A stretch of DNA of 64,000 nt from Massilia varians. GTDB lineage: Bacteria > Pseudomonadota > Gammaproteobacteria > Burkholderiales > Burkholderiaceae_D. Below the pieces are notes generated by a model. It had not been told where the DNA came from and did not search any database. It was given only the letters and a program-made list of their open reading frames with translations. The first letter of the stretch is position 1, and every line of letters begins with the position of its first letter. The position numbers and the translations under genes were made by a program. Below, piece by piece: positions 1-64,000 of the stretch. The stretch spans positions 124,001-188,000 of the forward strand of contig NZ_AP026966.1 in the NCBI RefSeq assembly GCF_027923905.1, written 5' to 3'.

Positions 1-505
1 CGAAGGGCTCGTCGTACATGATCAGTTCGGGGTCGAGCGCGACGGCGCGGGCGACGGCCACGCGGCGCGCCATGCCGCCCGAGATCTCGGCCGGCTTCAG
101 GCGGTGCGCGTTACGCAGGCCGACGGCGTTGAGTTTCATCAGGACCAAGTCGCGGATCACTTCTTCCGGCAGGTCGGTATGTTCGCGCAGCGGAAAGGCG
201 ACGTTGTCGAACACCGACAGGTCGGTAAACAGCGCGCCGAACTGGAACAGCATGCCCATGCGGCGGCGCAGGCGGTACAGGCCTTCGGTATTGAGCTGGT
301 GCACGACTTCGCCGCCCACGCGCACCTCGCCGCGCTGCGGGCGGATCTGGCCGCCGATCAGGCGCAGGACCGTGGTCTTGCCACAGCCCGAACCGCCCAT
401 GACGGCCACGAGCTTGCCGCGCGGAAAGTCCATGCGCAGGTTCGACAGGATGGAACGCTCCCCGTACGCAAAGTGCAGATCGCGGATTTCAACTAGGTTG
501 GACAC
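1..505 (-). CDS. mlaF: Phospholipid ABC transporter ATP-binding protein MlaF (5' part, runs off the left edge)
   Basis: ATPase of the Mla system, which moves phospholipids between the outer and inner membranes and keeps the outer leaflet asymmetric. About 168 N-terminal residues are visible. Walker A is GGSGCGKTT near residue 37, the Q-loop is LFQFGALF, and the signature ISGGMARR has the G-M-A-R-R form typical of MlaF rather than generic ABC ATPases. The Walker B segment ending in YDEPF is cut by the window edge. The start is taken as GTG at 505, since the protein then begins VSNLVEIRDLHFAYG, a normal length before the first beta strand. mlaE, mlaD and the rest would be expected beyond the left edge. 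Alternative: another MCE-linked ATPase, less likely given the signature motif. Confidence 0.88.
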   Translation of the reverse strand, partial: MSNLVEIRDLHFAYGERSILSNLRMDFPRGKLVAVMGGSGCGKTTVLRLIGGQIRPQRGEVRVGGEVVHQLNTEGLYRLRRRMGMLFQFGALFTDLSVFDNVAFPLREHTDLPEEVIRDLVLMKLNAVGLRNAHRLKPAEISGGMARRVAVARAVALDPELIMYDEPF

Positions 506-910
506 AGCGTGTTTGATATTTTGGGTAATCCGTTATTGTAGTGCAGAAAGCTTATGCCCCGCTTGAGCTGGCCCAGTCCCAGCGGTTCGGTCGCGCTGAC
601 GCTGCAAGAAAAGTAACTCGCTGGTCAGATATTTCTGCGTCTAAGCTACTGTTTTTTAAGAGATATGTATCTCTAACAAGCAACCACTTGTCGAATTATA
701 TCAATGAATACGATGGGAAATCCAAACATACATTTTCGAATGTATTTTTTCGTATGCATGTCATCTGGCTGTCGTGTGATGCGCTGCAATAAGCCTTAGC
801 GTAAGGACGCCAGCCGCCCTCTTGTCGTGCGGACGCGCACATAAGTGTGCAGGTCGAATGTAAATACCTGGAAGCTGTTGGACCTTGTCCACAGTATTGC
901 GGAGACGACG
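506..910. other. Intergenic stretch with an AT-rich core
   Basis: No convincing gene. Positions about 625-780 are clearly more AT-rich than the surroundings and hold short inverted motifs such as gagatatgtatctc. The open frame across 541-792 has no ribosome binding site and no recognisable product. The stretch separates the mlaF start from the gltD terminator and must carry the mlaF promoter. Confidence 0.5.
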
Positions 911-937
911 AAAAAAAAGGCGGCCGAAGCCGCCTTT
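911..937 (-). terminator. Rho-independent terminator of gltBD
   Basis: Read on the minus strand: a 9-bp perfect stem AAAGGCGGC / GCCGCCTTT closing a TTCG tetraloop, followed by a run of T. It lies about 30 bases after the gltD stop codon. Confidence 0.9.
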
Positions 938-963
938 GTCCCGGTGTCGCGTCCCCGAGGAAG

Positions 964-2427
<1,464 letters not shown>

Positions 2428-2455
2428 GTTGTTTTCCTTATCTCGCTATTTCTGA

Positions 2456-5400
2456 TCAGGCCGCCAGCTCGATCTTGTCGTTCGCTTCTTCCATGCTCGA
2501 GTTATGCATCTCTTCGAGCGCGCGCTTGTAGTCGGTCGGGAAGACCTTCACGAACTTGCCGCGGCTGTTGGCCCAGTCGTCCAGCAGGTTGCGCGCGCGG
2601 GTCGAACCCGTGTGCTTGAAGTGGCGCTCGATCAGGCGGCGCAGGATGACCTCGTCCGACTCGCGCTCGCCGCCGCGGGTCTGGCTGTGCCAGCCGGCCT
2701 GGCCAGCCTGGCCCTGCTGCTTGGTGGTGAGCACCGGTTCCAGGTTCACCATCGTGGTATTGCACTTGCCTTCGAACTCGCCCTTCGGGTCGTACACGTA
2801 GGCGACGCCGCCCGACATGCCGGCCGCGAAGTTGCGGCCGGTCTCGCCCAGCACCACGACGGTACCGCCGGTCATGTATTCGCAGCCGTGGTCGCCGCAG
2901 CCCTCGACCACCGCTGTGGCACCCGAGTTACGCACCGCGAAGCGCTCGCCGGCCACTCCGTTGAAGAAGGCCTCGCCCGAGATCGCGCCGTACAGCACGG
3001 TGTTGCCGACGATGATGTTGTCCACCGCCCAGCCGCGGAACTCGGTGTTCGGACGCACGATGATGCGGCCGCCCGACAGGCCCTTGCCGACGTAGTCGTT
3101 GCCCTCGCCCACCAGGTCGATCGTGATGCCGGCTGCCAGGAAGGCCGCGGCCGACTGGCCAGCGGTGCCCTGCAGCTGGATGTGGATGGTGTCGTCCGGC
3201 AGGCCGGCGTGGCCGTAGCGCTTGGCCACTTCGCCCGACAGCATGGTGCCCACGGTGCGGTTCAGGTTCTTCACCGGCGAGATGAAGGACACGCGTTCGC
3301 CCTTCTCCAGCGCGGCCTTGGCCTGGGCGATCAGCTTGTGGTCCAGGGCACGGTCGAGGCCATGGTCCTGGCCGTCGGTGTGGAACAGGGCGCGCGGCGA
3401 ATCGACCTTCGGCTGGTAGAAGATGTTCGAGAAGTCCAGGCCCTGCGCCTTCCAGTGCTGGACAGCGCGTGCCTTGTCGAGCAGGTCGGTTCGCCCGATC
3501 AGCTCGTCGTAGCTGCGGATGCCCAGCTGCGCCATGATCTGGCGCGCTTCCTCGGCAACGAAGAAGAAGTAGTTCACCACGTGCTCTGGTTTACCCTGGA
3601 ACTTGGCGCGCAGGACCGGGTCCTGGGTCGCGACGCCGACCGGGCAGGTATTCAGGTGGCACTTGCGCATCATGATGCAGCCTTCGACCACCAGCGGCGC
3701 GGTCGCAAAGCCGATTTCGTCGGCGCCCAACATGGCGGCGACCACGACGTCGCGGCCGGTGCGCATCTGGCCGTCCGCCTGGACGCGGATGCGGCTGCGC
3801 AGGCCGTTGAGCACCAGCGTCTGCTGGGTCTCGGCCAGGCCCAGCTCCCATGGGGTGCCGGCGTGCTTGACCGAGGACAGCGGCGAAGCGCCGGTGCCGC
3901 CGTCGTGGCCGGCCACCACCACATGGTCGGCCTTGGCCTTCGAGACGCCCGCGGCGACGGTGCCGATGCCCACTTCCGAGACCAGCTTGACCGAGATCGA
4001 GGCGTTCGGGTTGACGTTCTTGAGGTCGTGGATCAGCTGCGCCAGGTCTTCGATCGAATAGATGTCGTGGTGCGGCGGCGGCGAGATCAGGCCCACGCCC
4101 GGCACCGACACGCGCAGGGACGCGATGTATTCGGACACCTTGTGGCCCGGCAGTTGGCCGCCTTCGCCCGGTTTTGCGCCTTGCGCCATCTTGATCTGGA
4201 TCTGGTCGGCCGAGGCCAGGTACTCGGCGGAGACGCCGAAGCGGCCCGACGCCACCTGCTTGATCTTCGAGCGCAGCGAATCGCCCTCTTCCAGCGGGAT
4301 GTCGGCCACCACGCGGTCCGCGCCCAGGATCGAGGCCAGGCTCTCGCCCTTGGCGATTCGGATGCCCTTGAACTCCCCCATGTAGCGGCGCGGATCCTCG
4401 CCGCCTTCGCCGGTGTTCGACTTGCCGCCGATGCGGTTCATGGCAATCGCCAGGGTGGCGTGCGCTTCGGTACTGATCGAGCCGAGCGACATCGCGCCGG
4501 TGGCAAAACGCTTGACGATTTCCTTGGCCGGCTCGACTTCTTCCAGCGGGATGGCTTTCGACGGATCGATCCTGAACTCGAACAGGCCGCGCAGGGTCAG
4601 GTGGCGGCGGCTCTGGTCGTTGATGATCTGCGCGTATTCCTTGTAGGTGCTGAAGTTGTTGGCGCGGGTCGAGTGCTGCAGCTTGGCGATCGCGTCCGGG
4701 GTCCACAGGTGGTCTTCGCCGCGCACGCGGAAGGCGTACTCGCCGCCGGTGTCGAGCGCGTTGGCCAGCACCGGGTCGTTGCCGAAGGCCAGCGCGTGCA
4801 GGCGCAGCGCTTCCTCCGCCACTTCGAACAGGCCGATGCCTTCCACGGTGGACGAGGTGCCGCGGAAGTACTTGTCGACCAGCGACTTGTTCAGGCCCAC
4901 GGCTTCGAAGATCTGGGCGCCGCAGTAGGACATGTAGGTGGAGATGCCCATCTTGGACATCACCTTCATCAAGCCCTTGCCCACCGCCTTGGTGTAGTTA
5001 TAGATCGCCTTGTCGGCATCCATCTCGTGCGGCAGGTTGTGCGCCAGGTCGGCCAGGGTTTCCAGTGCGAGATAGGGGTGCACGGCTTCCGCGCCGTAGC
5101 CGGCCAGCAGCGCGAAGTGGTGGGTCTCGCGGGCCGAGCCGGTTTCGACCACCAGGCCGGTGGAGGCGCGCAGGCCGCGGCCCACCAGGTGCTGGTGGAT
5201 GGTCGAGGTGGCCAGCAGCGCGGGAATCGCGACCTGTTCGGCGGAGAGGTTGCGGTCCGAGACGATCAGGATGTTGTGGCCCGACTTGACCGCATCCACG
5301 GCTTCGGCGCACAGCGAGGCGAGACAGGCTTCGATGCCTTCCTTGCCCCAGGCGACCGGATAGCAGATGTTCAGCTCATAGGACTTGAACTTGCCTCCGG

Positions 5401-7177
5401 TGTGCAGGCTGATGGCGCGCAGGCGCGCCATGTCGTCGAAGCCGAGGATCGGCTGCGCCACTTCAAGGCGCATCGGCGGGTTGACGTTGTTGGTGTCCAG
5501 CAGGTTCGGCTTCGGGCCGATGAAGGAGACCAGCGACATGACCATGCTTTCGCGGATCGGGTCGATCGGCGGATTGGTCACTTGCGCAAACAATTGTTTA
5601 AAGTAGTTATACAAAGGTTTGAGCTTGTTCGACATGACCGCCAGCGGCGAGTCGTTGCCCATCGAACCGGTGGCTTCCTCGCCCAGCACCGCCATCGGCG
5701 CCATCAGGAACTTCAGGTCTTCCTGGGTGTAGCCGAAGGCCTGCTGGCGGTCCAGCAGCGGCACCGCCGCTTTTTCACCTTGCGCATCCTTGACGCGGTG
5801 CTGGGGGAGCTGCGATTCGGACAGCTTGATCTCGTTGAGCTTGATGCGCACCGACTTGATCCAGGCTTTATACGGCTTGGCGTTCGAGTAGGTGTCCTTC
5901 AGCTCCTTGTCGTCGATGATGCGGCCGGCTTCCAGGTCGATCAGGAACATCTTGCCCGGCTGGAGGCGCCATTTCTTGACGATGCGCGATTCGGGAATCG
6001 GCAGCACGCCCGATTCCGAGGCCATGACGACCAGGTCGTCCTCGGTGATGACGTAGCGCGCCGGGCGCAGGCCGTTGCGGTCCAGGGTGCCGCCGATGTG
6101 GCGGCCGTCGGTGAAGGCCATGGCGGCGGGGCCGTCCCACGGTTCCATCATCGCGGCGTGGTATTCGTAGAAGGCGCGGCGGTTGTCGTCCATCGAGGTG
6201 TGGTTTTCCCAGGCTTCCGGGATCATCATCATCATCGCCTGGGCGACCGGATAGCCGGCCATCACCAGGAGCTCGAGCGCATTATCGAAGCAGGCGGTGT
6301 CGGACTGGCCTTCATAGATCAGCGGGAACAGCTTGCCCAGGTCGTCGCCCAGCACGGCGGATTTCAGCACGCCTTCGCGGGCACGGGTCCAGTTGAAGTT
6401 GCCCTTGACGGTGTTGATCTCGCCGTTGTGCGCGATCAGGCGGTAAGGGTGGGCCAGCGGCCATTCCGGGAAGGTGTTGGTCGAGAAGCGCTGGTGCACC
6501 AAGGCGAGGGCCGAGATGCAGCGCGGATCCTGCAGGTCCTTGTAGTACACGCCGACCTGGTCGGCCAGCAGCAGGCCCTTGTAGACGATGGTGCGCGCCG
6601 ACATCGAGGGCACGAAGAACTCCTTGCCGTGCAGGAGCTTCAGGGCCTGGATCGCGTGGCCGGACGACTTGCGGATGACGTAGAGCTTGCGCTCGAGCGC
6701 GTCGGTCACCATGATGTCCGGGCCGCGGCCGATGAAGATCTGGCGGATCACCGGCTCCTTGGCTTTCACGAAGGGCGACATCGGCATGGTCTCGTCGACC
6801 GGCACGTTGCGCCAGCCGAGCACGACCTGGCCTTCGATGCGCACGGCGCGTTCGATTTCCTGTTCGCAGGCGATGCGCGAAGCGTGTTCCTTCGGCAGGA
6901 ACACCATGCCGACGCCGTATTCGCCGGGCGGCGGCAGTTCCACGCCCTGCTTGGCCATCTCGTCGCGGAAGTACTGGTCCGGGATCTGGATCAGGATACC
7001 GGCGCCGTCGCCCATCAGCGGATCGGCACCGACCGCGCCGCGGTGGTCGAGGTTCTTCAGGATCTGCAGGCCCTGCTCGATGATCGAGTGGCTCTTGTTG
7101 CCCTTGATATGGGCGATGAAACCGACGCCGCAGGCATCGTGTTCATTGGCGGGATCGTACAAACCTTGGGCAATCAT
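2456..7177 (-). CDS. gltB: Glutamate synthase large subunit
   Basis: Large (alpha) subunit of GOGAT, 1573 aa. The N-terminal class II glutamine amidotransferase domain carries the nucleophile in HDACGVGF (Cys16), which would become the mature N terminus after removal of a 15-residue propeptide. The central and FMN-binding synthase domains follow (about 480-1280), with the 3Fe-4S cysteines in [15 protein letters not shown]. The C-terminal GXGXG beta-helix domain contains the repeated glycine pattern ([14 protein letters not shown]). Ammonia released from glutamine is channelled to 2-oxoglutarate. First gene of the gltBD operon; ATG at 7177 is preceded by a GTGGAG-like ribosome binding site. 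Confidence 0.97.
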
Positions 7178-7454
7178 GAGGCAATCTCCACAGCTTTTTC
7201 AGGGGTCGAAAATCGAGAATAGTGCAACGCAGCACAAACGTAAACAAAAACAATTAGGGTCAGAGTCGAATTGTTTGATAACTTTTTGAAGTATTTATTA
7301 TATGGGGACAGAGTAGATAGAAGGCATGGAAATCTTGCCTCTTTCTGATAAGCCCTTGATTTTAATGATGAGAAGCGGCGACACCCCCTATCACCGCAAG
7401 CCCGTCCGAATGTCACAAATCGCGTTCCCAGCCCTGTCTCGACCGGTGCTGAAC
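7178..7454. other. gltB upstream region with REP-like motifs
   Basis: No gene is apparent. It must contain the gltB promoter. It holds two copies of a REP-like word (7251-7273 and 7303-7314) related to those on the other side of the RAYT gene. The part around 7270-7310 is AT-rich. Confidence 0.5.
7251..7314 (+). repeat. REP-like motifs, left flank of the RAYT gene
   Basis: Two words on the plus strand: AGGGTCAGAGTC at 7256-7267, enclosed by CAATT/AATTG, and TGGGGACAGAGT at 7303-7314. They match the words on the right of the transposase gene but in inverted orientation, the arrangement expected for REP sequences mobilised by a REP-associated tyrosine transposase. Confidence 0.6.
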
Positions 7455-7483
7455 AAAAAAAGGGCACGAATAATCGTGCCCTT
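7455..7483 (-). terminator. Terminator of the RAYT gene
   Basis: On the minus strand: AAGGGCACGA, a 4-base loop, TCGTGCCC and a T run. It begins about 18 bases after the transposase stop codon and would insulate gltB from read-through. Confidence 0.88.
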
Positions 7484-7500
7484 GATCAGTTGCTGATTGT

Positions 7501-8211
7501 TTATGCTTGCGGAGGCGGCGGGATCGGCTCCCGGAACGGCCGCCCGCGCTTGGCCGGCAGGATCTGGCGCTTGGTCCGGCGCTCGAGCTCGGCCTTGAAG
7601 GCATCCGAACCCAGGGGCTGGTTCTTCAGCACCGAGGCGGTGAGGAAATCGACTTCTTCCTGGGGAATGCCCTGCATGACTAGTTCGGTGTAGGCCGCTT
7701 CGCGCTGGAAGGGCGTGTTGCCCAGGCCCCAGTAGAGCAGGTGGTCGGTGACGAGGGCGTCGCTGCGCGCGCCGGCGTGGTGGGCGTAGCTCGACCACGG
7801 ATAGTCCAGCGGCGCCGCCACCAGCCCGGCCCGCAGCGGATTGAGTTCGATGTAGCGGCTGCAGACCAGGAAATAATGCTCGGTATCGACCAGCGAGGTG
7901 CGGAAGCGCCCTTCGAACAGGCCGCCCGTGCGCGCGTACTTCTGATTGAACCAGGGGACGTAGAAGCGGCCAACCTTCTGCATCATCAGCGCCAGCCCGG
8001 ACTCGTTGGAAGGCGTGGCCAGCAGGTGGAGGTGGTTCGGCATCAGCACATAGGCGTGGATCGCCACCTCGTAAAAACGCGCCGCTTCCTTCAGCCAGCC
8101 GAGGAAGCGCCGATAATCCTCCTCTTCATGGAAGATCGGCTGGCGGTTGTTGCCGCGCTGGATGACGTGGTGCGGCTGGTTCGGGATGACGAGTCGGGGA
8201 AGGCGTGCCAT
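7501..8211 (-). CDS. REP-associated tyrosine transposase (RAYT, TnpA_REP)
   Basis: Y1-type HUH single-strand transposase of the family that spreads REP palindromes. From ATG at 8211 the protein is 236 aa and starts MARLPRLVIPNQPHHVIQRG, the standard family N terminus; an in-frame ATG 21 bases upstream (8232) is less likely. The HUH metal-binding motif is MPNHLHLL near residue 70 and the putative catalytic tyrosine sits in RYIELNPLRAG. REP-like words flank it on both sides in inverted orientation, and it has its own terminator. It carries no insertion-sequence ends of its own, as usual for domesticated RAYTs. The C terminus ends in a Pro-rich tail. Confidence 0.9.
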   Translation of the reverse strand: MARLPRLVIPNQPHHVIQRGNNRQPIFHEEEDYRRFLGWLKEAARFYEVAIHAYVLMPNHLHLLATPSNESGLALMMQKVGRFYVPWFNQKYARTGGLFEGRFRTSLVDTEHYFLVCSRYIELNPLRAGLVAAPLDYPWSSYAHHAGARSDALVTDHLLYWGLGNTPFQREAAYTELVMQGIPQEEVDFLTASVLKNQPLGSDAFKAELERRTKRQILPAKRGRPFREPIPPPPQA

Positions 8212-8252
8212 GATGTATGCTGAGTCGAGCATGCATTATAGTCCAGAAGCGC

Positions 8253-8311
8253 GACTCTGTCCCCAATTGATTGCGGGCGCGCTTAAAAAACGTCTGACTC
8301 TGTCCCCAATT
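8253..8311 (-). repeat. REP-like motifs, right flank of the RAYT gene
   Basis: Two copies of GACTCTGTCCCCAATT (8253-8268 and 8296-8311, plus-strand reading) about 43 bases apart. The second overlaps the stop codon of the neighbouring secreted protein gene. They are the inverse of the words at 7251-7314. Confidence 0.65.
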
Positions 8312-9185
8312 ACTGTCCAGCTGCCGCTGTCAAGAGCGGAAGCGGGTCCACGACGGTGAATGCGCCCGACTGTTCGGCATACTGGCGCAGCGGGAAAACA
8401 TGGCCCTGGCCGTAGATCACCAAGAGCCGCTCCTGCGGACCCTCCGCCAGCCGCACCAGGTTCGCGAAAATCTTGAGGTTGCGCGCATACCAGGCGCCGA
8501 CCCAGTTTGCACCTGGATAATCCTTGCCGTTATTGAACATCGCGTAATCAAAATAGGCCCGGTTCATCTTCTCCAGCTTGTCCGGCTGGTTGAAGTGCAC
8601 ATACCAGCGGGTCACCGGTTCGCGGCGCATCATCGCGTTCTCCTCCTGCACCCAGGCCGGATTGGCCATGGCGGCAAAGCGCGCCGGGTGCGCGCCGCCC
8701 TCGTTCATGGCCCAGGTCTTGAAGTCATACTCGGCGATCGGCCCCGGCGGCGCATATTTCCAGTCCACCGCATACAGGCGCGGATGACCGAGTCTGGCAG
8801 CGATGCGCATGCCGAGCTGGTCCGTCTCTCCGCGGGCCAGCTGGTAGCTGCCCTGGCGGTAGCCGGCGTAGCGTTCGTCCAGCGCGGCCTGCTCGGCCAG
8901 CTGCACCTCCACCGCCACCTTGGTTGGCCTGAAACGCGCCAGCGCCTCGGCCAGGGCGGCGATCTCGTTCTGGCGCTGCGGCTCCAGCACGTCCGGCACG
9001 CTGGTGTTGACCAGGTCCCTGCCATGGTTGGCCAGATGGGTGCTGGCGACGAACATGATCTGCGGACGCTGCGCCGGCGCGCGCTCGCGCAGCAGTTCGG
9101 TGGACTGGGCATGCGCGACGGCAGGACCGCCGGCCAGCAGGCAGAGCGACAATGCGGACATGGCGGAAAGGCGATAGCGCGACAT
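8310..9185 (-). CDS. Secreted protein resembling DUF5694
   Basis: 291-aa protein with a clear Sec signal peptide (residues 1-27, cleavage likely after AHA-QS). The mature part (MFVASTHLANHGRDL, then EVQLAEQAALDERYAGYR) resembles periplasmic DUF5694 proteins as I remember them, a family distantly related to TraB/GumN-type folds; the biochemical role is unknown. The histidine in ASTHLANHG and the terminal YGQGH segment are possible metal or active-site residues, but this is a guess. The start is placed at ATG 9185 because the signal peptide begins there; an open frame extends further upstream but overlaps the response regulator antisense to its reading. The stop codon lies inside a REP-like motif. 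Confidence 0.78.
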   Translation of the reverse strand: MSRYRLSAMSALSLCLLAGGPAVAHAQSTELLRERAPAQRPQIMFVASTHLANHGRDLVNTSVPDVLEPQRQNEIAALAEALARFRPTKVAVEVQLAEQAALDERYAGYRQGSYQLARGETDQLGMRIAARLGHPRLYAVDWKYAPPGPIAEYDFKTWAMNEGGAHPARFAAMANPAWVQEENAMMRREPVTRWYVHFNQPDKLEKMNRAYFDYAMFNNGKDYPGANWVGAWYARNLKIFANLVRLAEGPQERLLVIYGQGHVFPLRQYAEQSGAFTVVDPLPLLTAAAGQ

Positions 9186-9322
9186 GGGGCTCCTTTGCTT
9201 CGGTCGTTTCGGTACACGGGACAGGCGGAGTGTAGCGAGCGGCAGAGGCGTCGAAGGAGCGCCATGCGACAGACGGCAGGAATGCCGTCCTGGAATGAAA
9301 AATCGCGGGGAAAACGCCGCCG

Positions 9323-10003
9323 TCAGGCCAGCGTGAAACCGGCCGAGAGGCTGTAGCCTTCGCCGTAGGCGCTGCGCAGGGGCAGGTCTTGGCCGAGGCC
9401 GGAACGGGCTTTCTTGCGCAGGCGGTAGACCAGCATGTCGACCCGGCGGCTGGCGTCCGGGTCTTCGCCGCCCATGCCGGCGACGATCACCTGGCGCGGC
9501 ACCGGACGGGTGTTGATGGTCAGGAGGTGCAGGAAATTGCACTCCTTTTCGGTCAGGTCGATCATCTTGCCGCCCAGCTCGAGCTGGCGCGCGCTCACGC
9601 GCAGGGTCCACTTGCTCGGCGCCGGCGCCGGATCGGCCGGACGCACGCGGCGGTCCAGCGCTTCGATGTGCGCCGCCAGTTCGGGGAACTTGATCGGCTT
9701 GGTCAGGTAGTGGTCGGCGCCCAGGCGCAGCCCGAGGATGCGGTGGTCGAACGCGACCCGGCCGGTCAGCACCAGCAGGCCGATCTCCGGGTACAGCTGG
9801 CGCATCCGTGGAATGACGTTGAAACCATCCTCGTCCGGCAGGCCGAGATCGAGCACGACGACCGCTGCCGGGGTGCGCGTCAGCGCCGCCCACATCTCGC
9901 TTGCGGTCTTGGCGATCGTGACGTCGTGGTCCAGCTCCCGCAGGAACTCGGCCATGTCGTCGGCGTATTCGCCATTGTCTTCAACAATCAGTATCTGCGT
10001 CAT
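9323..10003 (-). CDS. OmpR-family response regulator
   Basis: 226-aa two-component regulator. The receiver domain (1-115) has the acidic pocket at Asp9, phosphoacceptor Asp52 (VVVLDLGLPDEDG) and conserved Lys102 (LTKPIK). A winged-helix DNA-binding domain follows (about 130-222), ending in RSAYGEGYSL. The gene starts 12 bases after the stop of the adjacent histidine kinase gene and is co-transcribed with it. Targets are unknown. The linker is rich in Pro and Ala. Confidence 0.93.
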   Translation of the reverse strand: MTQILIVEDNGEYADDMAEFLRELDHDVTIAKTASEMWAALTRTPAAVVVLDLGLPDEDGFNVIPRMRQLYPEIGLLVLTGRVAFDHRILGLRLGADHYLTKPIKFPELAAHIEALDRRVRPADPAPAPSKWTLRVSARQLELGGKMIDLTEKECNFLHLLTINTRPVPRQVIVAGMGGEDPDASRRVDMLVYRLRKKARSGLGQDLPLRSAYGEGYSLSAGFTLA

Positions 10004-10015
10004 GGATTGGTCAGG

Positions 10016-11164
10016 TTAATGATCGGTCCGATTATCACTGTTGGGAGAGGATGAGGCAAGTTGTTGTTGGCCGTTAATATCCAGGGCGGGTAACCAAAGC
10101 CGGAATTCCTTGCCGTCTTCTCCCAGGCGCAGCATGCCGCCATGGACGTCGACGATCGAGCGCGCCATGTAGAGCCCCAGTCCACTGCCCGGCAGGCCGG
10201 CGGCATTGCTGCCGCGGTAGCCTTTGTCGAAAATGCAGGCTGCATCTTCCGGCGGCACGCCCGTGCCTTCGTCGCGCACCGTGAACTCGACCCCGTTGCC
10301 GCTGCGGCGTGCGCCCAGCGTCACCTTGCTGCCGGCCGGCGAGTACAGCAAGGCATTGTCGACCAGGACCTTGAGCGCCAGGCCCAATCCCTCCGGCTCG
10401 CCGCGCAGGCCTTGCGTCAGTGTTTCCGCGTCGAGCACCGCTTCGCGGCCCGCCTCGCGCAACTGCTTGACGCCGGCATCCAGCAGGTCGCGCGCGGCGA
10501 TCGTGTTCGGCTGGCGCACCTTGCCGATCGCGGCCATGCGGTCGGGCGATAAATATTCATCCAGCATGGCAATCAGGCGGTCCGTCGCGACCGCGATCTT
10601 GCGGTAGCGCTGGCGCACCGCGTCGTCGACACCCTGGGTGGTCGCTTCCAGGCGCTGGATCGCGCCATCGATGGTCGCCAGCGGCGTGCGGAATTCGTGG
10701 TTCAGCATGCTCGCGAAACGGCGCTGGTCGGCCTGGTGGGCGCGCTGCGCCGACAGGTCGCGCAGCAGTCCCACCAGCGAGCGGCTGGCGTCCTCGTTGC
10801 GGACCACCGTGGCGATCACCTGCAGCCCGACCGGATGGCCATCCGCGTTGCGCACGTCGACTTCCTGCACGCGGCGCTCGCCCGGAACGAGGCCGTCGTG
10901 CGCGGCGAGCTGCAGGCCGAGCGCGCCCAGCGCTTCGTCCGTGCCGTCGCCCAGGAGCGCGGCCTGCAGGGCGCCGGCCGCGTGGCCCAGCAAGGCGGAG
11001 AATGCCGGGCTCAGGTAGCGCAGCGTGTGCGCGGGCAAGTCGATGCTGAAGGCGATGTCGCCCGCGAGTTCGGCGATGGTGCGGAAATGGGCATCGATAC
11101 CGGCAGAGCGTTCCGGACTGGCCGGAGCATGGGGATCGGCAGCCGTGCTACGGGTCATGGGCAT
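10016..11164 (-). CDS. PAS-domain sensor histidine kinase (soluble)
   Basis: 382-aa kinase without membrane segments, so it probably senses a cytoplasmic signal. An N-terminal PAS domain (about 25-140) is followed by a HisKA dimerisation domain with phospho-accepting His156 in MLNHEFRTPL. The HATPase domain has the N box with Asn270 (LVDNALLYSP), the G1 box DEGTGVPP and the G2 box GSGLGLYMA. It sits immediately upstream of its presumed partner, the OmpR-type regulator at 9323-10003. A start at the second Met (MTRSTAAD) is also possible. Confidence 0.92.
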   Translation of the reverse strand: MPMTRSTAADPHAPASPERSAGIDAHFRTIAELAGDIAFSIDLPAHTLRYLSPAFSALLGHAAGALQAALLGDGTDEALGALGLQLAAHDGLVPGERRVQEVDVRNADGHPVGLQVIATVVRNEDASRSLVGLLRDLSAQRAHQADQRRFASMLNHEFRTPLATIDGAIQRLEATTQGVDDAVRQRYRKIAVATDRLIAMLDEYLSPDRMAAIGKVRQPNTIAARDLLDAGVKQLREAGREAVLDAETLTQGLRGEPEGLGLALKVLVDNALLYSPAGSKVTLGARRSGNGVEFTVRDEGTGVPPEDAACIFDKGYRGSNAAGLPGSGLGLYMARSIVDVHGGMLRLGEDGKEFRLWLPALDINGQQQLASSSPNSDNRTDH

Positions 11165-11329
11165 TTCCTGTTATCGATGGGACAATGAATGTTGTCACCC
11201 AGTATATCGTTGCTGCCGGGTCTTTGTATAGAAGCGAGCCCAGCCTTGTCCTGCGCAGGCCGGCGAGCGGCGCATGACCATGATGAAAAATGCGCCACAC
11301 TGCGCGCAGTTGGTGGATAATTCGCGTCT

Positions 11330-11578
11330 ATGAACGATACCGCTACCCTCCCCCCACTCCCGGACCGGCTCTCGATCGACCCGAGCAGCCCTTTTCATAA
11401 CCGCGACGTTTTCCAGCGCGAGATCGGCATTCGCTTCAACGACAAGGATCGCCACGACGTCGAAGAGTATTGCATGAGCGAAGGCTGGATCAAGGTCGCC
11501 GCCGGCCGCACGCTCGACCGCAAGGGCAAGCCGATGCTGATCAAGCTGAAGGGCAAGGTCGAGGCTTATTACAAATAA
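11330..11578 (+). CDS. DUF3297 family protein
   Basis: 82-aa cytoplasmic protein starting MNDTATLPPLPDRLSIDP and ending LKGKVEAYYK, matching the small conserved DUF3297 family of proteobacteria. Function is unknown. It is a single-gene unit, divergent from the kinase operon and convergent with the SNF2 helicase, with which it shares a bidirectional terminator. Confidence 0.88.
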   Translation: MNDTATLPPLPDRLSIDPSSPFHNRDVFQREIGIRFNDKDRHDVEEYCMSEGWIKVAAGRTLDRKGKPMLIKLKGKVEAYYK

Positions 11579-11591
11579 TCCGCATTGATGC

Positions 11592-11627
11592 AAAAAAGGG
11601 CGGCTGGTGCAAACCAGCCGCCCTTTT
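11592..11627. terminator. Bidirectional terminator between the DUF3297 gene and the SNF2 helicase
   Basis: AAAAAGGGCGGCTGGT, loop GCAA, ACCAGCCGCCCTTTTT: a long perfect stem with A and T tracts on both sides, so it can stop transcription from both directions. Confidence 0.93.
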
Positions 11628-11649
11628 TATTCGCGCCTTTGGAGCGCTC

Positions 11650-14600
11650 TTAGTCTTCCAGCGGTGCGAAGATCGCCTGCAGATCTTCCTGCGTCAGCGC
11701 CATCTTCTGCGATTCGCCTTCGGACAGGATCGACTGCGCCAGTTCCGACTTCTTCAGCTGCAGCTGCTGGATCTTTTCTTCCAGCGTGCCCTTGGCGATC
11801 AGCTTGTACACGAACACGGGCTTGTCCTGCCCGATGCGCCAGGCGCGGTCGGTGGCCTGGTTCTCGGCGGCCGGGTTCCACCACGGGTCGTAGTGGATCA
11901 CGGTGTCGGCCGCGGTGAGGTTCAGGCCCACGCCGCCGGCCTTCAGGCTGATCAGGAAGATCGGCACCGCACCCTGCTGGAAAGCGGCCACCTGGGCCGA
12001 GCGGTCGCGCGTCTCGCCGGTGAGCAGCGCGTAGTGGATGCCGCGCGCGGCGAGTTCTTCCTCGATCAGGAACAGCATGCTGGTGAACTGCGAGAACACC
12101 AGGATCTTGCGGCCTTCCTGCAGCAGGTCTTCGACCATCTGCATCAGGTCGGTCAGCTTGGCCGACACCGCGGCGGTGTTCTTCTTGCCCGGCATGGCCT
12201 TGACCAGACGCGGGTCGCAGCAGACCTGGCGCAGCTTGAGCAGCGCTTCGAGGATGACGATCTGGCTGCGCGCCACGCCCTTGCGGTCGATCTCGTCGCG
12301 CACCTTCTTGTCCATCGCCAGGCGCACGGTTTCGTACAGGTCGCGCTGTGCACCTGAGAGCTCGATGCGGCGCACCATCTCGGTCTTCTCCGGCAGTTCC
12401 TTGGCCACGTGGTCCTTGGTACGGCGCAGCAGGAAGGGCTTGATGCGGCGGCTCAGCAGGGTGCGGCGCACCGAGTCGTCCTGGCGTTCGATCGGGTGGC
12501 GGAACTGGTTGTTGAAGCTCTTCTCGTCGCCCAGCAGCCCAGGCAGCAGGAAGTGGAACTGCGACCACAGCTCGCCCAGGTGGTTCTCGAGCGGGGTGCC
12601 GGACAGGCACAGGCGGTGGCGGGCATTGAGCGAGCCGGCCGTCTGCGCCGCCTTGGAGCGGGTGTTCTTGATGTAGTGCGATTCGTCCAGGATCACCAGG
12701 TGATAGTGGTGCTCGCGCAGCTTTTCCTCGTCGCGCGGCAGCAGCGCATAGGTGGTCAGCACGATGTCGGCGTCGTCGATCTGGTCGAACAGGTCCATGC
12801 GCTCCTTGCCCTGCAGGAGCAGCACCTTCAGGCTCGGCGCGAAGCGCGCGGCTTCGTCGAACCAGTTGGTCATCAGGCTGGTCGGCGCGATCACCAGGGC
12901 CGGGCTGGTCAGGCGCCCCGCTTCCTTCTCGGTGAGGATGTGGGCCAGGGTCTGCACGGTCTTGCCGAGACCCATGTCGTCGGCCAGGATGCCGCCGAGG
13001 TCGTACTCGCGCAGGAACTGCATCCACGACAGGCCGTCGAGCTGGTAGTCGCGCAAGGTAGCTTGCAGGCCTTTCGGGGCCTCGACCTTCTTGACCGAGC
13101 CGAACTGGCTCAGCTTGCGGCCGGTCTCGCGCAGGCGCTCGCCGCCGGTCCAGCGCAGCTCGAGGCCGCGCGCCAGGTCTTCCAGGCGCGCCGCGTCCAG
13201 CGTGGACATGCGCATGCGGCCCTTGATCTTGTCGTTGAAGTACAGCTCGCCGAGGGTGGCGAGGATGGGCTTCAGGCGGCCCCAAGGCAGCGCCACGCGC
13301 GCGCCGTCCGGCAGCGTGGCCAGCATCTGGTCGGCCTCGGCATGGGCGGCCAGCACGGCCGGGTCGAAGTCGGCAGGTGCGCTGCGGATCAGCTGCACCA
13401 GCACCGGCAGCAGCGGCACGCGCTTGCGCGCCACCACGATGCCCAGTTCCAGTTCGAACCAGGCGTTGCCCGCCTCCTCGGGTTCGTCGATGTCGGCATA
13501 CCAGTCTTCGACCGCCACCACGTCGTAGCGGTACTTGGCCGATTTTTGCAGGTGCCAGCCGGTGTCGGACAGCGCGTCGAGATCGTTCTCGGCGAAGCGC
13601 AGCCAGTGCGCCTGGCTGTCCAGCACCAAAGCCCCGGCCATGGCGTTGAAGGGCGCGGTGACCGGCTTGCGGAAGCCGATCTCGTTCAACTTGTTGAGGG
13701 CCGCGGCTTCGGCCTTCGGGTCGCGTTCGATGACTTCGGTGACGTCGCCGATCTGGCGCACCACGCGCTGGGCCGGATCGAAGGACACGCGCTGGCCGTC
13801 GTAGTCGAAGGCGAGCACGGCGAAGTCGTGCCAGCGCGGCGTGCCGCCGTCGGACAGCTGCACTGAATCGAGCAGCAGGTGCGGAATCGGCTTGACGTCG
13901 TTGCGCAAGCGCTGGGTGAGCGGCTGCGGCAGCGGCATCAGCTGCTGCAGGCCGTGCGCCAGCAACAGTTGCGAGACGCGCTTCTTGTCGGTGCCGGAAA
14001 GGGCCGGGGCCTGGGCCACCAGGGCCTGCAGTTCGGCCAGCGAGATGTCGATGCCGCCGCGATTCAGTTCGAGCGGGCCGATCGACAGGTTGTCGATGTA
14101 CCACGGCGGGTCGGTCGGCAGCATGTAGTCGATCAGGTCGGCCCCGCTGTGGGTGGCGCCGTTGGCCGGTTCCACCGACCATCCGAGCTTGGCCACGCGG
14201 CCCTCGTCGCGCCAGGCCAGGCTGGCCAGGCGGGTCGGGCCGGCCTGCAGCGGGTAGACCAGGCCACCGGCCATGTCGGACCACGAGTTCGCCCACAGCA
14301 GCTTGCCTTGTTCAAGAAGCATCTGCAGCAGGATGGCGCCCACCTTGCCTTTCGGTTCGGTGGCGCTGGTGCCCTGGGCCGAACCGCTGCGCATGGCGAT
14401 GAAGAAGCGCACCAGGTCGACGTCGTCGCCTTCGAGGTAGGCGGGTGGCGCCGACAACAGCGAGAAGATCTCGCTCACCGGGCTGGCGGCGGCAACGTCG
14501 CCGTTCGGGCGCAGGCGCGCCTTGCACAGGCAGATGGCAACGTGGCGACCGCCGCTGGTCGGGGCCATCACGTAGACGAACTTGTACTGCACGGCCTTCG

Positions 14601-14775
14601 GATCTACGACCTCGTCGGTCAGCTTGGGCTGCGGGTGCGCCGCCGCCTCGACCCTTTGCAGCCAGCTCACCACCGGCGCGGGCAGGGCGGGAGCGCGTGC
14701 GGGAGCGCGGGCGACGGCGGGTGCTGCTGCGGGTGCGTCGTTGGCGTTCTCGCGATGATCATCGACTGTGTGCAT
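11650..14775 (-). CDS. SNF2/HepA-type DEAD/DEAH-box helicase
   Basis: 1041-aa Swi2/Snf2 ATPase. The N-terminal ~530 residues have an Ala/Pro-rich start and no motif that I can name. The SNF2 core follows: Walker A DDMGLGKT near residue 597, DESH (DEAH variant) near 697, and helicase motif VI DRAWRIGQ near 978 in the C-terminal lobe. Such bacterial proteins probably remodel protein-nucleic-acid complexes, as RapA does for RNA polymerase, but this one is not RapA itself because it lacks the usual N-terminal tandem Tudor-like region. It stands alone as a transcription unit. Confidence 0.93.
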   Translation of the reverse strand: MHTVDDHRENANDAPAAAPAVARAPARAPALPAPVVSWLQRVEAAAHPQPKLTDEVVDPKAVQYKFVYVMAPTSGGRHVAICLCKARLRPNGDVAAASPVSEIFSLLSAPPAYLEGDDVDLVRFFIAMRSGSAQGTSATEPKGKVGAILLQMLLEQGKLLWANSWSDMAGGLVYPLQAGPTRLASLAWRDEGRVAKLGWSVEPANGATHSGADLIDYMLPTDPPWYIDNLSIGPLELNRGGIDISLAELQALVAQAPALSGTDKKRVSQLLLAHGLQQLMPLPQPLTQRLRNDVKPIPHLLLDSVQLSDGGTPRWHDFAVLAFDYDGQRVSFDPAQRVVRQIGDVTEVIERDPKAEAAALNKLNEIGFRKPVTAPFNAMAGALVLDSQAHWLRFAENDLDALSDTGWHLQKSAKYRYDVVAVEDWYADIDEPEEAGNAWFELELGIVVARKRVPLLPVLVQLIRSAPADFDPAVLAAHAEADQMLATLPDGARVALPWGRLKPILATLGELYFNDKIKGRMRMSTLDAARLEDLARGLELRWTGGERLRETGRKLSQFGSVKKVEAPKGLQATLRDYQLDGLSWMQFLREYDLGGILADDMGLGKTVQTLAHILTEKEAGRLTSPALVIAPTSLMTNWFDEAARFAPSLKVLLLQGKERMDLFDQIDDADIVLTTYALLPRDEEKLREHHYHLVILDESHYIKNTRSKAAQTAGSLNARHRLCLSGTPLENHLGELWSQFHFLLPGLLGDEKSFNNQFRHPIERQDDSVRRTLLSRRIKPFLLRRTKDHVAKELPEKTEMVRRIELSGAQRDLYETVRLAMDKKVRDEIDRKGVARSQIVILEALLKLRQVCCDPRLVKAMPGKKNTAAVSAKLTDLMQMVEDLLQEGRKILVFSQFTSMLFLIEEELAARGIHYALLTGETRDRSAQVAAFQQGAVPIFLISLKAGGVGLNLTAADTVIHYDPWWNPAAENQATDRAWRIGQDKPVFVYKLIAKGTLEEKIQQLQLKKSELAQSILSEGESQKMALTQEDLQAIFAPLED

Positions 14776-14860
14776 GGGTCTCGTGTGTCTGTATTAAAAA
14801 CGACAATAAAGAGCATTATCCTTCATACGGACGCTTCCGTTTTGTTCGGAATCGCACGTA

Positions 14861-14879
14861 GCGGACAAAACTTGTCCGC
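14861..14879. promoter_or_regulatory. Perfect inverted repeat upstream of the SNF2 helicase gene
   Basis: GCGGACAA-AAC-TTGTCCGC, an 8-bp perfect dyad with a 3-base spacer about 85 bases upstream of the helicase start. No T run follows, so an operator is more likely than a terminator. No cognate regulator is known. Confidence 0.35.
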
Positions 14880-14954
14880 ACCATCTGCGTGCACGCTGCT
14901 CGTGCATGCGAATCACGCGTACAGCCGACTGTTCTCGCATGTTCAAGTGGCGCT

Positions 14955-15711
14955 GTCAAGACTGGTGTATCCCCCGCGTTTGCGTATCATTGTTTGCTTG
15001 ACCTTTTAGAGACACGCGCGCATCGACGCGTGCACCAATTGGTGGCCCAGACAACAACCAGCTGCGACTTTTGAAGAGCGTCTGCACTGCCTGCGCGAGC
15101 TCGAAAAGTGACGCAGCAGTCATCGCGTCAACCACGGCGCAGAACAAGATGAGGCCGGATTTTGCTAGATATTGTTAGCCATGTCGAAGACAAGTTCTGC
15201 TCGACCACCTGTGTCTGCTTTATAAGCAGAAGCACCGCACTGGAGCACAGATCGCGATCTTAGCAAGCTTGCGCTCCGCTGCTGGCCGTCCCCACGCTCA
15301 ATCGGACGAGGTGGCCGCGGGCTACCGCGCAAGGCCTTTAACAACGTGGACGCTGGGGCCAACCCGGGCATACTCAATGCGACGACAACCCTCGACGGCG
15401 TGCCGATCCTGAGTGAACGATTCGTCGAAGACGCGAACCAGCTACAATTGCTGCGCGAATTGAAGGTTGTCGCGCGCAAGGAGAGCGAGGCAAACTTCGT
15501 CGACTAGTTTGACTATGCTGAGTCTGTGCCGATCATCCGTTTGCACCACGCGGTGGCGTGGCGCTGGTGCTTTGCTGCGGCCAAGGCGCGCAGGGCATCA
15601 TCCTGCACCTCGATTCGAACCGGAAAACCGAGTGGGACGCGCCTCGCGAGCTCCCTGCGAAAGCTGCATCTGCGCCGCTGTCGGCGTTAGGCGGTAGGCC
15701 ATCCGGCCGAC
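14955..15711 (+). pseudogene. Decayed partial copy of tex (5' leader and N-terminal half)
   Basis: A degenerate relic of the tex gene that lies intact at 33665. The leader GTCAAGACTGG and GTTTGCGTATCATTG is nearly the same as the sequence just before intact tex (33598-33641). From about 15048 onward, blocks matching tex appear in order: CAGCTGCGACTT, CTGCGCGAGCTCGAA, CAGAACAAGATGA, AAGCAGAAGC, CAGATCGCGATC, GCCAACCCGGGC, CCTCGATTCG, then GCATCTGCGCCG near 15666. They are separated by substitutions, in-frame stops and indels; about 100 bp near the start codon are gone. It corresponds to tex positions about 33680-34513. No functional protein is possible. Confidence 0.85.
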
Positions 15712-15953
15712 TTTTAGCCGGTCGGGTTCTATACCGGTTTTGCATATGCGTTGTGGTCCAGCCAGCATCTAAGCCGGCGCCTACCATACGCCGCGCGTCG
15801 CCGTTGCCGTTGCCGTTCCCAATTCATCTTGATTGCCTATATCATTCTGCGGCAGCAGCGGTTGTCAGCGCCGTCATTCAGTTTGCGGTTGACATTCGAG
15901 GAAAGCGACGTCTTGTTTGTCTTGAATGCCGCAGCGCTGACGATCAGGCGATT
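15712..15953. other. Unassigned stretch between the tex relic and IS3 copy 1
   Basis: No recognisable gene. Short open frames cross it on the plus strand but lack ribosome binding sites and end inside the insertion sequence. The last three bases, ATT, form the left half of the IS3 target duplication. Confidence 0.4.
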
Positions 15954-16280
15954 TGAGGTACGCTGATTTTTTCGGACACTCTTGTTTGGTAAAGTTCACC
16001 AACAGGAGCCTTTATGAAGACATTGAAGAAGACGTACACCCCGGAACTCAAGGAAGAAGCCGTGAAGCTGGTGCTGGCGCAGGGTTTGTCCATTGAGCAG
16101 GCAGCAGCACGAGTAAGTATCCCAAAAGGGACGCTGGCCAATTGGGTAGCAGCCGCCAAACGCGGGCCGGCCGCAACAGCAGCCCCTGGAAGCCGCTCTG
16201 TGGCCGAGCTGGAAGCGGAGAACGCGAAGCTGCGCAAGCAGCTAGCCCAGGCAGAGATGGAGCGGGACATCGTAAAAAAA

Positions 16281-17613
16281 GGTTCATCGCGTTTTGCCGG
16301 GAAACGCATCCTTGATTTTCAGGAAGAAGTAGGATGCATCCCGAAATCCGTAGGCCATGCGCTTGATGACTTTGATGCGGTTGTTGACGCCTTCCAGGAT
16401 CGATGAGTTCATCGGATAGATGGCCGAAGCCAGAATGCCGCGCCGGTACTTGGCCAGCCGTTTGGCAAACTGGATCAGCGGTGTGATATGGCTTTCCAAG
16501 GCGAGTTTGAGCCAAGCCTTCCATCGACGAGCACCTTCCCGGACCGATGGCGCATACCAGATCTCTTTCAATTCGGTCTTGAGCAGGTAGACCGTTGCCA
16601 GCGGCTGATTGGCGGCGAGCAGTTCTTCGAGCTTGACGGCCTGTTCGGCCTTGAGGTTGTCGCGGTTGCGTAGTAACAGCCAGCGGCTACGCTTGATGAC
16701 CTGGCGCGCTTTTGGTTCGGCCCGTAACGTATTGGCTTGATCGACGCGCACCCGGTCGACGACTTCGCGGCCGAAGCGGGCCACGACATGAAACAAATCG
16801 TAGACCACCTCCGCGTTTGGACATTGCTGACGCACTTCAAGGTCCATGGCCGTGTTCATATCCATGGCCACCGCCTCGATTCGCTGGCAGCCTTGCTCGC
16901 CCAGCAGCTCAAAGAATGGCCGGATCGCTTCCCGGCTGTTGCCTTCCCCAACCCACAAGACGCGCATACGCTCGGCATCCATGGCCACGGTAGCGTAGCG
17001 ATGGCCCTTGTGCAGGGCAAATTCGTCCATGACCAAGCGGCGTACGCCCACCGCCGAGAAGTCGCCGTGCAGCTGCTTTAGTCGCCGATGATCAATCTCT
17101 TTGATGGTATGCCAGTGCAGCCCGGTCAACCGGGCTATATGGGCTATGGGCAGCAACTGCGCCAGCGCCTCGACCCACAGACGCACGCGGTGCGTGATGC
17201 GCGCCCGGCGGTCGAGCCAAACAATGTGCTCGGCCACTCGTGCATTGCAGTGATGGCAGTCCAGCCGCCGTACCGGCACATCGAGCCAGACGCGCTTGTC
17301 CAGAACGTCGCGATCGCGCACCTTACGCCTTCGGCGCTCATGCACCAGGGCGCAAGGCTGGTGGCACGCTCCGCACACAGCATCCCTTGCCGGGCAGGTA
17401 TCGAGAACGATTAACAGTGATCCGTCTTCTTGTTCTTGGACGGTGTCGACAATATGGCCTTCCCAAAACGGGACAGACGACATAGCATTGAGCATGGCGG
17501 TGGTTTGATAGACTGATTTGTTTGGCGACTATCAATCTACCAACATCAGGCCACCGCCACCACCTCCCGATTAGATCGTCAACCCCGTCTTCCCCCATTC
17601 CCCGCGAAGAACC
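16281..17613 (-). mobile_element. ISL3-family insertion sequence nested in IS3
   Basis: 1333 bp, with imperfect terminal inverted repeats GGTTCATCGCG and GGTTCTTCGCG, flanked by an exact 8-bp target duplication TAAAAAAA (16273-16280 and 17614-17621). Eight base pairs is the known target duplication size of ISL3 elements. Confidence 0.94.
16284..17495 (-). CDS. ISL3-family transposase
   Basis: 403-aa DDE transposase. The N-terminal zinc-ribbon-like part has CGACHQPC and later CHHCNAR cysteine pairs, followed by a helix-turn-helix segment (HIARLTGLHWHTIKEID). The catalytic core begins with VMDEFALHKGHRYATV and continues with VAMDMNTAMDLEV. The C-terminal acidic residue is probably in SILEGVNNRIKVIKR. 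Length is normal for the family and the frame is intact, so it may be active. The stop codon lies three bases inside the element end. Confidence 0.93.
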   Translation of the reverse strand: MLNAMSSVPFWEGHIVDTVQEQEDGSLLIVLDTCPARDAVCGACHQPCALVHERRRRKVRDRDVLDKRVWLDVPVRRLDCHHCNARVAEHIVWLDRRARITHRVRLWVEALAQLLPIAHIARLTGLHWHTIKEIDHRRLKQLHGDFSAVGVRRLVMDEFALHKGHRYATVAMDAERMRVLWVGEGNSREAIRPFFELLGEQGCQRIEAVAMDMNTAMDLEVRQQCPNAEVVYDLFHVVARFGREVVDRVRVDQANTLRAEPKARQVIKRSRWLLLRNRDNLKAEQAVKLEELLAANQPLATVYLLKTELKEIWYAPSVREGARRWKAWLKLALESHITPLIQFAKRLAKYRRGILASAIYPMNSSILEGVNNRIKVIKRMAYGFRDASYFFLKIKDAFPGKTR

Positions 17614-17674
17614 TAAAAAAAGCGGCGGCGTACTTTGCGCAGGAGTCGCTGCCAAGTACGCGTGGATAAAGACA

Positions 17675-18535
17675 ATGCGACTCGATTTCCCTGGCTATCC
17701 TGTGAAGCTGATGTGCCAGGTATTGGACGTCTCGCGCAGCGGCTACTACAACTCGCTGCAGGCCAAGCCATCGACACGCGAGCAGGAAGACGCTCGGTTG
17801 AAAATCCTGATTACGGCAGTGCATCGGCAAACCCGAGAGACCTACGGGGTGCCTCGGATAAAGCACGAGCTTGCTGCACAGGGCCATGAAGTTGGTCGCG
17901 ACCGTGTGCGCCGACTTCGCCAGGAGCTCAATCTGCGCTGCAAACAACGGCGCAAATTCATCGCAACGACAAACTCGAATCACAACCTTCCCATCGCTGA
18001 GAACTTGCTGGAACAGCGGTTCGCGCCGAACAGGCCTGACGAAGTGTGGGTGACCGACATCACCTATATCTCCACTGCCGAAGGCTGGCTGTATCTTGCC
18101 GGCGTAAAGGACGTTTTTACCTGCGAGATCGTCGGCTACGCGATGGGCGAGCGCATGACGCAGGAGCTGACGACGCAGGCCTTGTGGCGCGCCGTGAGCC
18201 ACAAGCGGCCGGCGCCAGGGCTGATCCATCATTCGGACCGTGGAAGCCAATACTGCGCCCATGCCTACCAGGAGCTGGTGGCGCAGTTCGGCATGCGCGC
18301 GTCGATGTCGCGCCGCGGGAACTGCTATGACAACGCGCCGATGGAGAGCTTCTGGGGCACGCTGAAGAATGAGCTTGTTCATTATCGCCGCTATGCCACC
18401 CGTGCTGAGGCAAAGGCCTCGATTCAGGAATACATCGAAATTTTCTACAACCGACAGCGGCGCCATTCCCGCATCGGCTTTGTTCCGCCAGCGTTGTTCG
18501 CCGAATCCTTCAGCGAACAGCCGCAGGCGGCTTAA
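17675..18535 (+). CDS. IS3-family transposase OrfB (copy 1)
   Basis: 286-aa integrase-type catalytic subunit from ATG 17675. An N-terminal HTH_21-like region (VSRSGYY) precedes the rve core with DDE residues in VWVTDITY, HHSDRGSQY and PMESFWG. In an undisturbed element it is made as an OrfAB fusion by -1 slippage at an A7 run. Here that run is split by ISL3, so only independent translation is possible. The protein sequence is intact and almost identical to copy 2. Confidence 0.9.
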   Translation: MRLDFPGYPVKLMCQVLDVSRSGYYNSLQAKPSTREQEDARLKILITAVHRQTRETYGVPRIKHELAAQGHEVGRDRVRRLRQELNLRCKQRRKFIATTNSNHNLPIAENLLEQRFAPNRPDEVWVTDITYISTAEGWLYLAGVKDVFTCEIVGYAMGERMTQELTTQALWRAVSHKRPAPGLIHHSDRGSQYCAHAYQELVAQFGMRASMSRRGNCYDNAPMESFWGTLKNELVHYRRYATRAEAKASIQEYIEIFYNRQRRHSRIGFVPPALFAESFSEQPQAA

Positions 18536-18571
18536 GACGAGCGTGTCCGTTATTGACAGTACACCTCAATT

Positions 18572-18645
18572 CTGGGCATCATAGGCGTAGGTGCTCATCT
18601 GGTCGGCTGCCTCCTGTAGGGGTCGATTGCCTTCGGCACCTATAT
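18572..18645 (-). pseudogene. Remnant of a third Rhs core tip
   Basis: The minus-strand translation gives EGNRPLQEAADQMSTYAYDAQN, which aligns with [22 protein letters not shown] in the large Rhs protein (nucleotides near 25570-25635). It is cut off by the IS3 end at 18568. It shows that the toxin array once extended further and that the IS landed in it. Confidence 0.7.
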
Positions 18646-18654
18646 GAAACTTCA

Positions 18655-19290
18655 TCACAAAGGGTCGCCCCCTTCCGAGTCCTGCTTGATGTCGGTGGAA
18701 CTATTGACCCTCCAACGGACCTTGATTCCATCGGTCGTCCAGATGAAATGCAACCAAAGCATCTTGTCGGGTAGCTGATCCGACGGCGTGGTGGCGCGCG
18801 ACTTGGCGACCTCGTCTAATGCCCATGCAGGCACCTTTTCCGCCACCTTGACGCGCCCGGTCTTCATCGGCGCAGCCCGGTACACCTCTCGTACGTAGTC
18901 GCCCCAGGCCTCCTCGGTGGCGAACGACTCGCGCGGCTGCCCGGGGTATGGCAACTCCTGCCATGTGAACTCGATCCAGACTGGTAGGCCAAAAGTGCCT
19001 GGCGCGCCTCCCATCGTAGCACCGCCGTTCATAGGGTCATCAGAAGGCCCAAAGGAGCCTGCGTGAAGAAATGGCTGGCCGGCCTGGTCCACCGCGTTCC
19101 TGATCTGGATCCGGACGCCTGGCACCGTACTCGTGAAGTTCAACACGGCTCCTCCTGTTGGGGGCTCACCTCTCCACAGGCGAAAGCCCCCCAAAGCAAG
19201 GAGGAGCAGCCCGAGAATGGCGCCGACCATGAATAGCGCACGGGTGCGCGTCGAATGTTTGGTGTGGGCAGTATTCACTGGATATCTCAT
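18655..19290 (-). CDS. Membrane-anchored candidate immunity protein, second paralog
   Basis: 211-aa protein with a basic N terminus, one membrane segment (residues about 19-40, VGAILGLLLLALGGF) and a ~165-residue domain predicted outside the cytoplasm (GGAVLNFTSTVPG, then PVWIEFTWQELPYPG, FATEEAWGDYV, KMLWLHFIWTTDGI). I do not recognise the family. Its ATG overlaps the stop of the preceding Rhs tip by four bases (ATGA), and a paralog about two-thirds identical by eye follows the other Rhs tip at 21616. That placement is the usual one for the immunity gene of a polymorphic toxin. A periplasm-facing immunity protein fits a phospholipase tip that acts on the periplasmic face of membranes. Confidence 0.8.
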   Translation of the reverse strand: MRYPVNTAHTKHSTRTRALFMVGAILGLLLLALGGFRLWRGEPPTGGAVLNFTSTVPGVRIQIRNAVDQAGQPFLHAGSFGPSDDPMNGGATMGGAPGTFGLPVWIEFTWQELPYPGQPRESFATEEAWGDYVREVYRAAPMKTGRVKVAEKVPAWALDEVAKSRATTPSDQLPDKMLWLHFIWTTDGIKVRWRVNSSTDIKQDSEGGDPL

Positions 19291-20186
19291 TCGCAGAGAC
19301 GGGTTTGCGCAGGCTGCTGGAAGGCGATGCTAATACCTATTTTCTTGGTCCACTCACTGTATTTCGCCATGTCCACCATCCCGACTGCGGGAGAGCCGGG
19401 TTGACCGCACCAGCGGTTGTAGTAAAGGATGAGGGACTTTGTATCTGCAATGCTGTAGCCGCCGATTCGTGTGTTTTCCAGAGCTTGTACTTCTTTACCG
19501 TCCGTATAGACAATCTTCCGATTGTCGTAATGCGGCGCCAGCCTCGGCACTTGGATATGGTTGTTGCTGCTGTCGTGAAGGATGGGGAGTGTGACGATAT
19601 CCCATCCGGAATCCTTTACAGTCTGTTCAACGAACTTAATGCCCTGCTGTCTGGCCTGGTCCAGCATCCACATCAGCGCAACATCCGACAAGTCACCCGA
19701 GGCATAACCGCCGCCAACGTCCGAATGAGCCCCAACGAAGGCCTGCTCGATCCGGTTGGCTCGCGATGGCTGCTGCGAACCCAGGATCGAGCGCAAGTGA
19801 AAGCTCACCGGGTCGCCGCGGTATTCATTCAGGGCAACGGCATGCGCTGCATGGCGCACCGCTGTAGGAATCCGGAAGTCATACTTGTCGTCGTTGCCGT
19901 GCAGGTAGCCCAGATGCGAGACGGTGTCGAACAGACCCTCGAAGCGCAGGTTGAGACAGCGGGTTTTTCGACTCTTGTTGGATGTGTACTGCCCATTACG
20001 GATTTTGCCCACCAGCTGGTTCAGCCAGACCCGTGCCTCGGCCGCGCCGCGGCTGAAGCCGACGACATCGATGTCGATCAGGTCCGATTTGGTATCGCTG
20101 TCGATAAACTCGTCGAGGAACTTGAAGCCTAGCGCGACGCGCTGGTCGAAGCCGTCGCCGTTGGCCACATTGCCTTCATAGCTCAT
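19287..20186 (-). CDS. DUF2235 (Tle1-like) lipase domain, orphan Rhs tip
   Basis: 299-aa remaining open part of a displaced Rhs C-terminal tip. It carries the alpha/beta-hydrolase nucleophile elbow VGFSRGAAEA and the acid-bearing motif AHSDVGGGY, both characteristic of DUF2235/Tle1 phospholipases. Upstream, the same reading frame continues into Rhs core but is interrupted by a TAG stop around 20254. The intact copy has CAG at that place (KIYQAYD). The stretch before the first Met (20187-20250) includes part of the lipase fold (the FDGTGN strand is lost from this frame), so the domain is probably inactive. It retains the intact C terminus (KKIGISIAFQQPAQTRLCE) that the main Rhs gene has lost to IS256. 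Confidence 0.8.
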   Translation of the reverse strand: MSYEGNVANGDGFDQRVALGFKFLDEFIDSDTKSDLIDIDVVGFSRGAAEARVWLNQLVGKIRNGQYTSNKSRKTRCLNLRFEGLFDTVSHLGYLHGNDDKYDFRIPTAVRHAAHAVALNEYRGDPVSFHLRSILGSQQPSRANRIEQAFVGAHSDVGGGYASGDLSDVALMWMLDQARQQGIKFVEQTVKDSGWDIVTLPILHDSSNNHIQVPRLAPHYDNRKIVYTDGKEVQALENTRIGGYSIADTKSLILYYNRWCGQPGSPAVGMVDMAKYSEWTKKIGISIAFQQPAQTRLCE

Positions 20187-20252
20187 GTTGATGTCCGTGG
20201 TACCGATGCCGGTGATGTAGAACTTTCTCCCGTTAAGCTTCTGGTCGTAGGC

Positions 20253-21597
20253 CTAGTATATCTTCCGCACATTCGACAACGATGCCCCCGCCCCGGGATT
20301 GGCGCTATTGCCGGTGCCGTCGAAGGCAAACAGAATGAGGCCACTCGGGTCCACGTACTTCAGCGGGTTGCCGTCCACATAGGCATAACTGTTGACGCCG
20401 CCGTGCAGCCCGATCGGATCGGGCGAGAGATAACGCCCCAGCTCGGGGTCGTAATAGCGACGATCGTTGTAGTGCAGTCCGGTTTCAGTATCGAGATACT
20501 GCCCTGGCAGACGCAGGTTAAGCTCGAAGCCGCGCTGCGCGCTCAGGCTAGAAAGCTTGCCGTAGGGATGATATGCCGCGCGCCAGAGCAGCTTTCCTTC
20601 ACGGTCAGTAGCCGCCTCCACCGCACCCAGGTGATTGGTATGCAGATAGGCGGTTGCGTCCGGCCTCGAAATCCAGCCGGCGACTGCCGCCCCCAGGTCG
20701 GCCACGGCCTGGGCGAACGCCGAGCGCGGCTGCGCGACCAGGGCAGTATCATCGCAGTCGATCACCGCCACGACCTGATCGGCCAGGTACACGTACTGGC
20801 GGGCGATCGAGCCGTCGGCGGAGAGCTCCGCGCGCAGCTTGCGGTCTTCGTACAGGTAGTGGCGCAGCGTGCCGCCGCTTTCCTTGGCCACCCGCAGGCC
20901 CCGGTGGTCGTAGCGGTAACGCGCCAGGACCTTGTTCCCGGCACGCACCTCGCGTAGCTGGTACCGTGGCGCTGGCGACCAGGCGATCCTGGGCATCGTA
21001 GGCATAGCTACTGGTCCGGTCGGCGGCTTCCTGCAGGAGCAGCTTGCCTTCGGCATCCCACAGATAGCGATGATCCAGCAGGGCATCTCGATCACGCGCG
21101 TGTCCAAGCGCGCCCGGCAGTGCCGGCGCCGCCGCGAATCCATTGTTCGGGCCGGTGTGCAGACCCGCCGCGCGCGCACGCGCCGCGGCGGCCGGCCTGG
21201 CGCCCGACAGGACAGAAAGCGCCAGCGTCATGCCGGCAGCCGGCGCCACACGTGGCGGCGCGCGGTAGTCGACCCTGGCCAGCACCCCTTGCGCACTGCG
21301 CTGGTAGCGCGCACGCACCCCGTTGCCGTAGGCGGCGCTGCGCAAACCGACGATGTCGCGCTCCAGGTCCCTGACGATGACCTCGGGAGATTGCAGCCAG
21401 CGCAGCCAGGAGGTACGGATACGGTGACGCTCGAGCGACACGACCTGGCCCTGGCCGTTGCGCCGGTACTCGAGCATGCTGCCGTCGGGCAGGGACATGC
21501 CGGACAATCGACCGCTCGGGTCATAGGCATATTCGGTCAGGCTGGTGACGGCCTTGCTGCCGGGCGGCGACACCGTCACGGTCCTGGCGGTCATGTA
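20253..21597 (-). pseudogene. Orphan Rhs core fragment, frameshifted and stop-interrupted
   Basis: Nearly identical to the C-terminal part of the large Rhs protein (core with [16 protein letters not shown] and YVDPSGL, followed by [11 protein letters not shown]). It starts abruptly at about 21597 inside the repeat region. About 260 bp present in the large gene between the GTAGCTGG and ACCGTGGCGC words (25287-25545) are missing here near 20960, which shifts the reading frame. A TAG replaces CAG at the junction with the lipase domain. It has no N-terminal secretion region. Confidence 0.9.
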
Positions 21598-21615
21598 GTC
21601 GTCAGGCCGACAATT

Positions 21616-22239
21616 TCATATGGGGTCTCCACCTTCGGGAGAATTGCCCCCACGCTCGCTATTGTGGATTTTCCAACGCATTTTGATTCCCTCAGTTGTC
21701 CAGATGAAATGCAGCCACAGCATCTTGTCGGGCAGCTGATCCGGCGGCGTCGTTGCGCGCGATTTGGCGACCTCTTCGAGTGCCCATGCGGGCACCTTTT
21801 CGGCCACCGTGACGCGCGCTATCTTTAGCGGCGCCGCGCAGTATCGCTCGTTGACATAGGCATTCCAAGCTTCCTCAGTGGCGAACAACTCGCGTGGTTG
21901 CGCAGGGTACAGCAACTCCTGCCATTTGAACTCGATCCAAGTTGGCAATCCAAAAGTGTCCGGCGCGCTTCCCATTGTTGCTCCACCCTTCATTGGCTTG
22001 TCAGAGTGATGAAAGGAACCTGCATGTGCGAAGGGACGTCCGGCCTGGTCTCGAGCGCTACTGATTTCGATCCTCTTAGCCGGTATTGTGCTCGTGAAGT
22101 TCAGCACGGCCCCGCCTGTGGCGGGCTCGCCCTGCCACAGGCGGACGCCCCCCAAAACAAGGAGAGCTAACCCCAGAATGGCGCCGACTTTAAAAAGCGC
22201 GCGGGTGCGCGTTGAACGTTTAACGTGGCGATTCTCCAT
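21616..22239 (-). CDS. Membrane-anchored candidate immunity protein, first paralog
   Basis: 207-aa paralog of the protein at 18655-19290: basic start, one membrane segment (ALFKVGAILGLALLVLGGV), then the same outward-facing domain (PTWIEFKWQELLYPA, KMLWLHFIWTTEGIKMRWKI). It begins 7 bases after the original stop codon of the large Rhs gene (22247-22249), so it was co-transcribed with that toxin. Family unknown to me. The two paralogs differ most around residues 50-75 and at the C terminus, which might tune them to the slightly different lipase tips. Confidence 0.8.
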   Translation of the reverse strand: MENRHVKRSTRTRALFKVGAILGLALLVLGGVRLWQGEPATGGAVLNFTSTIPAKRIEISSARDQAGRPFAHAGSFHHSDKPMKGGATMGSAPDTFGLPTWIEFKWQELLYPAQPRELFATEEAWNAYVNERYCAAPLKIARVTVAEKVPAWALEEVAKSRATTPPDQLPDKMLWLHFIWTTEGIKMRWKIHNSERGGNSPEGGDPI

Positions 22240-22246
22240 TGGGTCC

Positions 22247-22307
22247 TCATTCGCAGATACGGGTTTGGACGGGTTGCTGGAAGGCGATGCTAATACCTAT
22301 TTTCTTG
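22247..22307 (-). pseudogene. Severed 3' end of the large rhs gene
   Basis: Encodes KKIGISIAFQQPVQTRICE and a TGA stop, the original C terminus of the Rhs lipase tip. It is cut from the gene body by the IS256 element. The word ATTTTCTTG at 22299-22307 is repeated at 23671-23679. Confidence 0.85.
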
Positions 22308-23670
22308 GACCTGTCAGAAATTCTGTGTGCGGGGCCAGAATTCGTAGTTAGGTAATTGCGTTCGTGAAGCGCTCGCCGAACATAATGGCGAACTGATTGG
22401 CAGCCTGTTTCCAGGTACGCTGCGGCATCTTCCAATCTTTCTCGATATTGCGCAAGGCCAGAAACAACAATTTGGTTGCTGCTTCGTCGCTGGGGAAGTG
22501 GCCGCGGTTCTTGACGATCTTTCGCAGGCGCATATGCAAGCTCTCGATGGCATTGGTCGTGTAGATGATGGTGCGCACTTCCGGCGGATAGGCGAAGAAG
22601 GGAATTACCTGCTGCCACTGGCGGCGCCACATCGCTGCCACCGTCGGAAATCTGGTGCCCCATGGCCCGGCCGCGAACGCGTCAAGCGCCGCTTCAGCCA
22701 AGTCAGCATTGGCAGCCTGGTAGACGGGCTTCAGGGCCGCCGCCAGCTCCTTGCGGTCCTTCCACGCTGCCAGCGTTGTCGAGTTGCGAATCAGGTGTAC
22801 GATGCAGGTCTGAATCTGCGCTTGCGGGTATACCGCCTCGATGGCCTCAGGGAAGCCGCGCAGGCCGTCGACGACGGCGATCAGGATGTCCTCCAGTCCT
22901 CGGTTCTTCAGTTCGTTGAAAACCTTCAGCCAAAACTTGGCTCCTTCCGTTTGCTCGATCCACAGGCCCAGCACCTCCTTGCGGCCATCGGCACGAATGC
23001 CCAAGGCCAGGTAGACGGCCTTGTTCTTGACGGTGCCTTCGTCCCGGATTTTCAGGCGCAGCGCGTCGAAATAGACGATCGGGTACATCGCTTCGAGTGG
23101 CCGCTGCTGCCATTGATTGACCTCTTCGAGAACCTCGTCGGTGATGGTCGAGATCAGGTCTGGCGAGACGTCGGTACCGTACAGCTCCAACAAATGCCCC
23201 TGGATTTCGCGCACGCTCATGCCGCGCGCGTACATGCTGATGACGTGATCGTCAAAGCCCGTCATCCGGCGCTGGTGCTTGGCCACCAGCTTGGGCTCGA
23301 AGCTCGACAGGCGATCACGTGGAATGTCCAGATGGAGTTCGCCGCCCGGTGTCAGCACCTTCTTCGGACTGCTGCCGTTACGGTGATTCTTGCTGCCTTC
23401 GCCCTCGCTGGCCAGGTGATGGCTCAGCTCGGCCGACAGCATGCGCTCGGCCAGCATCTTCTTGAGCTGTCCGGCCAGGCCAGCTTCACCGAGGATCGAT
23501 TCGGCGTCCTTGTTCTCGACCTGGGCGAGCAACTGGTCGATCAGCTCGACCGGGAATGGGTATGCGGCTTTCTGTTTCTTGGGCTTTTTGGTGGTCATCA
23601 CTTCGGTCATGGAACAGTCCTTTCGAGATTATTTCATGACCCCGTTCCACACAGAAATACTGACAGGCTC
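22308..23670 (-). mobile_element. IS256-family insertion sequence
   Basis: About 1363 bp. Inverted ends TGTCAGAAATTCTGTGTG and TGTCAGTATTTCTGTGTG are flanked by the direct repeat ATTTTCTTG (22299-22307 and 23671-23679), which fits the 8-9 bp duplications of IS256 elements. It interrupts the last codons of the large rhs gene. Confidence 0.92.
22348..23610 (-). CDS. IS256-family (Mutator) transposase
   Basis: 420-aa transposase. Catalytic residues are expected in IVYFDALRLKIRD (first Asp), VVDGLRGFPEAI (second Asp) and TNAIESLHMRLRK (Glu), all in intact context. The HTH-like N-terminal part contains GMSVREIQGHLLELYG. The frame is complete, so the element may be mobile. Confidence 0.95.
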   Translation of the reverse strand: MTEVMTTKKPKKQKAAYPFPVELIDQLLAQVENKDAESILGEAGLAGQLKKMLAERMLSAELSHHLASEGEGSKNHRNGSSPKKVLTPGGELHLDIPRDRLSSFEPKLVAKHQRRMTGFDDHVISMYARGMSVREIQGHLLELYGTDVSPDLISTITDEVLEEVNQWQQRPLEAMYPIVYFDALRLKIRDEGTVKNKAVYLALGIRADGRKEVLGLWIEQTEGAKFWLKVFNELKNRGLEDILIAVVDGLRGFPEAIEAVYPQAQIQTCIVHLIRNSTTLAAWKDRKELAAALKPVYQAANADLAEAALDAFAAGPWGTRFPTVAAMWRRQWQQVIPFFAYPPEVRTIIYTTNAIESLHMRLRKIVKNRGHFPSDEAATKLLFLALRNIEKDWKMPQRTWKQAANQFAIMFGERFTNAIT

Positions 23671-26600
23671 ATTTTCTTGGTCCACTCACTGTATTTCGCC
23701 ATGTCCACCAGCCCAACTGCGGGCGAGCCGGGTTGACCGCACCAGCGGTTGTAGTAACGGATGAGGGACTTTGTATCTGCAATGCTGTATCCGCCGACTC
23801 GTGTGTTCTCCAAGGCTTGCACTTCTTTACCATCCGTGTAAATAATCTTTCGATTGTCGTAATGCGGTGCCAGCCTCGGCACGTTGAGATGGTTGTTGCT
23901 GCTGTCGTGAAGGATGGGGAGGGTGACGGTCTTCCATCCCGCCTTCGTAATCAGGTCTTCATCGAACTTGATCCCCTGTTGCCGGGCTTGGTTCAGCATC
24001 CACATCAGCGCCACATCCGCCAGGTCGCCCGACTCATAGCCACCGCCAACGTCCGAATGGGCGCCAACGAAGGCTTGTTCGATCCGGTTGGCTCGCAATG
24101 GCTGCTGCGAACCCAGGATCGAGCGCAGGTGAAAGCTCACCGGGTCGCCGCGGTATTCATTCAGGGCAACGGCATGCGCTGTATGGCGCACCGCTGTAGG
24201 AATCCCGAAGTCATACTTGTCGTCGTTGCCGTGCAGGTAGCCTAGATGCGAGACGGTGTCGAACAGACCCTCGAAGCGCAGGTTGAGACAGCGGGTTTTT
24301 CGACTGTTGACGGATGTGTACTGGCCATTGCGCATTTTTCCCACCAGCTGGTTTAGCCAGACCCGTGCCTCGGCCGCGCCCCGGCTGAAAGCGACTACAT
24401 CAATGTCGATCAGGTCCGATTTGGTATCGCTGTCGATAAACTCGTCGAGGAACTTGAAGCCTAGCGCGACGCGCTGGTCGAAGCCGTCGCCGTTGGCCAC
24501 ATTGCCTTCATAGCTCATGTTGATGTCCGTGGTACCGATGCCAGTAATGTAGAACTTACTTCCATTCAGCTTCTCATCGTAGGCCTGGTATATCTTCCGC
24601 ACATTCGACAAAGACGCTCCCGACCCAGGATTAGCGCTATTGCCGGTGCCGTCGAAGGCAAACAGAATCAGCCCGCTCGGGTCCACGTACTTCAGCGGGT
24701 TGCCGTCCACGTAGGCATAACTGTTGACGCCGCCGTGCAGCCCGATCGGATCGGGCGAGAGATAACGCCCCAGCTCGGGGTCGTAATAGCGACGATCGTT
24801 GTAGTGCAGTCCGGTTTCAGTATCGAGATACTGCCCTGGCAGACGCAGGTTAAGCTCGAAGCCGCGCTGCGCGCTCAGGCTAGAAAGCTTGCCGTAGGGA
24901 TGATATGCCGCGCGCCAGAGCAGCTTTCCTTCACGGTCAGTAGCCGCCTCCACCGCACCCAGGTGATTGGTATGCAGATAGGCGGTTGTGTCCGGCCTTG
25001 AAAACCAGCCGGCGACTGCCGCCCCCAGGTCGGCCACGGCTTGGGCGAACGCCGAGCGCGGCTGCGCGACCAGGGTAGTGTCATCGCAGTCGATCACCGC
25101 CACGACCTGATCGGCCAGGTACACGTATTGGCGGGCGATCGAGCCGTCGGCGGAGAGCTCCGCGCGCAGCTTGCGGTCTTCGTACAGGTAGTGGCGCAGC
25201 GTGCCGCCGCTTTCCTTGGCCACCCGCAGGCCCCGGTGGTCGTAGCGGTAACGCGCCAGGACCTTGTTCCCGGCACGCACCTCGCGTAGCTGGCCGGCGG
25301 CGTCCCAGCGGTAGGTCCTCGTCCCGGCAGTAACAGGCTGGCCGGTCGGGTCGTACACGGGTGCCGTGGTCGCGGTATCGCCGAGCCAGCGCTGGCTGCC
25401 GGGCGCGTAGCGTGCCGCACGCGTGCCGGCCGTGAGTTCATCCTGGCTGTCGATGTCCTGCTGCGACAGCACGCGATTGCCAGCGCCATCATACAGGTAG
25501 CGGCTGACACTCATAGCCGGCAGCGTCTTGCCTACCTTGAGCACCGTGGCGCTGGCGACCAGGCGATCCTGGGCATCGTAGGCATAGCTACTGGTCCGGT
25601 CGGCGGCTTCCTGCAGGAGCAGGTTACCTTCGGCGTCCCACAGATAGCGATGATCCAGCAAGGCATCCCGATCACGCGGGTGTCCAAGCGCGCCCGGCAG
25701 TGTCGGCACCGCCGCGAATCCATTGTTCGGGCCGGTGTGCAGACCCGCCGCGCGCGCACGCGCCGCGGCGGCCGGCCTGGCGCCCGACAGGACAGAAAGC
25801 GCCAGTGTCATGCCGGCAGCCGGCGCCACACGTGGCGGCGCGCGGTAGTCGACCCTGGCCAGCACCCCTTGCGCACTGCGCTGGTAGCGCGCACGCACCC
25901 CGTTGCCGTAGGCGGCGCTGCGCAAACCGACGATGTCGCGCTCCAGGTCCCTGACGATGACCTCGGGAGATTGCAGCCAGCGCAGCCAGGAGGTACGGAT
26001 ACGGTGACGCTCGAGCGACACGACCTGGCCCTGGCCATTGCGCCGGTACTCGAGCATGCTGCCGTCGGGCAGGGACATGCCGGACAAGCGACCATTCGGG
26101 TCATAGGCATATTCGGTCAGGCTGGTGACGGCCTTGCCACCGGGCGACGACAGCGTCACGGTCCTGGTAGTAATACGCCCGGCGGCATCGTGGGTGTACT
26201 GTTCCTGCTGACCAGGATGGTCGATCCTGGTCAACCGGGAGCCCTTGTAAGTCCAGGTCGTCACGCTTTCCCGCTGACCTTTTGGCGCGCGCGGATCAGT
26301 CAGGGTCTGCCGGACGATACGCCCGGCCACGTCATACTCGTAGTTGGCCCAGTTGCCGTTCGCATCGGCGCTCTTCACCAACCGGTCGGCTTCGTCGTAG
26401 CGCCGCATAAGCATGCCGCGGTCGGCATTACCGGTGGCGACGATGCGCCCGAAATCGTCGATAAGCTGGTGTGTCGTCAAACCACCAGGCGTGGCGATGC
26501 GCGCGATCCGGCCCAGTGGATCACGTCCCAGGCGCAGCGTCGTGTCGTACAGGCCAGCTTGCGTCGTGTTGGCGGCTTCGGTTACCTGCGACAGCTGGCC

Positions 26601-28892
26601 TCTTTCGTCGTAGCGGAAATGCCGTTGGCGGCCCAGGGCATCGGTGACAACGCCGGGTAAGCCCATTGCATTCCAGTCGATGCGGCGCGTCCCGCTAGCG
26701 TCATCGGTCAGCGCAGTCAGGCGTCCGGTAGCGTCGTACTGGAAGCGCCGGCCTTGACGAAAACTCGCCGACATCACGCTCTCCGCCAGCAGCTTGCCCT
26801 CGGTATCGTAATGACGAATCGCCGCGATGCCGATGTGCGAGGCCACCGATGTCTGGCGCCCGGCGTTGTCATGGTCGAAGCGCAGGACAGGTCGGTAGCC
26901 ATTTCCAGCGTCTTCCCCAGTTTCGATCATGTTGCCCATTCCATCGTAGCGAAAGCCCAGCCCTATTCCGCCACGATCAATTGCAACGACTTGGTGACGG
27001 GCGTTGTACGCATAGGTGGATGCCTGGCCATTCGGTCCGACGACTCCAGCGATGCGGCCAGCCGCGTCGTAGCGCACCTGGCTGCGCATTCCACCGGGTA
27101 GGGTCATGGCCGTCACTGCGTTGCCCCGCGCATCCCATTCGAGTGCCGTGATATCGGCCGTTACGGGCGTGGCGCCTGGCCCGTTCGGAAGCGGGCCATC
27201 GATCGTGGTAAGCAGGCTGCGGCCGCTTACCAGCGTGTAGCCGTAGCGCGTGGTGCGGGAGAGGACTTGCGGCACTTTCTCCTCTCCGCTTGTCGGGGTC
27301 CATCCGGACTCGGTGATAGCAAGCGGCTGGCCGTGCGCATTGTACTGGTAGCGCGTCTGCGTCTCCAGGCCAGGAACAACGCTGGGGCGCGCAATCAAAT
27401 GGGGACGCCGGGCATCGCCAATGTACTCGTAACGCTCGATCCAACTAGATTGATGGGGCTTACCGTGACGGTAATCGGTCCGGCTAACCCGGGAGATTCG
27501 CCCCCCATGGTCATACTCCGTCGATATTCCCTCTAGCGGGGTTCCGCTGGGTGATAGGCGGATTGTTTCGATCAACCTGCCGATGTCGTCATAACGGTAC
27601 CGAACGTCGCTGTCGCCGCAGCTGGCGCATCCCGCACCCCGCACTTCCAGCAGCCTGTATTGCCCTGCCAAGATGATATGGCGGTAAACCGTTTTCTTTC
27701 CAAGGCTGTTGCTAACGACGGTCTGGCCGGCAGTACGGGTATCTAGGGTCACCTGTTCCACACCGGTACCCTCGACCAGGGATGCGGGTTGCAGTGGCTT
27801 ACCGTCGGGACCAGTCTTCAGGCGTGCCGGCAGTCCCCGAACCGTGAGGTTGCCTTTACCCTGATCGTCGTATCCATAGGTCGCGATACGACGGACGACT
27901 GGCTTGCCCGTCGTTCCCGGCTCCTCGACACTCATGCCAGTCAGTAGGGTCGGATGACGCGGGTCTTCGTAATAGTAACGCTGATGCCATTGGCCATCTG
28001 GACCTTTAACGCTTACCAGATTGGCCAGCACGTCCTTGCTCGAACCCAAGGCAGCTTTCGGCATCACACTTCCGTATTCATATGCGATTCGGCCTACGGG
28101 TGTGTCGATGAATTGCACGCCACGGAAGCGGTCACCCGCGCGCGCCAACTCGGCCGAGAGATAGTGCAGGCGCAGACTGCGTCCCTGCGGATCGGTGACT
28201 CCAAGCAACAAGCCTCTCGAATCGTATTGTAAGCTCAGGAATTCACCTGTGGGAACGGCAATCTGGAGCAGCTTGCCAGCGGCGTTGAAACTCAGGATGC
28301 GGCCGTCAGCCCAGAGCCAGCGGTATTCGTCGCCACGCGCAGTGCGCGTGATTCGCACCGTACCTTGGGACGGTTCCGCTGTGCTGCAAAGGCTGGGGTC
28401 ATTCGGATCGCGCGCGAACATCACGCGCGATCCATCTGCCTGCACGATCTGAATGGTCCGGCCTACTACATGCAGCTCTGTCTCGTAGCTCAGTTTCCAG
28501 CCACGGCCAACGATGCCATTCGTATGCGTCGGCCTGCTGTATGCGCTGTTGTAATGTCGTACCAGTTCCAGCCCGAGGACGCCAGGCAGCGGTGGCATGT
28601 CGACCTCGCGTTGGTACTTGTTGCCGCTGATAACATTGATTGGATTGCCGGCGCCAACGTCTACACCAGTGTTGCTTGCGCTAGTTGCCGGACCCGGCGC
28701 TCCACAAGTACCGCCACCGGGCTGCGGACCGCACGATCCTGGTCCACCCGGTCCAGGGGGCGGGGTAGTTCCTGGAGCGCAGCTCTGGATCGTGGGATCG
28801 CAACTGCCTGGCAGTGGGATCTGGGCCGGCGTCGATTTTGTGACAAATGCGCAGCAAAACATAACAATCATCAGGGCCGATTTGTTTTTCAT
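23634..28892 (-). CDS. Rhs/YD-repeat polymorphic toxin with DUF2235 lipase tip, C terminus altered by IS256
   Basis: 1752 aa. Residues 1-23 form a Sec-type signal peptide, followed by a Pro/Gly/Cys-rich linker (24-75) and an N-terminal Rhs segment (NPINVISGNKYQREVD). Many YD repeats (about 180-1340) and the Rhs core ([16 protein letters not shown], ending DPSGL near 1405) follow. The tip is a DUF2235 alpha/beta-hydrolase with FDGTGN, AFSRGAAEA (Ser near 1503) and AHSDVGGGY. The Rhs shell should encapsulate the tip, which by family would attack membrane phospholipids. The original gene ran to 22247; IS256 replaced the last ~17 residues with 12 of its own. The elbow here reads A-F-S-R-G, whereas the orphan tip has G-F-S-R-G. 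No VgrG, PAAR or T6SS gene is in the window, so the export route is open. Confidence 0.92.
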   Translation of the reverse strand: MKNKSALMIVMFCCAFVTKSTPAQIPLPGSCDPTIQSCAPGTTPPPGPGGPGSCGPQPGGGTCGAPGPATSASNTGVDVGAGNPINVISGNKYQREVDMPPLPGVLGLELVRHYNSAYSRPTHTNGIVGRGWKLSYETELHVVGRTIQIVQADGSRVMFARDPNDPSLCSTAEPSQGTVRITRTARGDEYRWLWADGRILSFNAAGKLLQIAVPTGEFLSLQYDSRGLLLGVTDPQGRSLRLHYLSAELARAGDRFRGVQFIDTPVGRIAYEYGSVMPKAALGSSKDVLANLVSVKGPDGQWHQRYYYEDPRHPTLLTGMSVEEPGTTGKPVVRRIATYGYDDQGKGNLTVRGLPARLKTGPDGKPLQPASLVEGTGVEQVTLDTRTAGQTVVSNSLGKKTVYRHIILAGQYRLLEVRGAGCASCGDSDVRYRYDDIGRLIETIRLSPSGTPLEGISTEYDHGGRISRVSRTDYRHGKPHQSSWIERYEYIGDARRPHLIARPSVVPGLETQTRYQYNAHGQPLAITESGWTPTSGEEKVPQVLSRTTRYGYTLVSGRSLLTTIDGPLPNGPGATPVTADITALEWDARGNAVTAMTLPGGMRSQVRYDAAGRIAGVVGPNGQASTYAYNARHQVVAIDRGGIGLGFRYDGMGNMIETGEDAGNGYRPVLRFDHDNAGRQTSVASHIGIAAIRHYDTEGKLLAESVMSASFRQGRRFQYDATGRLTALTDDASGTRRIDWNAMGLPGVVTDALGRQRHFRYDERGQLSQVTEAANTTQAGLYDTTLRLGRDPLGRIARIATPGGLTTHQLIDDFGRIVATGNADRGMLMRRYDEADRLVKSADANGNWANYEYDVAGRIVRQTLTDPRAPKGQRESVTTWTYKGSRLTRIDHPGQQEQYTHDAAGRITTRTVTLSSPGGKAVTSLTEYAYDPNGRLSGMSLPDGSMLEYRRNGQGQVVSLERHRIRTSWLRWLQSPEVIVRDLERDIVGLRSAAYGNGVRARYQRSAQGVLARVDYRAPPRVAPAAGMTLALSVLSGARPAAAARARAAGLHTGPNNGFAAVPTLPGALGHPRDRDALLDHRYLWDAEGNLLLQEAADRTSSYAYDAQDRLVASATVLKVGKTLPAMSVSRYLYDGAGNRVLSQQDIDSQDELTAGTRAARYAPGSQRWLGDTATTAPVYDPTGQPVTAGTRTYRWDAAGQLREVRAGNKVLARYRYDHRGLRVAKESGGTLRHYLYEDRKLRAELSADGSIARQYVYLADQVVAVIDCDDTTLVAQPRSAFAQAVADLGAAVAGWFSRPDTTAYLHTNHLGAVEAATDREGKLLWRAAYHPYGKLSSLSAQRGFELNLRLPGQYLDTETGLHYNDRRYYDPELGRYLSPDPIGLHGGVNSYAYVDGNPLKYVDPSGLILFAFDGTGNSANPGSGASLSNVRKIYQAYDEKLNGSKFYITGIGTTDINMSYEGNVANGDGFDQRVALGFKFLDEFIDSDTKSDLIDIDVVAFSRGAAEARVWLNQLVGKMRNGQYTSVNSRKTRCLNLRFEGLFDTVSHLGYLHGNDDKYDFGIPTAVRHTAHAVALNEYRGDPVSFHLRSILGSQQPLRANRIEQAFVGAHSDVGGGYESGDLADVALMWMLNQARQQGIKFDEDLITKAGWKTVTLPILHDSSNNHLNVPRLAPHYDNRKIIYTDGKEVQALENTRVGGYSIADTKSLIRYYNRWCGQPGSPAVGLVDMAKYSEWTKKMSLSVFLCGTGS

Positions 28893-28976
28893 GCACGTTC
28901 CCTTTGAAACAAAATGGATGGCTAAACGCTGCCCGTTTCATCAACGGGATCTGCTATTTGAATTTATGCATAGTTG

Positions 28977-30260
28977 CTAGGCAGACGGGCCTTCACAAAC
29001 TGGACAATCGGTTCCACTACATGGCCCACCTGGGTCAACTGGAGGTGAGGGTTTCGGTTGTGAAGGATGGCAACTGAGGGTTCCGCACTCCGGTGGCGGC
29101 GTATTGGCTACTGGCGGGTCTCCCGGGTCTGCTGGCTGGCCGCCGTTACCTGCACCGGGCAGGGACACTGGGTTGTCACTCTCGATTGGATGCGACTGCA
29201 TTTGCATTGTCACGTGAGTAACCACCGGGATACGCCCCGACTCCACCAGTTTGGTATGGAAAGAATCAGACTTCGGGTCCAGCCACTTCAGGTAGACCTT
29301 ATAAATATTCGACACAACCGGGACCTTCGGCATGTAACCATGCGTGATCCGTAGTTTTATAAGATTCGCGTCCTGCCGGTTCTGTCCTGAATTCGCTTTA
29401 ACCTCGTCCATCCCGGGGCTCAAAAACGGCAGGTTGCTGTTTCGGATAACCCGCCGGGATCCGGTCTTCAGTGCCGCCTGAAGGACAGGATCGTTCCAGT
29501 CGTCGAAGCTTTCTTTGGTCGGATTGACTAGCTCAATCCGCACGTTGCCCGCCAAATCGGCCTTGGCTTTGGCGAGGGACGCGGCAATCTCCGTCGCAGA
29601 CTGCCCACCGCCATACAGTGGAACCAAAGCGTTAGCAAAGGCAGTTTCTATCTTCTCCAGGCTCGCATTGCCCACACTACCTGCCCTTGCAGCCATGAAA
29701 CTCGCATGATTTATCTGATTCTTTGCGAAGAAGAGAAGACCATATTGCAAAATGGCCAAGCCCAGCAGCGTAATGAGAGGCCCGACGACGACAAACTCCG
29801 TCATCGCAGATCCGCGCTGGCCCTGGTGTTTAACTGGAGATCCCGACACCGGCCTTGATCTGCAAGGCACGTCGACCAACTGGCTTTCGCAGTCAATTGC
29901 AAACTTGTCGATACTTCCTGCGGCTAGCTCAAGCGTATGAACTTCGCCGGCTTTCAATCCGCGCCTAGGCGCCAGGACACTTGTTTTCCATGGCGCTAGC
30001 CCACGGACATATTTCAACACGCGGCCTTCGCTGTCGATATACACGACGTCGATGGGATAGCGCATGAAAAAACAGTGAACACTCGAGCATCTCGGGATCA
30101 GAAAGCCTAAGCCTTGAGGAAGCTGTGTAGAAAGCATGAGACCGCGGAATCGCTCCCATAGCCCACGGGCGGTGTGTAGTCTGATGGAGTGGCTGCCGGA
30201 GCGCGTATGCAATCTAGCCTCGTAATGGTTGGACAAATCCATGTCAGCTTGTATGGTCAT
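28977..30260 (-). CDS. DUF192 domain fused to a TadE-type pseudopilin
   Basis: 427 aa. Residues about 10-125 form a DUF192 domain (RFRGLMLS, CFFMRYPIDVVYID, AGEVHTLELAAGS). A TadE-like segment follows: QRGSAMTEFVVVGP with a hydrophobic helix (about 153-180), the hallmark of pseudopilins of the Tad pilus. A long outward domain ends in a Pro/Gly/Cys-rich tail. No separate start codon with a ribosome binding site precedes the TadE part except the internal Met of SAMTEF, so a true fusion is likely. The gene begins 6 bases after tadC and belongs to the damaged Tad operon. The DUF192 part would face the cytoplasm if the TadE helix keeps its usual orientation. Confidence 0.82.
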   Translation of the reverse strand: MTIQADMDLSNHYEARLHTRSGSHSIRLHTARGLWERFRGLMLSTQLPQGLGFLIPRCSSVHCFFMRYPIDVVYIDSEGRVLKYVRGLAPWKTSVLAPRRGLKAGEVHTLELAAGSIDKFAIDCESQLVDVPCRSRPVSGSPVKHQGQRGSAMTEFVVVGPLITLLGLAILQYGLLFFAKNQINHASFMAARAGSVGNASLEKIETAFANALVPLYGGGQSATEIAASLAKAKADLAGNVRIELVNPTKESFDDWNDPVLQAALKTGSRRVIRNSNLPFLSPGMDEVKANSGQNRQDANLIKLRITHGYMPKVPVVSNIYKVYLKWLDPKSDSFHTKLVESGRIPVVTHVTMQMQSHPIESDNPVSLPGAGNGGQPADPGDPPVANTPPPECGTLSCHPSQPKPSPPVDPGGPCSGTDCPVCEGPSA

Positions 30261-30266
30261 CTATTG

Positions 30267-31205
30267 CTACAGCCCAGAGTTCATGAATTTCATGACGATC
30301 GGGAAGAAAAGGACGATGAACGTACATGGGAAAATGAAGGCAATCAGGGGGAACAGCATCTTCACTGGCGCCTCCATCGCCAGCTTTTCCGCGCGAAGAA
30401 ATCGCTCGCTGCGCCGTTGGTCCGCCTGCGCCCGTAGCACCGGACCAAGGTTCATCCCCATTTTTTCTGCTTGGATGACGGCAGTGATGAAATTCGTGAC
30501 ATTTGGCTCCGCAAGTCGCTCAGCCATCGTGCGTAATGACTCCGCACGACTCTTCCCAGCACGAATGTCGCGCAAGACGCGCTGGAACTCATCGCGCAGC
30601 ACTCCTTTCGGTCCCTTCGCAACGGCCTGGCTCATCGCCCCCTGCATGTTCAGCCCAGCCTCGACACACAAGGTGATAATGTCCAGATAAAAGGGAATAG
30701 ACTTGAGCAGCTCGCTTTTCCTTCGGAGGATCAGGTCCCGTAGCCAGATGAACGGGTAGGCGTATCCGGATAAAAAGCCGACCGCACTAAACTGTAAATA
30801 CCCCATCAGGGAAATACCGGTACCGTCCTCGCTTGGAATGTCGAAAGTGCTCGTTCCCCACCAAGTCAAAATGGCAATTAACAAACCAGAAGTGATGGAA
30901 CCTGCTATAAATTGAGATGGAGATAACGAGTACTCAAGGCCCGCCTTGCGCAATCGCACAACCAAGGCATCATGCTGCTTCGCCGGCATATAGCCGGAAA
31001 TTGCATGACTAATCCAATGGATCGGAATCCAGGCAAGGCGAAATGCAAGCGGCGGCGCGTCCTTGTACTGGCGATCCTCTGGTGGGATCTCGGCTACATT
31101 TCGACTGACAATCCATGCTGCCAAGGCGACTGACATCCCTATCCCGAGGGCGAACAGCGCCACTACCCAACCGCTATGCTGAAGAAGTAATTGATGCATC
31201 GGCAA
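30267..31205 (-). CDS. tadC: Tad pilus inner-membrane platform protein TadC
   Basis: 312-aa type II secretion F-domain protein. Membrane segments lie near residues 12-32, about 100-155 and 275-305. The central cytoplasmic F domain has IPFYLDIITLCVEAGLNMQGAM and ADQRRSERFLRAEKLAMEAP, typical of TadC. With TadB it forms the platform that the TadA ATPase drives. The gene is intact, but the ATPase and most of TadB are absent here, so the pilus cannot be assembled from this locus alone. Confidence 0.9.
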   Translation of the reverse strand: MPMHQLLLQHSGWVVALFALGIGMSVALAAWIVSRNVAEIPPEDRQYKDAPPLAFRLAWIPIHWISHAISGYMPAKQHDALVVRLRKAGLEYSLSPSQFIAGSITSGLLIAILTWWGTSTFDIPSEDGTGISLMGYLQFSAVGFLSGYAYPFIWLRDLILRRKSELLKSIPFYLDIITLCVEAGLNMQGAMSQAVAKGPKGVLRDEFQRVLRDIRAGKSRAESLRTMAERLAEPNVTNFITAVIQAEKMGMNLGPVLRAQADQRRSERFLRAEKLAMEAPVKMLFPLIAFIFPCTFIVLFFPIVMKFMNSGL

Positions 31206-31236
31206 GCCCCCTGGTTAGCTAAATAGGACGGGGTTC

Positions 31237-31511
31237 TCAAACGTCGATTGCGATAATTTTTCGAATTACAAAGATCCCCATGAACTCAAGGAACACGAGA
31301 GCAACCAGCGCCCCCCAGCCGATTCGAGTAGTCCACAGCAGCGCCATCGCCTCTGGTTCCATTCGCTGAAGTATCAATAGCAGCACAATGGGTAAAAAAC
31401 CGACGACCCAGGCTTGCAGCTTGCCTTGCGCCGTCAATGCGCGAATCTTTCCCTCCATCTGCAGCCGACTGCGGATAGTGTTGGAGGTACGCTCCAGTGT
31501 TTCGGCCAGAC
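31237..31511 (-). pseudogene. tadB: C-terminal fragment of tadB
   Basis: About 91 codons of the TadB C terminus (LAETLERTSNTIRSRLQMEG, then KIRALTAQGKLQAWVVG, two membrane helices, IAIDV end), cut exactly at the end of IS3 copy 2. The N-terminal two-thirds are nowhere in the window. Confidence 0.88.
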
Positions 31512-31571
31512 TGAGGTACGCTGATTTTTTCGGACACTCTTGTTTGGTAAAGTTCACCAACAGGAGCCTTT

Positions 31572-31886
31572 ATGAAGACATTGAAGAAGACGTACACCCC
31601 GGAACTCAAGGAAGAAGCCGTGAAGCTGGTGCTGGCGCAGGGTTTGTCCATTGAGCAGGCAGCAGCACGAGTAAGTATCCCAAAAGGGACGCTGGCCAAT
31701 TGGGTAGCAGCCGCCAAACGCGGGCCGGCCGCAACAGCAGCCCCTGGAAGCCGCTCTGTGGCCGAGCTGGAAGCGGAGAACGCGAAGCTGCGCAAGCAGC
31801 TAGCCCAGGCAGAGATGGAGCGGGACATCGTAAAAAAAGCGGCGGCGTACTTTGCGCAGGAGTCGCTGCCAAGTACGCGTGGATAA
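31572..31886 (+). CDS. IS3-family OrfA (HTH protein)
   Basis: 104-aa transposase helper with an N-terminal helix-turn-helix (LSIEQAAARVSIPKGTLANW) and a leucine-zipper-like C-terminal helix (VAELEAENAKLRKQLAQ). An A7 run at about 31831-31837, ahead of its stop, is a typical -1 slippage site producing the OrfAB transposase. Confidence 0.93.
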   Translation: MKTLKKTYTPELKEEAVKLVLAQGLSIEQAAARVSIPKGTLANWVAAAKRGPAATAAPGSRSVAELEAENAKLRKQLAQAEMERDIVKKAAAYFAQESLPSTRG

Positions 31887-31891
31887 AGACA

Positions 31892-32752
31892 ATGCGACTC
31901 GATTTCCCTGGCTATCCTGTGAAGCTGATGTGCCAGGTATTGGACGTCTCGCGCAGCGGCTACTACAACTCGCTGCAGGCCAAGCCATCGACACGCGAGC
32001 AGGAAGACGCTCGGTTGAAAATCCTGATTACGGCAGTGCATCGGCAAACCCGAGAGACCTACGGGGTGCCTCGGATAAAGCACGAGCTTGCTGCACAGGG
32101 TCATGAAGTTGGTCGCGACCGTGTGCGCCGACTTCGCCAGGAGCTCAATCTGCGCTGCAAACAACGGCGCAAATTCATCGCAACGACAAACTCGAATCAC
32201 AACCTTCCCATCGCTGAGAACTTGCTGGAACAGCGGTTCGCGCCGAACAGGCCTGACGAAGTGTGGGTGACCGACATCACCTATATCTCCACTGCCGAAG
32301 GCTGGCTGTATCTTGCCGGCGTAAAGGACGTTTTTACCTGCGAGATCGTCGGCTACGCGATGGGCGAGCGCATGACGCAGGAGCTGACGACGCAGGCCTT
32401 GTGGCGCGCCGTGAGCCACAAGCGGCCGGCGCCAGGGCTGATCCATCATTCGGACCGTGGAAGCCAATACTGCGCCCATGCCTACCAGGAGCTGGTGGCG
32501 CAGTTCGGCATGCGCGCGTCGATGTCGCGCCGCGGGAACTGCTATGACAACGCGCCGATGGAGAGCTTCTGGGGCACGCTGAAGAATGAGCTTGTTCATC
32601 ATCGCCGCTATGCCACCCGTGCTGAGGCAAAGGCCTCGATTCAGGAATACATTGAAATTTTCTACAACCGACAGCGGCGCCATTCCCGCATCGGCTTTGT
32701 TCCGCCAGCGTTGTTCGCCGAATCCTTCAGCGAACAGCCGCAGGCGGCTTAA
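31892..32752 (+). CDS. IS3-family transposase OrfB (copy 2)
   Basis: 286 aa from ATG 31892; the frame is open upstream through the A7 slippage site, as needed for an OrfAB fusion. The catalytic triad is in VWVTDITY, HHSDRGSQY and PMESFWG. Essentially identical to copy 1. With orfA intact, this copy should be the active source. Confidence 0.93.
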   Translation: MRLDFPGYPVKLMCQVLDVSRSGYYNSLQAKPSTREQEDARLKILITAVHRQTRETYGVPRIKHELAAQGHEVGRDRVRRLRQELNLRCKQRRKFIATTNSNHNLPIAENLLEQRFAPNRPDEVWVTDITYISTAEGWLYLAGVKDVFTCEIVGYAMGERMTQELTTQALWRAVSHKRPAPGLIHHSDRGSQYCAHAYQELVAQFGMRASMSRRGNCYDNAPMESFWGTLKNELVHHRRYATRAEAKASIQEYIEIFYNRQRRHSRIGFVPPALFAESFSEQPQAA

Positions 32753-32785
32753 GACGAGCGTGTCCGTTATTGACAGTACACCTCA

Positions 32786-33108
32786 GGCACCCCCCTGACG
32801 TGCCCTTGGGCATAGTCTAACCAAGACGAAACGCTCACCATCTGTGCTATTAGCACCTCGTTTGCGATCAATGCACGATTTGTGTAAGCAGAAAAATTCA
32901 GTGCTCGCGCGTGCATTACACCTGCGCTGTATGCCACAGCATCTGCCGTATTGACCAACTTCGTCTTTTCGCTAGAAAGTTGCGCAGTGTTAAAAAGAAA
33001 AAATAACGCTACGAGTCCTACGGTTAAGACGAATAACCCATAGATAAGCGCCTGCCCACGTTGGCGGGCAGGCCACTGGTGATTTGTTGACTTTGGGCTG
33101 ATGTGCAT
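32786..33108 (-). pseudogene. N-terminal fragment of a TadG-like pilus protein
   Basis: About 107 codons starting MHISPKSTNHQWPARQRGQA, with the hydrophobic segment LIYGLFVLTVGLVALFFLF. TadE/TadG-like proteins begin this way (QRGQALIY...). The frame runs directly into IS3 copy 2 (the last residues are IS-encoded). The remaining, normally much longer, outward part is missing. Confidence 0.82.
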
Positions 33109-33147
33109 CTCTGGAAAGAACGAACGCGGTATGGGTTATATACGTTT

Positions 33148-33462
33148 CTATTGCCCCCCAGAGCCGCCACCTCCACCGCCCTGTTTACCCGCGTCGGCTT
33201 GGTTCCCATACGTTGAGAGCGAATTTTTGTTCGCATCGGCTGCAACCGTCGCTGCTTTATTGGCGGCAGTGCCAGCTTTAGCAATGGCATCTGAGCCGTT
33301 CTGGCCAGCGACTTCTTGGGCGATGCCGGCAGTCTGGTTCCGCACTGTTGCGCCGAATAACTGATAAACAGCGATAGCGGCTACGGCGATAAGAGCCACG
33401 ATAATGATGTATTCGGTCATCCCTTGACCGGCACATCTCTTGTTACATATCGGTTTTTTCAT
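33148..33462 (-). CDS. Flp-type pilin
   Basis: 104-aa Flp/Fap prepilin. ATG 33462 is preceded by AAAGGAG at good spacing, which decides the start over an upstream in-frame ATG at 33495. A short basic leader ends at G, with likely prepilin-peptidase cleavage in AGQG-MTEYIII. The hydrophobic pilin helix IIIVALIAVAAIAVYQLFG follows, and an Ala/Asn-rich tail ends in a run of glycines (GGGGGGSGG). The mature part is longer than typical Flp pilins (about 50-60 aa), and the Gly-rich tail is unusual. First gene of the wrecked Tad operon. Confidence 0.9.
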   Translation of the reverse strand: MKKPICNKRCAGQGMTEYIIIVALIAVAAIAVYQLFGATVRNQTAGIAQEVAGQNGSDAIAKAGTAANKAATVAADANKNSLSTYGNQADAGKQGGGGGGSGGQ

Positions 33463-33664
33463 CAGGTACTCCTTTAGGTGAGCAGGTGATTCCATTGTGC
33501 AACTCTTACGGTTTCGCAGCAGTGATGAAAGTCAACTGTTTCGCTTTGGAAATCTCAAATGGATGCTTGTTGTGAGAACGCACAGGTGTGCGCCAACGTC
33601 AAGACTGGCGTATCTGTCGCGTTTGCGTATCATTGCTTGTTCGCCTCAACGAACGAAAAGCCGC

Positions 33665-36016
<2,352 letters not shown>

Positions 36017-36044
36017 GCAGGCGCGCGGCCGGCCGCTGGGCCGG

Positions 36045-36332
36045 TCAGCCCGCGTGCTTGAGGAACAGCCCGACCATGTAGACGCTGAGGAAGCCGAAGC
36101 CGATCAGGATCATGCGCTTTTGCGGCATGCCCGGGCGTCCGGTTTTCTTGATGTGCAGCCCTTCGCGCACCATCAGGAGGCCGTAGCCGAGGGCGGCGAT
36201 GCCGCACAGGAGGCGGCCGACGCCCAGGCCCATCAGGCCCTCGACGAGGTTGATCAGGCCGGGAATGCCCAGCAGGGCGCCGATCGCGAAATTGGCGGTG
36301 GCCGAAGGTGAGCGCTTGGGTGTCTGTTGCAT
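36045..36332 (-). CDS. Small membrane protein, unknown function
   Basis: 95 aa with three hydrophobic segments (about 15-36, 39-58 and 72-92: ALLGIPGLINLVEGLMGL, LCGIAALGYGLLMV, ILIGFGFLSVYMVGLFL). It is followed about 75 bases upstream (in its own direction) by another small membrane protein gene; the pair is convergent with tex. No family recognised. Confidence 0.7.
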   Translation of the reverse strand: MQQTPKRSPSATANFAIGALLGIPGLINLVEGLMGLGVGRLLCGIAALGYGLLMVREGLHIKKTGRPGMPQKRMILIGFGFLSVYMVGLFLKHAG

Positions 36333-36408
36333 GATGCGTGCCGGACGAAAGGAATGCGCGCGATCATACCAGCCCCGCCCCGCCCATGGGCAAAAACCGC
36401 CGGCTGCT

Positions 36409-36720
36409 TCAGCCGAGGACGCGCACCGCGGTCGCGCCTGCCTTCACCAGGAAGCACAGGCAGAACAGGCCGATACAGGCGTAGCCGACCATGGTCGTGC
36501 GTGTTGATGCCAGCTCGCCGCGCCGGTCGCGCCAGGCCTGCACCGCGCAGTACAGCAGGAACAGGCCGGCCGGCAGCTGGCCGACGTAGAGCAGGACGTC
36601 TTCCAGTGGCTCCCGGTACATTCCGGTAATGATTTCGTACACGCCGGCGATGACAAAGAAGGCAGCCATGCACCACAGCAGGGGCGATGGCATGGAAGCG
36701 AAGCCGCGGTAGGCAGTCAT
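36409..36720 (-). CDS. Small membrane protein, unknown function
   Basis: 103 aa from ATG 36720 (MTAYRGFASMPSPLLWCMAA). Three hydrophobic segments (CMAAFFVIAGVYEIITG, LLYVGQLPAGLFLLYCAV, MVGYACIGLFCLCFLVKAG). Similar in size and topology to its neighbour at 36045 but not clearly homologous. An in-frame ATG at 36756 would add 12 residues. Confidence 0.68.
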   Translation of the reverse strand: MTAYRGFASMPSPLLWCMAAFFVIAGVYEIITGMYREPLEDVLLYVGQLPAGLFLLYCAVQAWRDRRGELASTRTTMVGYACIGLFCLCFLVKAGATAVRVLG

Positions 36721-36885
36721 GATGGGTCCCGTTCGGGTAGCATGAAAGACCATCATAGCCGGGATTTTGCGGTAAAAATCCGCCGATTGTCACAGCGGGC
36801 GGGAGAACGGTGCCCGGCCCGTGCCCGCCCTGCCGAATTCTTATAAAATGGCGGCATCTTATCCATTCCCACTGAAGGCACACAC

Positions 36886-37200
36886 ATGAGCGACGTTCAA
36901 ACCTGGATCAAAGACACCGTGACCAACACCCCGGTCGTGCTGTTCATGAAGGGAACCGCGCAATTCCCGCAATGCGGCTTCTCGGGCCGCGCCATCCAGA
37001 TCCTGAAAGCCTGCGGTGTCGACAACATCGCCACCGTCAACGTCCTGGAAGACGCCGAAGTCCGCCAGGGCATCAAGGACTACTCGAACTGGCCGACCAT
37101 CCCGCAGCTCTACGTGCGCGGCGAATTCATCGGCGGCACCGACATCATGAACGAGATGTACGACTCGGGCGAGCTGCAGACCCTGCTGAAGAACGGCTGA
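36886..37200 (+). CDS. grxD: Monothiol glutaredoxin Grx4
   Basis: 104-aa monothiol glutaredoxin with the CGFS active site (Cys30) and the glutathione-binding [16 protein letters not shown] segment. The family carries [2Fe-2S] clusters with glutathione, partners with BolA-type proteins and supplies iron-sulfur clusters to targets. It sits 4 bases upstream of ubiX and is probably co-transcribed. Confidence 0.96.
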
Positions 37201-37204
37201 TTCC

Positions 37205-37798
37205 ATGACCGGCCGCCCGCGCAGGATCATTGTCGCCATCACTGGCGCAACCGGCGCGGTCTATGGCGTGCAGCTGCTGCGGCGGCTGCACGCGACTCCC
37301 GGCGTCGAGACCCACCTGGTCGTTTCCGAAGCCGCCTCCCTCACCCTGCACCAGGAACTCGGCCTGCAGCGGCGCGACGCCGAGGCGCTGGCCCACGTCG
37401 TCCACCGCAACCGCGACATCGGCGCCTCGATCGCCAGCGGCTCGTACCAAGTCGACGGCATGGTGATCGCCCCCTGTTCGATGAAAACCCTGGCGGCCGT
37501 CGCCCATGGCCTGTCGGACAACCTGGTCACGCGCGCCGCGGATGTGATGCTGAAGGAAAGGCGCCGGCTGGTGCTGATGGTGCGCGAGACGCCTTTCAAC
37601 CTGGCGCACCTGCGCAATATGACGGCCGTGACGGAAATGGGCGGCATCGTGTTCCCGCCCCTGCCGAGCTTTTATCATCGTCCGGCGACGATCGAAGAGA
37701 TGGTCGAGCACACGGTCGACCGGGCGGTCGACCTGCTGGGGCTCGATAATGCCCATGCCCCGCGCTGGGGCGGCATGAAGGACGCGCAGGACGCCTGA
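37205..37798 (+). CDS. ubiX: Flavin prenyltransferase UbiX
   Basis: 197 aa. Makes prenylated FMN, the cofactor of the UbiD decarboxylase in ubiquinone synthesis. The FMN/phosphate-binding start RIIVAITGATGAVYGV, APCSMKTLAAVAHGLSDNL and the C-terminal RRLVLMVRETPFN motif are all present. Length is usual for the family. Confidence 0.96.
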   Translation: MTGRPRRIIVAITGATGAVYGVQLLRRLHATPGVETHLVVSEAASLTLHQELGLQRRDAEALAHVVHRNRDIGASIASGSYQVDGMVIAPCSMKTLAAVAHGLSDNLVTRAADVMLKERRRLVLMVRETPFNLAHLRNMTAVTEMGGIVFPPLPSFYHRPATIEEMVEHTVDRAVDLLGLDNAHAPRWGGMKDAQDA

Positions 37799-37823
37799 AC
37801 CCTGCCCCGGCCGGGGCGCCGGT

Positions 37824-37997
37824 TCAGCGCTTGTCGCCGTCGAACGGCTCGCCGGCCTTTTTCGCCTCGCGTGCTTCCTCGAGCATCCGCCGCCGGGCAT
37901 TGCGTTGTCGCATCACCTCGGCATGGCGCGCCGCCGTCATCGGCGGTGCGGTCATCAGTTCCTTGAGCTGGGCGGTGTTGGCGTAGTTGTTTCGCAT
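37824..37997 (-). CDS. Small basic protein, unknown function
   Basis: 57 aa from ATG 37997 (MRNNYANTAQLKELMTAPPM), preceded by AAGGAG about 10 bases upstream, which favours this start over an in-frame ATG at 38096. The helical, highly charged C-terminal half (RQRNARRRMLEEAREAKKAG) suggests a nucleic-acid or protein binder. No family recognised. Convergent with ubiX. Confidence 0.6.
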   Translation of the reverse strand: MRNNYANTAQLKELMTAPPMTAARHAEVMRQRNARRRMLEEAREAKKAGEPFDGDKR

Positions 37998-38115
37998 ACG
38001 GCAGCTGCTCCTTGACGTGACCCGGTGACGGCGGATCCGCTCGCCACCGGACAGATTATGACCCAGCTCCGGCCGTTTGTGCGTTCCCGAAGTCACGAAA
38101 AGTGCAACTACGAAA

Positions 38116-38535
38116 CTATTTTTGCTCTGGCTTCTGGTGGTTCATGCGCACCAGCATGCGGATGAACTCGCGTGCCAGCTGGCGATGGTGTTCGTCCAGG
38201 CGTTGCAAATCCGCAATCAACTTCACGTCGGCGGATTCGAAGCGGGCGCCGCCGCCATTGGCGTCGGTGCCGGTGGCGGCATGCTCGGCGCCGCCGAAGC
38301 GCAGCCAGTCGGCCGGCACGCCGAGCCACTGGGCGATCATGCGCAGTTTTTCCTGGGTCGGGATGGCTTCGCCTACCAGCCACTTGCGCGCGGCATGGAC
38401 GGTGATCGGGCGGCCTTCGAAACGGATGTTGAATTCGCGGGCCAAGCGGGTGGGACTATCGGGCGAGTAGTGGGCGTTCTTCAGCGCCTGTTGCAGGCGC
38501 TCACTGAAGCTCTCCCGTTCATTGGTTGAATTCAT
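38116..38535 (-). CDS. XRE-like helix-turn-helix regulator
   Basis: 139 aa. A lambda-repressor-like DNA-binding region spans about residues 28-80 (SPTRLAREFNIRF, ITVHAARKWLVGEAIPTQEK, LRMIAQWLGVPADWLRFG), followed by a short helical C-terminal part (LIADLQRLDEHHRQLAREFI). No peptidase domain. It resembles small repressors with a single helix-turn-helix found in proteobacterial chromosomes. The AT-rich 270 bp upstream holds a perfect inverted repeat. Confidence 0.8.
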   Translation of the reverse strand: MNSTNERESFSERLQQALKNAHYSPDSPTRLAREFNIRFEGRPITVHAARKWLVGEAIPTQEKLRMIAQWLGVPADWLRFGGAEHAATGTDANGGGARFESADVKLIADLQRLDEHHRQLAREFIRMLVRMNHQKPEQK

Positions 38536-38688
38536 TGCAATGCTTACTTTTTGTCTGCGGATGGCCAGTCGGGATGGCCGGGCGTTCTATTGCTGAGAAG
38601 CCTCAACCACAATCATACCTTTAAAAAGTAACAAAGATGTGATTATTTAATAGAATTTACAGGGTTTACGAATAGGAAATATTACCCG

Positions 38689-38710
38689 CAATTCCCCATT
38701 TGGGGAATTG
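38689..38710. promoter_or_regulatory. Perfect inverted repeat CAATTCCCC-ATTT-GGGGAATTG
   Basis: A 9-bp perfect dyad with a 4-base spacer in the AT-rich gap between the XRE-like regulator (its upstream side) and the end of the metallo-hydrolase gene. No T run follows in either direction, so an operator (possibly for the adjacent regulator) is more likely than a terminator. Confidence 0.4.
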
Positions 38711-38803
38711 AGAATATATCCTAAAAGAAAAATTATGACATCGCCGCACGATTGCGTGCAACAAATATGCAGATTGCCGGCACAGCCGGCGTTGCGGAAA
38801 AGA

Positions 38804-39868
38804 TCAGGCCAGCTGGAAGCGGATGATGCCGTCGCCATCCTTGCTACGGCGCAACATCCCGTCGCGCCATAACTTGTGCAGGTGGGCCAAGGCCTCGCCC
38901 AGAGCGAAACTGAGCTGGTGGGCATCGAGCTGGCGGCGGAACATCAGGGGCACGATCTCGACGGCGGACTTCGGCTCGACACAGGCCGCCAGCACCTCGG
39001 CCAGGCGGGCCGCATGGTGATCATGCAATTGAGCAACTCGGGTGTGCAGGCCGCGGAAGGGCTTGCCATGCGAGGGCAGGACAAGAGTGTCTTCAGGCAA
39101 GTTTGTGAACTTTTTCAGCGACTGCAAATAGAGCTCGAGCGGGTTGCCTTCCGGCTCGACCGCAAATACCGAGACATTGGTCGAAATGCGCGGCAAGACC
39201 ATGTCGCCGGAAATCAGGACCTTCAGTTCCTCGCAATACAGCGAGGCGTGCTCCGGCGAGTGGCCGAAGCCGGTAATCACGCGCCAACCCCTGCCGCCGA
39301 TCTCGACCAGGTCGCCGTCCTGCAGGCGGGTATAGGCTTCCGGCACCGCCGGCACCAGGGATGGATAGTAATTGCGGCGGCTGCGCATCTGCTCCAGCAT
39401 GCCTGGATCCACCAGGCCGTGGCGCTCGAAGTGCGGGATGGCCGAGGGACCGTCGACGCCCGGCAGCGCCGCCGCCATCATGCGGGCGAAGGCGAATTCG
39501 CCGGCCGTGGTCCAGAACGGTGCCTCGAAACGTTCGCTCAGCCAGCCCGACAGGCCGACGTGGTCCGGATGGCAATGGGTGGCGAACACGCGTAGCAGCG
39601 GCGCGCCCTGCAGGCCTTCGCCCAGCACCTGTTCCCAGGCCGCCCGGGTAGCATCGGTCGCGGCGCCGCAGTCGACCACGCTCCAACCGGCGCGGCCTTC
39701 CTGTTCGTCGCGCAGCAGCCACAGGTTGATGTGGTCGAGCGCGAAGGGCAGCGGCATGCGGATCCAGGCCAGCCCCGGGTTGGGCCCGACCTCCAGCTCA
39801 TGGACCATGCCCGGTGCCGGGATGGTGTCGCCAAAGGGATAATCGAGCTGGGCTTCGAGCGGATTCAT
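38804..39868 (-). CDS. MBL-fold metallo-hydrolase
   Basis: 354 aa, metallo-beta-lactamase superfamily, cytoplasmic. The zinc motif THCHPDH (His98, His100, Asp102, His103) is followed by further ligands in GFGHSPEHAS and SGDMVLPR. The C-terminal ~90 residues form a winged-helix-like tail (LGEALAHLHKLWRDGMLRR), as in the RNase Z/hydroxyacylglutathione hydrolase-like subfamily with this extension. The substrate is unknown, perhaps a thioester. It diverges from the LiuR-type regulator, and a LiuR-like palindrome lies between them, so it may belong to the branched-chain acyl-CoA regulon. Confidence 0.88.
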   Translation of the reverse strand: MNPLEAQLDYPFGDTIPAPGMVHELEVGPNPGLAWIRMPLPFALDHINLWLLRDEQEGRAGWSVVDCGAATDATRAAWEQVLGEGLQGAPLLRVFATHCHPDHVGLSGWLSERFEAPFWTTAGEFAFARMMAAALPGVDGPSAIPHFERHGLVDPGMLEQMRSRRNYYPSLVPAVPEAYTRLQDGDLVEIGGRGWRVITGFGHSPEHASLYCEELKVLISGDMVLPRISTNVSVFAVEPEGNPLELYLQSLKKFTNLPEDTLVLPSHGKPFRGLHTRVAQLHDHHAARLAEVLAACVEPKSAVEIVPLMFRRQLDAHQLSFALGEALAHLHKLWRDGMLRRSKDGDGIIRFQLA

Positions 39869-39910
39869 GGAAAACTTTCGTGTTCGTCGACAAGCGGGCG
39901 CGCTACAATG

Positions 39911-39930
39911 CGTTAACGTTAACGTAAACG
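39911..39930. promoter_or_regulatory. LiuR-type operator upstream of the regulator and the MBL hydrolase
   Basis: CGTTAACGTTAACGTAAACG: overlapping ACGTTAACGT dyads between the two divergent genes. Nearly the same word recurs before ivd at 40429. Confidence 0.65.
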
Positions 39931-39984
39931 GAAATGCGCAGACATCGATTGTAAGCCATTCCGTGTTTTGCTTCCTTGCCCACC

Positions 39985-40386
39985 ATGGTTACCTACACCA
40001 TCGCCGAACTGGCCCGCGAATTCGACATCACGGCCCGCGCCATCCGCTTTTATGAAGACCAGGGCCTGCTCAGTCCCAAGCGCGAAGGCGTGGGCGGGCG
40101 CAACCGTGTCTACACGCCGCGCGACCGCACCCGCCTGAAACTGACCCTGCGCGGCAAGCGCCTTGGCCTGACCCTGTCGGAAATCAAGAGCATCGTCGAC
40201 ATGTACGAGTCGCCGCGCGACACCGTGGCCCAGATCGAACGCTTCCTCGGCGTGCTGGCCCACCAGCGCGTGACGCTGGAACAGCAGCGCGCCGACATCG
40301 AGATGGCGCTCGAGGAAATCTCCGCGCACGAGGACGAATGCCGCCGCCTGCTGGCGGAAAGCGCGGAAAGCACGGACGCCGCCTGA
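39985..40386 (+). CDS. liuR: MerR-family regulator of isovalerate/leucine catabolism type (LiuR-like)
   Basis: 133 aa from ATG 39985 ([20 protein letters not shown]); an upstream ATG at 39976 adds three residues. The MerR winged helix occupies 1-75 ([24 protein letters not shown]), followed by a long coiled-coil dimerisation helix ([20 protein letters not shown]). No metal-binding cysteines. Its neighbour ivd and the two shared palindromic sites identify it by context as LiuR, which controls branched-chain amino acid degradation in proteobacteria. Followed by its own terminator. Confidence 0.85.
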
Positions 40387-40395
40387 AGCACGCGG

Positions 40396-40418
40396 AGGGA
40401 GGATGCCCTCCCTTTTTT
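40396..40418 (+). terminator. Terminator of liuR
   Basis: AGGGAGG, loop ATGC, CCTCCCT and a T run, 10 bases after the stop codon. Confidence 0.88.
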
Positions 40419-40428
40419 GGCCTTTTAG

Positions 40429-40450
40429 TTGACGTTTACGTTAACGTAAG
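40429..40450. promoter_or_regulatory. LiuR-type operator upstream of ivd
   Basis: TTGACGTTTACGTTAACGTAAG, about 55 bases before the ivd start. It shares the ACGTTAACGTAA core with the site at 39911. The first six bases could also be part of a -35 box. Confidence 0.65.
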
Positions 40451-40505
40451 AGGCGAGTATCATGCACCTTATTCTGCTCAACCACCGTTCACCGTGAGGA
40501 CGACA

Positions 40506-41690
40506 ATGCTGCATCTCCCAGGCTTGACCTTTGACCATGGCGAAGACATCGCCGCGCTGCGCGAAGCCGTACAACAGTTCGCGGAAGCCGAAATCGCACC
40601 GCGCGCTGCCGAGATCGACCGCAGCGACCAGTTCCCCATGGACCTGTGGAAGAAAATGGGCGAGCTCGGCCTGCTGGGCATCACCGTCGGCGAGGAGTAC
40701 GGCGGCACCAACATGGGTTACCTGGCCCACATCGTGGCCATGGAAGAAATCTCGCGCGCCTCGGCCTCGGTCGGCCTGTCCTACGGCGCCCACTCGAACC
40801 TGTGCGTCAACCAGATCAAGCGCAACGGCACCGAAGAGCAGAAGCGCAAGTACCTGCCCAAGCTGATCTCGGGCGAGCACGTGGGCGCGCTGGCCATGTC
40901 CGAGCCGAACGCCGGCTCCGACGTCGTCAGCATGAAGCTCAAGGCCGAACTGAAGGGCGACCGCTACGTCCTGAACGGCACCAAGATGTGGATCACCAAT
41001 GGTCCTGACGCCGACACTCTGGTGGTGTACGCCAAGACCGACCTAGAAGCCGGCCCGCGCGGCATGACCGCCTTCCTGATCGAAAAGGGTTTCAAGGGCT
41101 TCTCGATCGCCCAGAAGCTCGACAAGCTGGGCATGCGCGGCTCGCACACCGGCGAGCTGGTGTTCCAGGATTGCGAAGTGCCGGTCGAGAACGTGCTGGG
41201 CGGCGTCGGCAAGGGCGTCAACGTCCTGATGTCGGGCCTGGATTTCGAGCGCACCGTGCTGTCGGGCGGTCCGCTGGGCATCATGTCGGCCTGCATGGAC
41301 GCGGTCGTGCCCTACATCCACGAGCGCAAGCAGTTCGGCCAGGCGATCGGCGAGTTCCAGCTCATGCAGGGCAAGATCGCCGACATGTATTCGACCATGA
41401 TGGCTTGCCGCGCCTACGTCTACGCCGTGGGCCAGGCCTGCGACCGCGCGACTTCGCCGGAGCAGGTGCGTGCGCTGCGCAAGGACGCCGCCGGCGCGAT
41501 CCTGTACAGCGCCGAGAAGGCGACCTGGATGGCGGGCGAAGCGATCCAGACCCTGGGTGGCAACGGCTACATCAACGAGTATCCGGTCGGCCGTCTGTGG
41601 CGCGACGCCAAGCTGTACGAAATCGGCGCCGGCACCAGCGAGATCCGCCGCATGCTGATCGGCCGCGAGCTGTTCGGCGAGACGATGTAA
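40506..41690 (+). CDS. ivd: Isovaleryl-CoA dehydrogenase
   Basis: 394 aa from ATG 40506. FAD-dependent acyl-CoA dehydrogenase of leucine degradation, converting isovaleryl-CoA to 3-methylcrotonyl-CoA. Two features point to isovaleryl-CoA dehydrogenase rather than a straight-chain enzyme. The catalytic base position on the inner helix has Glu ([16 protein letters not shown]), and the usual catalytic Glu near the C terminus is Gly ([12 protein letters not shown]). Upstream LiuR-type site and divergent-style context fit. The other liu genes are not next to it here. Confidence 0.93.
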
Positions 41691-41720
41691 TTCCTGGGCA
41701 GCCGGACTAGCCAAGGATAC

Positions 41721-41822
41721 GTAGGGTGGACGGCTTTGCCGTCCGCGCGTTCAACTCACGGATGCGCTGTGTCGGAACATGAGGGAGTTGAACGCGCGGT
41801 CGGGAGGACCCGACCACCCTAC
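41721..41822. repeat. ~102-bp inverted-repeat element, copy A
   Basis: Begins GTAGGGTGGACGGC and ends CACCCTAC. Inside, CGCGCGTTCAACT pairs with AGTTGAACGCGCG, and the terminal GTAGGGTGG pairs with CCACCCTAC. A related copy lies at 44884-44984. Looks like a REP pair or a small non-autonomous palindromic element. Confidence 0.8.
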
Positions 41823-41863
41823 ATTGCAATACACTGTCCGCTTATCACTGCGCGAGACGAACG

Positions 41864-43678
41864 ATGACCCAGCAAGCGTTCCCCAAACTGCTGTCTTCCC
41901 AGATCGCCTTCGACATCGCGCGCACCATCCTGGACGGCTTCGACAAGCATTACCGCCTGTTCCGCCAGGCCAGCCAGGCCGCGCGGCGCCATTTCGAGGC
42001 CGCCGACTGGGCCACCGCGCAGGCGGCCGCGCGCGAACGCATCGATTACTACGACAAGCGCGTGCAGGAATGCGTCCACGTGCTGCAGGATGAGTATGCC
42101 CCGGAAGAACTCACGGACCCCGTCTGGCGCGAAACCAAGCTGCACTACATCGGCCTGCTCTCGGGCCACAAGCAGCCGGAACTGGCCGAAACCTTCTTCA
42201 ACTCGGTCAGCTGCATCATCCTGCACCGCAGCTACTACCATAACGACTACATCTTCGTGCGCCCGGTGATCTCCACCGAGTACATCGAGACCGAGGAACC
42301 GCTGCCGACCTACCGCGTCTACTACCCGGCGGCCGACGGCCTGCGCAATGCCCTGCGCCGCGTGCTGACCAACTTCCAGTTCGACCTGCCCTTCGCCGAC
42401 CTCGAGCGCGATATCGCCCGCGTCGAGGCGCGCCTCAGCGAGGCCTTCGGACTGGCGCAGGCGGAACCGAACCTGCAGCTGCAGGTGCTGTCCAGTCCCT
42501 TCTTCCGCAACAAGGCCGCCTACCTCGTCGGCCGCGTCGTCAACGGGCCGCGCAGCTACCCCTTCGTGATCCCGGTGCTGCACGACCGCCAGGGGCGCCT
42601 GGTACTGGACACGGTGCTGCTCGATGTCTATCACATCACCCTGCTGTTCAGCTTCACGCGCGCCTACTTTTTGGTGGACATGGAAGTGCCCTCGGCCTAC
42701 GTGAGTTATCTGCGCAGCCTGATGCCGCGCAAGCCCAAGAGCGAGATCTACACGGTGCTGGGACTGCAGAAGCAGGGCAAGGCCCTGTTCTACCGCGACT
42801 TCCTGCAGCACCTGAAGCACAGCTCCGACCCGTTCCGTATCGCCCCCGGCATCCGCGGCCTGGTGATGCTGGTGTTCGAGCTGCCGTCCTTCCCCTACGT
42901 GTTCAAGGTGATCAAGGATTTCTATCCGCCGCCGAAAGAGACCACGCGCGCTCAGGTCAAGGAAAAATACCTCTTGGTGAAGCACCACGACCGGGTCGGG
43001 CGCATGGCCGACACCCTCGAATATTCCGACGTCGCCTTCCCGCTGGCGCGCTTCTCCGAAGAGCTGCTGAACGAGCTGAAGGAGTTCGCGCCTTCGCTGG
43101 TCGAGATCGAGGGCGAGCGCATCATCGTGCGCCACCTCTACATCGAGCGCCGCATGGTGCCGCTGAATATCTACCTGCTCGAGGCCCAGGCCGCCGGCGA
43201 CGAGGAACGCATCGAGCACGGCGTGATCGAATACGGCAATGCGATCAAGGACCTGGTCGCCGCGAATATCTTCCCGGGCGACATGCTGTACAAGAATTTC
43301 GGCGTCACCCGCCACGGCCGCGTCGTATTCTATGATTACGACGAGATCGAATACCTCACCGATTGCAACTTCCGCGACATCCCGGAAGCGCGCAACGAAG
43401 AGGACGAGATGGCCTCGGAACCGTGGTACCCGATCGGCCGGCACGACGTTTTTCCGGAACAATTTGGCCGTTTCATCCTTGGAAATCCAAGCATCCGGCG
43501 CTATTTTATGAAGCACCACGCGGAGCTGTTGACCCGCGCGTACTGGCAGTCCCACAAGGACCGCATCCTGGCGGGCGTCGTCGACGACGTCTTCCCCTAC
43601 CCCCAGCAGATCCGTTTCTGCGCCCAAGACGCAAGCACACCACCCCCACCCATTTTGGAGAACCTACACAATGAATGA
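41864..43678 (+). CDS. aceK: Isocitrate dehydrogenase kinase/phosphatase
   Basis: 604 aa. Bifunctional enzyme that phosphorylates and dephosphorylates isocitrate dehydrogenase, diverting carbon into the glyoxylate bypass when the cell lives on acetate or fatty acids. The N-terminal regulatory part ([20 protein letters not shown]) and the kinase-like core with [16 protein letters not shown] (nucleotide-binding Lys) and [16 protein letters not shown] (metal-binding Asp) are present. It overlaps the downstream thiolase by 8 bases, so translation is probably coupled, which fits joint use during fatty-acid or leucine catabolism. Confidence 0.96.
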
Positions 43679-44870
43679 TCCAGTCGTTATCGTTGGCGCC
43701 GCCCGTACCCCGATGGGCGCCTTCCAGGGCGATTTTTCGTCGAAGTCGGCGAGCGACCTCGGCGCGGTGGCGATCAAGGCCGCGGTGGAGCGCGCCGGCG
43801 TCGACGCCAATAGCGTCGAGCACGTCTACTTCGGCAACTGCCTGATGGCCGGCCAGGGCCAGGCCCCGGCGCGCCAGGCGCTGATCAAGGCCGGCCTGCC
43901 GCTGTCGACCGGCGCCGTGACCCTCTCGAAGATGTGCGGCTCGGCGATGCAGGCCGCGATCTTCGCCCATGACCAGCTGGTGGCCGGCAGCGCCGACATC
44001 GTCGTCGCGGGCGGCATGGAATCGATGACCAACGCGCCCTACCTGATCCCGAAGGCGCGCGGCGGCTACCGCATCGGCCACGCCCCGATGTTCGACCACA
44101 TGATGCTCGACGGCCTGGAAGACGCCTACTCGCGTAACGAAAAGACCGGCGAAGGCCGCTCGATGGGCACCTTCGCCGAAGAGTGTGTGGCCACTTACCA
44201 GTTCTCGCGCGAAGAGCAGGACAACTTCGCGATCGAATCGGTCAAGCGTGCCCAGGCCGCCAACAACGAAGGCTGGTTCAACTGGGAAGTGGCGCCGGTC
44301 TCGGTCGCCACCCGCACCGGCGAACTGGTGGTCGAGAAGGACGAAGGCCCGATGAAGGCCAAGGTCGACAAGATCCCGTCGCTCAAGCCCGCATTCAAGA
44401 AGGACGGCACCGTGACCGCAGCCTCGTCCTCGTCGATCAACGACGGCGCCGCCGCCCTGGTGATGATGCGCGAATCGAAGGCCAAGGAACTGGGCCTGAC
44501 CCCGATCGCCCGCGTTCTCGGCCACGCCACCCACGCCCAGGAACCGAACCTGTTCACCACCGCCCCGATCGGCGCGATGCAGAAGCTGTTCAAGAAGACC
44601 GGCTGGACGGCGGGCGACGTGGACCTGTTCGAGATCAACGAAGCCTTCGCCGCGGTGCCGATGGCCGCCATGCGCGACCTCGACATCCCGCACAGCAAGG
44701 TCAACATCCACGGCGGCGCCTGCGCCCTGGGCCACCCGATCGGCGCCTCGGGCGCGCGCATCATCGTCACCCTGCTGGGCGCGCTCAAGCGCACCGGCGG
44801 CAAGCGCGGCGTGGCCTCGCTGTGCATCGGCGGCGGTGAGGCCACCGCGATGGCGATCGAGCTGGTTTAA
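43671..44870 (+). CDS. Acetyl-CoA C-acyltransferase (thiolase)
   Basis: 399-aa type II thiolase. Nucleophile Cys89 is in [11 protein letters not shown], the catalytic His in [16 protein letters not shown] and the second Cys in [10 protein letters not shown]. It probably condenses or cleaves acetoacetyl-CoA or 3-ketoacyl-CoA; length and motifs fit acetyl-CoA acetyltransferase as well, so the chain-length preference is left open. Starts inside the end of aceK. Confidence 0.93.
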
Positions 44871-44883
44871 GGTTGTTGCAGTT

Positions 44884-44984
44884 GTAGGGTGGGCGGGTCT
44901 CCCGCCCGCGCGTTCAAACAGTGCATCCTCTTTGGTTGTGCTTCATTTAGTTGAACGCGCGGACGGCAAAGCCGTCCACCCTAC
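44884..44984. repeat. ~101-bp inverted-repeat element, copy B
   Basis: GTAGGGTGGGCGGG at the left and CCGTCCACCCTAC at the right, with inner arms CGCGCGTTCAA and TTGAACGCGCG. Same architecture and arm sequences as copy A at 41721-41822, with a different central loop. Confidence 0.8.
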
Positions 44985-45008
44985 GAAACCAAAACACAAG
45001 GAGCTGCC

Positions 45009-45677
45009 ATGCCAACAGCATTAATTATCGGTGCCTCGCGCGGCATCGGCCACGAAATGGTGCGCCAGTACCGCGCCGACGGCTGGCGCGTGATCGCCAC
45101 CGCCCGCAAGCAGGAAGACTGCGACGTGCTGGCGCAGATGGGCGCGACCGCCCACCAGCTCGACGTCACCAGCGCCGATTCGATCGCCGCGCTGGGCTGG
45201 CGGCTCGACGACGAGAAGATCGACGTCGCCTGGCTGGTGGCCGGCGTCTACGGCCCATCCGGCTCGAGCTTCCCGACCGGCCCCGAATTCGACGCGGTCA
45301 TGCATACCAACGTGCTGGCGGCCATGCGCCTGCTCCCGATCGTCGGCCCGCTGCTGGCCGACACGCGCGGCAAACTCGCTGTGCTGTCCTCGAAGATGGG
45401 CTCGATCGGCGCGCGCAATGCTACCTCCGGCACCCTGTACCGCGCCAGCAAGGCCGCGCTCAACTCGGTGCTGGCCGATGCCGCCATCACCTATGGCGCG
45501 CAAGGCGTCACCTGCGTGTCCTTCCATCCGGGCTGGGTCCAGACCGACATGGGCGGCAGCGGCGCCACCTTGACGGTCGAAGACAGCGTGCGCAGCCTGC
45601 GTGCCACGCTGGACAAGCTCGATGCGTCCAGCAACGGCAGCTTCCTGAACTACGACGGCTCGCCCATCCCCTGGTAA
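45009..45677 (+). CDS. SDR-family short-chain dehydrogenase/reductase
   Basis: 222 aa. The nucleotide-binding motif IIGASRGIG is at residues 6-14 and an Arg/Lys-rich turn (TARKQ) suggests NADP(H). Catalytic Ser in LSSKMGS and the Tyr-x-x-x-Lys motif in LYRASKAALN. C-sorting type SDR (PGWVQTDMGG). The substrate is unknown; placed between acyl-CoA genes and preceded by the palindromic repeat that may carry the promoter. Confidence 0.9.
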   Translation: MPTALIIGASRGIGHEMVRQYRADGWRVIATARKQEDCDVLAQMGATAHQLDVTSADSIAALGWRLDDEKIDVAWLVAGVYGPSGSSFPTGPEFDAVMHTNVLAAMRLLPIVGPLLADTRGKLAVLSSKMGSIGARNATSGTLYRASKAALNSVLADAAITYGAQGVTCVSFHPGWVQTDMGGSGATLTVEDSVRSLRATLDKLDASSNGSFLNYDGSPIPW

Positions 45678-45708
45678 GCCGACCACACAAAACAAGATAC
45701 GAGACACG

Positions 45709-46836
45709 ATGATACTGAGCGAAGAACACCAGATGATCCGCGACGCCCTGCGCAGCTACGCGCAGGAGCGCCTGGCCCCGCACGCCGCGCGCTGGGACCG
45801 CGAGCACTACTTTCCGAAGGACGAGCTGAAGGAACTGGCCGGCCTGGGCGCCTTCGGCGTCGCGGTGCCGGAGCAGTACGGCGGCGCGGGCCTCGACTAC
45901 GTGTCGCTGGCGCTGGTGCTGGAAGAAATCGCGGCCGGCGACGGCGGCACCTCGACCATCATCTCGGTCAACAACTGCCCGGTCTGCTCCATCGCCATGA
46001 TGTATGCGAACGAAGAACAAAAGCAGCGCTACCTGGTGCCGCTGGCCCGCGGCGAGATGCTGGGCGCCTTTGCCCTGACCGAACCGCACACCGGCAGCGA
46101 CGCCTCGGCCCTGCGCACCACGGCCGTGAAAGACGGCGACCACTACGTCCTGAACGGCACCAAGCAGTTCATCACCAGCGGCAAGTACGGCGACGTGGCC
46201 ATCGTCATGGCGGTCACCGACAAAGCCGCCGGCAAGAAGGGCATCAGCGCCTTCTGGGTCGAGACCAACACTCCCGGCTACATCGTCGCCGGCCTGGAAC
46301 AGAAGATGGGCCAGCACTCCTCGGACACGGCGCAGATCGTGTTCGACAATTGCCGCGTCCCGGCGCAGAACCTGATCGGCGAGGAAGGCATGGGCTACAA
46401 GATCGCCCTGTCGGGCCTCGAAGGCGGCCGCATCGGCATCGCCTCGCAGTCGGTCGGCATGGCGCGCGCCGCCTACGAGGCCGCGCTGGCCTATGCGAAG
46501 GACCGCGAGAGCTTCGGCAAGCCGATCTTCGAGCACCAGTCGGTGCAGTTCCGCCTGGCCGAGATGGCGATGCAGATCGAGGCCGCGCGCCAGCTGATCC
46601 TGCACGCGGCATCGATGAAGGATGCCGGCCTGCCCTGCCTGAAGGAAGCCGCGATGGCCAAGCTGTTCGCTTCCGAGATGGCCGAGCGCGTGGTCTCGAG
46701 CGCCATGCAGGTGTTCGGCGGCTACGGCTACGTGGCCGACTTCCCTGTCGAGCGCATCTACCGCGACGTGCGCGTGTGCCAGATCTACGAAGGCACTAGC
46801 GACATCCAGAAGATCCTGATCGCGCGGGCGCTGTGA
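45709..46836 (+). CDS. Acyl-CoA dehydrogenase
   Basis: 375 aa, FAD-dependent. Family signatures ALTEPHTGSDASALRT and the C-terminal QVFGGYGYVADFPVER are present. The catalytic Glu is in the usual late position (CQIYEGTSDIQK), which separates it from the isovaleryl-CoA enzyme at 40506. It probably acts on short- or medium-chain acyl-CoA. The next gene overlaps its stop codon by four bases. Confidence 0.94.
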   Translation: MILSEEHQMIRDALRSYAQERLAPHAARWDREHYFPKDELKELAGLGAFGVAVPEQYGGAGLDYVSLALVLEEIAAGDGGTSTIISVNNCPVCSIAMMYANEEQKQRYLVPLARGEMLGAFALTEPHTGSDASALRTTAVKDGDHYVLNGTKQFITSGKYGDVAIVMAVTDKAAGKKGISAFWVETNTPGYIVAGLEQKMGQHSSDTAQIVFDNCRVPAQNLIGEEGMGYKIALSGLEGGRIGIASQSVGMARAAYEAALAYAKDRESFGKPIFEHQSVQFRLAEMAMQIEAARQLILHAASMKDAGLPCLKEAAMAKLFASEMAERVVSSAMQVFGGYGYVADFPVERIYRDVRVCQIYEGTSDIQKILIARAL

Positions 46837-47390
46837 TCTCCATCCGTCCCGCCACGGCAAGCGACCTGCCGGCGCTGTTCGCCTACCTGGGCGAGCAGCT
46901 GGCGGAGAACGGCCGCGACGGCGTGCTGTTCCAGCCGATGGAGCTGACGCGCGAGGGCGTGCCGCCGGCCATGCGCGAACGCTTCAGCGCCGGCATGGCG
47001 ACGCCGGTCGGCCAGCCGGGCTGGCGCCACGTGTGGATCGCACTCGACGACGACGGCGCGATTGCCGGACACATCGACCTGCGCGGCAGGCTTGATGCGG
47101 CATCGCGCCACCGCACCCTGCTCGGCATGGGCGTGCGCCACGACCTGCGCCGCGCCGGCCTCGGCACGCGCCTGGTGCAGGAAGCCCTGGCCTGGGCCCG
47201 CGCCAGCGGCTTCGCCTGGGTGGATCTCGAGGTGCTGTCGCAGAACCACAAGGCGCGCGCCTTGTACGTGCGCATGGGCTTCCACGTCACCGGCGAAGTG
47301 CCGGACCTGTACCGCATCGAAGGGCAATCGGTCGGCGGTGTCGATGAGCCTGCGGCTGGACTGACCGCCACCGTCCAGGCGTTCGTTTGA
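46833..47390 (+). CDS. GNAT-family N-acetyltransferase
   Basis: 185 aa from a GTG start that overlaps the acyl-CoA dehydrogenase stop (GTGA). The acetyl-CoA-binding motif is in GVRHDLRRAGLGTRLVQEAL (Arg-x-x-Gly-x-Gly/Ala), followed by LEVLSQNHKARALYVRMGF. Acceptor unknown. Translational coupling suggests co-expression with the dehydrogenase. Confidence 0.9.
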   Translation: MISIRPATASDLPALFAYLGEQLAENGRDGVLFQPMELTREGVPPAMRERFSAGMATPVGQPGWRHVWIALDDDGAIAGHIDLRGRLDAASRHRTLLGMGVRHDLRRAGLGTRLVQEALAWARASGFAWVDLEVLSQNHKARALYVRMGFHVTGEVPDLYRIEGQSVGGVDEPAAGLTATVQAFV

Positions 47391-47468
47391 GCTGCGACAG
47401 ACCAGCACCGCCTTCTCTTTTCATACTGGATTCCGTTTCAACCACGACCATCGCATCGAGGACCAGTC

Positions 47469-48254
47469 ATGATGATCATGCGCCTGCCATACGTGCTGCT
47501 GCTCTGTTTGATCATCTCCACGACGGCACACGGCGCCGAATCCGCCACTTTCCTCGGCAAGCCGGACTGCCGCATCGCGCCGATCTTGCCGGCCCCGGCA
47601 GGTGAGGTCATCTGGGCCGGCGGCTGCAAGGACGGCTATGCGGACGGCAAGGGCAAACTCACCTGGGATGTCCACGGCGAGGGTACACGCCGGCTGGAGA
47701 CCGTGCTCGTCCGTGGCGAAGTCACGGGCCTGGGCACCCTGGTCTACCGCGCCGGCAGCTATACCGGCAGCTTCCGGCAGGGCAGGCCGCATGGCACCGG
47801 CTTCTTCAAGTACCCCAACGGCGACATGTACGAGGGCGGCGTCGCGAACGGGCTGCATGAAGGCAGCGGCCTGTACATCGCAGTGGACGGTTCCACCTAC
47901 GAGGGCGAGTGGCAGGCGGACAAACGCCATGGTCACGGCAAGGCCAGCTTCGCCCTCGGCGGCAGCTATGAAGGCGAATGGCGCAACGGGAAAATGCACG
48001 GCAAGGGAAAGATCGTCTACAACAGCGGCCGCACGTATGCCGGCGAGTTCCGGGACGGTCGTGCGCTCGGCGCTGCACCGGCGCCGCCGGAGGGCGAGCC
48101 CGAGCGTTTCGGGCTAAAGGCCGACCAGCCCGTCACCGGATCCAACATGCTGCACAATGTCGCCATCGGTTTCACCCCCCCTGGACGCGACATGGCAAGC
48201 CCTGACATCCGCACAAAAGGCGAAAGTGCGGAACTGGTACCCTGCGCTCGATGA
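47469..48254 (+). CDS. MORN-repeat protein (frameshifted from its C-terminal domain)
   Basis: 261 aa as read. A signal peptide spans residues 1-23 (VLLLCLIISTTAHGAES), followed by about five MORN repeats (YTGSFRQGRPHGTGFF, YEGGVANGLHEGSGLY, YEGEWQADKRHGHGKA, YEGEWRNGKMHGKGKI, YAGEFRDGR). After a run of seven C (about 48175-48181) the frame continues into unrelated residues. Removing one C would join it to the TonB-C-like domain at 48157-48537 (GFTPLDATWQAL...), giving one ~355-aa protein. Either a real frameshift, a switchable tract or a base-calling error. Confidence 0.8.
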   Translation: MMIMRLPYVLLLCLIISTTAHGAESATFLGKPDCRIAPILPAPAGEVIWAGGCKDGYADGKGKLTWDVHGEGTRRLETVLVRGEVTGLGTLVYRAGSYTGSFRQGRPHGTGFFKYPNGDMYEGGVANGLHEGSGLYIAVDGSTYEGEWQADKRHGHGKASFALGGSYEGEWRNGKMHGKGKIVYNSGRTYAGEFRDGRALGAAPAPPEGEPERFGLKADQPVTGSNMLHNVAIGFTPPGRDMASPDIRTKGESAELVPCAR

Positions 48255-48537
48255 CGGCGATGAACCACCTTATCCGCTCAGGGGCATGCGCGCATTCTTC
48301 AAGGGAGTCGCCGGCCTGTACGGCCAATTTACCGACTACCGCGGCGATGCGCTGCTCCATGTCTCAGTCGGTGCCGACGGCGTCCCGACCAGCGCCAGCA
48401 CCTACGGCGTCAGTCATCGCGAGTTCGCCCGCTACTTGTCCATGCTCGCCATGATGCAGCGCTTCAAGCCGGCGCTGTGTGCCGGCAAGCCCTGCCCGAT
48501 GATTTTCCCGCTCAGGTTCAGTTTCGATCGTGAGTGA
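48157..48537 (+). pseudogene. TonB C-terminal-like domain, downstream part of the frameshifted MORN gene
   Basis: The meaningful part starts near 48180 (LDATWQALTSAQKAKVRNWY) and ends in a TonB-C-like fold (ALLHVSVGADGVPTSAS, MMQRFKPALCAGKPCP, IFPLRFSF). No ribosome binding site precedes the ATG at 48157, and the first residues overlap the MORN frame. Best read as the second half of the same gene. Confidence 0.7.
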
Positions 48538-49581
48538 TCATGAAACGGCAGGCTCGAGCAGGGTCACGGTACGGGCGGCAGTGTCGAGGGTGGCACGCAC
48601 GCCGACGGGGATCGTGAACTGGTGCCGGATGTGGCCGATCGAATAGCCGGTCACCGCCGGGATCCGCAAGGGCTTGAGATGCTGGTCGAAGGTTTCGTCC
48701 AGGCTCAGCGAGCGCCTGCCCTCCTGCGGCGCGCAGTCTTCGCAGATGCCGACCATGATGCCGGCCGCGTTGGCGAAGCCGACCGACAGGTCGAGCTGGG
48801 TCATCCAGCGGTCCAGGCGGTAGGGCGCCTCGTCCACCTCTTCCAGGAACAGCAGGCCCTTGCGGAAGTCCGCCGCATAGGGCGTGCCGCACAGGGCCGC
48901 CACGATCGACAGGTTGCCGCCCAGGAGCGCTCCGGTGGCCGTGCCCGAGGTCAGGGTGCGGATACCGAAGTGCGGCATGGTCTCGGCCTTCAGGGCGTTT
49001 TCCGGCGCCATCGGGATCGTGTAGCTGGGCTGCGGATCGCATAGCACCGCCATCATGTGCTCGCGCGGATAGTCGGCCAGCGTCGACGAGGCCACCGGGC
49101 CGTGGAAAGTCACCAGGCCGGTCTTGTTGTGGATCGCCAGGTGCAGCGCCGTGATGTCCGAGTAGCCGAGCAAGATCTTCGGATGGCGGCGAATCATCCC
49201 ATAGTCGAGTTTCGACAGCAGCGAGATGCAGCCCGAGCCGCCGCGGATCGGCCAGATCATCTTCACGTCGGGATCGCCGAACATGGCGTGCAGGTCGGCC
49301 AGGCGCTGCTGCACCGAGCCCGCATAATTGCCGTGCACGGCATTGATGTAAGTGCCCACTTTGGCGCGCAGGCCGAGGGCTTCGATGTTCCTGACGGCTT
49401 TCTCGATCAGGCGCTCGTCGGCATAGCCGCCCGGGGCGACCAGGCCGACCAGGTCGCCGGGACGCAGGCGCGGGGGTTTGATGAGGCGGCCGGCGGAGCG
49501 CCGCGGGGCGGCGGCGGCCAGGCCGGGTGCGGAGAGAGCGGCTGCGACGGAAGCACCGAAGCCGCGCCGGCTGATGTTCAT
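48538..49581 (-). CDS. Murein LD-carboxypeptidase (peptidase S66), Tat-exported
   Basis: 347 aa from ATG 49581. The signal MNISRRGFGASVAAALSAPG has a twin-arginine motif, so the enzyme is probably exported folded. The S66 catalytic Ser lies in IRGGSGCISLL or LLGYSDITALH, with Glu/His partners in FLEEVDEAPYRLDRW and SIGHIRHQFTIPVG. Family members (LdcA) cut the terminal D-Ala from tetrapeptide stems in peptidoglycan recycling. E. coli LdcA is cytoplasmic, so the exported form here is notable. Confidence 0.9.
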   Translation of the reverse strand: MNISRRGFGASVAAALSAPGLAAAAPRRSAGRLIKPPRLRPGDLVGLVAPGGYADERLIEKAVRNIEALGLRAKVGTYINAVHGNYAGSVQQRLADLHAMFGDPDVKMIWPIRGGSGCISLLSKLDYGMIRRHPKILLGYSDITALHLAIHNKTGLVTFHGPVASSTLADYPREHMMAVLCDPQPSYTIPMAPENALKAETMPHFGIRTLTSGTATGALLGGNLSIVAALCGTPYAADFRKGLLFLEEVDEAPYRLDRWMTQLDLSVGFANAAGIMVGICEDCAPQEGRRSLSLDETFDQHLKPLRIPAVTGYSIGHIRHQFTIPVGVRATLDTAARTVTLLEPAVS

Positions 49582-49602
49582 ACGCGACTTAACAAAGAAA
49601 AA

Positions 49603-49646
49603 CGGCCCGCGCCGTGGAAGCTTGCGCTTCCATCGACAGCGGGCCG
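49603..49646 (-). terminator. Terminator of the TonB-dependent receptor gene
   Basis: On the minus strand: CGGCCCGC ... GCGGGCCG outer stem with an inner TGGAAGC-GCAA-GCTTCCA hairpin, then TTTTTC. It lies about 30 bases after the receptor stop. Confidence 0.82.
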
Positions 49647-49674
49647 CTGTGGACAATCAACTTGGGCGATCAGC

Positions 49675-52524
49675 TTAGAAGAACTTGTAGGTCGCCATCA
49701 GGGTGAACGAGCGGCCACGCGGATCGGCCACGCGCGGCTCCCAGGTGCTGCCCGCGCCGGTGTTGCCGTCGTAGGTGATCGCGAACGGCGGATCTTCATC
49801 CAGCAGGTTCTTGATGCCGGCGGTCAGCGACAGGTTCTTGAAGCCGGTGTAGGTAGTCGTCAGGTGGAAGATCGAGTACGCATCCACTTTCGGATTCCAG
49901 TTGGCCGGCTTCACCAGGCCGTTGGCCACGCCCGGCAGCACCTGGTCGTCATAGCCCGAACGGTAGATGTTCTGCAGCATGGTGCTCCAGTTGCCGTGCT
50001 TGTAGGTCGCGTAGGCGCTGTGCTTCCACTTCAGGCCCAGGTCGCCGGTGAAGACGAAGCGGCCCACTTCGCTCTTGCCGAACTCGGCATTGGTGGTGGC
50101 GCGCGACTTCTTCTCCAGCAGGCGCGAACCGTCGATGCCCAGGGTCCACTGCGAACCGGTGCTGAACTTGCCGTTGAAGCGGGCGCCCAGCTCGAGGCCG
50201 CGGGTGATGCGCTCGCCGGCATTCACCCAGCGCTGGTCGATGATGGCGATGTTACCGGCCGCGTCGCGGATGAACTGATCCTTGAACAGGTTGTAGTTCG
50301 CCACCATGGTCGCGGTGCTGAACGAATCGATGGTGTTCTGCTTGCGGATCTCCCACAGGTCGGCGTTGGCCGAGAACCAGTTGAACGGCTCGATCACGAC
50401 ACCGACGGTGCCCTGCTTCGCGGTTTCCGGTCCCAGGTTCGACTTGCCGCCGGTGATGTAGTTCGGGGTGATCGCTTCGCAGCCCGGCTTGGTCGCGTCG
50501 ACCAGGCCGCTCGGGCACTTGGCCGGGTCGACCAGGTCCTTGCCGGCGTACGGCGATTCGGTGACGCCGTTGAACAGCTGGTTGAACGACGGGGCGCGGA
50601 AGCCTTCGTTGTACGAACCGCGGAACAGCAGCTGCGGGATCGGCTGGTAGCGGAACGAGACCTTCGGATTGGTGGTGGCGCCGATGCCGCTGTAGTGGTC
50701 GCGGCGGATGGCCAGGGTCACGTCGAGGTTCTTGACGACCGGAACCAGCAGTTCGGCGTACACGGCCTTGATGTCGCGGTGCACGTTGTCCAGCGCGTTG
50801 GCGTCGTCGAAAGGCGCGTTCAGGATCGCCGGACGGGCGGCCGCGGCGCGCTTGTCGCCGTTGAACTTGTACTCTTCGCGGCGCAGGTCGAAGCCGACCG
50901 CACCCATCACCGCGCCGGCCGGCAGGTTGAACAGCTCGCCCGACAGCGCGCCGTCGAGCTGGGTCAGGATGGTCTTGCCGCCATACAGGGTGACGCCCGC
51001 GGCCGAGGTGGCCTTGATCGCGTCGATCGCCGCCTGCGACTGGGTCTGGCCCGGCAGCAGGAAGGGGTTGACGATGCCCGAGCCCAGCACATTGGCCAGG
51101 GCAACGGTGTAGTTGTAGCCGGTGCCCAGGCGCGATTCCGATTCGCTGAAGGCGCGCGACATGCCGACGCGGTAGTCATAGGTGCGGCCGAACAGGTTGA
51201 GCGGGCCGTCGGCGCCGACCAGCAGGCGAGCGGCCTTGGATTCGGTCACGATTTCGCGGTTGCCGCACTCCATGCAGCGCCAGCGGTAGGCGATCGGCAG
51301 GCCGTAGTTGGCCGAGATGCTCGGGAACACCTTGACCAGCGCGTTGTAGACGCTGTCGTAGGCGGCGCCGGTGCGCGGATAGAAGGAGGTGGCGCCGAAG
51401 GTCGATGCGGACGGCGAAATCTGGTTCGGCGAGAAGCGCTTGGCCACTTCCACGTTCGAGGCCACGCCTTCGATGAAGAACTGGTGGTCGCCCGACTGGA
51501 AGGTGGCGCGCGCCAGCGCATTGCTGTTCTTGACCGGCTGCTGCAGCACGGCCGCGCGGCCGGTGTCCCAGGCGCAGCCGTAGGCGGCGCCGGCGCTGTT
51601 CCACAGTTTCTCGTCGTACGGGCCCATGCCGTCGATGCTGTTGCAGCCAGCGCCGCCCGGCAGGTCGAGCAAGCTGATGCCGTTATAGGTGGTGGTGCCG
51701 CCGCCCGGCAGGGTCGGGCCGGTGCCGGTGCGCGACAGCAGGGTCGGCGCCAGGGTGGTGGCGAACACGTTGGCGCTTGGCGAGCCGCGGGTATCCACCG
51801 ACACGCCGCGGTCCGGCTGGAAGGTGTTCACGAAGTCGCGCTGGTCGCCGCGCAGGGCCTTGTTCTGGCTGTGCGCGAAGGTCGCCAGCACGTTCCAGCC
51901 GTCGACCTGCAGGTCGCCCCAGCCGCCGGTGACCGACGCGCGGCCGATCTCGCTGCCGCCCGCCTCGGTGACGTCGACGAAGGCCTGGGTTTCCAGGCCC
52001 TGGTAGTTCTTTTTCAGGATGAAGTTGATCACGCCGCCGATCGCGTCGGTGCCGTAGATCGCGGAAGCGCCGTCCTTCAGCACCTCGACGCGCTCCACCG
52101 CCGCCATCGGGATCGAGTTCAGGTCGACCGCCGAGCCCTTCATGCCGTGGGTCGCCACGCGGCGGCCGTTCAGCAGCACCAGGGTCGAATCGGCGCCCTG
52201 GCCGCGCAGGTTGGCCGAGGAGGCGCCATTGTTACCGCGCTGCGCACCCGAGGTGACGTCGGCATTCGAGGCCAGGTTGTCGGAACCGTTGCCGTTGACG
52301 TTCAGCGTCGCGATCAGTTGCTCTGCGGTAACGATACCTTGCGACTCCAATTGCTTGGCCGTGATGACCTCGACCGGCAGCGCGCCTTCCTTGGCGATGC
52401 GCTTGATGCTACTGCCGGTGATCTCGACACGCTGGACTGGACCGGTAATCTGCACATTCTGTGCGATGGCCGGGCTGACCGCGCCCATCAGGGCGATCAA
52501 TTGAGCGAGCTTTTTTACCTTCAC
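49675..52524 (-). CDS. TonB-dependent outer-membrane receptor
   Basis: 949 aa from a GTG start (52524) preceded by TAGGAG. Signal peptide 1-21 (LIALMGAVSPAIAQ), a TonB-box-like VQRVEITGSSIKR, a plug domain (VLLNGRRVATHG, DGASAIYGTDAIGGVINFIL), then a beta barrel ending in an aromatic residue (LMATYKFF). A cysteine pair in RWRCMECGNRE lies in an extracellular loop. This plug type (CirA/oar-like receptors without an N-terminal signalling extension) often takes up carbohydrates or peptides. The gene lies between the S66 peptidase and an oligopeptide-binding protein on the same strand. Confidence 0.93.
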   Translation of the reverse strand: MKVKKLAQLIALMGAVSPAIAQNVQITGPVQRVEITGSSIKRIAKEGALPVEVITAKQLESQGIVTAEQLIATLNVNGNGSDNLASNADVTSGAQRGNNGASSANLRGQGADSTLVLLNGRRVATHGMKGSAVDLNSIPMAAVERVEVLKDGASAIYGTDAIGGVINFILKKNYQGLETQAFVDVTEAGGSEIGRASVTGGWGDLQVDGWNVLATFAHSQNKALRGDQRDFVNTFQPDRGVSVDTRGSPSANVFATTLAPTLLSRTGTGPTLPGGGTTTYNGISLLDLPGGAGCNSIDGMGPYDEKLWNSAGAAYGCAWDTGRAAVLQQPVKNSNALARATFQSGDHQFFIEGVASNVEVAKRFSPNQISPSASTFGATSFYPRTGAAYDSVYNALVKVFPSISANYGLPIAYRWRCMECGNREIVTESKAARLLVGADGPLNLFGRTYDYRVGMSRAFSESESRLGTGYNYTVALANVLGSGIVNPFLLPGQTQSQAAIDAIKATSAAGVTLYGGKTILTQLDGALSGELFNLPAGAVMGAVGFDLRREEYKFNGDKRAAAARPAILNAPFDDANALDNVHRDIKAVYAELLVPVVKNLDVTLAIRRDHYSGIGATTNPKVSFRYQPIPQLLFRGSYNEGFRAPSFNQLFNGVTESPYAGKDLVDPAKCPSGLVDATKPGCEAITPNYITGGKSNLGPETAKQGTVGVVIEPFNWFSANADLWEIRKQNTIDSFSTATMVANYNLFKDQFIRDAAGNIAIIDQRWVNAGERITRGLELGARFNGKFSTGSQWTLGIDGSRLLEKKSRATTNAEFGKSEVGRFVFTGDLGLKWKHSAYATYKHGNWSTMLQNIYRSGYDDQVLPGVANGLVKPANWNPKVDAYSIFHLTTTYTGFKNLSLTAGIKNLLDEDPPFAITYDGNTGAGSTWEPRVADPRGRSFTLMATYKFF

Positions 52525-52707
52525 GCGTTTCTCCTAACGTTTTCCCTTGGCGACCTGGATGTCCGGCCGGTTTCATTGTCGCAATGTCTTGGCATTACGT
52601 TATTTTTCGATTTCAGGGTAAGCCTTCTTATTTACAGCTATCCAATGAAATATCCGGCGGCCAGTATAACTAAGGGGAATGTTTTATTTAGGAAAAACTC
52701 ACCAAAT

Positions 52708-54441
52708 CTAGCGCCCTCCTCTGCCAGAGCGTGCCCTTTGCGCAACATCGACATCCAGATAACGCCAGGCCGTGAGTTCGACAGGATGGCGTTTGTAGTT
52801 TTTCAACCACGGATGGCGCAGATCGCCCGACAAGACCTGGGTCAGCGGCACCCACGGGTTATAGGCGTGGATCAGCTGGTTCATCTCGAAATACAGCTTC
52901 TGGCGCGCGGGGCTGTCGCCCAACAGGCGCGCCTGTTCGTAGCGCTCGTTGTAGGCCGGCAGGTTGAAGCGCGAATAATTGGCGCGGCCGGCATTCGGGC
53001 CGTACAGGAGCTGGTAGAAGTTGTCGCCGTCGGGGAAGTCGGCGATCCAGTTGCTCTCGAACATCTGGACCGTGCCCAGGCGCGAGGCCTTGATGATCTC
53101 GGTTTTCTTGTCGGACTTGAAGCTCACGCGCAGGCCGATCGCATTCAGGCACTTGCGCCACAGCTCGTCGCGCAGGCGGCCGCCGACCGTGGCCTCGCTG
53201 TGCATGATCAGGGTCAGCGGCTTGTTATCAGGCGTGCGCCGAAACCCGTCCGGGTCGCGCCGGGTGTAGCCGTAGCGGTCCAGCAGCGCGTTGGCCAGGG
53301 CCGGGTCATAGGGCACCGGGCTGCGGTAGTGCGGGTCGTAGCCCAGCACGTTGGGCGGCAGCGGCGACTCGGCCTTGATCGCGAAGCCCTTCTTCAGCAG
53401 GGCGATGTCCTCGGCATTGTTGTAGGACATCGCGATCGCACGGCGCAGCGCCACCTTGTCCTTGCCGTAGCCGCCGACCACCGGGTCGTTCATGTTCATC
53501 CACATGTAGTAGGTCTGCAGCACCGGAAAGCGCGACAGCACGATGCCGCGCGCCGCCAGCTCCGGCTTCAACTGGCCGTCGCGCACCACCATGTCGGTCA
53601 TCGATTCGGGAATCTGTTCCAGGTAGTCGTACTCGGCGTTCAGGAAGCCCAGCATGCGGCCCTGGAATTCCTCGGCGATGCGCACTTCGACCCGGTCGAC
53701 GCGCGGCAGGCGCTTGCCTTCCAATGCCGCCGCGATCGCCTTGTCCTCGGCGCTGTACTTCCCTTCTTCGCCCGGGGTGGCCTGGAACACTGCGCTCGAA
53801 TCGGGATTGGCCAGCAGGACGATCCGGTCGCTGCGCTTCCATTCGCCCACCATGAAGGGGCCGGTGCCGACCGGGTGGTTGCCGGCCTGGCCGGGATAGG
53901 CGTCGATCACTTCGCGCGCCACCGCGCTTGATGCCGGCATCGCCAGGTAGTACAGGAAGTTGTTGTCCGGGGCCTTGAGGCGGATGCGCAAGGTATGGCG
54001 GTCGAGCGCGCGCAGCTCGGCCACGCCCTGGAAGGTGGCGGCCCAGGGCGACCTGGTGGCCGGATCGAGCAGGCGCCCGATGCTGTAGACGTAGTCCTGC
54101 GCGCTCATCTCGCGCTTCGCCCCTTTGAAAGCCGGGTCCGGGGTGAAGTAGACACCGGGGCGGATGCGGAAGGTATAGGTCAGGCCGTCGGCGCTCACCT
54201 CGGGCATGGCGGCCGCCGTGTTCGGGCGCAGCTTCGCCGGGCGCGCCAGGTAGTCGTAGCGCAGCAGGGGGTCGAACAGGTTTTCCAGCAGCGAGAGGGT
54301 GGCATTGTCCGAGGCCACGGCCGGGTCCAGGCCGGTTTCGCTGGTGGACAGGAACATGCGCAGGACTTTTTCCTGCGCGCCCGCGCTACCGGCGCACAGC
54401 AGGGAGAACAGGAGGGCGGCGGCGGTCAGGCGGAATCTCAT
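52708..54441 (-). CDS. ABC transporter substrate-binding protein, family 5 (oligopeptide type)
   Basis: 577 aa from ATG 54441. Signal peptide 1-22 (AAALLFSLLCAGSAGAQ). SBP family 5 signatures: EKVLRMFLSTSETGLDPA, LTYTFRIRPGVYFTPDPAF and VGTGPFMVGEWKRSDRIVL. Binds peptides or related solutes in the periplasm. No permease or ATPase gene is adjacent, so it must work with components elsewhere. An open frame continues upstream but is antisense to the start of the next gene. Confidence 0.9.
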   Translation of the reverse strand: MRFRLTAAALLFSLLCAGSAGAQEKVLRMFLSTSETGLDPAVASDNATLSLLENLFDPLLRYDYLARPAKLRPNTAAAMPEVSADGLTYTFRIRPGVYFTPDPAFKGAKREMSAQDYVYSIGRLLDPATRSPWAATFQGVAELRALDRHTLRIRLKAPDNNFLYYLAMPASSAVAREVIDAYPGQAGNHPVGTGPFMVGEWKRSDRIVLLANPDSSAVFQATPGEEGKYSAEDKAIAAALEGKRLPRVDRVEVRIAEEFQGRMLGFLNAEYDYLEQIPESMTDMVVRDGQLKPELAARGIVLSRFPVLQTYYMWMNMNDPVVGGYGKDKVALRRAIAMSYNNAEDIALLKKGFAIKAESPLPPNVLGYDPHYRSPVPYDPALANALLDRYGYTRRDPDGFRRTPDNKPLTLIMHSEATVGGRLRDELWRKCLNAIGLRVSFKSDKKTEIIKASRLGTVQMFESNWIADFPDGDNFYQLLYGPNAGRANYSRFNLPAYNERYEQARLLGDSPARQKLYFEMNQLIHAYNPWVPLTQVLSGDLRHPWLKNYKRHPVELTAWRYLDVDVAQRARSGRGGR

Positions 54442-54609
54442 GGGGAAGGGAGGTGCGTGGAAGGCCTGCCTATCATATGCGCGCCCGCTTTGCAGGAGCA
54501 ATAGGCATAACTTTTTCACATGGCGCGGATGCATTCTTTCATCTGTGCAGCTTGTTCCCGGCCTATACTCTCCGCTGCACAATCGTACGATCTCAGCAGC
54601 GGCACTCAC

Positions 54610-55848
54610 ATGGCACTCAATTACATCTGGACTGGCTTCTTCCTCGTCGGCTTCATCGCGGCACTCGCGCAATGGCTGTTCCTGGGCGATACCGAAATCT
54701 TCAAGCGCATCATCGACGGCACCTTCTCGTCGGCCAAGATGGCGGTGATGGACATCGCCCTGCCGCTGGCCGGCGTGATGACGCTCTGGCTGGGCATCAT
54801 GAACGTCGGCGAAAAAGCCGGCGCCATCAACCTGTTCGCGCGCGTCATCGCGCCCTTCTTCTCGCGCATCTTCCCGGGCGTGCCGAAGGACCACCCGGCC
54901 AACGGCCACATGGTGATGAACTTCTCGGCCAACATGCTCGGCCTGGACAATGCCGCCACCCCCTTCGGCCTGAAGGCCATGGAAAGCCTGCAGACGCTGA
55001 ACCCGAGCAAGGACGAGGCCAGCGACGCGCAGATCATGTTCCTGGTGATCCAGACCTCGGGCCTGACCATCATCCCGCTGGCGATCATGGCCCAGCGCGC
55101 CATCCTGGGTGCCGCGAATCCGGCCGACATCTTCATCCCGACCCTGATCGCGACCTACTGCTCGACCATGACCGGCATCATCGCCGTCAGCCTGCGCCAG
55201 CGCATCAACCTGCTGCACCCGGCCGTGTTCGGCTGGATCGGCGGCCTGACCGCGCTCATCGGCCTGCTGGTCTGGTACTTCACGGTCTTCCTCGACAAAG
55301 CGCAGATCCAGCTGGTCTCGGTGGTTGCCGCCAACCTGATCCTGTTCTCGATCATCGCCGCTTTCATGGTCGGCGCGCTGGCCAAGCGGGTGAACGTATT
55401 CGAAGCCTTCATCGAGGGCGCCAAGGGCGGCATCGAGACTTCGCTGCGGATCATCCCCTACCTGGTCGGCATGCTGGTGGCGATCAGCGTGGTGCGTAAC
55501 TCGGGCATCCTGGGCCTGATCGTGAGCGGCTTCGCCTGGATCTGCACCGCGCTCGGCCTGCCGACCGACTTCGTCGGCGCGCTGCCGACCGCGCTGATGA
55601 AACCGCTCTCGGGCAGCGGCTCACGCGCCATGATGATCGACGCCATGACCACCTACGGCGTCGACTCCTTCGTGGGCCGCCTGGCCAGCATCCTGCAAGG
55701 CGCCGCCGACACCACTTTCTATATCATCGCGCTGTATTTCGGTTCGGTCGGCATCCGCAAGACCCGCTATGCGATCGGCTACGGCCTGCTGGCCGACCTG
55801 GCCGGCGTCATCGGCGCCGTCTTCGTCGCCTACCTGTTCTTCGGTTAA
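54610..55848 (+). CDS. SpmA/SpmB fusion, nucleoside-recognition (Gate) membrane protein
   Basis: 412 aa from ATG 54610. Two Gate domains in tandem: the SpmA-like half (ANMLGLDNAATPFGLKAM near 100) and the SpmB-like half (GGIETSLRIIPYLVGMLVA, LMKPLSGSGSRAMMIDAM, LQGAADTTFYIIALYFGSVG). About eight membrane segments. In Bacillus SpmA and SpmB are separate proteins affecting spore maturation; in non-sporulating Proteobacteria the fused form has unknown function. A 13-bp gap to dacB suggests one operon with a peptidoglycan enzyme. Confidence 0.92.
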   Translation: MALNYIWTGFFLVGFIAALAQWLFLGDTEIFKRIIDGTFSSAKMAVMDIALPLAGVMTLWLGIMNVGEKAGAINLFARVIAPFFSRIFPGVPKDHPANGHMVMNFSANMLGLDNAATPFGLKAMESLQTLNPSKDEASDAQIMFLVIQTSGLTIIPLAIMAQRAILGAANPADIFIPTLIATYCSTMTGIIAVSLRQRINLLHPAVFGWIGGLTALIGLLVWYFTVFLDKAQIQLVSVVAANLILFSIIAAFMVGALAKRVNVFEAFIEGAKGGIETSLRIIPYLVGMLVAISVVRNSGILGLIVSGFAWICTALGLPTDFVGALPTALMKPLSGSGSRAMMIDAMTTYGVDSFVGRLASILQGAADTTFYIIALYFGSVGIRKTRYAIGYGLLADLAGVIGAVFVAYLFFG

Positions 55849-55861
55849 TCAAGGAGTCACC

Positions 55862-57352
55862 ATGCTGCGCCGTTTTGCCCTCGCCACCTTCCTCGCCGCC
55901 GTTCTAGGCAGTGCCCATGCCCAGCTGCCGGCGCCGGTCGCCCAGATGCTGGCGCAGCAGGGCCTGCCGGAAGATTCCCTGGGCGTGCTGGTGCTCAAGG
56001 GCGATAACGTGGTGCTGTCGCACCAGGCCGACCGGCCGATGCAGCCGGCATCGACCATGAAGCTGGTGACCACCATGGTCAGCCTGGAGCGCCTCGGCCC
56101 CGCCTTCCGCGGCCGCACCGAGCTGCGCACCACGGGCGAGATCCAGAAAGACGCCCTGCGCGGGAACTTGATCCTGAAGGGCGGCGCCGACGCCGACCTG
56201 TCCGGCGCAGACCTGGAAAACATGCTGCGCGCCCTGCACTACCAGGGTATCCGCCGCATTGAGGGCGACCTGGTGCTGGACCGCAGCCTGTGGCAGCCGG
56301 CGCGCGCGGACGTCGGCCTGCCGCCTTTCGACGAGTCGCCCGAGGCCTATTACAACCTGATCCCCGATGCGCTCCTGGTCAACAAGAACATGATCCAGAT
56401 CGACATGCGCTCGACCAACAAGCGCCTGAAGCTGGAGATGCAGCCGCAACTGGACCGCGTGAGCATCGGCTCCGCTATGACGCTCATCGACGCCGACTGC
56501 TCGACATGGGAAGACGGCTGGAAGCTGCCGGAAGCCGTGCGCCAGAAGGACGGCCGCATCAAGGTGATCCTGCACGGGACCTTCCCGAAGGACTGCGCGC
56601 GCAGCTACAGCATCAACGTGCTGGACCGCAACGACTACATCGAGCGCCTGTTCCGCCAGAAGTGGAAGGAACTGGGCGGAAAATTCAGCGGCAAGGCGGT
56701 CGAGGGCACGGCGCCGCCGGGCTCGACCCTGCTGGCCGAGCATACCTCGCGCATGCTGCCGGAACTGGTGCGCGACACCAACAAGCCTTCCGACAACGCG
56801 CTGGCGCGCACCCTGTTCCTGAGCCTGGGCAGCCTGCAGCCGGATCCGGCGGCGGGCAGCTTCGCCCTTCCCGCCACCGGCGAGCCGACCAGCGCGCGCG
56901 CCGATGCCGCCGTGCGCGAATGGATGCGCGGCCAGCGCATCGACGACACCGGCCTGGTGATGGAGAACGGTTCGGGCCTGTCGCGCCTCGAGCGCGTCAC
57001 GCCCCAGCAGATGGCCTACCTGCTGCAGGCGGGCCTGCGCAGCAACTGGGCGCCCGAGTTCCAGTCCAGCATGCCGATCGCCGGCATCGACGGCACCCTG
57101 CGCCGGCGCCTGCAGGGCACCCCGGCGGCAGGACGCGCACGCCTGAAGACCGGGACGCTGCGCAACGTGGTGGCGCTGGCGGGCTATGTGCCCGATGCGG
57201 ACGGGGTGCAGAACGTGTTCGTCGCCATCGTCAACAGCGAGCAGGCCGGCAACGGCCGCGGGCGCGCGGTGCTCGATGCGCTGGTGGACTGGGTGGCGCG
57301 TTCGGGAATGCCGTCGGCACCTGCACCGGTGCAGGCACCGGTCCTGCCCTAG
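55862..57352 (+). CDS. dacB: D-alanyl-D-alanine carboxypeptidase/endopeptidase (PBP4 type)
   Basis: 496 aa. Signal peptide 1-20 (ATFLAAVLGSAHA). Peptidase S13 motifs: SxxK in PASTMKL (Ser64, Lys67), SxN in PSDNALART (about 320) and KTG in RLKTGTLRN (about 427). The insertion between the first two motifs is typical of PBP4. Cleaves D-Ala-D-Ala ends and cross-links of peptidoglycan in the periplasm. The stop codon overlaps, tail to tail, the stop of the deacetylase on the other strand. Confidence 0.95.
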   Translation: MLRRFALATFLAAVLGSAHAQLPAPVAQMLAQQGLPEDSLGVLVLKGDNVVLSHQADRPMQPASTMKLVTTMVSLERLGPAFRGRTELRTTGEIQKDALRGNLILKGGADADLSGADLENMLRALHYQGIRRIEGDLVLDRSLWQPARADVGLPPFDESPEAYYNLIPDALLVNKNMIQIDMRSTNKRLKLEMQPQLDRVSIGSAMTLIDADCSTWEDGWKLPEAVRQKDGRIKVILHGTFPKDCARSYSINVLDRNDYIERLFRQKWKELGGKFSGKAVEGTAPPGSTLLAEHTSRMLPELVRDTNKPSDNALARTLFLSLGSLQPDPAAGSFALPATGEPTSARADAAVREWMRGQRIDDTGLVMENGSGLSRLERVTPQQMAYLLQAGLRSNWAPEFQSSMPIAGIDGTLRRRLQGTPAAGRARLKTGTLRNVVALAGYVPDADGVQNVFVAIVNSEQAGNGRGRAVLDALVDWVARSGMPSAPAPVQAPVLP

Positions 57353-58185
57353 AGCATCCGCTGGGCCGGGGCCGGCGGCTTCGGCGCCAGCTGGTAGACC
57401 CTGCCGCCAAGCGCATGCGCCGGGCTCGTGATGGTCCAGCCCATGTCTTCGAACAGGGTGATCACGTCGTCCAGCCACAACGCATTGATCAGGTTATGGT
57501 GCAGCAGGGCCACATGGGGTATGTCGCGGCCCTGGAGGCGCCAGGCCAGTTCGCGGTAGGTCTGGGCACGCTCGCGGACCTGCGCCAGGTAGGCCTGGCG
57601 GAAAGGTTCGAGGTCGGTGCGCGGGTCCTTGGCGAGCGCCTCGAGCAGTTCGCCGTTCAGGCGCCAGTCGGCGGTGTCGAGGGTCACGCGCGCATTGCGG
57701 TAGCCCTGCTCGTCCAGGAAGGCGCGCATGCCCTCGCGTTTTTCAGGCGTCCCGCCTTCGCGCAGGTAGGGAAAGCGGAACCATTTCTTGTAGCCGGGCA
57801 GCGCCGCGATGACGCGGTCGCAGTCGAGCACTTCCTGCTGGTACTGCGCCAGCGTGACCGCGGGGTCGTCCAGGTCCGGATGGGTCACCGTATGGTTGGC
57901 GATGACATGGCCGGCCAGCCCCCATGCCATTGCCATCGCCATCCCTTCGGGCCGGTGGGTGCCGAAGCCGGCGGTGACGAACAGCGCCGCCTGGACGCCG
58001 TGCTTGGCCAGCGCCGCCAGCATCGCGTCGTTGCGGGCCTGGGGCGACAGCAGCGGGGTGGCGGCCAGCGATGGACCGTCGTCGAAGCTCAGGGCCACCG
58101 ACTGCGCATGCAGCGGTGAAGACAGCAAGCAGCAGCTTGCGGCAAGCGCGCCGCACAGGCGGCGTACGTGATCGAAGGCAGGCAT
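57349..58185 (-). CDS. Polysaccharide deacetylase family protein (NodB-type), copy 1
   Basis: 278 aa from ATG 58185. Signal peptide 1-28. NodB motifs: metal-binding SFDDGP near residue 35, HTVTHPD near 95 and RFPYLREG near 136, then a late HHNLINALWLDD. Acts in the periplasm or is secreted; the substrate is not clear (peptidoglycan, chitin-like or exopolysaccharide). It is a tandem paralog of the next gene upstream, with the same order of motifs. Ends 4 bases into dacB, convergently. Confidence 0.9.
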   Translation of the reverse strand: MPAFDHVRRLCGALAASCCLLSSPLHAQSVALSFDDGPSLAATPLLSPQARNDAMLAALAKHGVQAALFVTAGFGTHRPEGMAMAMAWGLAGHVIANHTVTHPDLDDPAVTLAQYQQEVLDCDRVIAALPGYKKWFRFPYLREGGTPEKREGMRAFLDEQGYRNARVTLDTADWRLNGELLEALAKDPRTDLEPFRQAYLAQVRERAQTYRELAWRLQGRDIPHVALLHHNLINALWLDDVITLFEDMGWTITSPAHALGGRVYQLAPKPPAPAQRML

Positions 58186-58286
58186 CGGGGCGCTCCTTTC
58201 GGCATCGTCTGGACTAACTTTAGTACTGTCCAGCCCGCTACCTATGAGCCAGCGCAACGGCCTGGCGCGCCAGCCCGCGCCGCCCT

Positions 58287-59219
58287 TCAAAGACCCTGCT
58301 GCGCCAGGGCCTCGATCTCGAAGTCGCCGTCGTCCATCAGGCGCAATCCCAGTTCCACCGGCGTCAGTCCCAGGCTGCGTCCCATGGCCAGCAACAGGCT
58401 GCCGCCGGAGCGTTCCGGCATGAAGCGGTAGACGGGATCGGCATAGGCCTGGGCCGGCGTGGTGATGGTCCAGCCCATGTCCTTGAACTGGCGGATCACG
58501 TCGTCCAGCCACATCGCATTGATCAGGTTATGGTGCAGCAGCAGGACCTGCGGGATGTCACGGCCCTGCAGGCGCTGCGCCAGCTCGCGGTAGGCCAGCG
58601 CGCGCTGGCGGATGTGAGCGAGGTAGGCCAGCCGGATCGGCTCGACGTTTGCCCGCGGGTTCTTCGCCAGCACCTCGGCCAGCTTGTCGTTCAGCCGCCA
58701 GTCGCTGGTATCGAGCGTGACGTAGCCGTTACGGTAGCCCTGCTGGCGCAGGAACTTGCGCATGCCGTCGCGCTTGTCCTTGGTGTTTCCCTCGCGCAGG
58801 TAGGTGAAGCGGTACCACTTCTGGTAGCCCGGCAGCGCGGCGATGACGCGGTCGCAGTCGAGCACTTCCTGCTGGTACTGGGCCAGGCCGACCTTGTCGC
58901 TGTCCAGGTCCGGGTGGGTCATCGTGTGGTTGGCCAGTGCGTGGCCGGCCTGGCCCCAGGCACGCGCCAGCGCCAGGCCCTCCGGGCGGTCGGCGCCGTG
59001 CCCGACAGTGACGAACAGCGCGGCCTTGACCTGGTGCCGCTCCAGCGCCGCCAACATCGCCATGTTACGGGCCTGCGGTCCTAGGTGTGGGGTAGGGGCC
59101 AGGATCGGGCCGTCGTCGAAGGTAAAGGCGACCGACTGGGCCTGCAGTTGCGGAGCCAGGAGGATGCAAGCTGCGGCAATCGCACCGCGCAGCCAGCGTG
59201 AGGGACGAAAGCCGCGCAT
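58287..59219 (-). CDS. Polysaccharide deacetylase family protein (NodB-type), copy 2
   Basis: 310 aa from ATG 59219. Signal peptide 1-28 (AIAAACILLAPQLQA). TFDDGP and HTMTHPD motifs are kept, but the third motif reads RFTYLREG instead of RFPYLREG. A C-terminal extension of ~35 residues (LLLAMGRSLGLTPVELGLRL) is absent from copy 1. Clearly a tandem duplicate (VGLAQYQQEVLDCDRVIAAL in both with minor changes). The start is two bases downstream of the dipeptidase stop, so it belongs to the same operon. Confidence 0.9.
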   Translation of the reverse strand: MRGFRPSRWLRGAIAAACILLAPQLQAQSVAFTFDDGPILAPTPHLGPQARNMAMLAALERHQVKAALFVTVGHGADRPEGLALARAWGQAGHALANHTMTHPDLDSDKVGLAQYQQEVLDCDRVIAALPGYQKWYRFTYLREGNTKDKRDGMRKFLRQQGYRNGYVTLDTSDWRLNDKLAEVLAKNPRANVEPIRLAYLAHIRQRALAYRELAQRLQGRDIPQVLLLHHNLINAMWLDDVIRQFKDMGWTITTPAQAYADPVYRFMPERSGGSLLLAMGRSLGLTPVELGLRLMDDGDFEIEALAQQGL

Positions 59220-59220
59220 A

Positions 59221-59832
59221 TCAGAGCACGCGGCGGTAGGTGGCGCGCACCAGTTCGCGGTCGCCGCAGTCGAAATGCCACCATTCGGTATTGATGCCGA
59301 AGAAGCCCGCCGCCAGCATGCCCTCGCGCAGCAGGCGGCGGTTGGCCACCTGCTCGTCGCTGAGCTCACCGGTGATGAGGAAACCTTCTTCCAGCGCCGG
59401 GTGCGACAGGTTGGTCATGTCGTCGAAGCCGGTGCCCATGTCGAGCTCGCGCCCCTGCTCGTCGAGCAGGGTGATGTCGAGCGCCATGCCATACGAGTGG
59501 ATCGAGCCGCGCGCCGGGTTGGCCAGGTACATCTGCAGGCCGGTGCCTTCCAGCGCGTCCCACAGCTGCTGCTGCACGCGCTGCGGGCGCAGGGCGTCGA
59601 GCACGAGGGCGGTGTACCCGGGACGGCGCTGCTTCAGCCAGGCCACGACCTTCTCCAGCGCCTCAGCGGCGTCGCGGTGCAGCCAGGCGCAATCGAAGGG
59701 CGAATACAGGTCGCGTCCGACGAAGTTGTTGGGCGTGGCGTAGCGCAGGTCGATCGCGATCCCCGCGATGCTGGTGAGATGGCGGAATTCAGGGCTGCCG
59801 GCGATATCCTCGCTGGCGACTAGCAGGGTCAT
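59221..59832 (-). CDS. D-alanyl-D-alanine dipeptidase (VanX/DdpX type)
   Basis: 203 aa from ATG 59832, cytoplasmic (no signal peptide). Peptidase M15D motifs: SIHSYGMALD (SxHxxGxAxD, zinc His112 and Asp119) and EWWHF near 184. Hydrolyses free D-Ala-D-Ala; chromosomal homologs outside resistance clusters let the cell use murein-derived D-Ala. The start codon overlaps the stop of the LysR gene (ATGA), so the two are translationally coupled. No vanHA genes are present, so a role in glycopeptide resistance is not suggested. Confidence 0.92.
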   Translation of the reverse strand: MTLLVASEDIAGSPEFRHLTSIAGIAIDLRYATPNNFVGRDLYSPFDCAWLHRDAAEALEKVVAWLKQRRPGYTALVLDALRPQRVQQQLWDALEGTGLQMYLANPARGSIHSYGMALDITLLDEQGRELDMGTGFDDMTNLSHPALEEGFLITGELSDEQVANRRLLREGMLAAGFFGINTEWWHFDCGDRELVRATYRRVL

Positions 59833-60734
59833 GCACAACCTTTTTCGAGACAGGCGCGCGCGGTCGCGCCGATACAGTTGGCCAGCTCCCGCGCCCCGTG
59901 CGACAAGGGGGAATGGCTGGCGCTCAGGAGATACAGGTGCACCGGCATCGCCGGCGCCCATTGGCGGCACTGCACCCTGGCCGGGTCGGCCGAAGCGGCG
60001 GTGAAGGGGTCGAGCACGGCCAGGCCGGCCCCGGCTTCCACCAGCGAGCGGGCGATCTGGTAGGTCTGCACCACGGTGTGGTAGACCGGCTGCACGCCTT
60101 GGGCCTCGCAGGCCGCGACCACGATCTCGCCCAGCGGGTCGCCGTCGTTCAGGCCGATCAATTCACCGCTCAGTCCTTCGACACCGAAAGGCCTGGACAG
60201 TTCTTCTTCGCTCCAGGTGCCGCGCGGCGCCATCACGGTCAGATAGCCGTGGGCGATCGGCTCGGCCACGATGCCCGGGTGGCGCGGGTCCTGCAGCGAC
60301 AGGGCCAGGTCGGCTTCGCCCAGGCGCAGCGCGTTCACGATCTCGCTGGTGTGGTGGGTGGACAGTTCGCAGCGCGCCTGCGGGAAGTCGCGGCGCCACA
60401 CCGTCATTGCCTGCGGCAGCACGCCGATCGCGATGGTCGGCGTCGAGACCAGGCGCACGGTCTCCACCGCACGGCTCTTCAGGCTGGCGGCCAGGCGGCG
60501 GATGCCCTGCAGGTCGCGGTTCAGCTTCTCGGTTTCGGCGAACAGGCGGTGCGCTTCGGGCTTCGGATACAGCTTGCCGCGCACCCGCTCGAACAGCGGC
60601 ATGCCCAGCTGCAGCTCCGCATGCTGCAGGACTTTCGTCACCGCCGGCTGCGAGATGTGGAGAACCTGGGCGGCACCGCTGATGGTGCCGACCTGCATGA
60701 TGGCGTGGAAAACTTCGATATGGCGCAGGCGCAT
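59829..60734 (-). CDS. LysR-family transcriptional regulator
   Basis: 301 aa from ATG 60734 (MRLRHIEVFHAIMQVGTISG), preceded by AGAAGG; an in-frame ATG 33 bases upstream is possible. N-terminal winged helix (AAQVLHISQPAVTKVLQHAE) and a type 2 periplasmic-binding-like effector domain. Coupled to the D-Ala-D-Ala dipeptidase and deacetylases, so it may control this cell-wall operon and sense a muropeptide or D-amino acid. It is unusual in that it is co-directional with its putative target rather than divergent. Confidence 0.92.
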   Translation of the reverse strand: MRLRHIEVFHAIMQVGTISGAAQVLHISQPAVTKVLQHAELQLGMPLFERVRGKLYPKPEAHRLFAETEKLNRDLQGIRRLAASLKSRAVETVRLVSTPTIAIGVLPQAMTVWRRDFPQARCELSTHHTSEIVNALRLGEADLALSLQDPRHPGIVAEPIAHGYLTVMAPRGTWSEEELSRPFGVEGLSGELIGLNDGDPLGEIVVAACEAQGVQPVYHTVVQTYQIARSLVEAGAGLAVLDPFTAASADPARVQCRQWAPAMPVHLYLLSASHSPLSHGARELANCIGATARACLEKGCA

Positions 60735-60815
60735 CGCTTCATCCTTCTGTAGAGAGTCCGCGCACATGACGCGGATTTTGCGAAGGATACAGGGAAAACC
60801 CGGCTGCGGCGACCG

Positions 60816-61874
60816 TCACGGCGTGTTCACCACAGCCGGGTTGACCGGTGCGGCCGGAGCAGCCGGTGCCGGTGCCGGCACTGGCGTGGGCGCTGGCATT
60901 GGTGCTGGCGCCGGGACCGGCGGAGTGGCCGACACCGGCACCGGCACTGGCGCGGCCGGGGCGGGCGCGGTTTCAGGCACCACCGGGGCCGGCGGCGCGG
61001 CCGGCGGCAGCATCGGCACCGGCGAGGTGGTCACCGGCGGCGGCAGGATCACCGGCAGCGGCGCATTGGCTGGCGTGGTCAGCACCTCGAGCAGGGCCGC
61101 GGTCTCCGCGTCCGGGTTGCCGGCGAAGTCCGCCGGGCGGTATTTCATCTGGAACGCCTGCAGCACGGTGCGGGTCTGCTGGTCGAGCATCCCGGTCTGC
61201 TGGATCGCGAAGCCGTGGGTAGCCAGCTTGCGCTGGAACCAGAACACGTCCGGCAGGGTCGCCTCGAAGATCGGGCGCACCAGGGCGACGCGGTTCGCGT
61301 CCGGCCACAGCACCAGGCCCTCCCGGGCCAGGCGCGCCCACGGGAACAGCGGACCCGGGTCCTGCTTGCGCTGCGGCGCGATGTCGCTGTGGCCCAGCAC
61401 GTTCTCGGGCGCGATGCCGTGGCGCTGGACGATGTCCTTCAGCAGCGGAATCAGCGCATCCATCTGCGACTGCGGGAAGGGATAGAACTGGCGGCCGCCG
61501 TCGGGCGTGGCGGTCCAGCCGGGATTGACGATCTCGATGCCGATCGAGCTGTTGTTCAGCTGCGTGTAGTTCTTCCAGCTCGAGTTGCCGGCATGGTAGG
61601 CGGCGCGGTTCTCGTCGACCAGGCGGTAGATGATCGGCTGGGCATGGTTCGTGACCAGGTAGTGGGAGCTCACCTGCTGCTCGGTCAGGATCTTGATCGA
61701 GGTCGGGTTGTCGGACACCGTATAGTGCAGCACCAGGAAGCGCGCGCGGCTCGACTGTCCCTTGGCCGTGTAGGTCGTGTCGATCTTCGGGCCGATCGGC
61801 TCGAGCGGGGTGGTGGTGCAGCCTGCCAGCACGGAAAGAATGATCGGGATGGCAAGAAGGTTCAGGTGTTTCAT
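60816..61874 (-). CDS. N-acetylmuramoyl-L-alanine amidase, AmiD-like lipoprotein
   Basis: 352 aa. Lipoprotein signal with lipobox LSVLAGC (Cys19). Amidase_2/PGRP domain (about 45-190) with zinc ligands in FLVLHYTVSD, ENVLGHSD and the nearby PGPLFPW. A peptidoglycan-binding-1 domain follows (FWFQRKLATHGFAIQQTG), then a Pro/Ala/Val-rich tail of about 85 residues, unusual for AmiD. Cuts the MurNAc-L-Ala bond, releasing stem peptides; the lipid anchor places it at the inner face of the outer membrane. Confidence 0.92.
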   Translation of the reverse strand: MKHLNLLAIPIILSVLAGCTTTPLEPIGPKIDTTYTAKGQSSRARFLVLHYTVSDNPTSIKILTEQQVSSHYLVTNHAQPIIYRLVDENRAAYHAGNSSWKNYTQLNNSSIGIEIVNPGWTATPDGGRQFYPFPQSQMDALIPLLKDIVQRHGIAPENVLGHSDIAPQRKQDPGPLFPWARLAREGLVLWPDANRVALVRPIFEATLPDVFWFQRKLATHGFAIQQTGMLDQQTRTVLQAFQMKYRPADFAGNPDAETAALLEVLTTPANAPLPVILPPPVTTSPVPMLPPAAPPAPVVPETAPAPAAPVPVPVSATPPVPAPAPMPAPTPVPAPAPAAPAAPVNPAVVNTP

Positions 61875-61900
61875 CGGGCTGGGATCCTGTGTGCTGGGTT

Positions 61901-62845
61901 TCAAGTGGCGCGCTGCGCCGGGCCTGCCGCCAGCCGCGCGGCCGCATAGTGGGCGCGCATGCCGGTCTGGCTCAGAATGGTATCGGGCGGCAGGGCCGCA
62001 CGCATGGTTTCGACGATCGCCGGATGCAGCTCGGCGGCGCGGCCGGCCAGCGCCACCGGGCGCGGGCCGAAACGGTTCACCAGCGCCTGCGCCAGCCGGG
62101 CCAGTTCGCGGCCCGCTTCGCGCAGGATGGCGGCGGCGGCCGGGTCGCGCTCGGCGGTGGCGGCCACCGCGATCGCCAGCTTGCCGACTTCGCCGCGCTC
62201 GCGGCCATAGATGAACTGGCGCGAGAACGACCAGTCCGAACCGCCCACGTGCTGGAACACGGCGTGCGCCATCGGCGAGGATTCCCAGGCGCCGGGACGC
62301 TCGTCCTCGAGGCGCCAGATGTGGCGCAGCGCCTCGCGGGCGATCCAGAAGCCGCCGCCGCCGTCGTCCAGCACCACCCCGCGTCCGCCGGCGCGGTGGA
62401 AGCCCCCGCCCGCATCGATGAAGGCGCCGATCGAGCCGGTGCCCGAATACACGAGGTAGCCCTCGCCCGGCGTGAAGCTGGCGAGGTAGGCGATTTCGAT
62501 GTCGTTGCTCAGCACGACAGCCTTCGGGTCGAGGCCGAGCAGTTCGCCCAGGCATTGCTGCAGGGGGCCGCCGTCGCCGCCGAAACCGGTCACGCCGGCG
62601 CGCACCGCCACCGGGCGGCCATGCGACAGCACCGCCTGGGCGATGGCGCCGAAGGTCGCCTGCACGGTCTCGCGCCCTTCGAGGCTGCCCATCTGCAGGG
62701 CCGACAGGCCCCCGGCCGTGCCTTCGGCGACGATGCGCCCGCCCGGCGCCGCGAGGGCCCAGCGGGTCTGGGTGCCGCCGGCGTCGATGCCGAGGCCCAG
62801 CTTGTCTTGCAGTTCGTGAGGGAGCATGGGCTGCGAGTGTTCCAT
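61901..62845 (-). CDS. BadF/BadG-type ATPase, N-acetylglucosamine/muramate kinase-like
   Basis: 314 aa, cytoplasmic. ASKHA phosphate-1 motif LGIDAGGTQTRWAL and phosphate-2 GYLVYSGTGSIGAFID, then VLDDGGGGFWIAREAL. Family members phosphorylate GlcNAc or, as in MurK, MurNAc and GlcNAc. Between the AmiD-like amidase and the GHL10 glycosidase, a sugar kinase in peptidoglycan recycling is the best reading; it overlaps neither neighbour and lies one base after the GHL10 stop. Confidence 0.88.
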   Translation of the reverse strand: MEHSQPMLPHELQDKLGLGIDAGGTQTRWALAAPGGRIVAEGTAGGLSALQMGSLEGRETVQATFGAIAQAVLSHGRPVAVRAGVTGFGGDGGPLQQCLGELLGLDPKAVVLSNDIEIAYLASFTPGEGYLVYSGTGSIGAFIDAGGGFHRAGGRGVVLDDGGGGFWIAREALRHIWRLEDERPGAWESSPMAHAVFQHVGGSDWSFSRQFIYGRERGEVGKLAIAVAATAERDPAAAAILREAGRELARLAQALVNRFGPRPVALAGRAAELHPAIVETMRAALPPDTILSQTGMRAHYAAARLAAGPAQRAT

Positions 62846-62846
62846 A

Positions 62847-64000
62847 TTACGCGGGCTTGCGCCAGGCCTGCACGCGCGCGCCTTCGCTGCCGAGGCGGTT
62901 CACCGCGCTCACGAACACCAGGTCGGCGCCGCCCAGTTTGGCGTCGTCCGGCACGGTCCAGTCGACGCGCGCGGCCGGCGCCACCGAGAAGCGCCACTCG
63001 CCGCCATGGCGCGCCCAGATCGCGTACAGCATGTTGGCCCTGCCGGCCTTGAGCCGCAGTTGCACGCCATCCTTGCCGCGCTTGGCGGACACCTGGGGCG
63101 TGCCGGGAGCTTCGCTGGCCAGCCAGGGCGTGGCCGGGACCAGCGCCTGGCCCTGGTAGGCGCTGGCGCGCAGCTGGTCGCTGATGCCCTTGCGGTTCTG
63201 GGTCAGGGCCGCCATGCTGAAGTGGACGTGGCCGGTCGCCAGCGGACGCTGGCGGGTCAGCGCGATCTGGTCCAGCACTTCTTTCGGCTCGTAGGCCAGG
63301 GTCGGCGCCGCCGCGCCGATGCGGCTGGTGAACAGGCCCGGCCACATGTGGCGGTTCTGCGGGTTCTGCGAGATCCAGTAGTCGAGCAGCACCGGGTAGG
63401 ACTGGGCGGTCTGGGCGATCGGCCAGTACAGCTGGGGCACGAAATAATCGAGCCAGCCCTTCTCCAGCCACAGCTCGGCGTCCGCGTACAGCTTGTCGTA
63501 CTGCGAGAAGCCGGAAATGCCCGGCGGGCGGCGGTCCGGGCGGCCCATGCCGAAGGGGCTGATGCCGAAGCGCACCCAGCTCTTTTCCTTGTGGATGCCC
63601 TTGTACATGCCCTCGATCAGGCGGTTGACGTTGTCGCGCCGCCACGACGGGCGATCCAGCTTGCCGCCGCCCGCAAGGTAGCGTTCCCAGGCCGGGCCGT
63701 CGGGGAAGTCGAGTTCCTTCGTTGCCGGCTTGCCATTGCCGTCCAGTGCCTGGGCGTTGCCCGCCACTTCCGGTGCCGCGATCGGGTAGGGGTAGAAATA
63801 GTCGTCGATGTGCACGCCGTCGATGTCGTAGCGGCGCACCACGTCGAGGATCACGTCCATGGTCTGCTTCGATGCCGCTTCCTCGGCCGGGTCCATCCAC
63901 ATGAACTTCCCGTAGCGCTTGACCACGGAGGGGATCGTATTGGTGATGTGGTTCGGCGCCGCCGGCGAGCGCGCGTTGTCGTGGCGCGCGCGGTAGGGGT
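62847..64000 (-). CDS. GHL10-family glycosidase (DigH-like), 5' end beyond the window
   Basis: At least 384 residues visible; the frame runs past the right edge. The TIM-barrel part contains GVHIDDYFYPYP (catalytic-type Asp pair), VRFGISPFGMGRPD and YFVPQLYWPI, typical of the glycosyl-hydrolase-like 10 family (DUF187). E. coli DigH (YddW) of this family cuts glycan strands stripped of peptides. That fits the amidase and sugar kinase directly downstream. A fibronectin-type C-terminal domain (GTPQVSAKRGKDGVQLRLKA) follows the barrel. Confidence 0.9.
   Translation of the reverse strand, partial: PYRARHDNARSPAAPNHITNTIPSVVKRYGKFMWMDPAEEAASKQTMDVILDVVRRYDIDGVHIDDYFYPYPIAAPEVAGNAQALDGNGKPATKELDFPDGPAWERYLAGGGKLDRPSWRRDNVNRLIEGMYKGIHKEKSWVRFGISPFGMGRPDRRPPGISGFSQYDKLYADAELWLEKGWLDYFVPQLYWPIAQTAQSYPVLLDYWISQNPQNRHMWPGLFTSRIGAAAPTLAYEPKEVLDQIALTRQRPLATGHVHFSMAALTQNRKGISDQLRASAYQGQALVPATPWLASEAPGTPQVSAKRGKDGVQLRLKAGRANMLYAIWARHGGEWRFSVAPAARVDWTVPDDAKLGGADLVFVSAVNRLGSEGARVQAWRKPA

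Follow-up and report, generated by a model that had tools for sequence, protein, structure and literature searches.

The stretch analysed here, hereafter the window, comprises 64,000 nt of the Massilia varians contig NZ_AP026966.1 (124,001-188,000). It contains rhs genes and their remnants, two related genes for small membrane proteins, several tad genes and a number of insertion elements (Table 1).

Table 1. Features of the locus. Coordinates are positions within the window.
Feature	Coordinates	Strand	Evidence or remarks
Second IS3 copy (15954-16281 + 17614-18568), interrupted by ISL3-family element	15954..18568	.	Pfam, NCBIfam, blastn; ISL3-family transposase inside, 16284-17495
70-bp remnant of third Rhs core	18569..18638	-	blastn, 79% identity to 20986-21055
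Immunity candidate 2, paralog of candidate 1	18655..19290	-	211 aa ORF
Second Rhs-core-tip cassette, pseudogene	19287..21587	-	Lacks ~250 bp of core; stop codon 27 residues into tip
Immunity candidate 1, N-terminal membrane helix	21616..22239	-	207 aa ORF
Displaced last rhs codons, severed by IS256	22247..22308	-	ORF list; homology 22308/19348
IS256-family element	22309..23670	-	Transposase 22348-23610; flanked by ATTTTCTTGG repeats
rhs ORF	23634..28892	-	Sec-type signal, Pro/Gly/Cys linker, DUF6531, YD repeats, Rhs core, Tle1-like tip
DUF192 fused to TadE-type minor pilin, Pro/Gly/Cys-rich tail	28977..30260	-	PF02643 1.3e-14; PF07811 4.8e-11
tadC-like, T2SSF domain	30267..31205	-	PF00482, 2.7e-19
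End of tadB-like gene	31237..31511	-	ORF 31237-31560; position, comparison with L033 tadB
IS3-family element	31512..32785	+	blastn to second copy 15954-18568; NCBIfam IS3 for second copy
TadG-like remnant, rest of gene absent	32770..33135	-	phmmer with G280 TadG, 2e-62
Flp-like prepilin, motif GMTEYIIIVALIAV	33148..33462	-	Sequence; ORF with prepilin motif

Results

Two broken toxin genes and two intact neighbours

The large rhs ORF spans 1752 aa in the window ORF list, its Rhs core reaching to about 24669 and its Tle1-like tip occupying about 23671-24668. Pfam and NCBIfam recognised Rhs polymorphic-toxin domains (PF20148, PF05593, PF03527 and TIGR03696), and the Pfam scan placed the Tle1-like catalytic domain PF09994 in this ORF (1.3e-25) as well as in the tip ORF of the second cassette (19287-20186, 2e-22). 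The first-pass annotation had described a full Rhs protein followed by a membrane protein. Its Sec-type signal and lipase tip are indeed present, but the gene is not intact: an IS256-family element sits between two ATTTTCTTGG copies and has severed the end of the tip. As a consequence of this insertion, the ORF terminates in IS sequence, which supplies its last codons and stop (23634-23670), and the displaced codons lie beside the first immunity candidate. Thus, the membrane-protein gene adjoins the displaced rhs end, but the literal next ORF is the IS256 transposase.

The second cassette duplicates the end of Rhs, with 94% and 97% identity over 1625 and 625 bp (blastn). Part of its core is absent and a stop codon falls early in its tip, so it is a pseudogene. 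The description of a broken second tip with the same lipase, followed by a paralog of the membrane protein, was borne out; the two paralogs are 73% identical (dN/dS 0.21) and both genes are intact. On the other hand, the supposed third tip remnant is Rhs core, since the region it matches is itself Rhs core. A functional array with three tips is therefore not supported, as neither toxin copy is whole and the third remnant consists of core.

The Tad genes left in the window are only the pilin, part of tadG, the end of tadB, tadC and the gene for the DUF192-TadE fusion. The last two (28977-31205), missed in the first-pass annotation, lie directly upstream of rhs. The prepilin gene is apparently intact, and a near-identical gene is found at the same place in G280, the closest relative. 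Comparison with this genome revealed that the IS3 element at 31512-32785 occupies the place of the segment running from the end of tadG to the start of tadB. No close match to RcpA was found elsewhere in the genome of the strain. Judged by its gene content, the locus is rather likely the degenerate terminal part of a Tad-pilus operon that has the Rhs toxin and its immunity as last genes, and the central part of the tad operon is missing. With this loss, two broken toxin copies and two intact candidate immunity genes, the strain is probably disarmed yet still immune.

The tip and the candidate immunity family

The second tip could be aligned to 9j3f across GFSRG, FDTV and HSDVGGGY, which are the Ser, Asp and His motifs of Tle1 phospholipase. 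With PF09994 above the cut-off and these catalytic motifs in place, the tip classifies as a Tle1-like predicted phospholipase. Such tips are about 340 aa long, as compared with 884 aa for chain 4o5p, a Tle1 with a large membrane-anchoring D2-D4 part. YD repeats contaminated a Tle1 profile derived from relatives, which was discarded; tip calls were made by other searches.

The first-pass annotation had not recognised the family of the membrane proteins, and our profile searches did not reveal a known one either. The two window proteins had no Pfam family at E up to 0.1, and 21 aligned members, searched with the limit raised to E 10, matched only DUF6750 (two members, best 0.0035) and Alphavirus glycoprotein J (one member, 0.1). 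NCBIfam and PADLOC returned no match, PHROG a single one at 0.14, and solved structures a best E of 0.62. Accordingly, these proteins form a family absent from Pfam, as judged by these searches. None of the 21 members matched DUF3304, the domain of Tli1, at E 10. A distant kinship to DUF3304 was unsupported, given that hhalign probabilities against 14 such proteins from relatives were 0.5 and 0.7%. Most members of the family look lipoprotein-like, with a lipobox-like Cys in 15/21 aligned homologs as assessed by eye; the window pair has a membrane helix. This feature agrees with the earlier suggestion that the immunity candidates suit a toxin acting in the periplasm.

The proposed toxin/immunity pairing is backed by a conserved neighbourhood. 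In G280, the Tle1-tipped rhs gene is separated from the homologous membrane gene by 7 nt, free of any IS, and in G334 and G320 the two genes overlap by 4 nt. Fourteen family genomes have a profile-supported member of the membrane-protein family, and in 11 of them a Tle1-like tip lies at the locus. Of the remainder, the Rhs of G267 bears a different tip, and in G223 and G248 neither a Tle1-like tip nor Rhs lies within the 20 kb read. Two further matches, in G298 and G162, were left out of this count because the family profile gave no support, despite phmmer values of 3e-6 and 6e-5. Hence, homologs of the membrane proteins were not found to be widespread away from an Rhs or DUF2235 neighbour, although exceptions exist. 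Altogether, adjacency and conservation lend good support to these proteins as candidate immunity to the Tle1-like tip.

Linkage of Rhs to TadE across genomes

Rhs directly follows the DUF192-TadE gene in 37 of the 46 loci read; in 7 it is not the following gene, and 2 loci end at a contig edge. Adding G320, which was read over two loci, the count becomes 38 of 45 informative loci, from 10 genera. Among 392 family genomes, all 40 with a strong TadE also carry the signal-type Rhs N-terminus, which was found in 44. Moreover, a single stop-free ORF spans both TadE and Rhs at five loci from four genera of other families, and Pfam confirmed the fusion in all three that were scanned. One fusion genome (G427) carries a Tad operon with TadG, a Flp-like pilin, RcpC, RcpA, FHA-TadA, TadB and TadC. 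In two others, G446 and G475, no Tad operon was found in the 21 kb contig and in about 59 kb read, respectively, the latter region holding only a 1e-11 TadA match. Searching the phylum with TadE-Rhs as the query produced some match in 30/398 genomes and no further clear fusion.

FHA and T2SSE domains occur in one protein in relatives. A Tad operon with FHA-TadA precedes Rhs in G334, where it was established in full, and in other genomes by similarity. The Tad/Flp gene set (pilin, RcpC, RcpA, TadA, TadB, TadC, TadE/G) is present in G334, G280, G320, G364, G358 and G267, with TadA interrupted in G280. In a weaker, class-level TadE set of 21 loci, Rhs is absent in 10 and 4 loci are cut; these 10 loci indicate that a Tad operon can do without Rhs. 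FHA-TadA was rejected as a marker of signal-type Rhs, as it is also found in Tad operons without Rhs. In linked loci, at least two Cys lie among the 45 residues preceding the core in all 45 separate Rhs starts. That disulfides tether the Rhs linker to the Cys-rich tail of TadE is no more than an idea, and many TadE tails look OmpA-like instead.

The 45 tips sort into seven clusters. When core pairs were aligned over 1000 aa, 279/419 had no tip match, so that related cores carry unrelated C-terminal tips. The next gene, located within about 60 nt after Rhs, appears to encode a secreted, lipoprotein-like or membrane-bound protein in 31 of 39 Rhs ORFs (by eye). The partners of five tips (L107, L109, L112, L131 and L162) lack an obvious signal, indicating that not all tips fit a periplasmic target.

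Discussion

We propose, with a probability of about 0.6, that the locus encodes a Tad-pilus-borne Rhs toxin with a downstream immunity gene, decayed in this strain. According to this model, which is drawn from gene arrangement and domain content, an Rhs shell enclosing a variable toxic tip would reach the periplasm by its own Sec signal. There, its partner would be the TadE-type minor pilin of the preceding gene; in some genera the two are fused. A Tad (type IVc) pilus, powered by the FHA-TadA ATPase, would then carry the Rhs shell through the RcpA secretin, and contact would release the Rhs tip into the envelope of a neighbour. A Tle1-like phospholipase tip may attack membranes from the periplasm, where the downstream lipoprotein or membrane-anchored protein would shield self and kin.

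This arrangement resembles the Kil system of Myxococcus xanthus, a Tad-like contact-killing pilus with an FHA-fused ATPase, for which TadE/F/G-type minor pilins have been proposed as exchangeable tips (PMC8460266, PMC12075869). The shared elements are the Tad-type machine, the FHA-fused ATPase, seen here in relatives only, and the TadE-type minor pilin. The Kil pilus acts with a needleless T3SS, and the available part of PMC8460266 assigns it no known toxin. Unlike in our loci, where an Rhs toxin and an immunity gene end the operon, the term 'rhs' is absent from the main texts of both articles. The tip resembles the P. aeruginosa Tle1-Tli1 pair in its PF09994 domain, periplasmic action and lipoprotein immunity, the latter two presumed here; however, Tle1 is delivered by the T6SS via VgrG and an adaptor, and Tli1 carries the DUF3304 domain not matched in our family (PMC13133936, in part). 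The Tox-ABhydrolase-1 (DUF2235) polymorphic toxins belong to the same toxin domain family. The survey describing them assigns the family mainly to the T6SS, in contrast to the Tad context found here, and its first 300,000 characters contain neither 'Tad', 'TadE' nor 'Flp' (PMC3482391). Our literature search found no report of a link between Tad pili and Rhs, and the matches listed for Sec-dependent Rhs and for Massilia Rhs held nothing on it.

Several alternatives were weighed against a Tad-pilus-borne toxin. WapA and Myxococcus Rhs4 and Rhs5 also combine a Sec-type signal with a large Rhs and a variable tip; the latter two are T6SS-independent and presumed to be on the surface, and the consulted part of PMC10433427 mentions no Tad link. 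The Rhs protein may likewise be a WapA-like or CDI-like surface toxin, exported by Sec and anchored or released by unrelated means, with the tad genes being co-regulated or adhesive only. Consistent with this, most separate Rhs genes encode a Sec-type signal of their own (38/52 starts, by a crude prediction). Nonetheless, the conserved site behind TadE, the TadE-Rhs fusions and the genome-wide co-occurrence exceed what co-regulation would explain, and we regard such a surface toxin as unlikely. Pilus linkage would also suit an adhesin or enzyme displayed at the pilus tip for colonisation, with any membrane open to phospholipase action and the downstream proteins being accessory. However, those proteins vary along with the tip family, some relatives carry four to six tandem copies, and intact copies persist beside broken toxins, a pattern typical of immunity; in addition, the other tips include a TreTu toxin domain. 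An adhesin or colonisation enzyme is thus quite improbable.

An ordinary T6SS Rhs effector lying near tad genes by chance would share the Rhs core, the variable C-terminal tip and a downstream immunity gene, here a candidate. The PF09994 tip family is typical of T6SS effectors (PMC3482391, in part), and TssB is found in this genome (G000:C1:2459894) and in 15 of the 19 others tested, that is, 16/20. The first-pass annotation had noted no T6SS parts nearby, which stands for the scanned subset of window ORFs but does not extend to the genome. On the other hand, Pfam found no PAAR or VgrG-type N-terminal domain in Rhs, which has a Sec-type signal instead, and Tad rather than T6SS genes adjoin it. 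TssB was not found in G373, G015, G033 and G097, the first three of which carry the TadE-Rhs arrangement. A T6SS effector is therefore very improbable, and the earlier view that export differs from that of classical T6SS Rhs gains support from the position of the gene in a Tad-pilus operon.

More broadly, the Tad-pilus-borne Rhs may represent a distinct class of contact weapon, in which a minor pilin at the pilus tip bears an Rhs cocoon, fused or as a partner, with exchangeable and largely envelope-acting toxins. We put the chances of such a class at about even; it would be common in the family of the strain and take the form of TadE-Rhs fusions in further families of the same class. For signal-bearing, T6SS-independent Rhs proteins of Gram-negatives, a CDI-like delivery is only presumed (PMC10433427, in part). 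The tad-rhs-immunity operon and the TadE-Rhs fusions join this question of Rhs delivery to that of the Kil toxin, in a form testable in cultured soil bacteria. They also offer a candidate immunity family for Tle1-like phospholipases that is distinct in sequence from DUF3304.

Organization of the locus

The genome of Massilia varians (G000) is a single contig of 5.58 Mb, and the whole system lies on the minus strand of the window. Part of the tex gene is present as a diverged copy (15041-15711 and 33797-34513, 73-81% identical) that adjoins the second IS3 group, pointing to a rearrangement of the region around tex. At 2456-7222, two overlapping ORFs of ~1570 aa each occupy opposite strands.

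Features of the system in the window, in transcription order
Feature	Position	Strand	Placement
Flp-type prepilin	33148-33462	-	
TadG-like gene, start only	32770-33135	-	
IS3 element	31512-32785		
tadB, end only	31237-31511	-	
tadC		-	between tadB end and DUF192-TadE gene
DUF192-TadE gene	28977-30260	-	between tadC and rhs ORF
rhs ORF	23634-28892	-	
IS256 element	22309-23670		inside rhs end
Immunity candidate 1	21616-22239	-	
Second Rhs-tip cassette, partial	19287-21587	-	
Immunity candidate 2	18655-19290	-	
Third core, 70 bp		-	after immunity candidate 2
Second IS3, split by ISL3			last in order, after third-core piece

Linkage of TadE and Rhs

With the DUF192-TadE protein as query, 392 genomes of the family yielded 48 distinct places scoring 180 bits or more, spread over 40 genomes. 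Single loci cover 46 of these places, two loci cover the one in G320, and a second place in G086 was left out. The gene after TadE is rhs in 37 of the 46 loci, another gene in seven and a contig edge in two. With G320 added, Rhs stands next to TadE in 38 of 45 informative loci from 10 genera, and two of the seven loci lacking this neighbor (L119, L121) have a same-strand Rhs upstream. A signal-type Rhs N-terminus scoring 100 bits or more occurs somewhere in 40/40 TadE genomes versus 44/392 overall (Fisher 1.6e-50, a value that ignores relatedness and uses cut-offs chosen after the lists were viewed). The control set comprised 21 weaker TadE loci, 17 from a class search (369 genomes; G575 skipped) and four from the family: five are fused to Rhs, two have Rhs next, ten lack Rhs and four lie at an edge. 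Four loci (L098, L102, L103, L108) carry a single TadE followed by two Rhs genes, which in L103 bear unrelated tips, Tle1-like and DUF6765-type. The tail of the Rhs-adjoining TadE protein, in the window and in relatives (L037, L107, L124), is either Pro/Cys-rich or longer and OmpA-like by eye.

TadE domain and Rhs core share one stop-free ORF in L157 and L158 (one genus), L159, L163 and L169, the ORFs of L157 and L169 being partial. All three fusions scanned by Pfam contain TadE, DUF6531 and Rhs, and two contain Tle1. In G427 (L159 with L212), the fusion follows TadG, Flp-like, RcpC, RcpA, FHA-TadA, TadB and TadC and precedes a lipoprotein-like gene. No Tad operon turned up in the DNA read near the G446 and G475 fusions, a result that counts against a role for the Tad pilus. 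The operon in G334 comprises, by Pfam, TadG-like, RcpC, RcpA N-terminal, FHA-T2SSE ATPase, two T2SSF proteins, DUF192-TadE and Rhs-Tle1, with a Flp-like protein under the cut-off. Phmmer found the same parts in G320, G364, G358, G267, G015 and G078, with pieces at locus ends. FHA-TadA is also present in Tad operons without Rhs.

In relatives, where gene limits are ORF calls, separate Rhs genes mostly bear a signal; a crude test detected one in 38 of 52 Rhs starts. The 14 failures comprise five fusions, one start cut by the locus end, seven with a hydrophobic stretch by eye and one ambiguous case.

Toxin tips and putative immunity proteins

With a cut-off of 27, PF09994 matches the rhs ORF at 90.7 bits and the second tip at 80.3. 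The second tip matches the solved Tle1-like proteins 9j3f (2.8e-8), 6sjl and 4o5p, and its Ser, Asp and His motif regions align with 9j3f. Tle1 of Pseudomonas aeruginosa exerts its toxicity from the periplasm (PMC13133936). BLAST grouped 45 tips into seven clusters (17, 14, 6, 4, 2, 1 and 1), the two singletons and the pair deriving from one genome. When one or two tips from each cluster were scanned, Pfam named Tle1, DUF6765, DUF6883 and TreTu, and three clusters had no match over the cut-off. In 31 of 39 Rhs ORFs, the next gene lies within ~60 nt and its product appears by eye to be secreted, lipoprotein-like or membrane-bound; five have a next gene without obvious signal, for two none was found, and in the window it is a transposase.

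The family of the two immunity candidates, which are paralogous membrane proteins, had matches in 16 of 392 genomes, of which two were dropped as unsupported by the family profile. A Tle1-like tip occurs at the locus in 11 of the remaining 14 (G000, its closest relative G280, G334, G320, G078, G015, G364, G358, G367, G381 and G168; in G367 the tip alone is visible, at a contig start). The Rhs of G267 carries another tip, and the 20 kb read around the family member in G223 and G248 held neither Rhs nor Tle1-like tip. A pattern scan of species genomes returned ten loci, three of them new: two in Aquabacterium with Tle1 (L049, L055) and L054, which lies close to a contig end and shows no Tle1 in view. 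In G031, a weak family member adjoins Tle1. Another lipoprotein-like gene precedes the family member in G364 and G358, and in G373 the gene behind the Tle1 tip is lipoprotein-like, with no family member there. Tle1 tips are thus served by more than one putative immunity family. There are up to four copies in G334 and up to six in both G381 and G320, those of G320 in two groups. Visual inspection of 21 aligned members showed a lipobox-like Cys in 15; the N-terminus of the window pair is a plain membrane helix. One ORF (L039:7906-9072) holds two tandem domains of the family. Well away from the window, G000 also has two genes of DUF3304, the established family of Tli1 immunity proteins (C1:2246890-2247177 and 5216155-5216403).

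Export of the toxin

The best reading, as we infer the function, is that the Rhs toxin would be carried by the TadE tip protein of a Tad pilus. The Kil pilus of Myxococcus is described as a contact-killing system with an FHA-fused ATPase and a toxin still undiscovered (PMC8460266), and its TadE/F/G-like pilins are proposed as variable tips (PMC12075869). The FHA-fused ATPase is a feature that Kil shares with the relatives' tad-rhs operons. The word Rhs is absent from both main texts, and a review (PMC10433427) presents Rhs and Kil as two distinct systems. Among the openly licensed PMC papers that literature searches listed, none has a title or abstract start describing an Rhs-Tad link, a silence that is weak evidence of absence. 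Export by a T6SS would fit the finding of TssB in 16 of 20 genomes tested, G000 included. TssB was not found in the other four (G373, G015, G033, G097), and the first three of these have the TadE-Rhs arrangement; thus, a T6SS probably does not serve as general exporter of these Rhs proteins.

Decay in Massilia varians

The IS256 element is flanked by two copies of ATTTTCTTGG, so the rhs ORF terminates in IS sequence. The Rhs protein is hence not full, contrary to the first-pass annotation; its displaced end adjoins immunity candidate 1. In the second cassette, ~250 bp of core are missing and a stop codon interrupts the tip 27 residues from its start; the supposed third tip remnant proved to be 70 bp of Rhs core. 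Where the window has IS3, G280 has the tadG remainder, three ORFs without Pfam match, a second Flp-like gene, RcpC, RcpA, FHA-TadA and the tadB start. The best RcpA match elsewhere in G000 covers part of the protein at 35% identity. A separate Tad locus with a Flp gene, near C1:456000, could serve in trans. G280 keeps an intact rhs-immunity pair, but an IS interrupts its TadA.

Neither immunity candidate is broken, and dN/dS values of 0.13 to 0.21, from comparing the two with each other and with the G280 copy, make them look constrained. Values for the tips are similar (0.10 to 0.22), and the immunity values alone therefore do not show selection after the break. Altogether, this strain of Massilia varians is probably disarmed and still immune.
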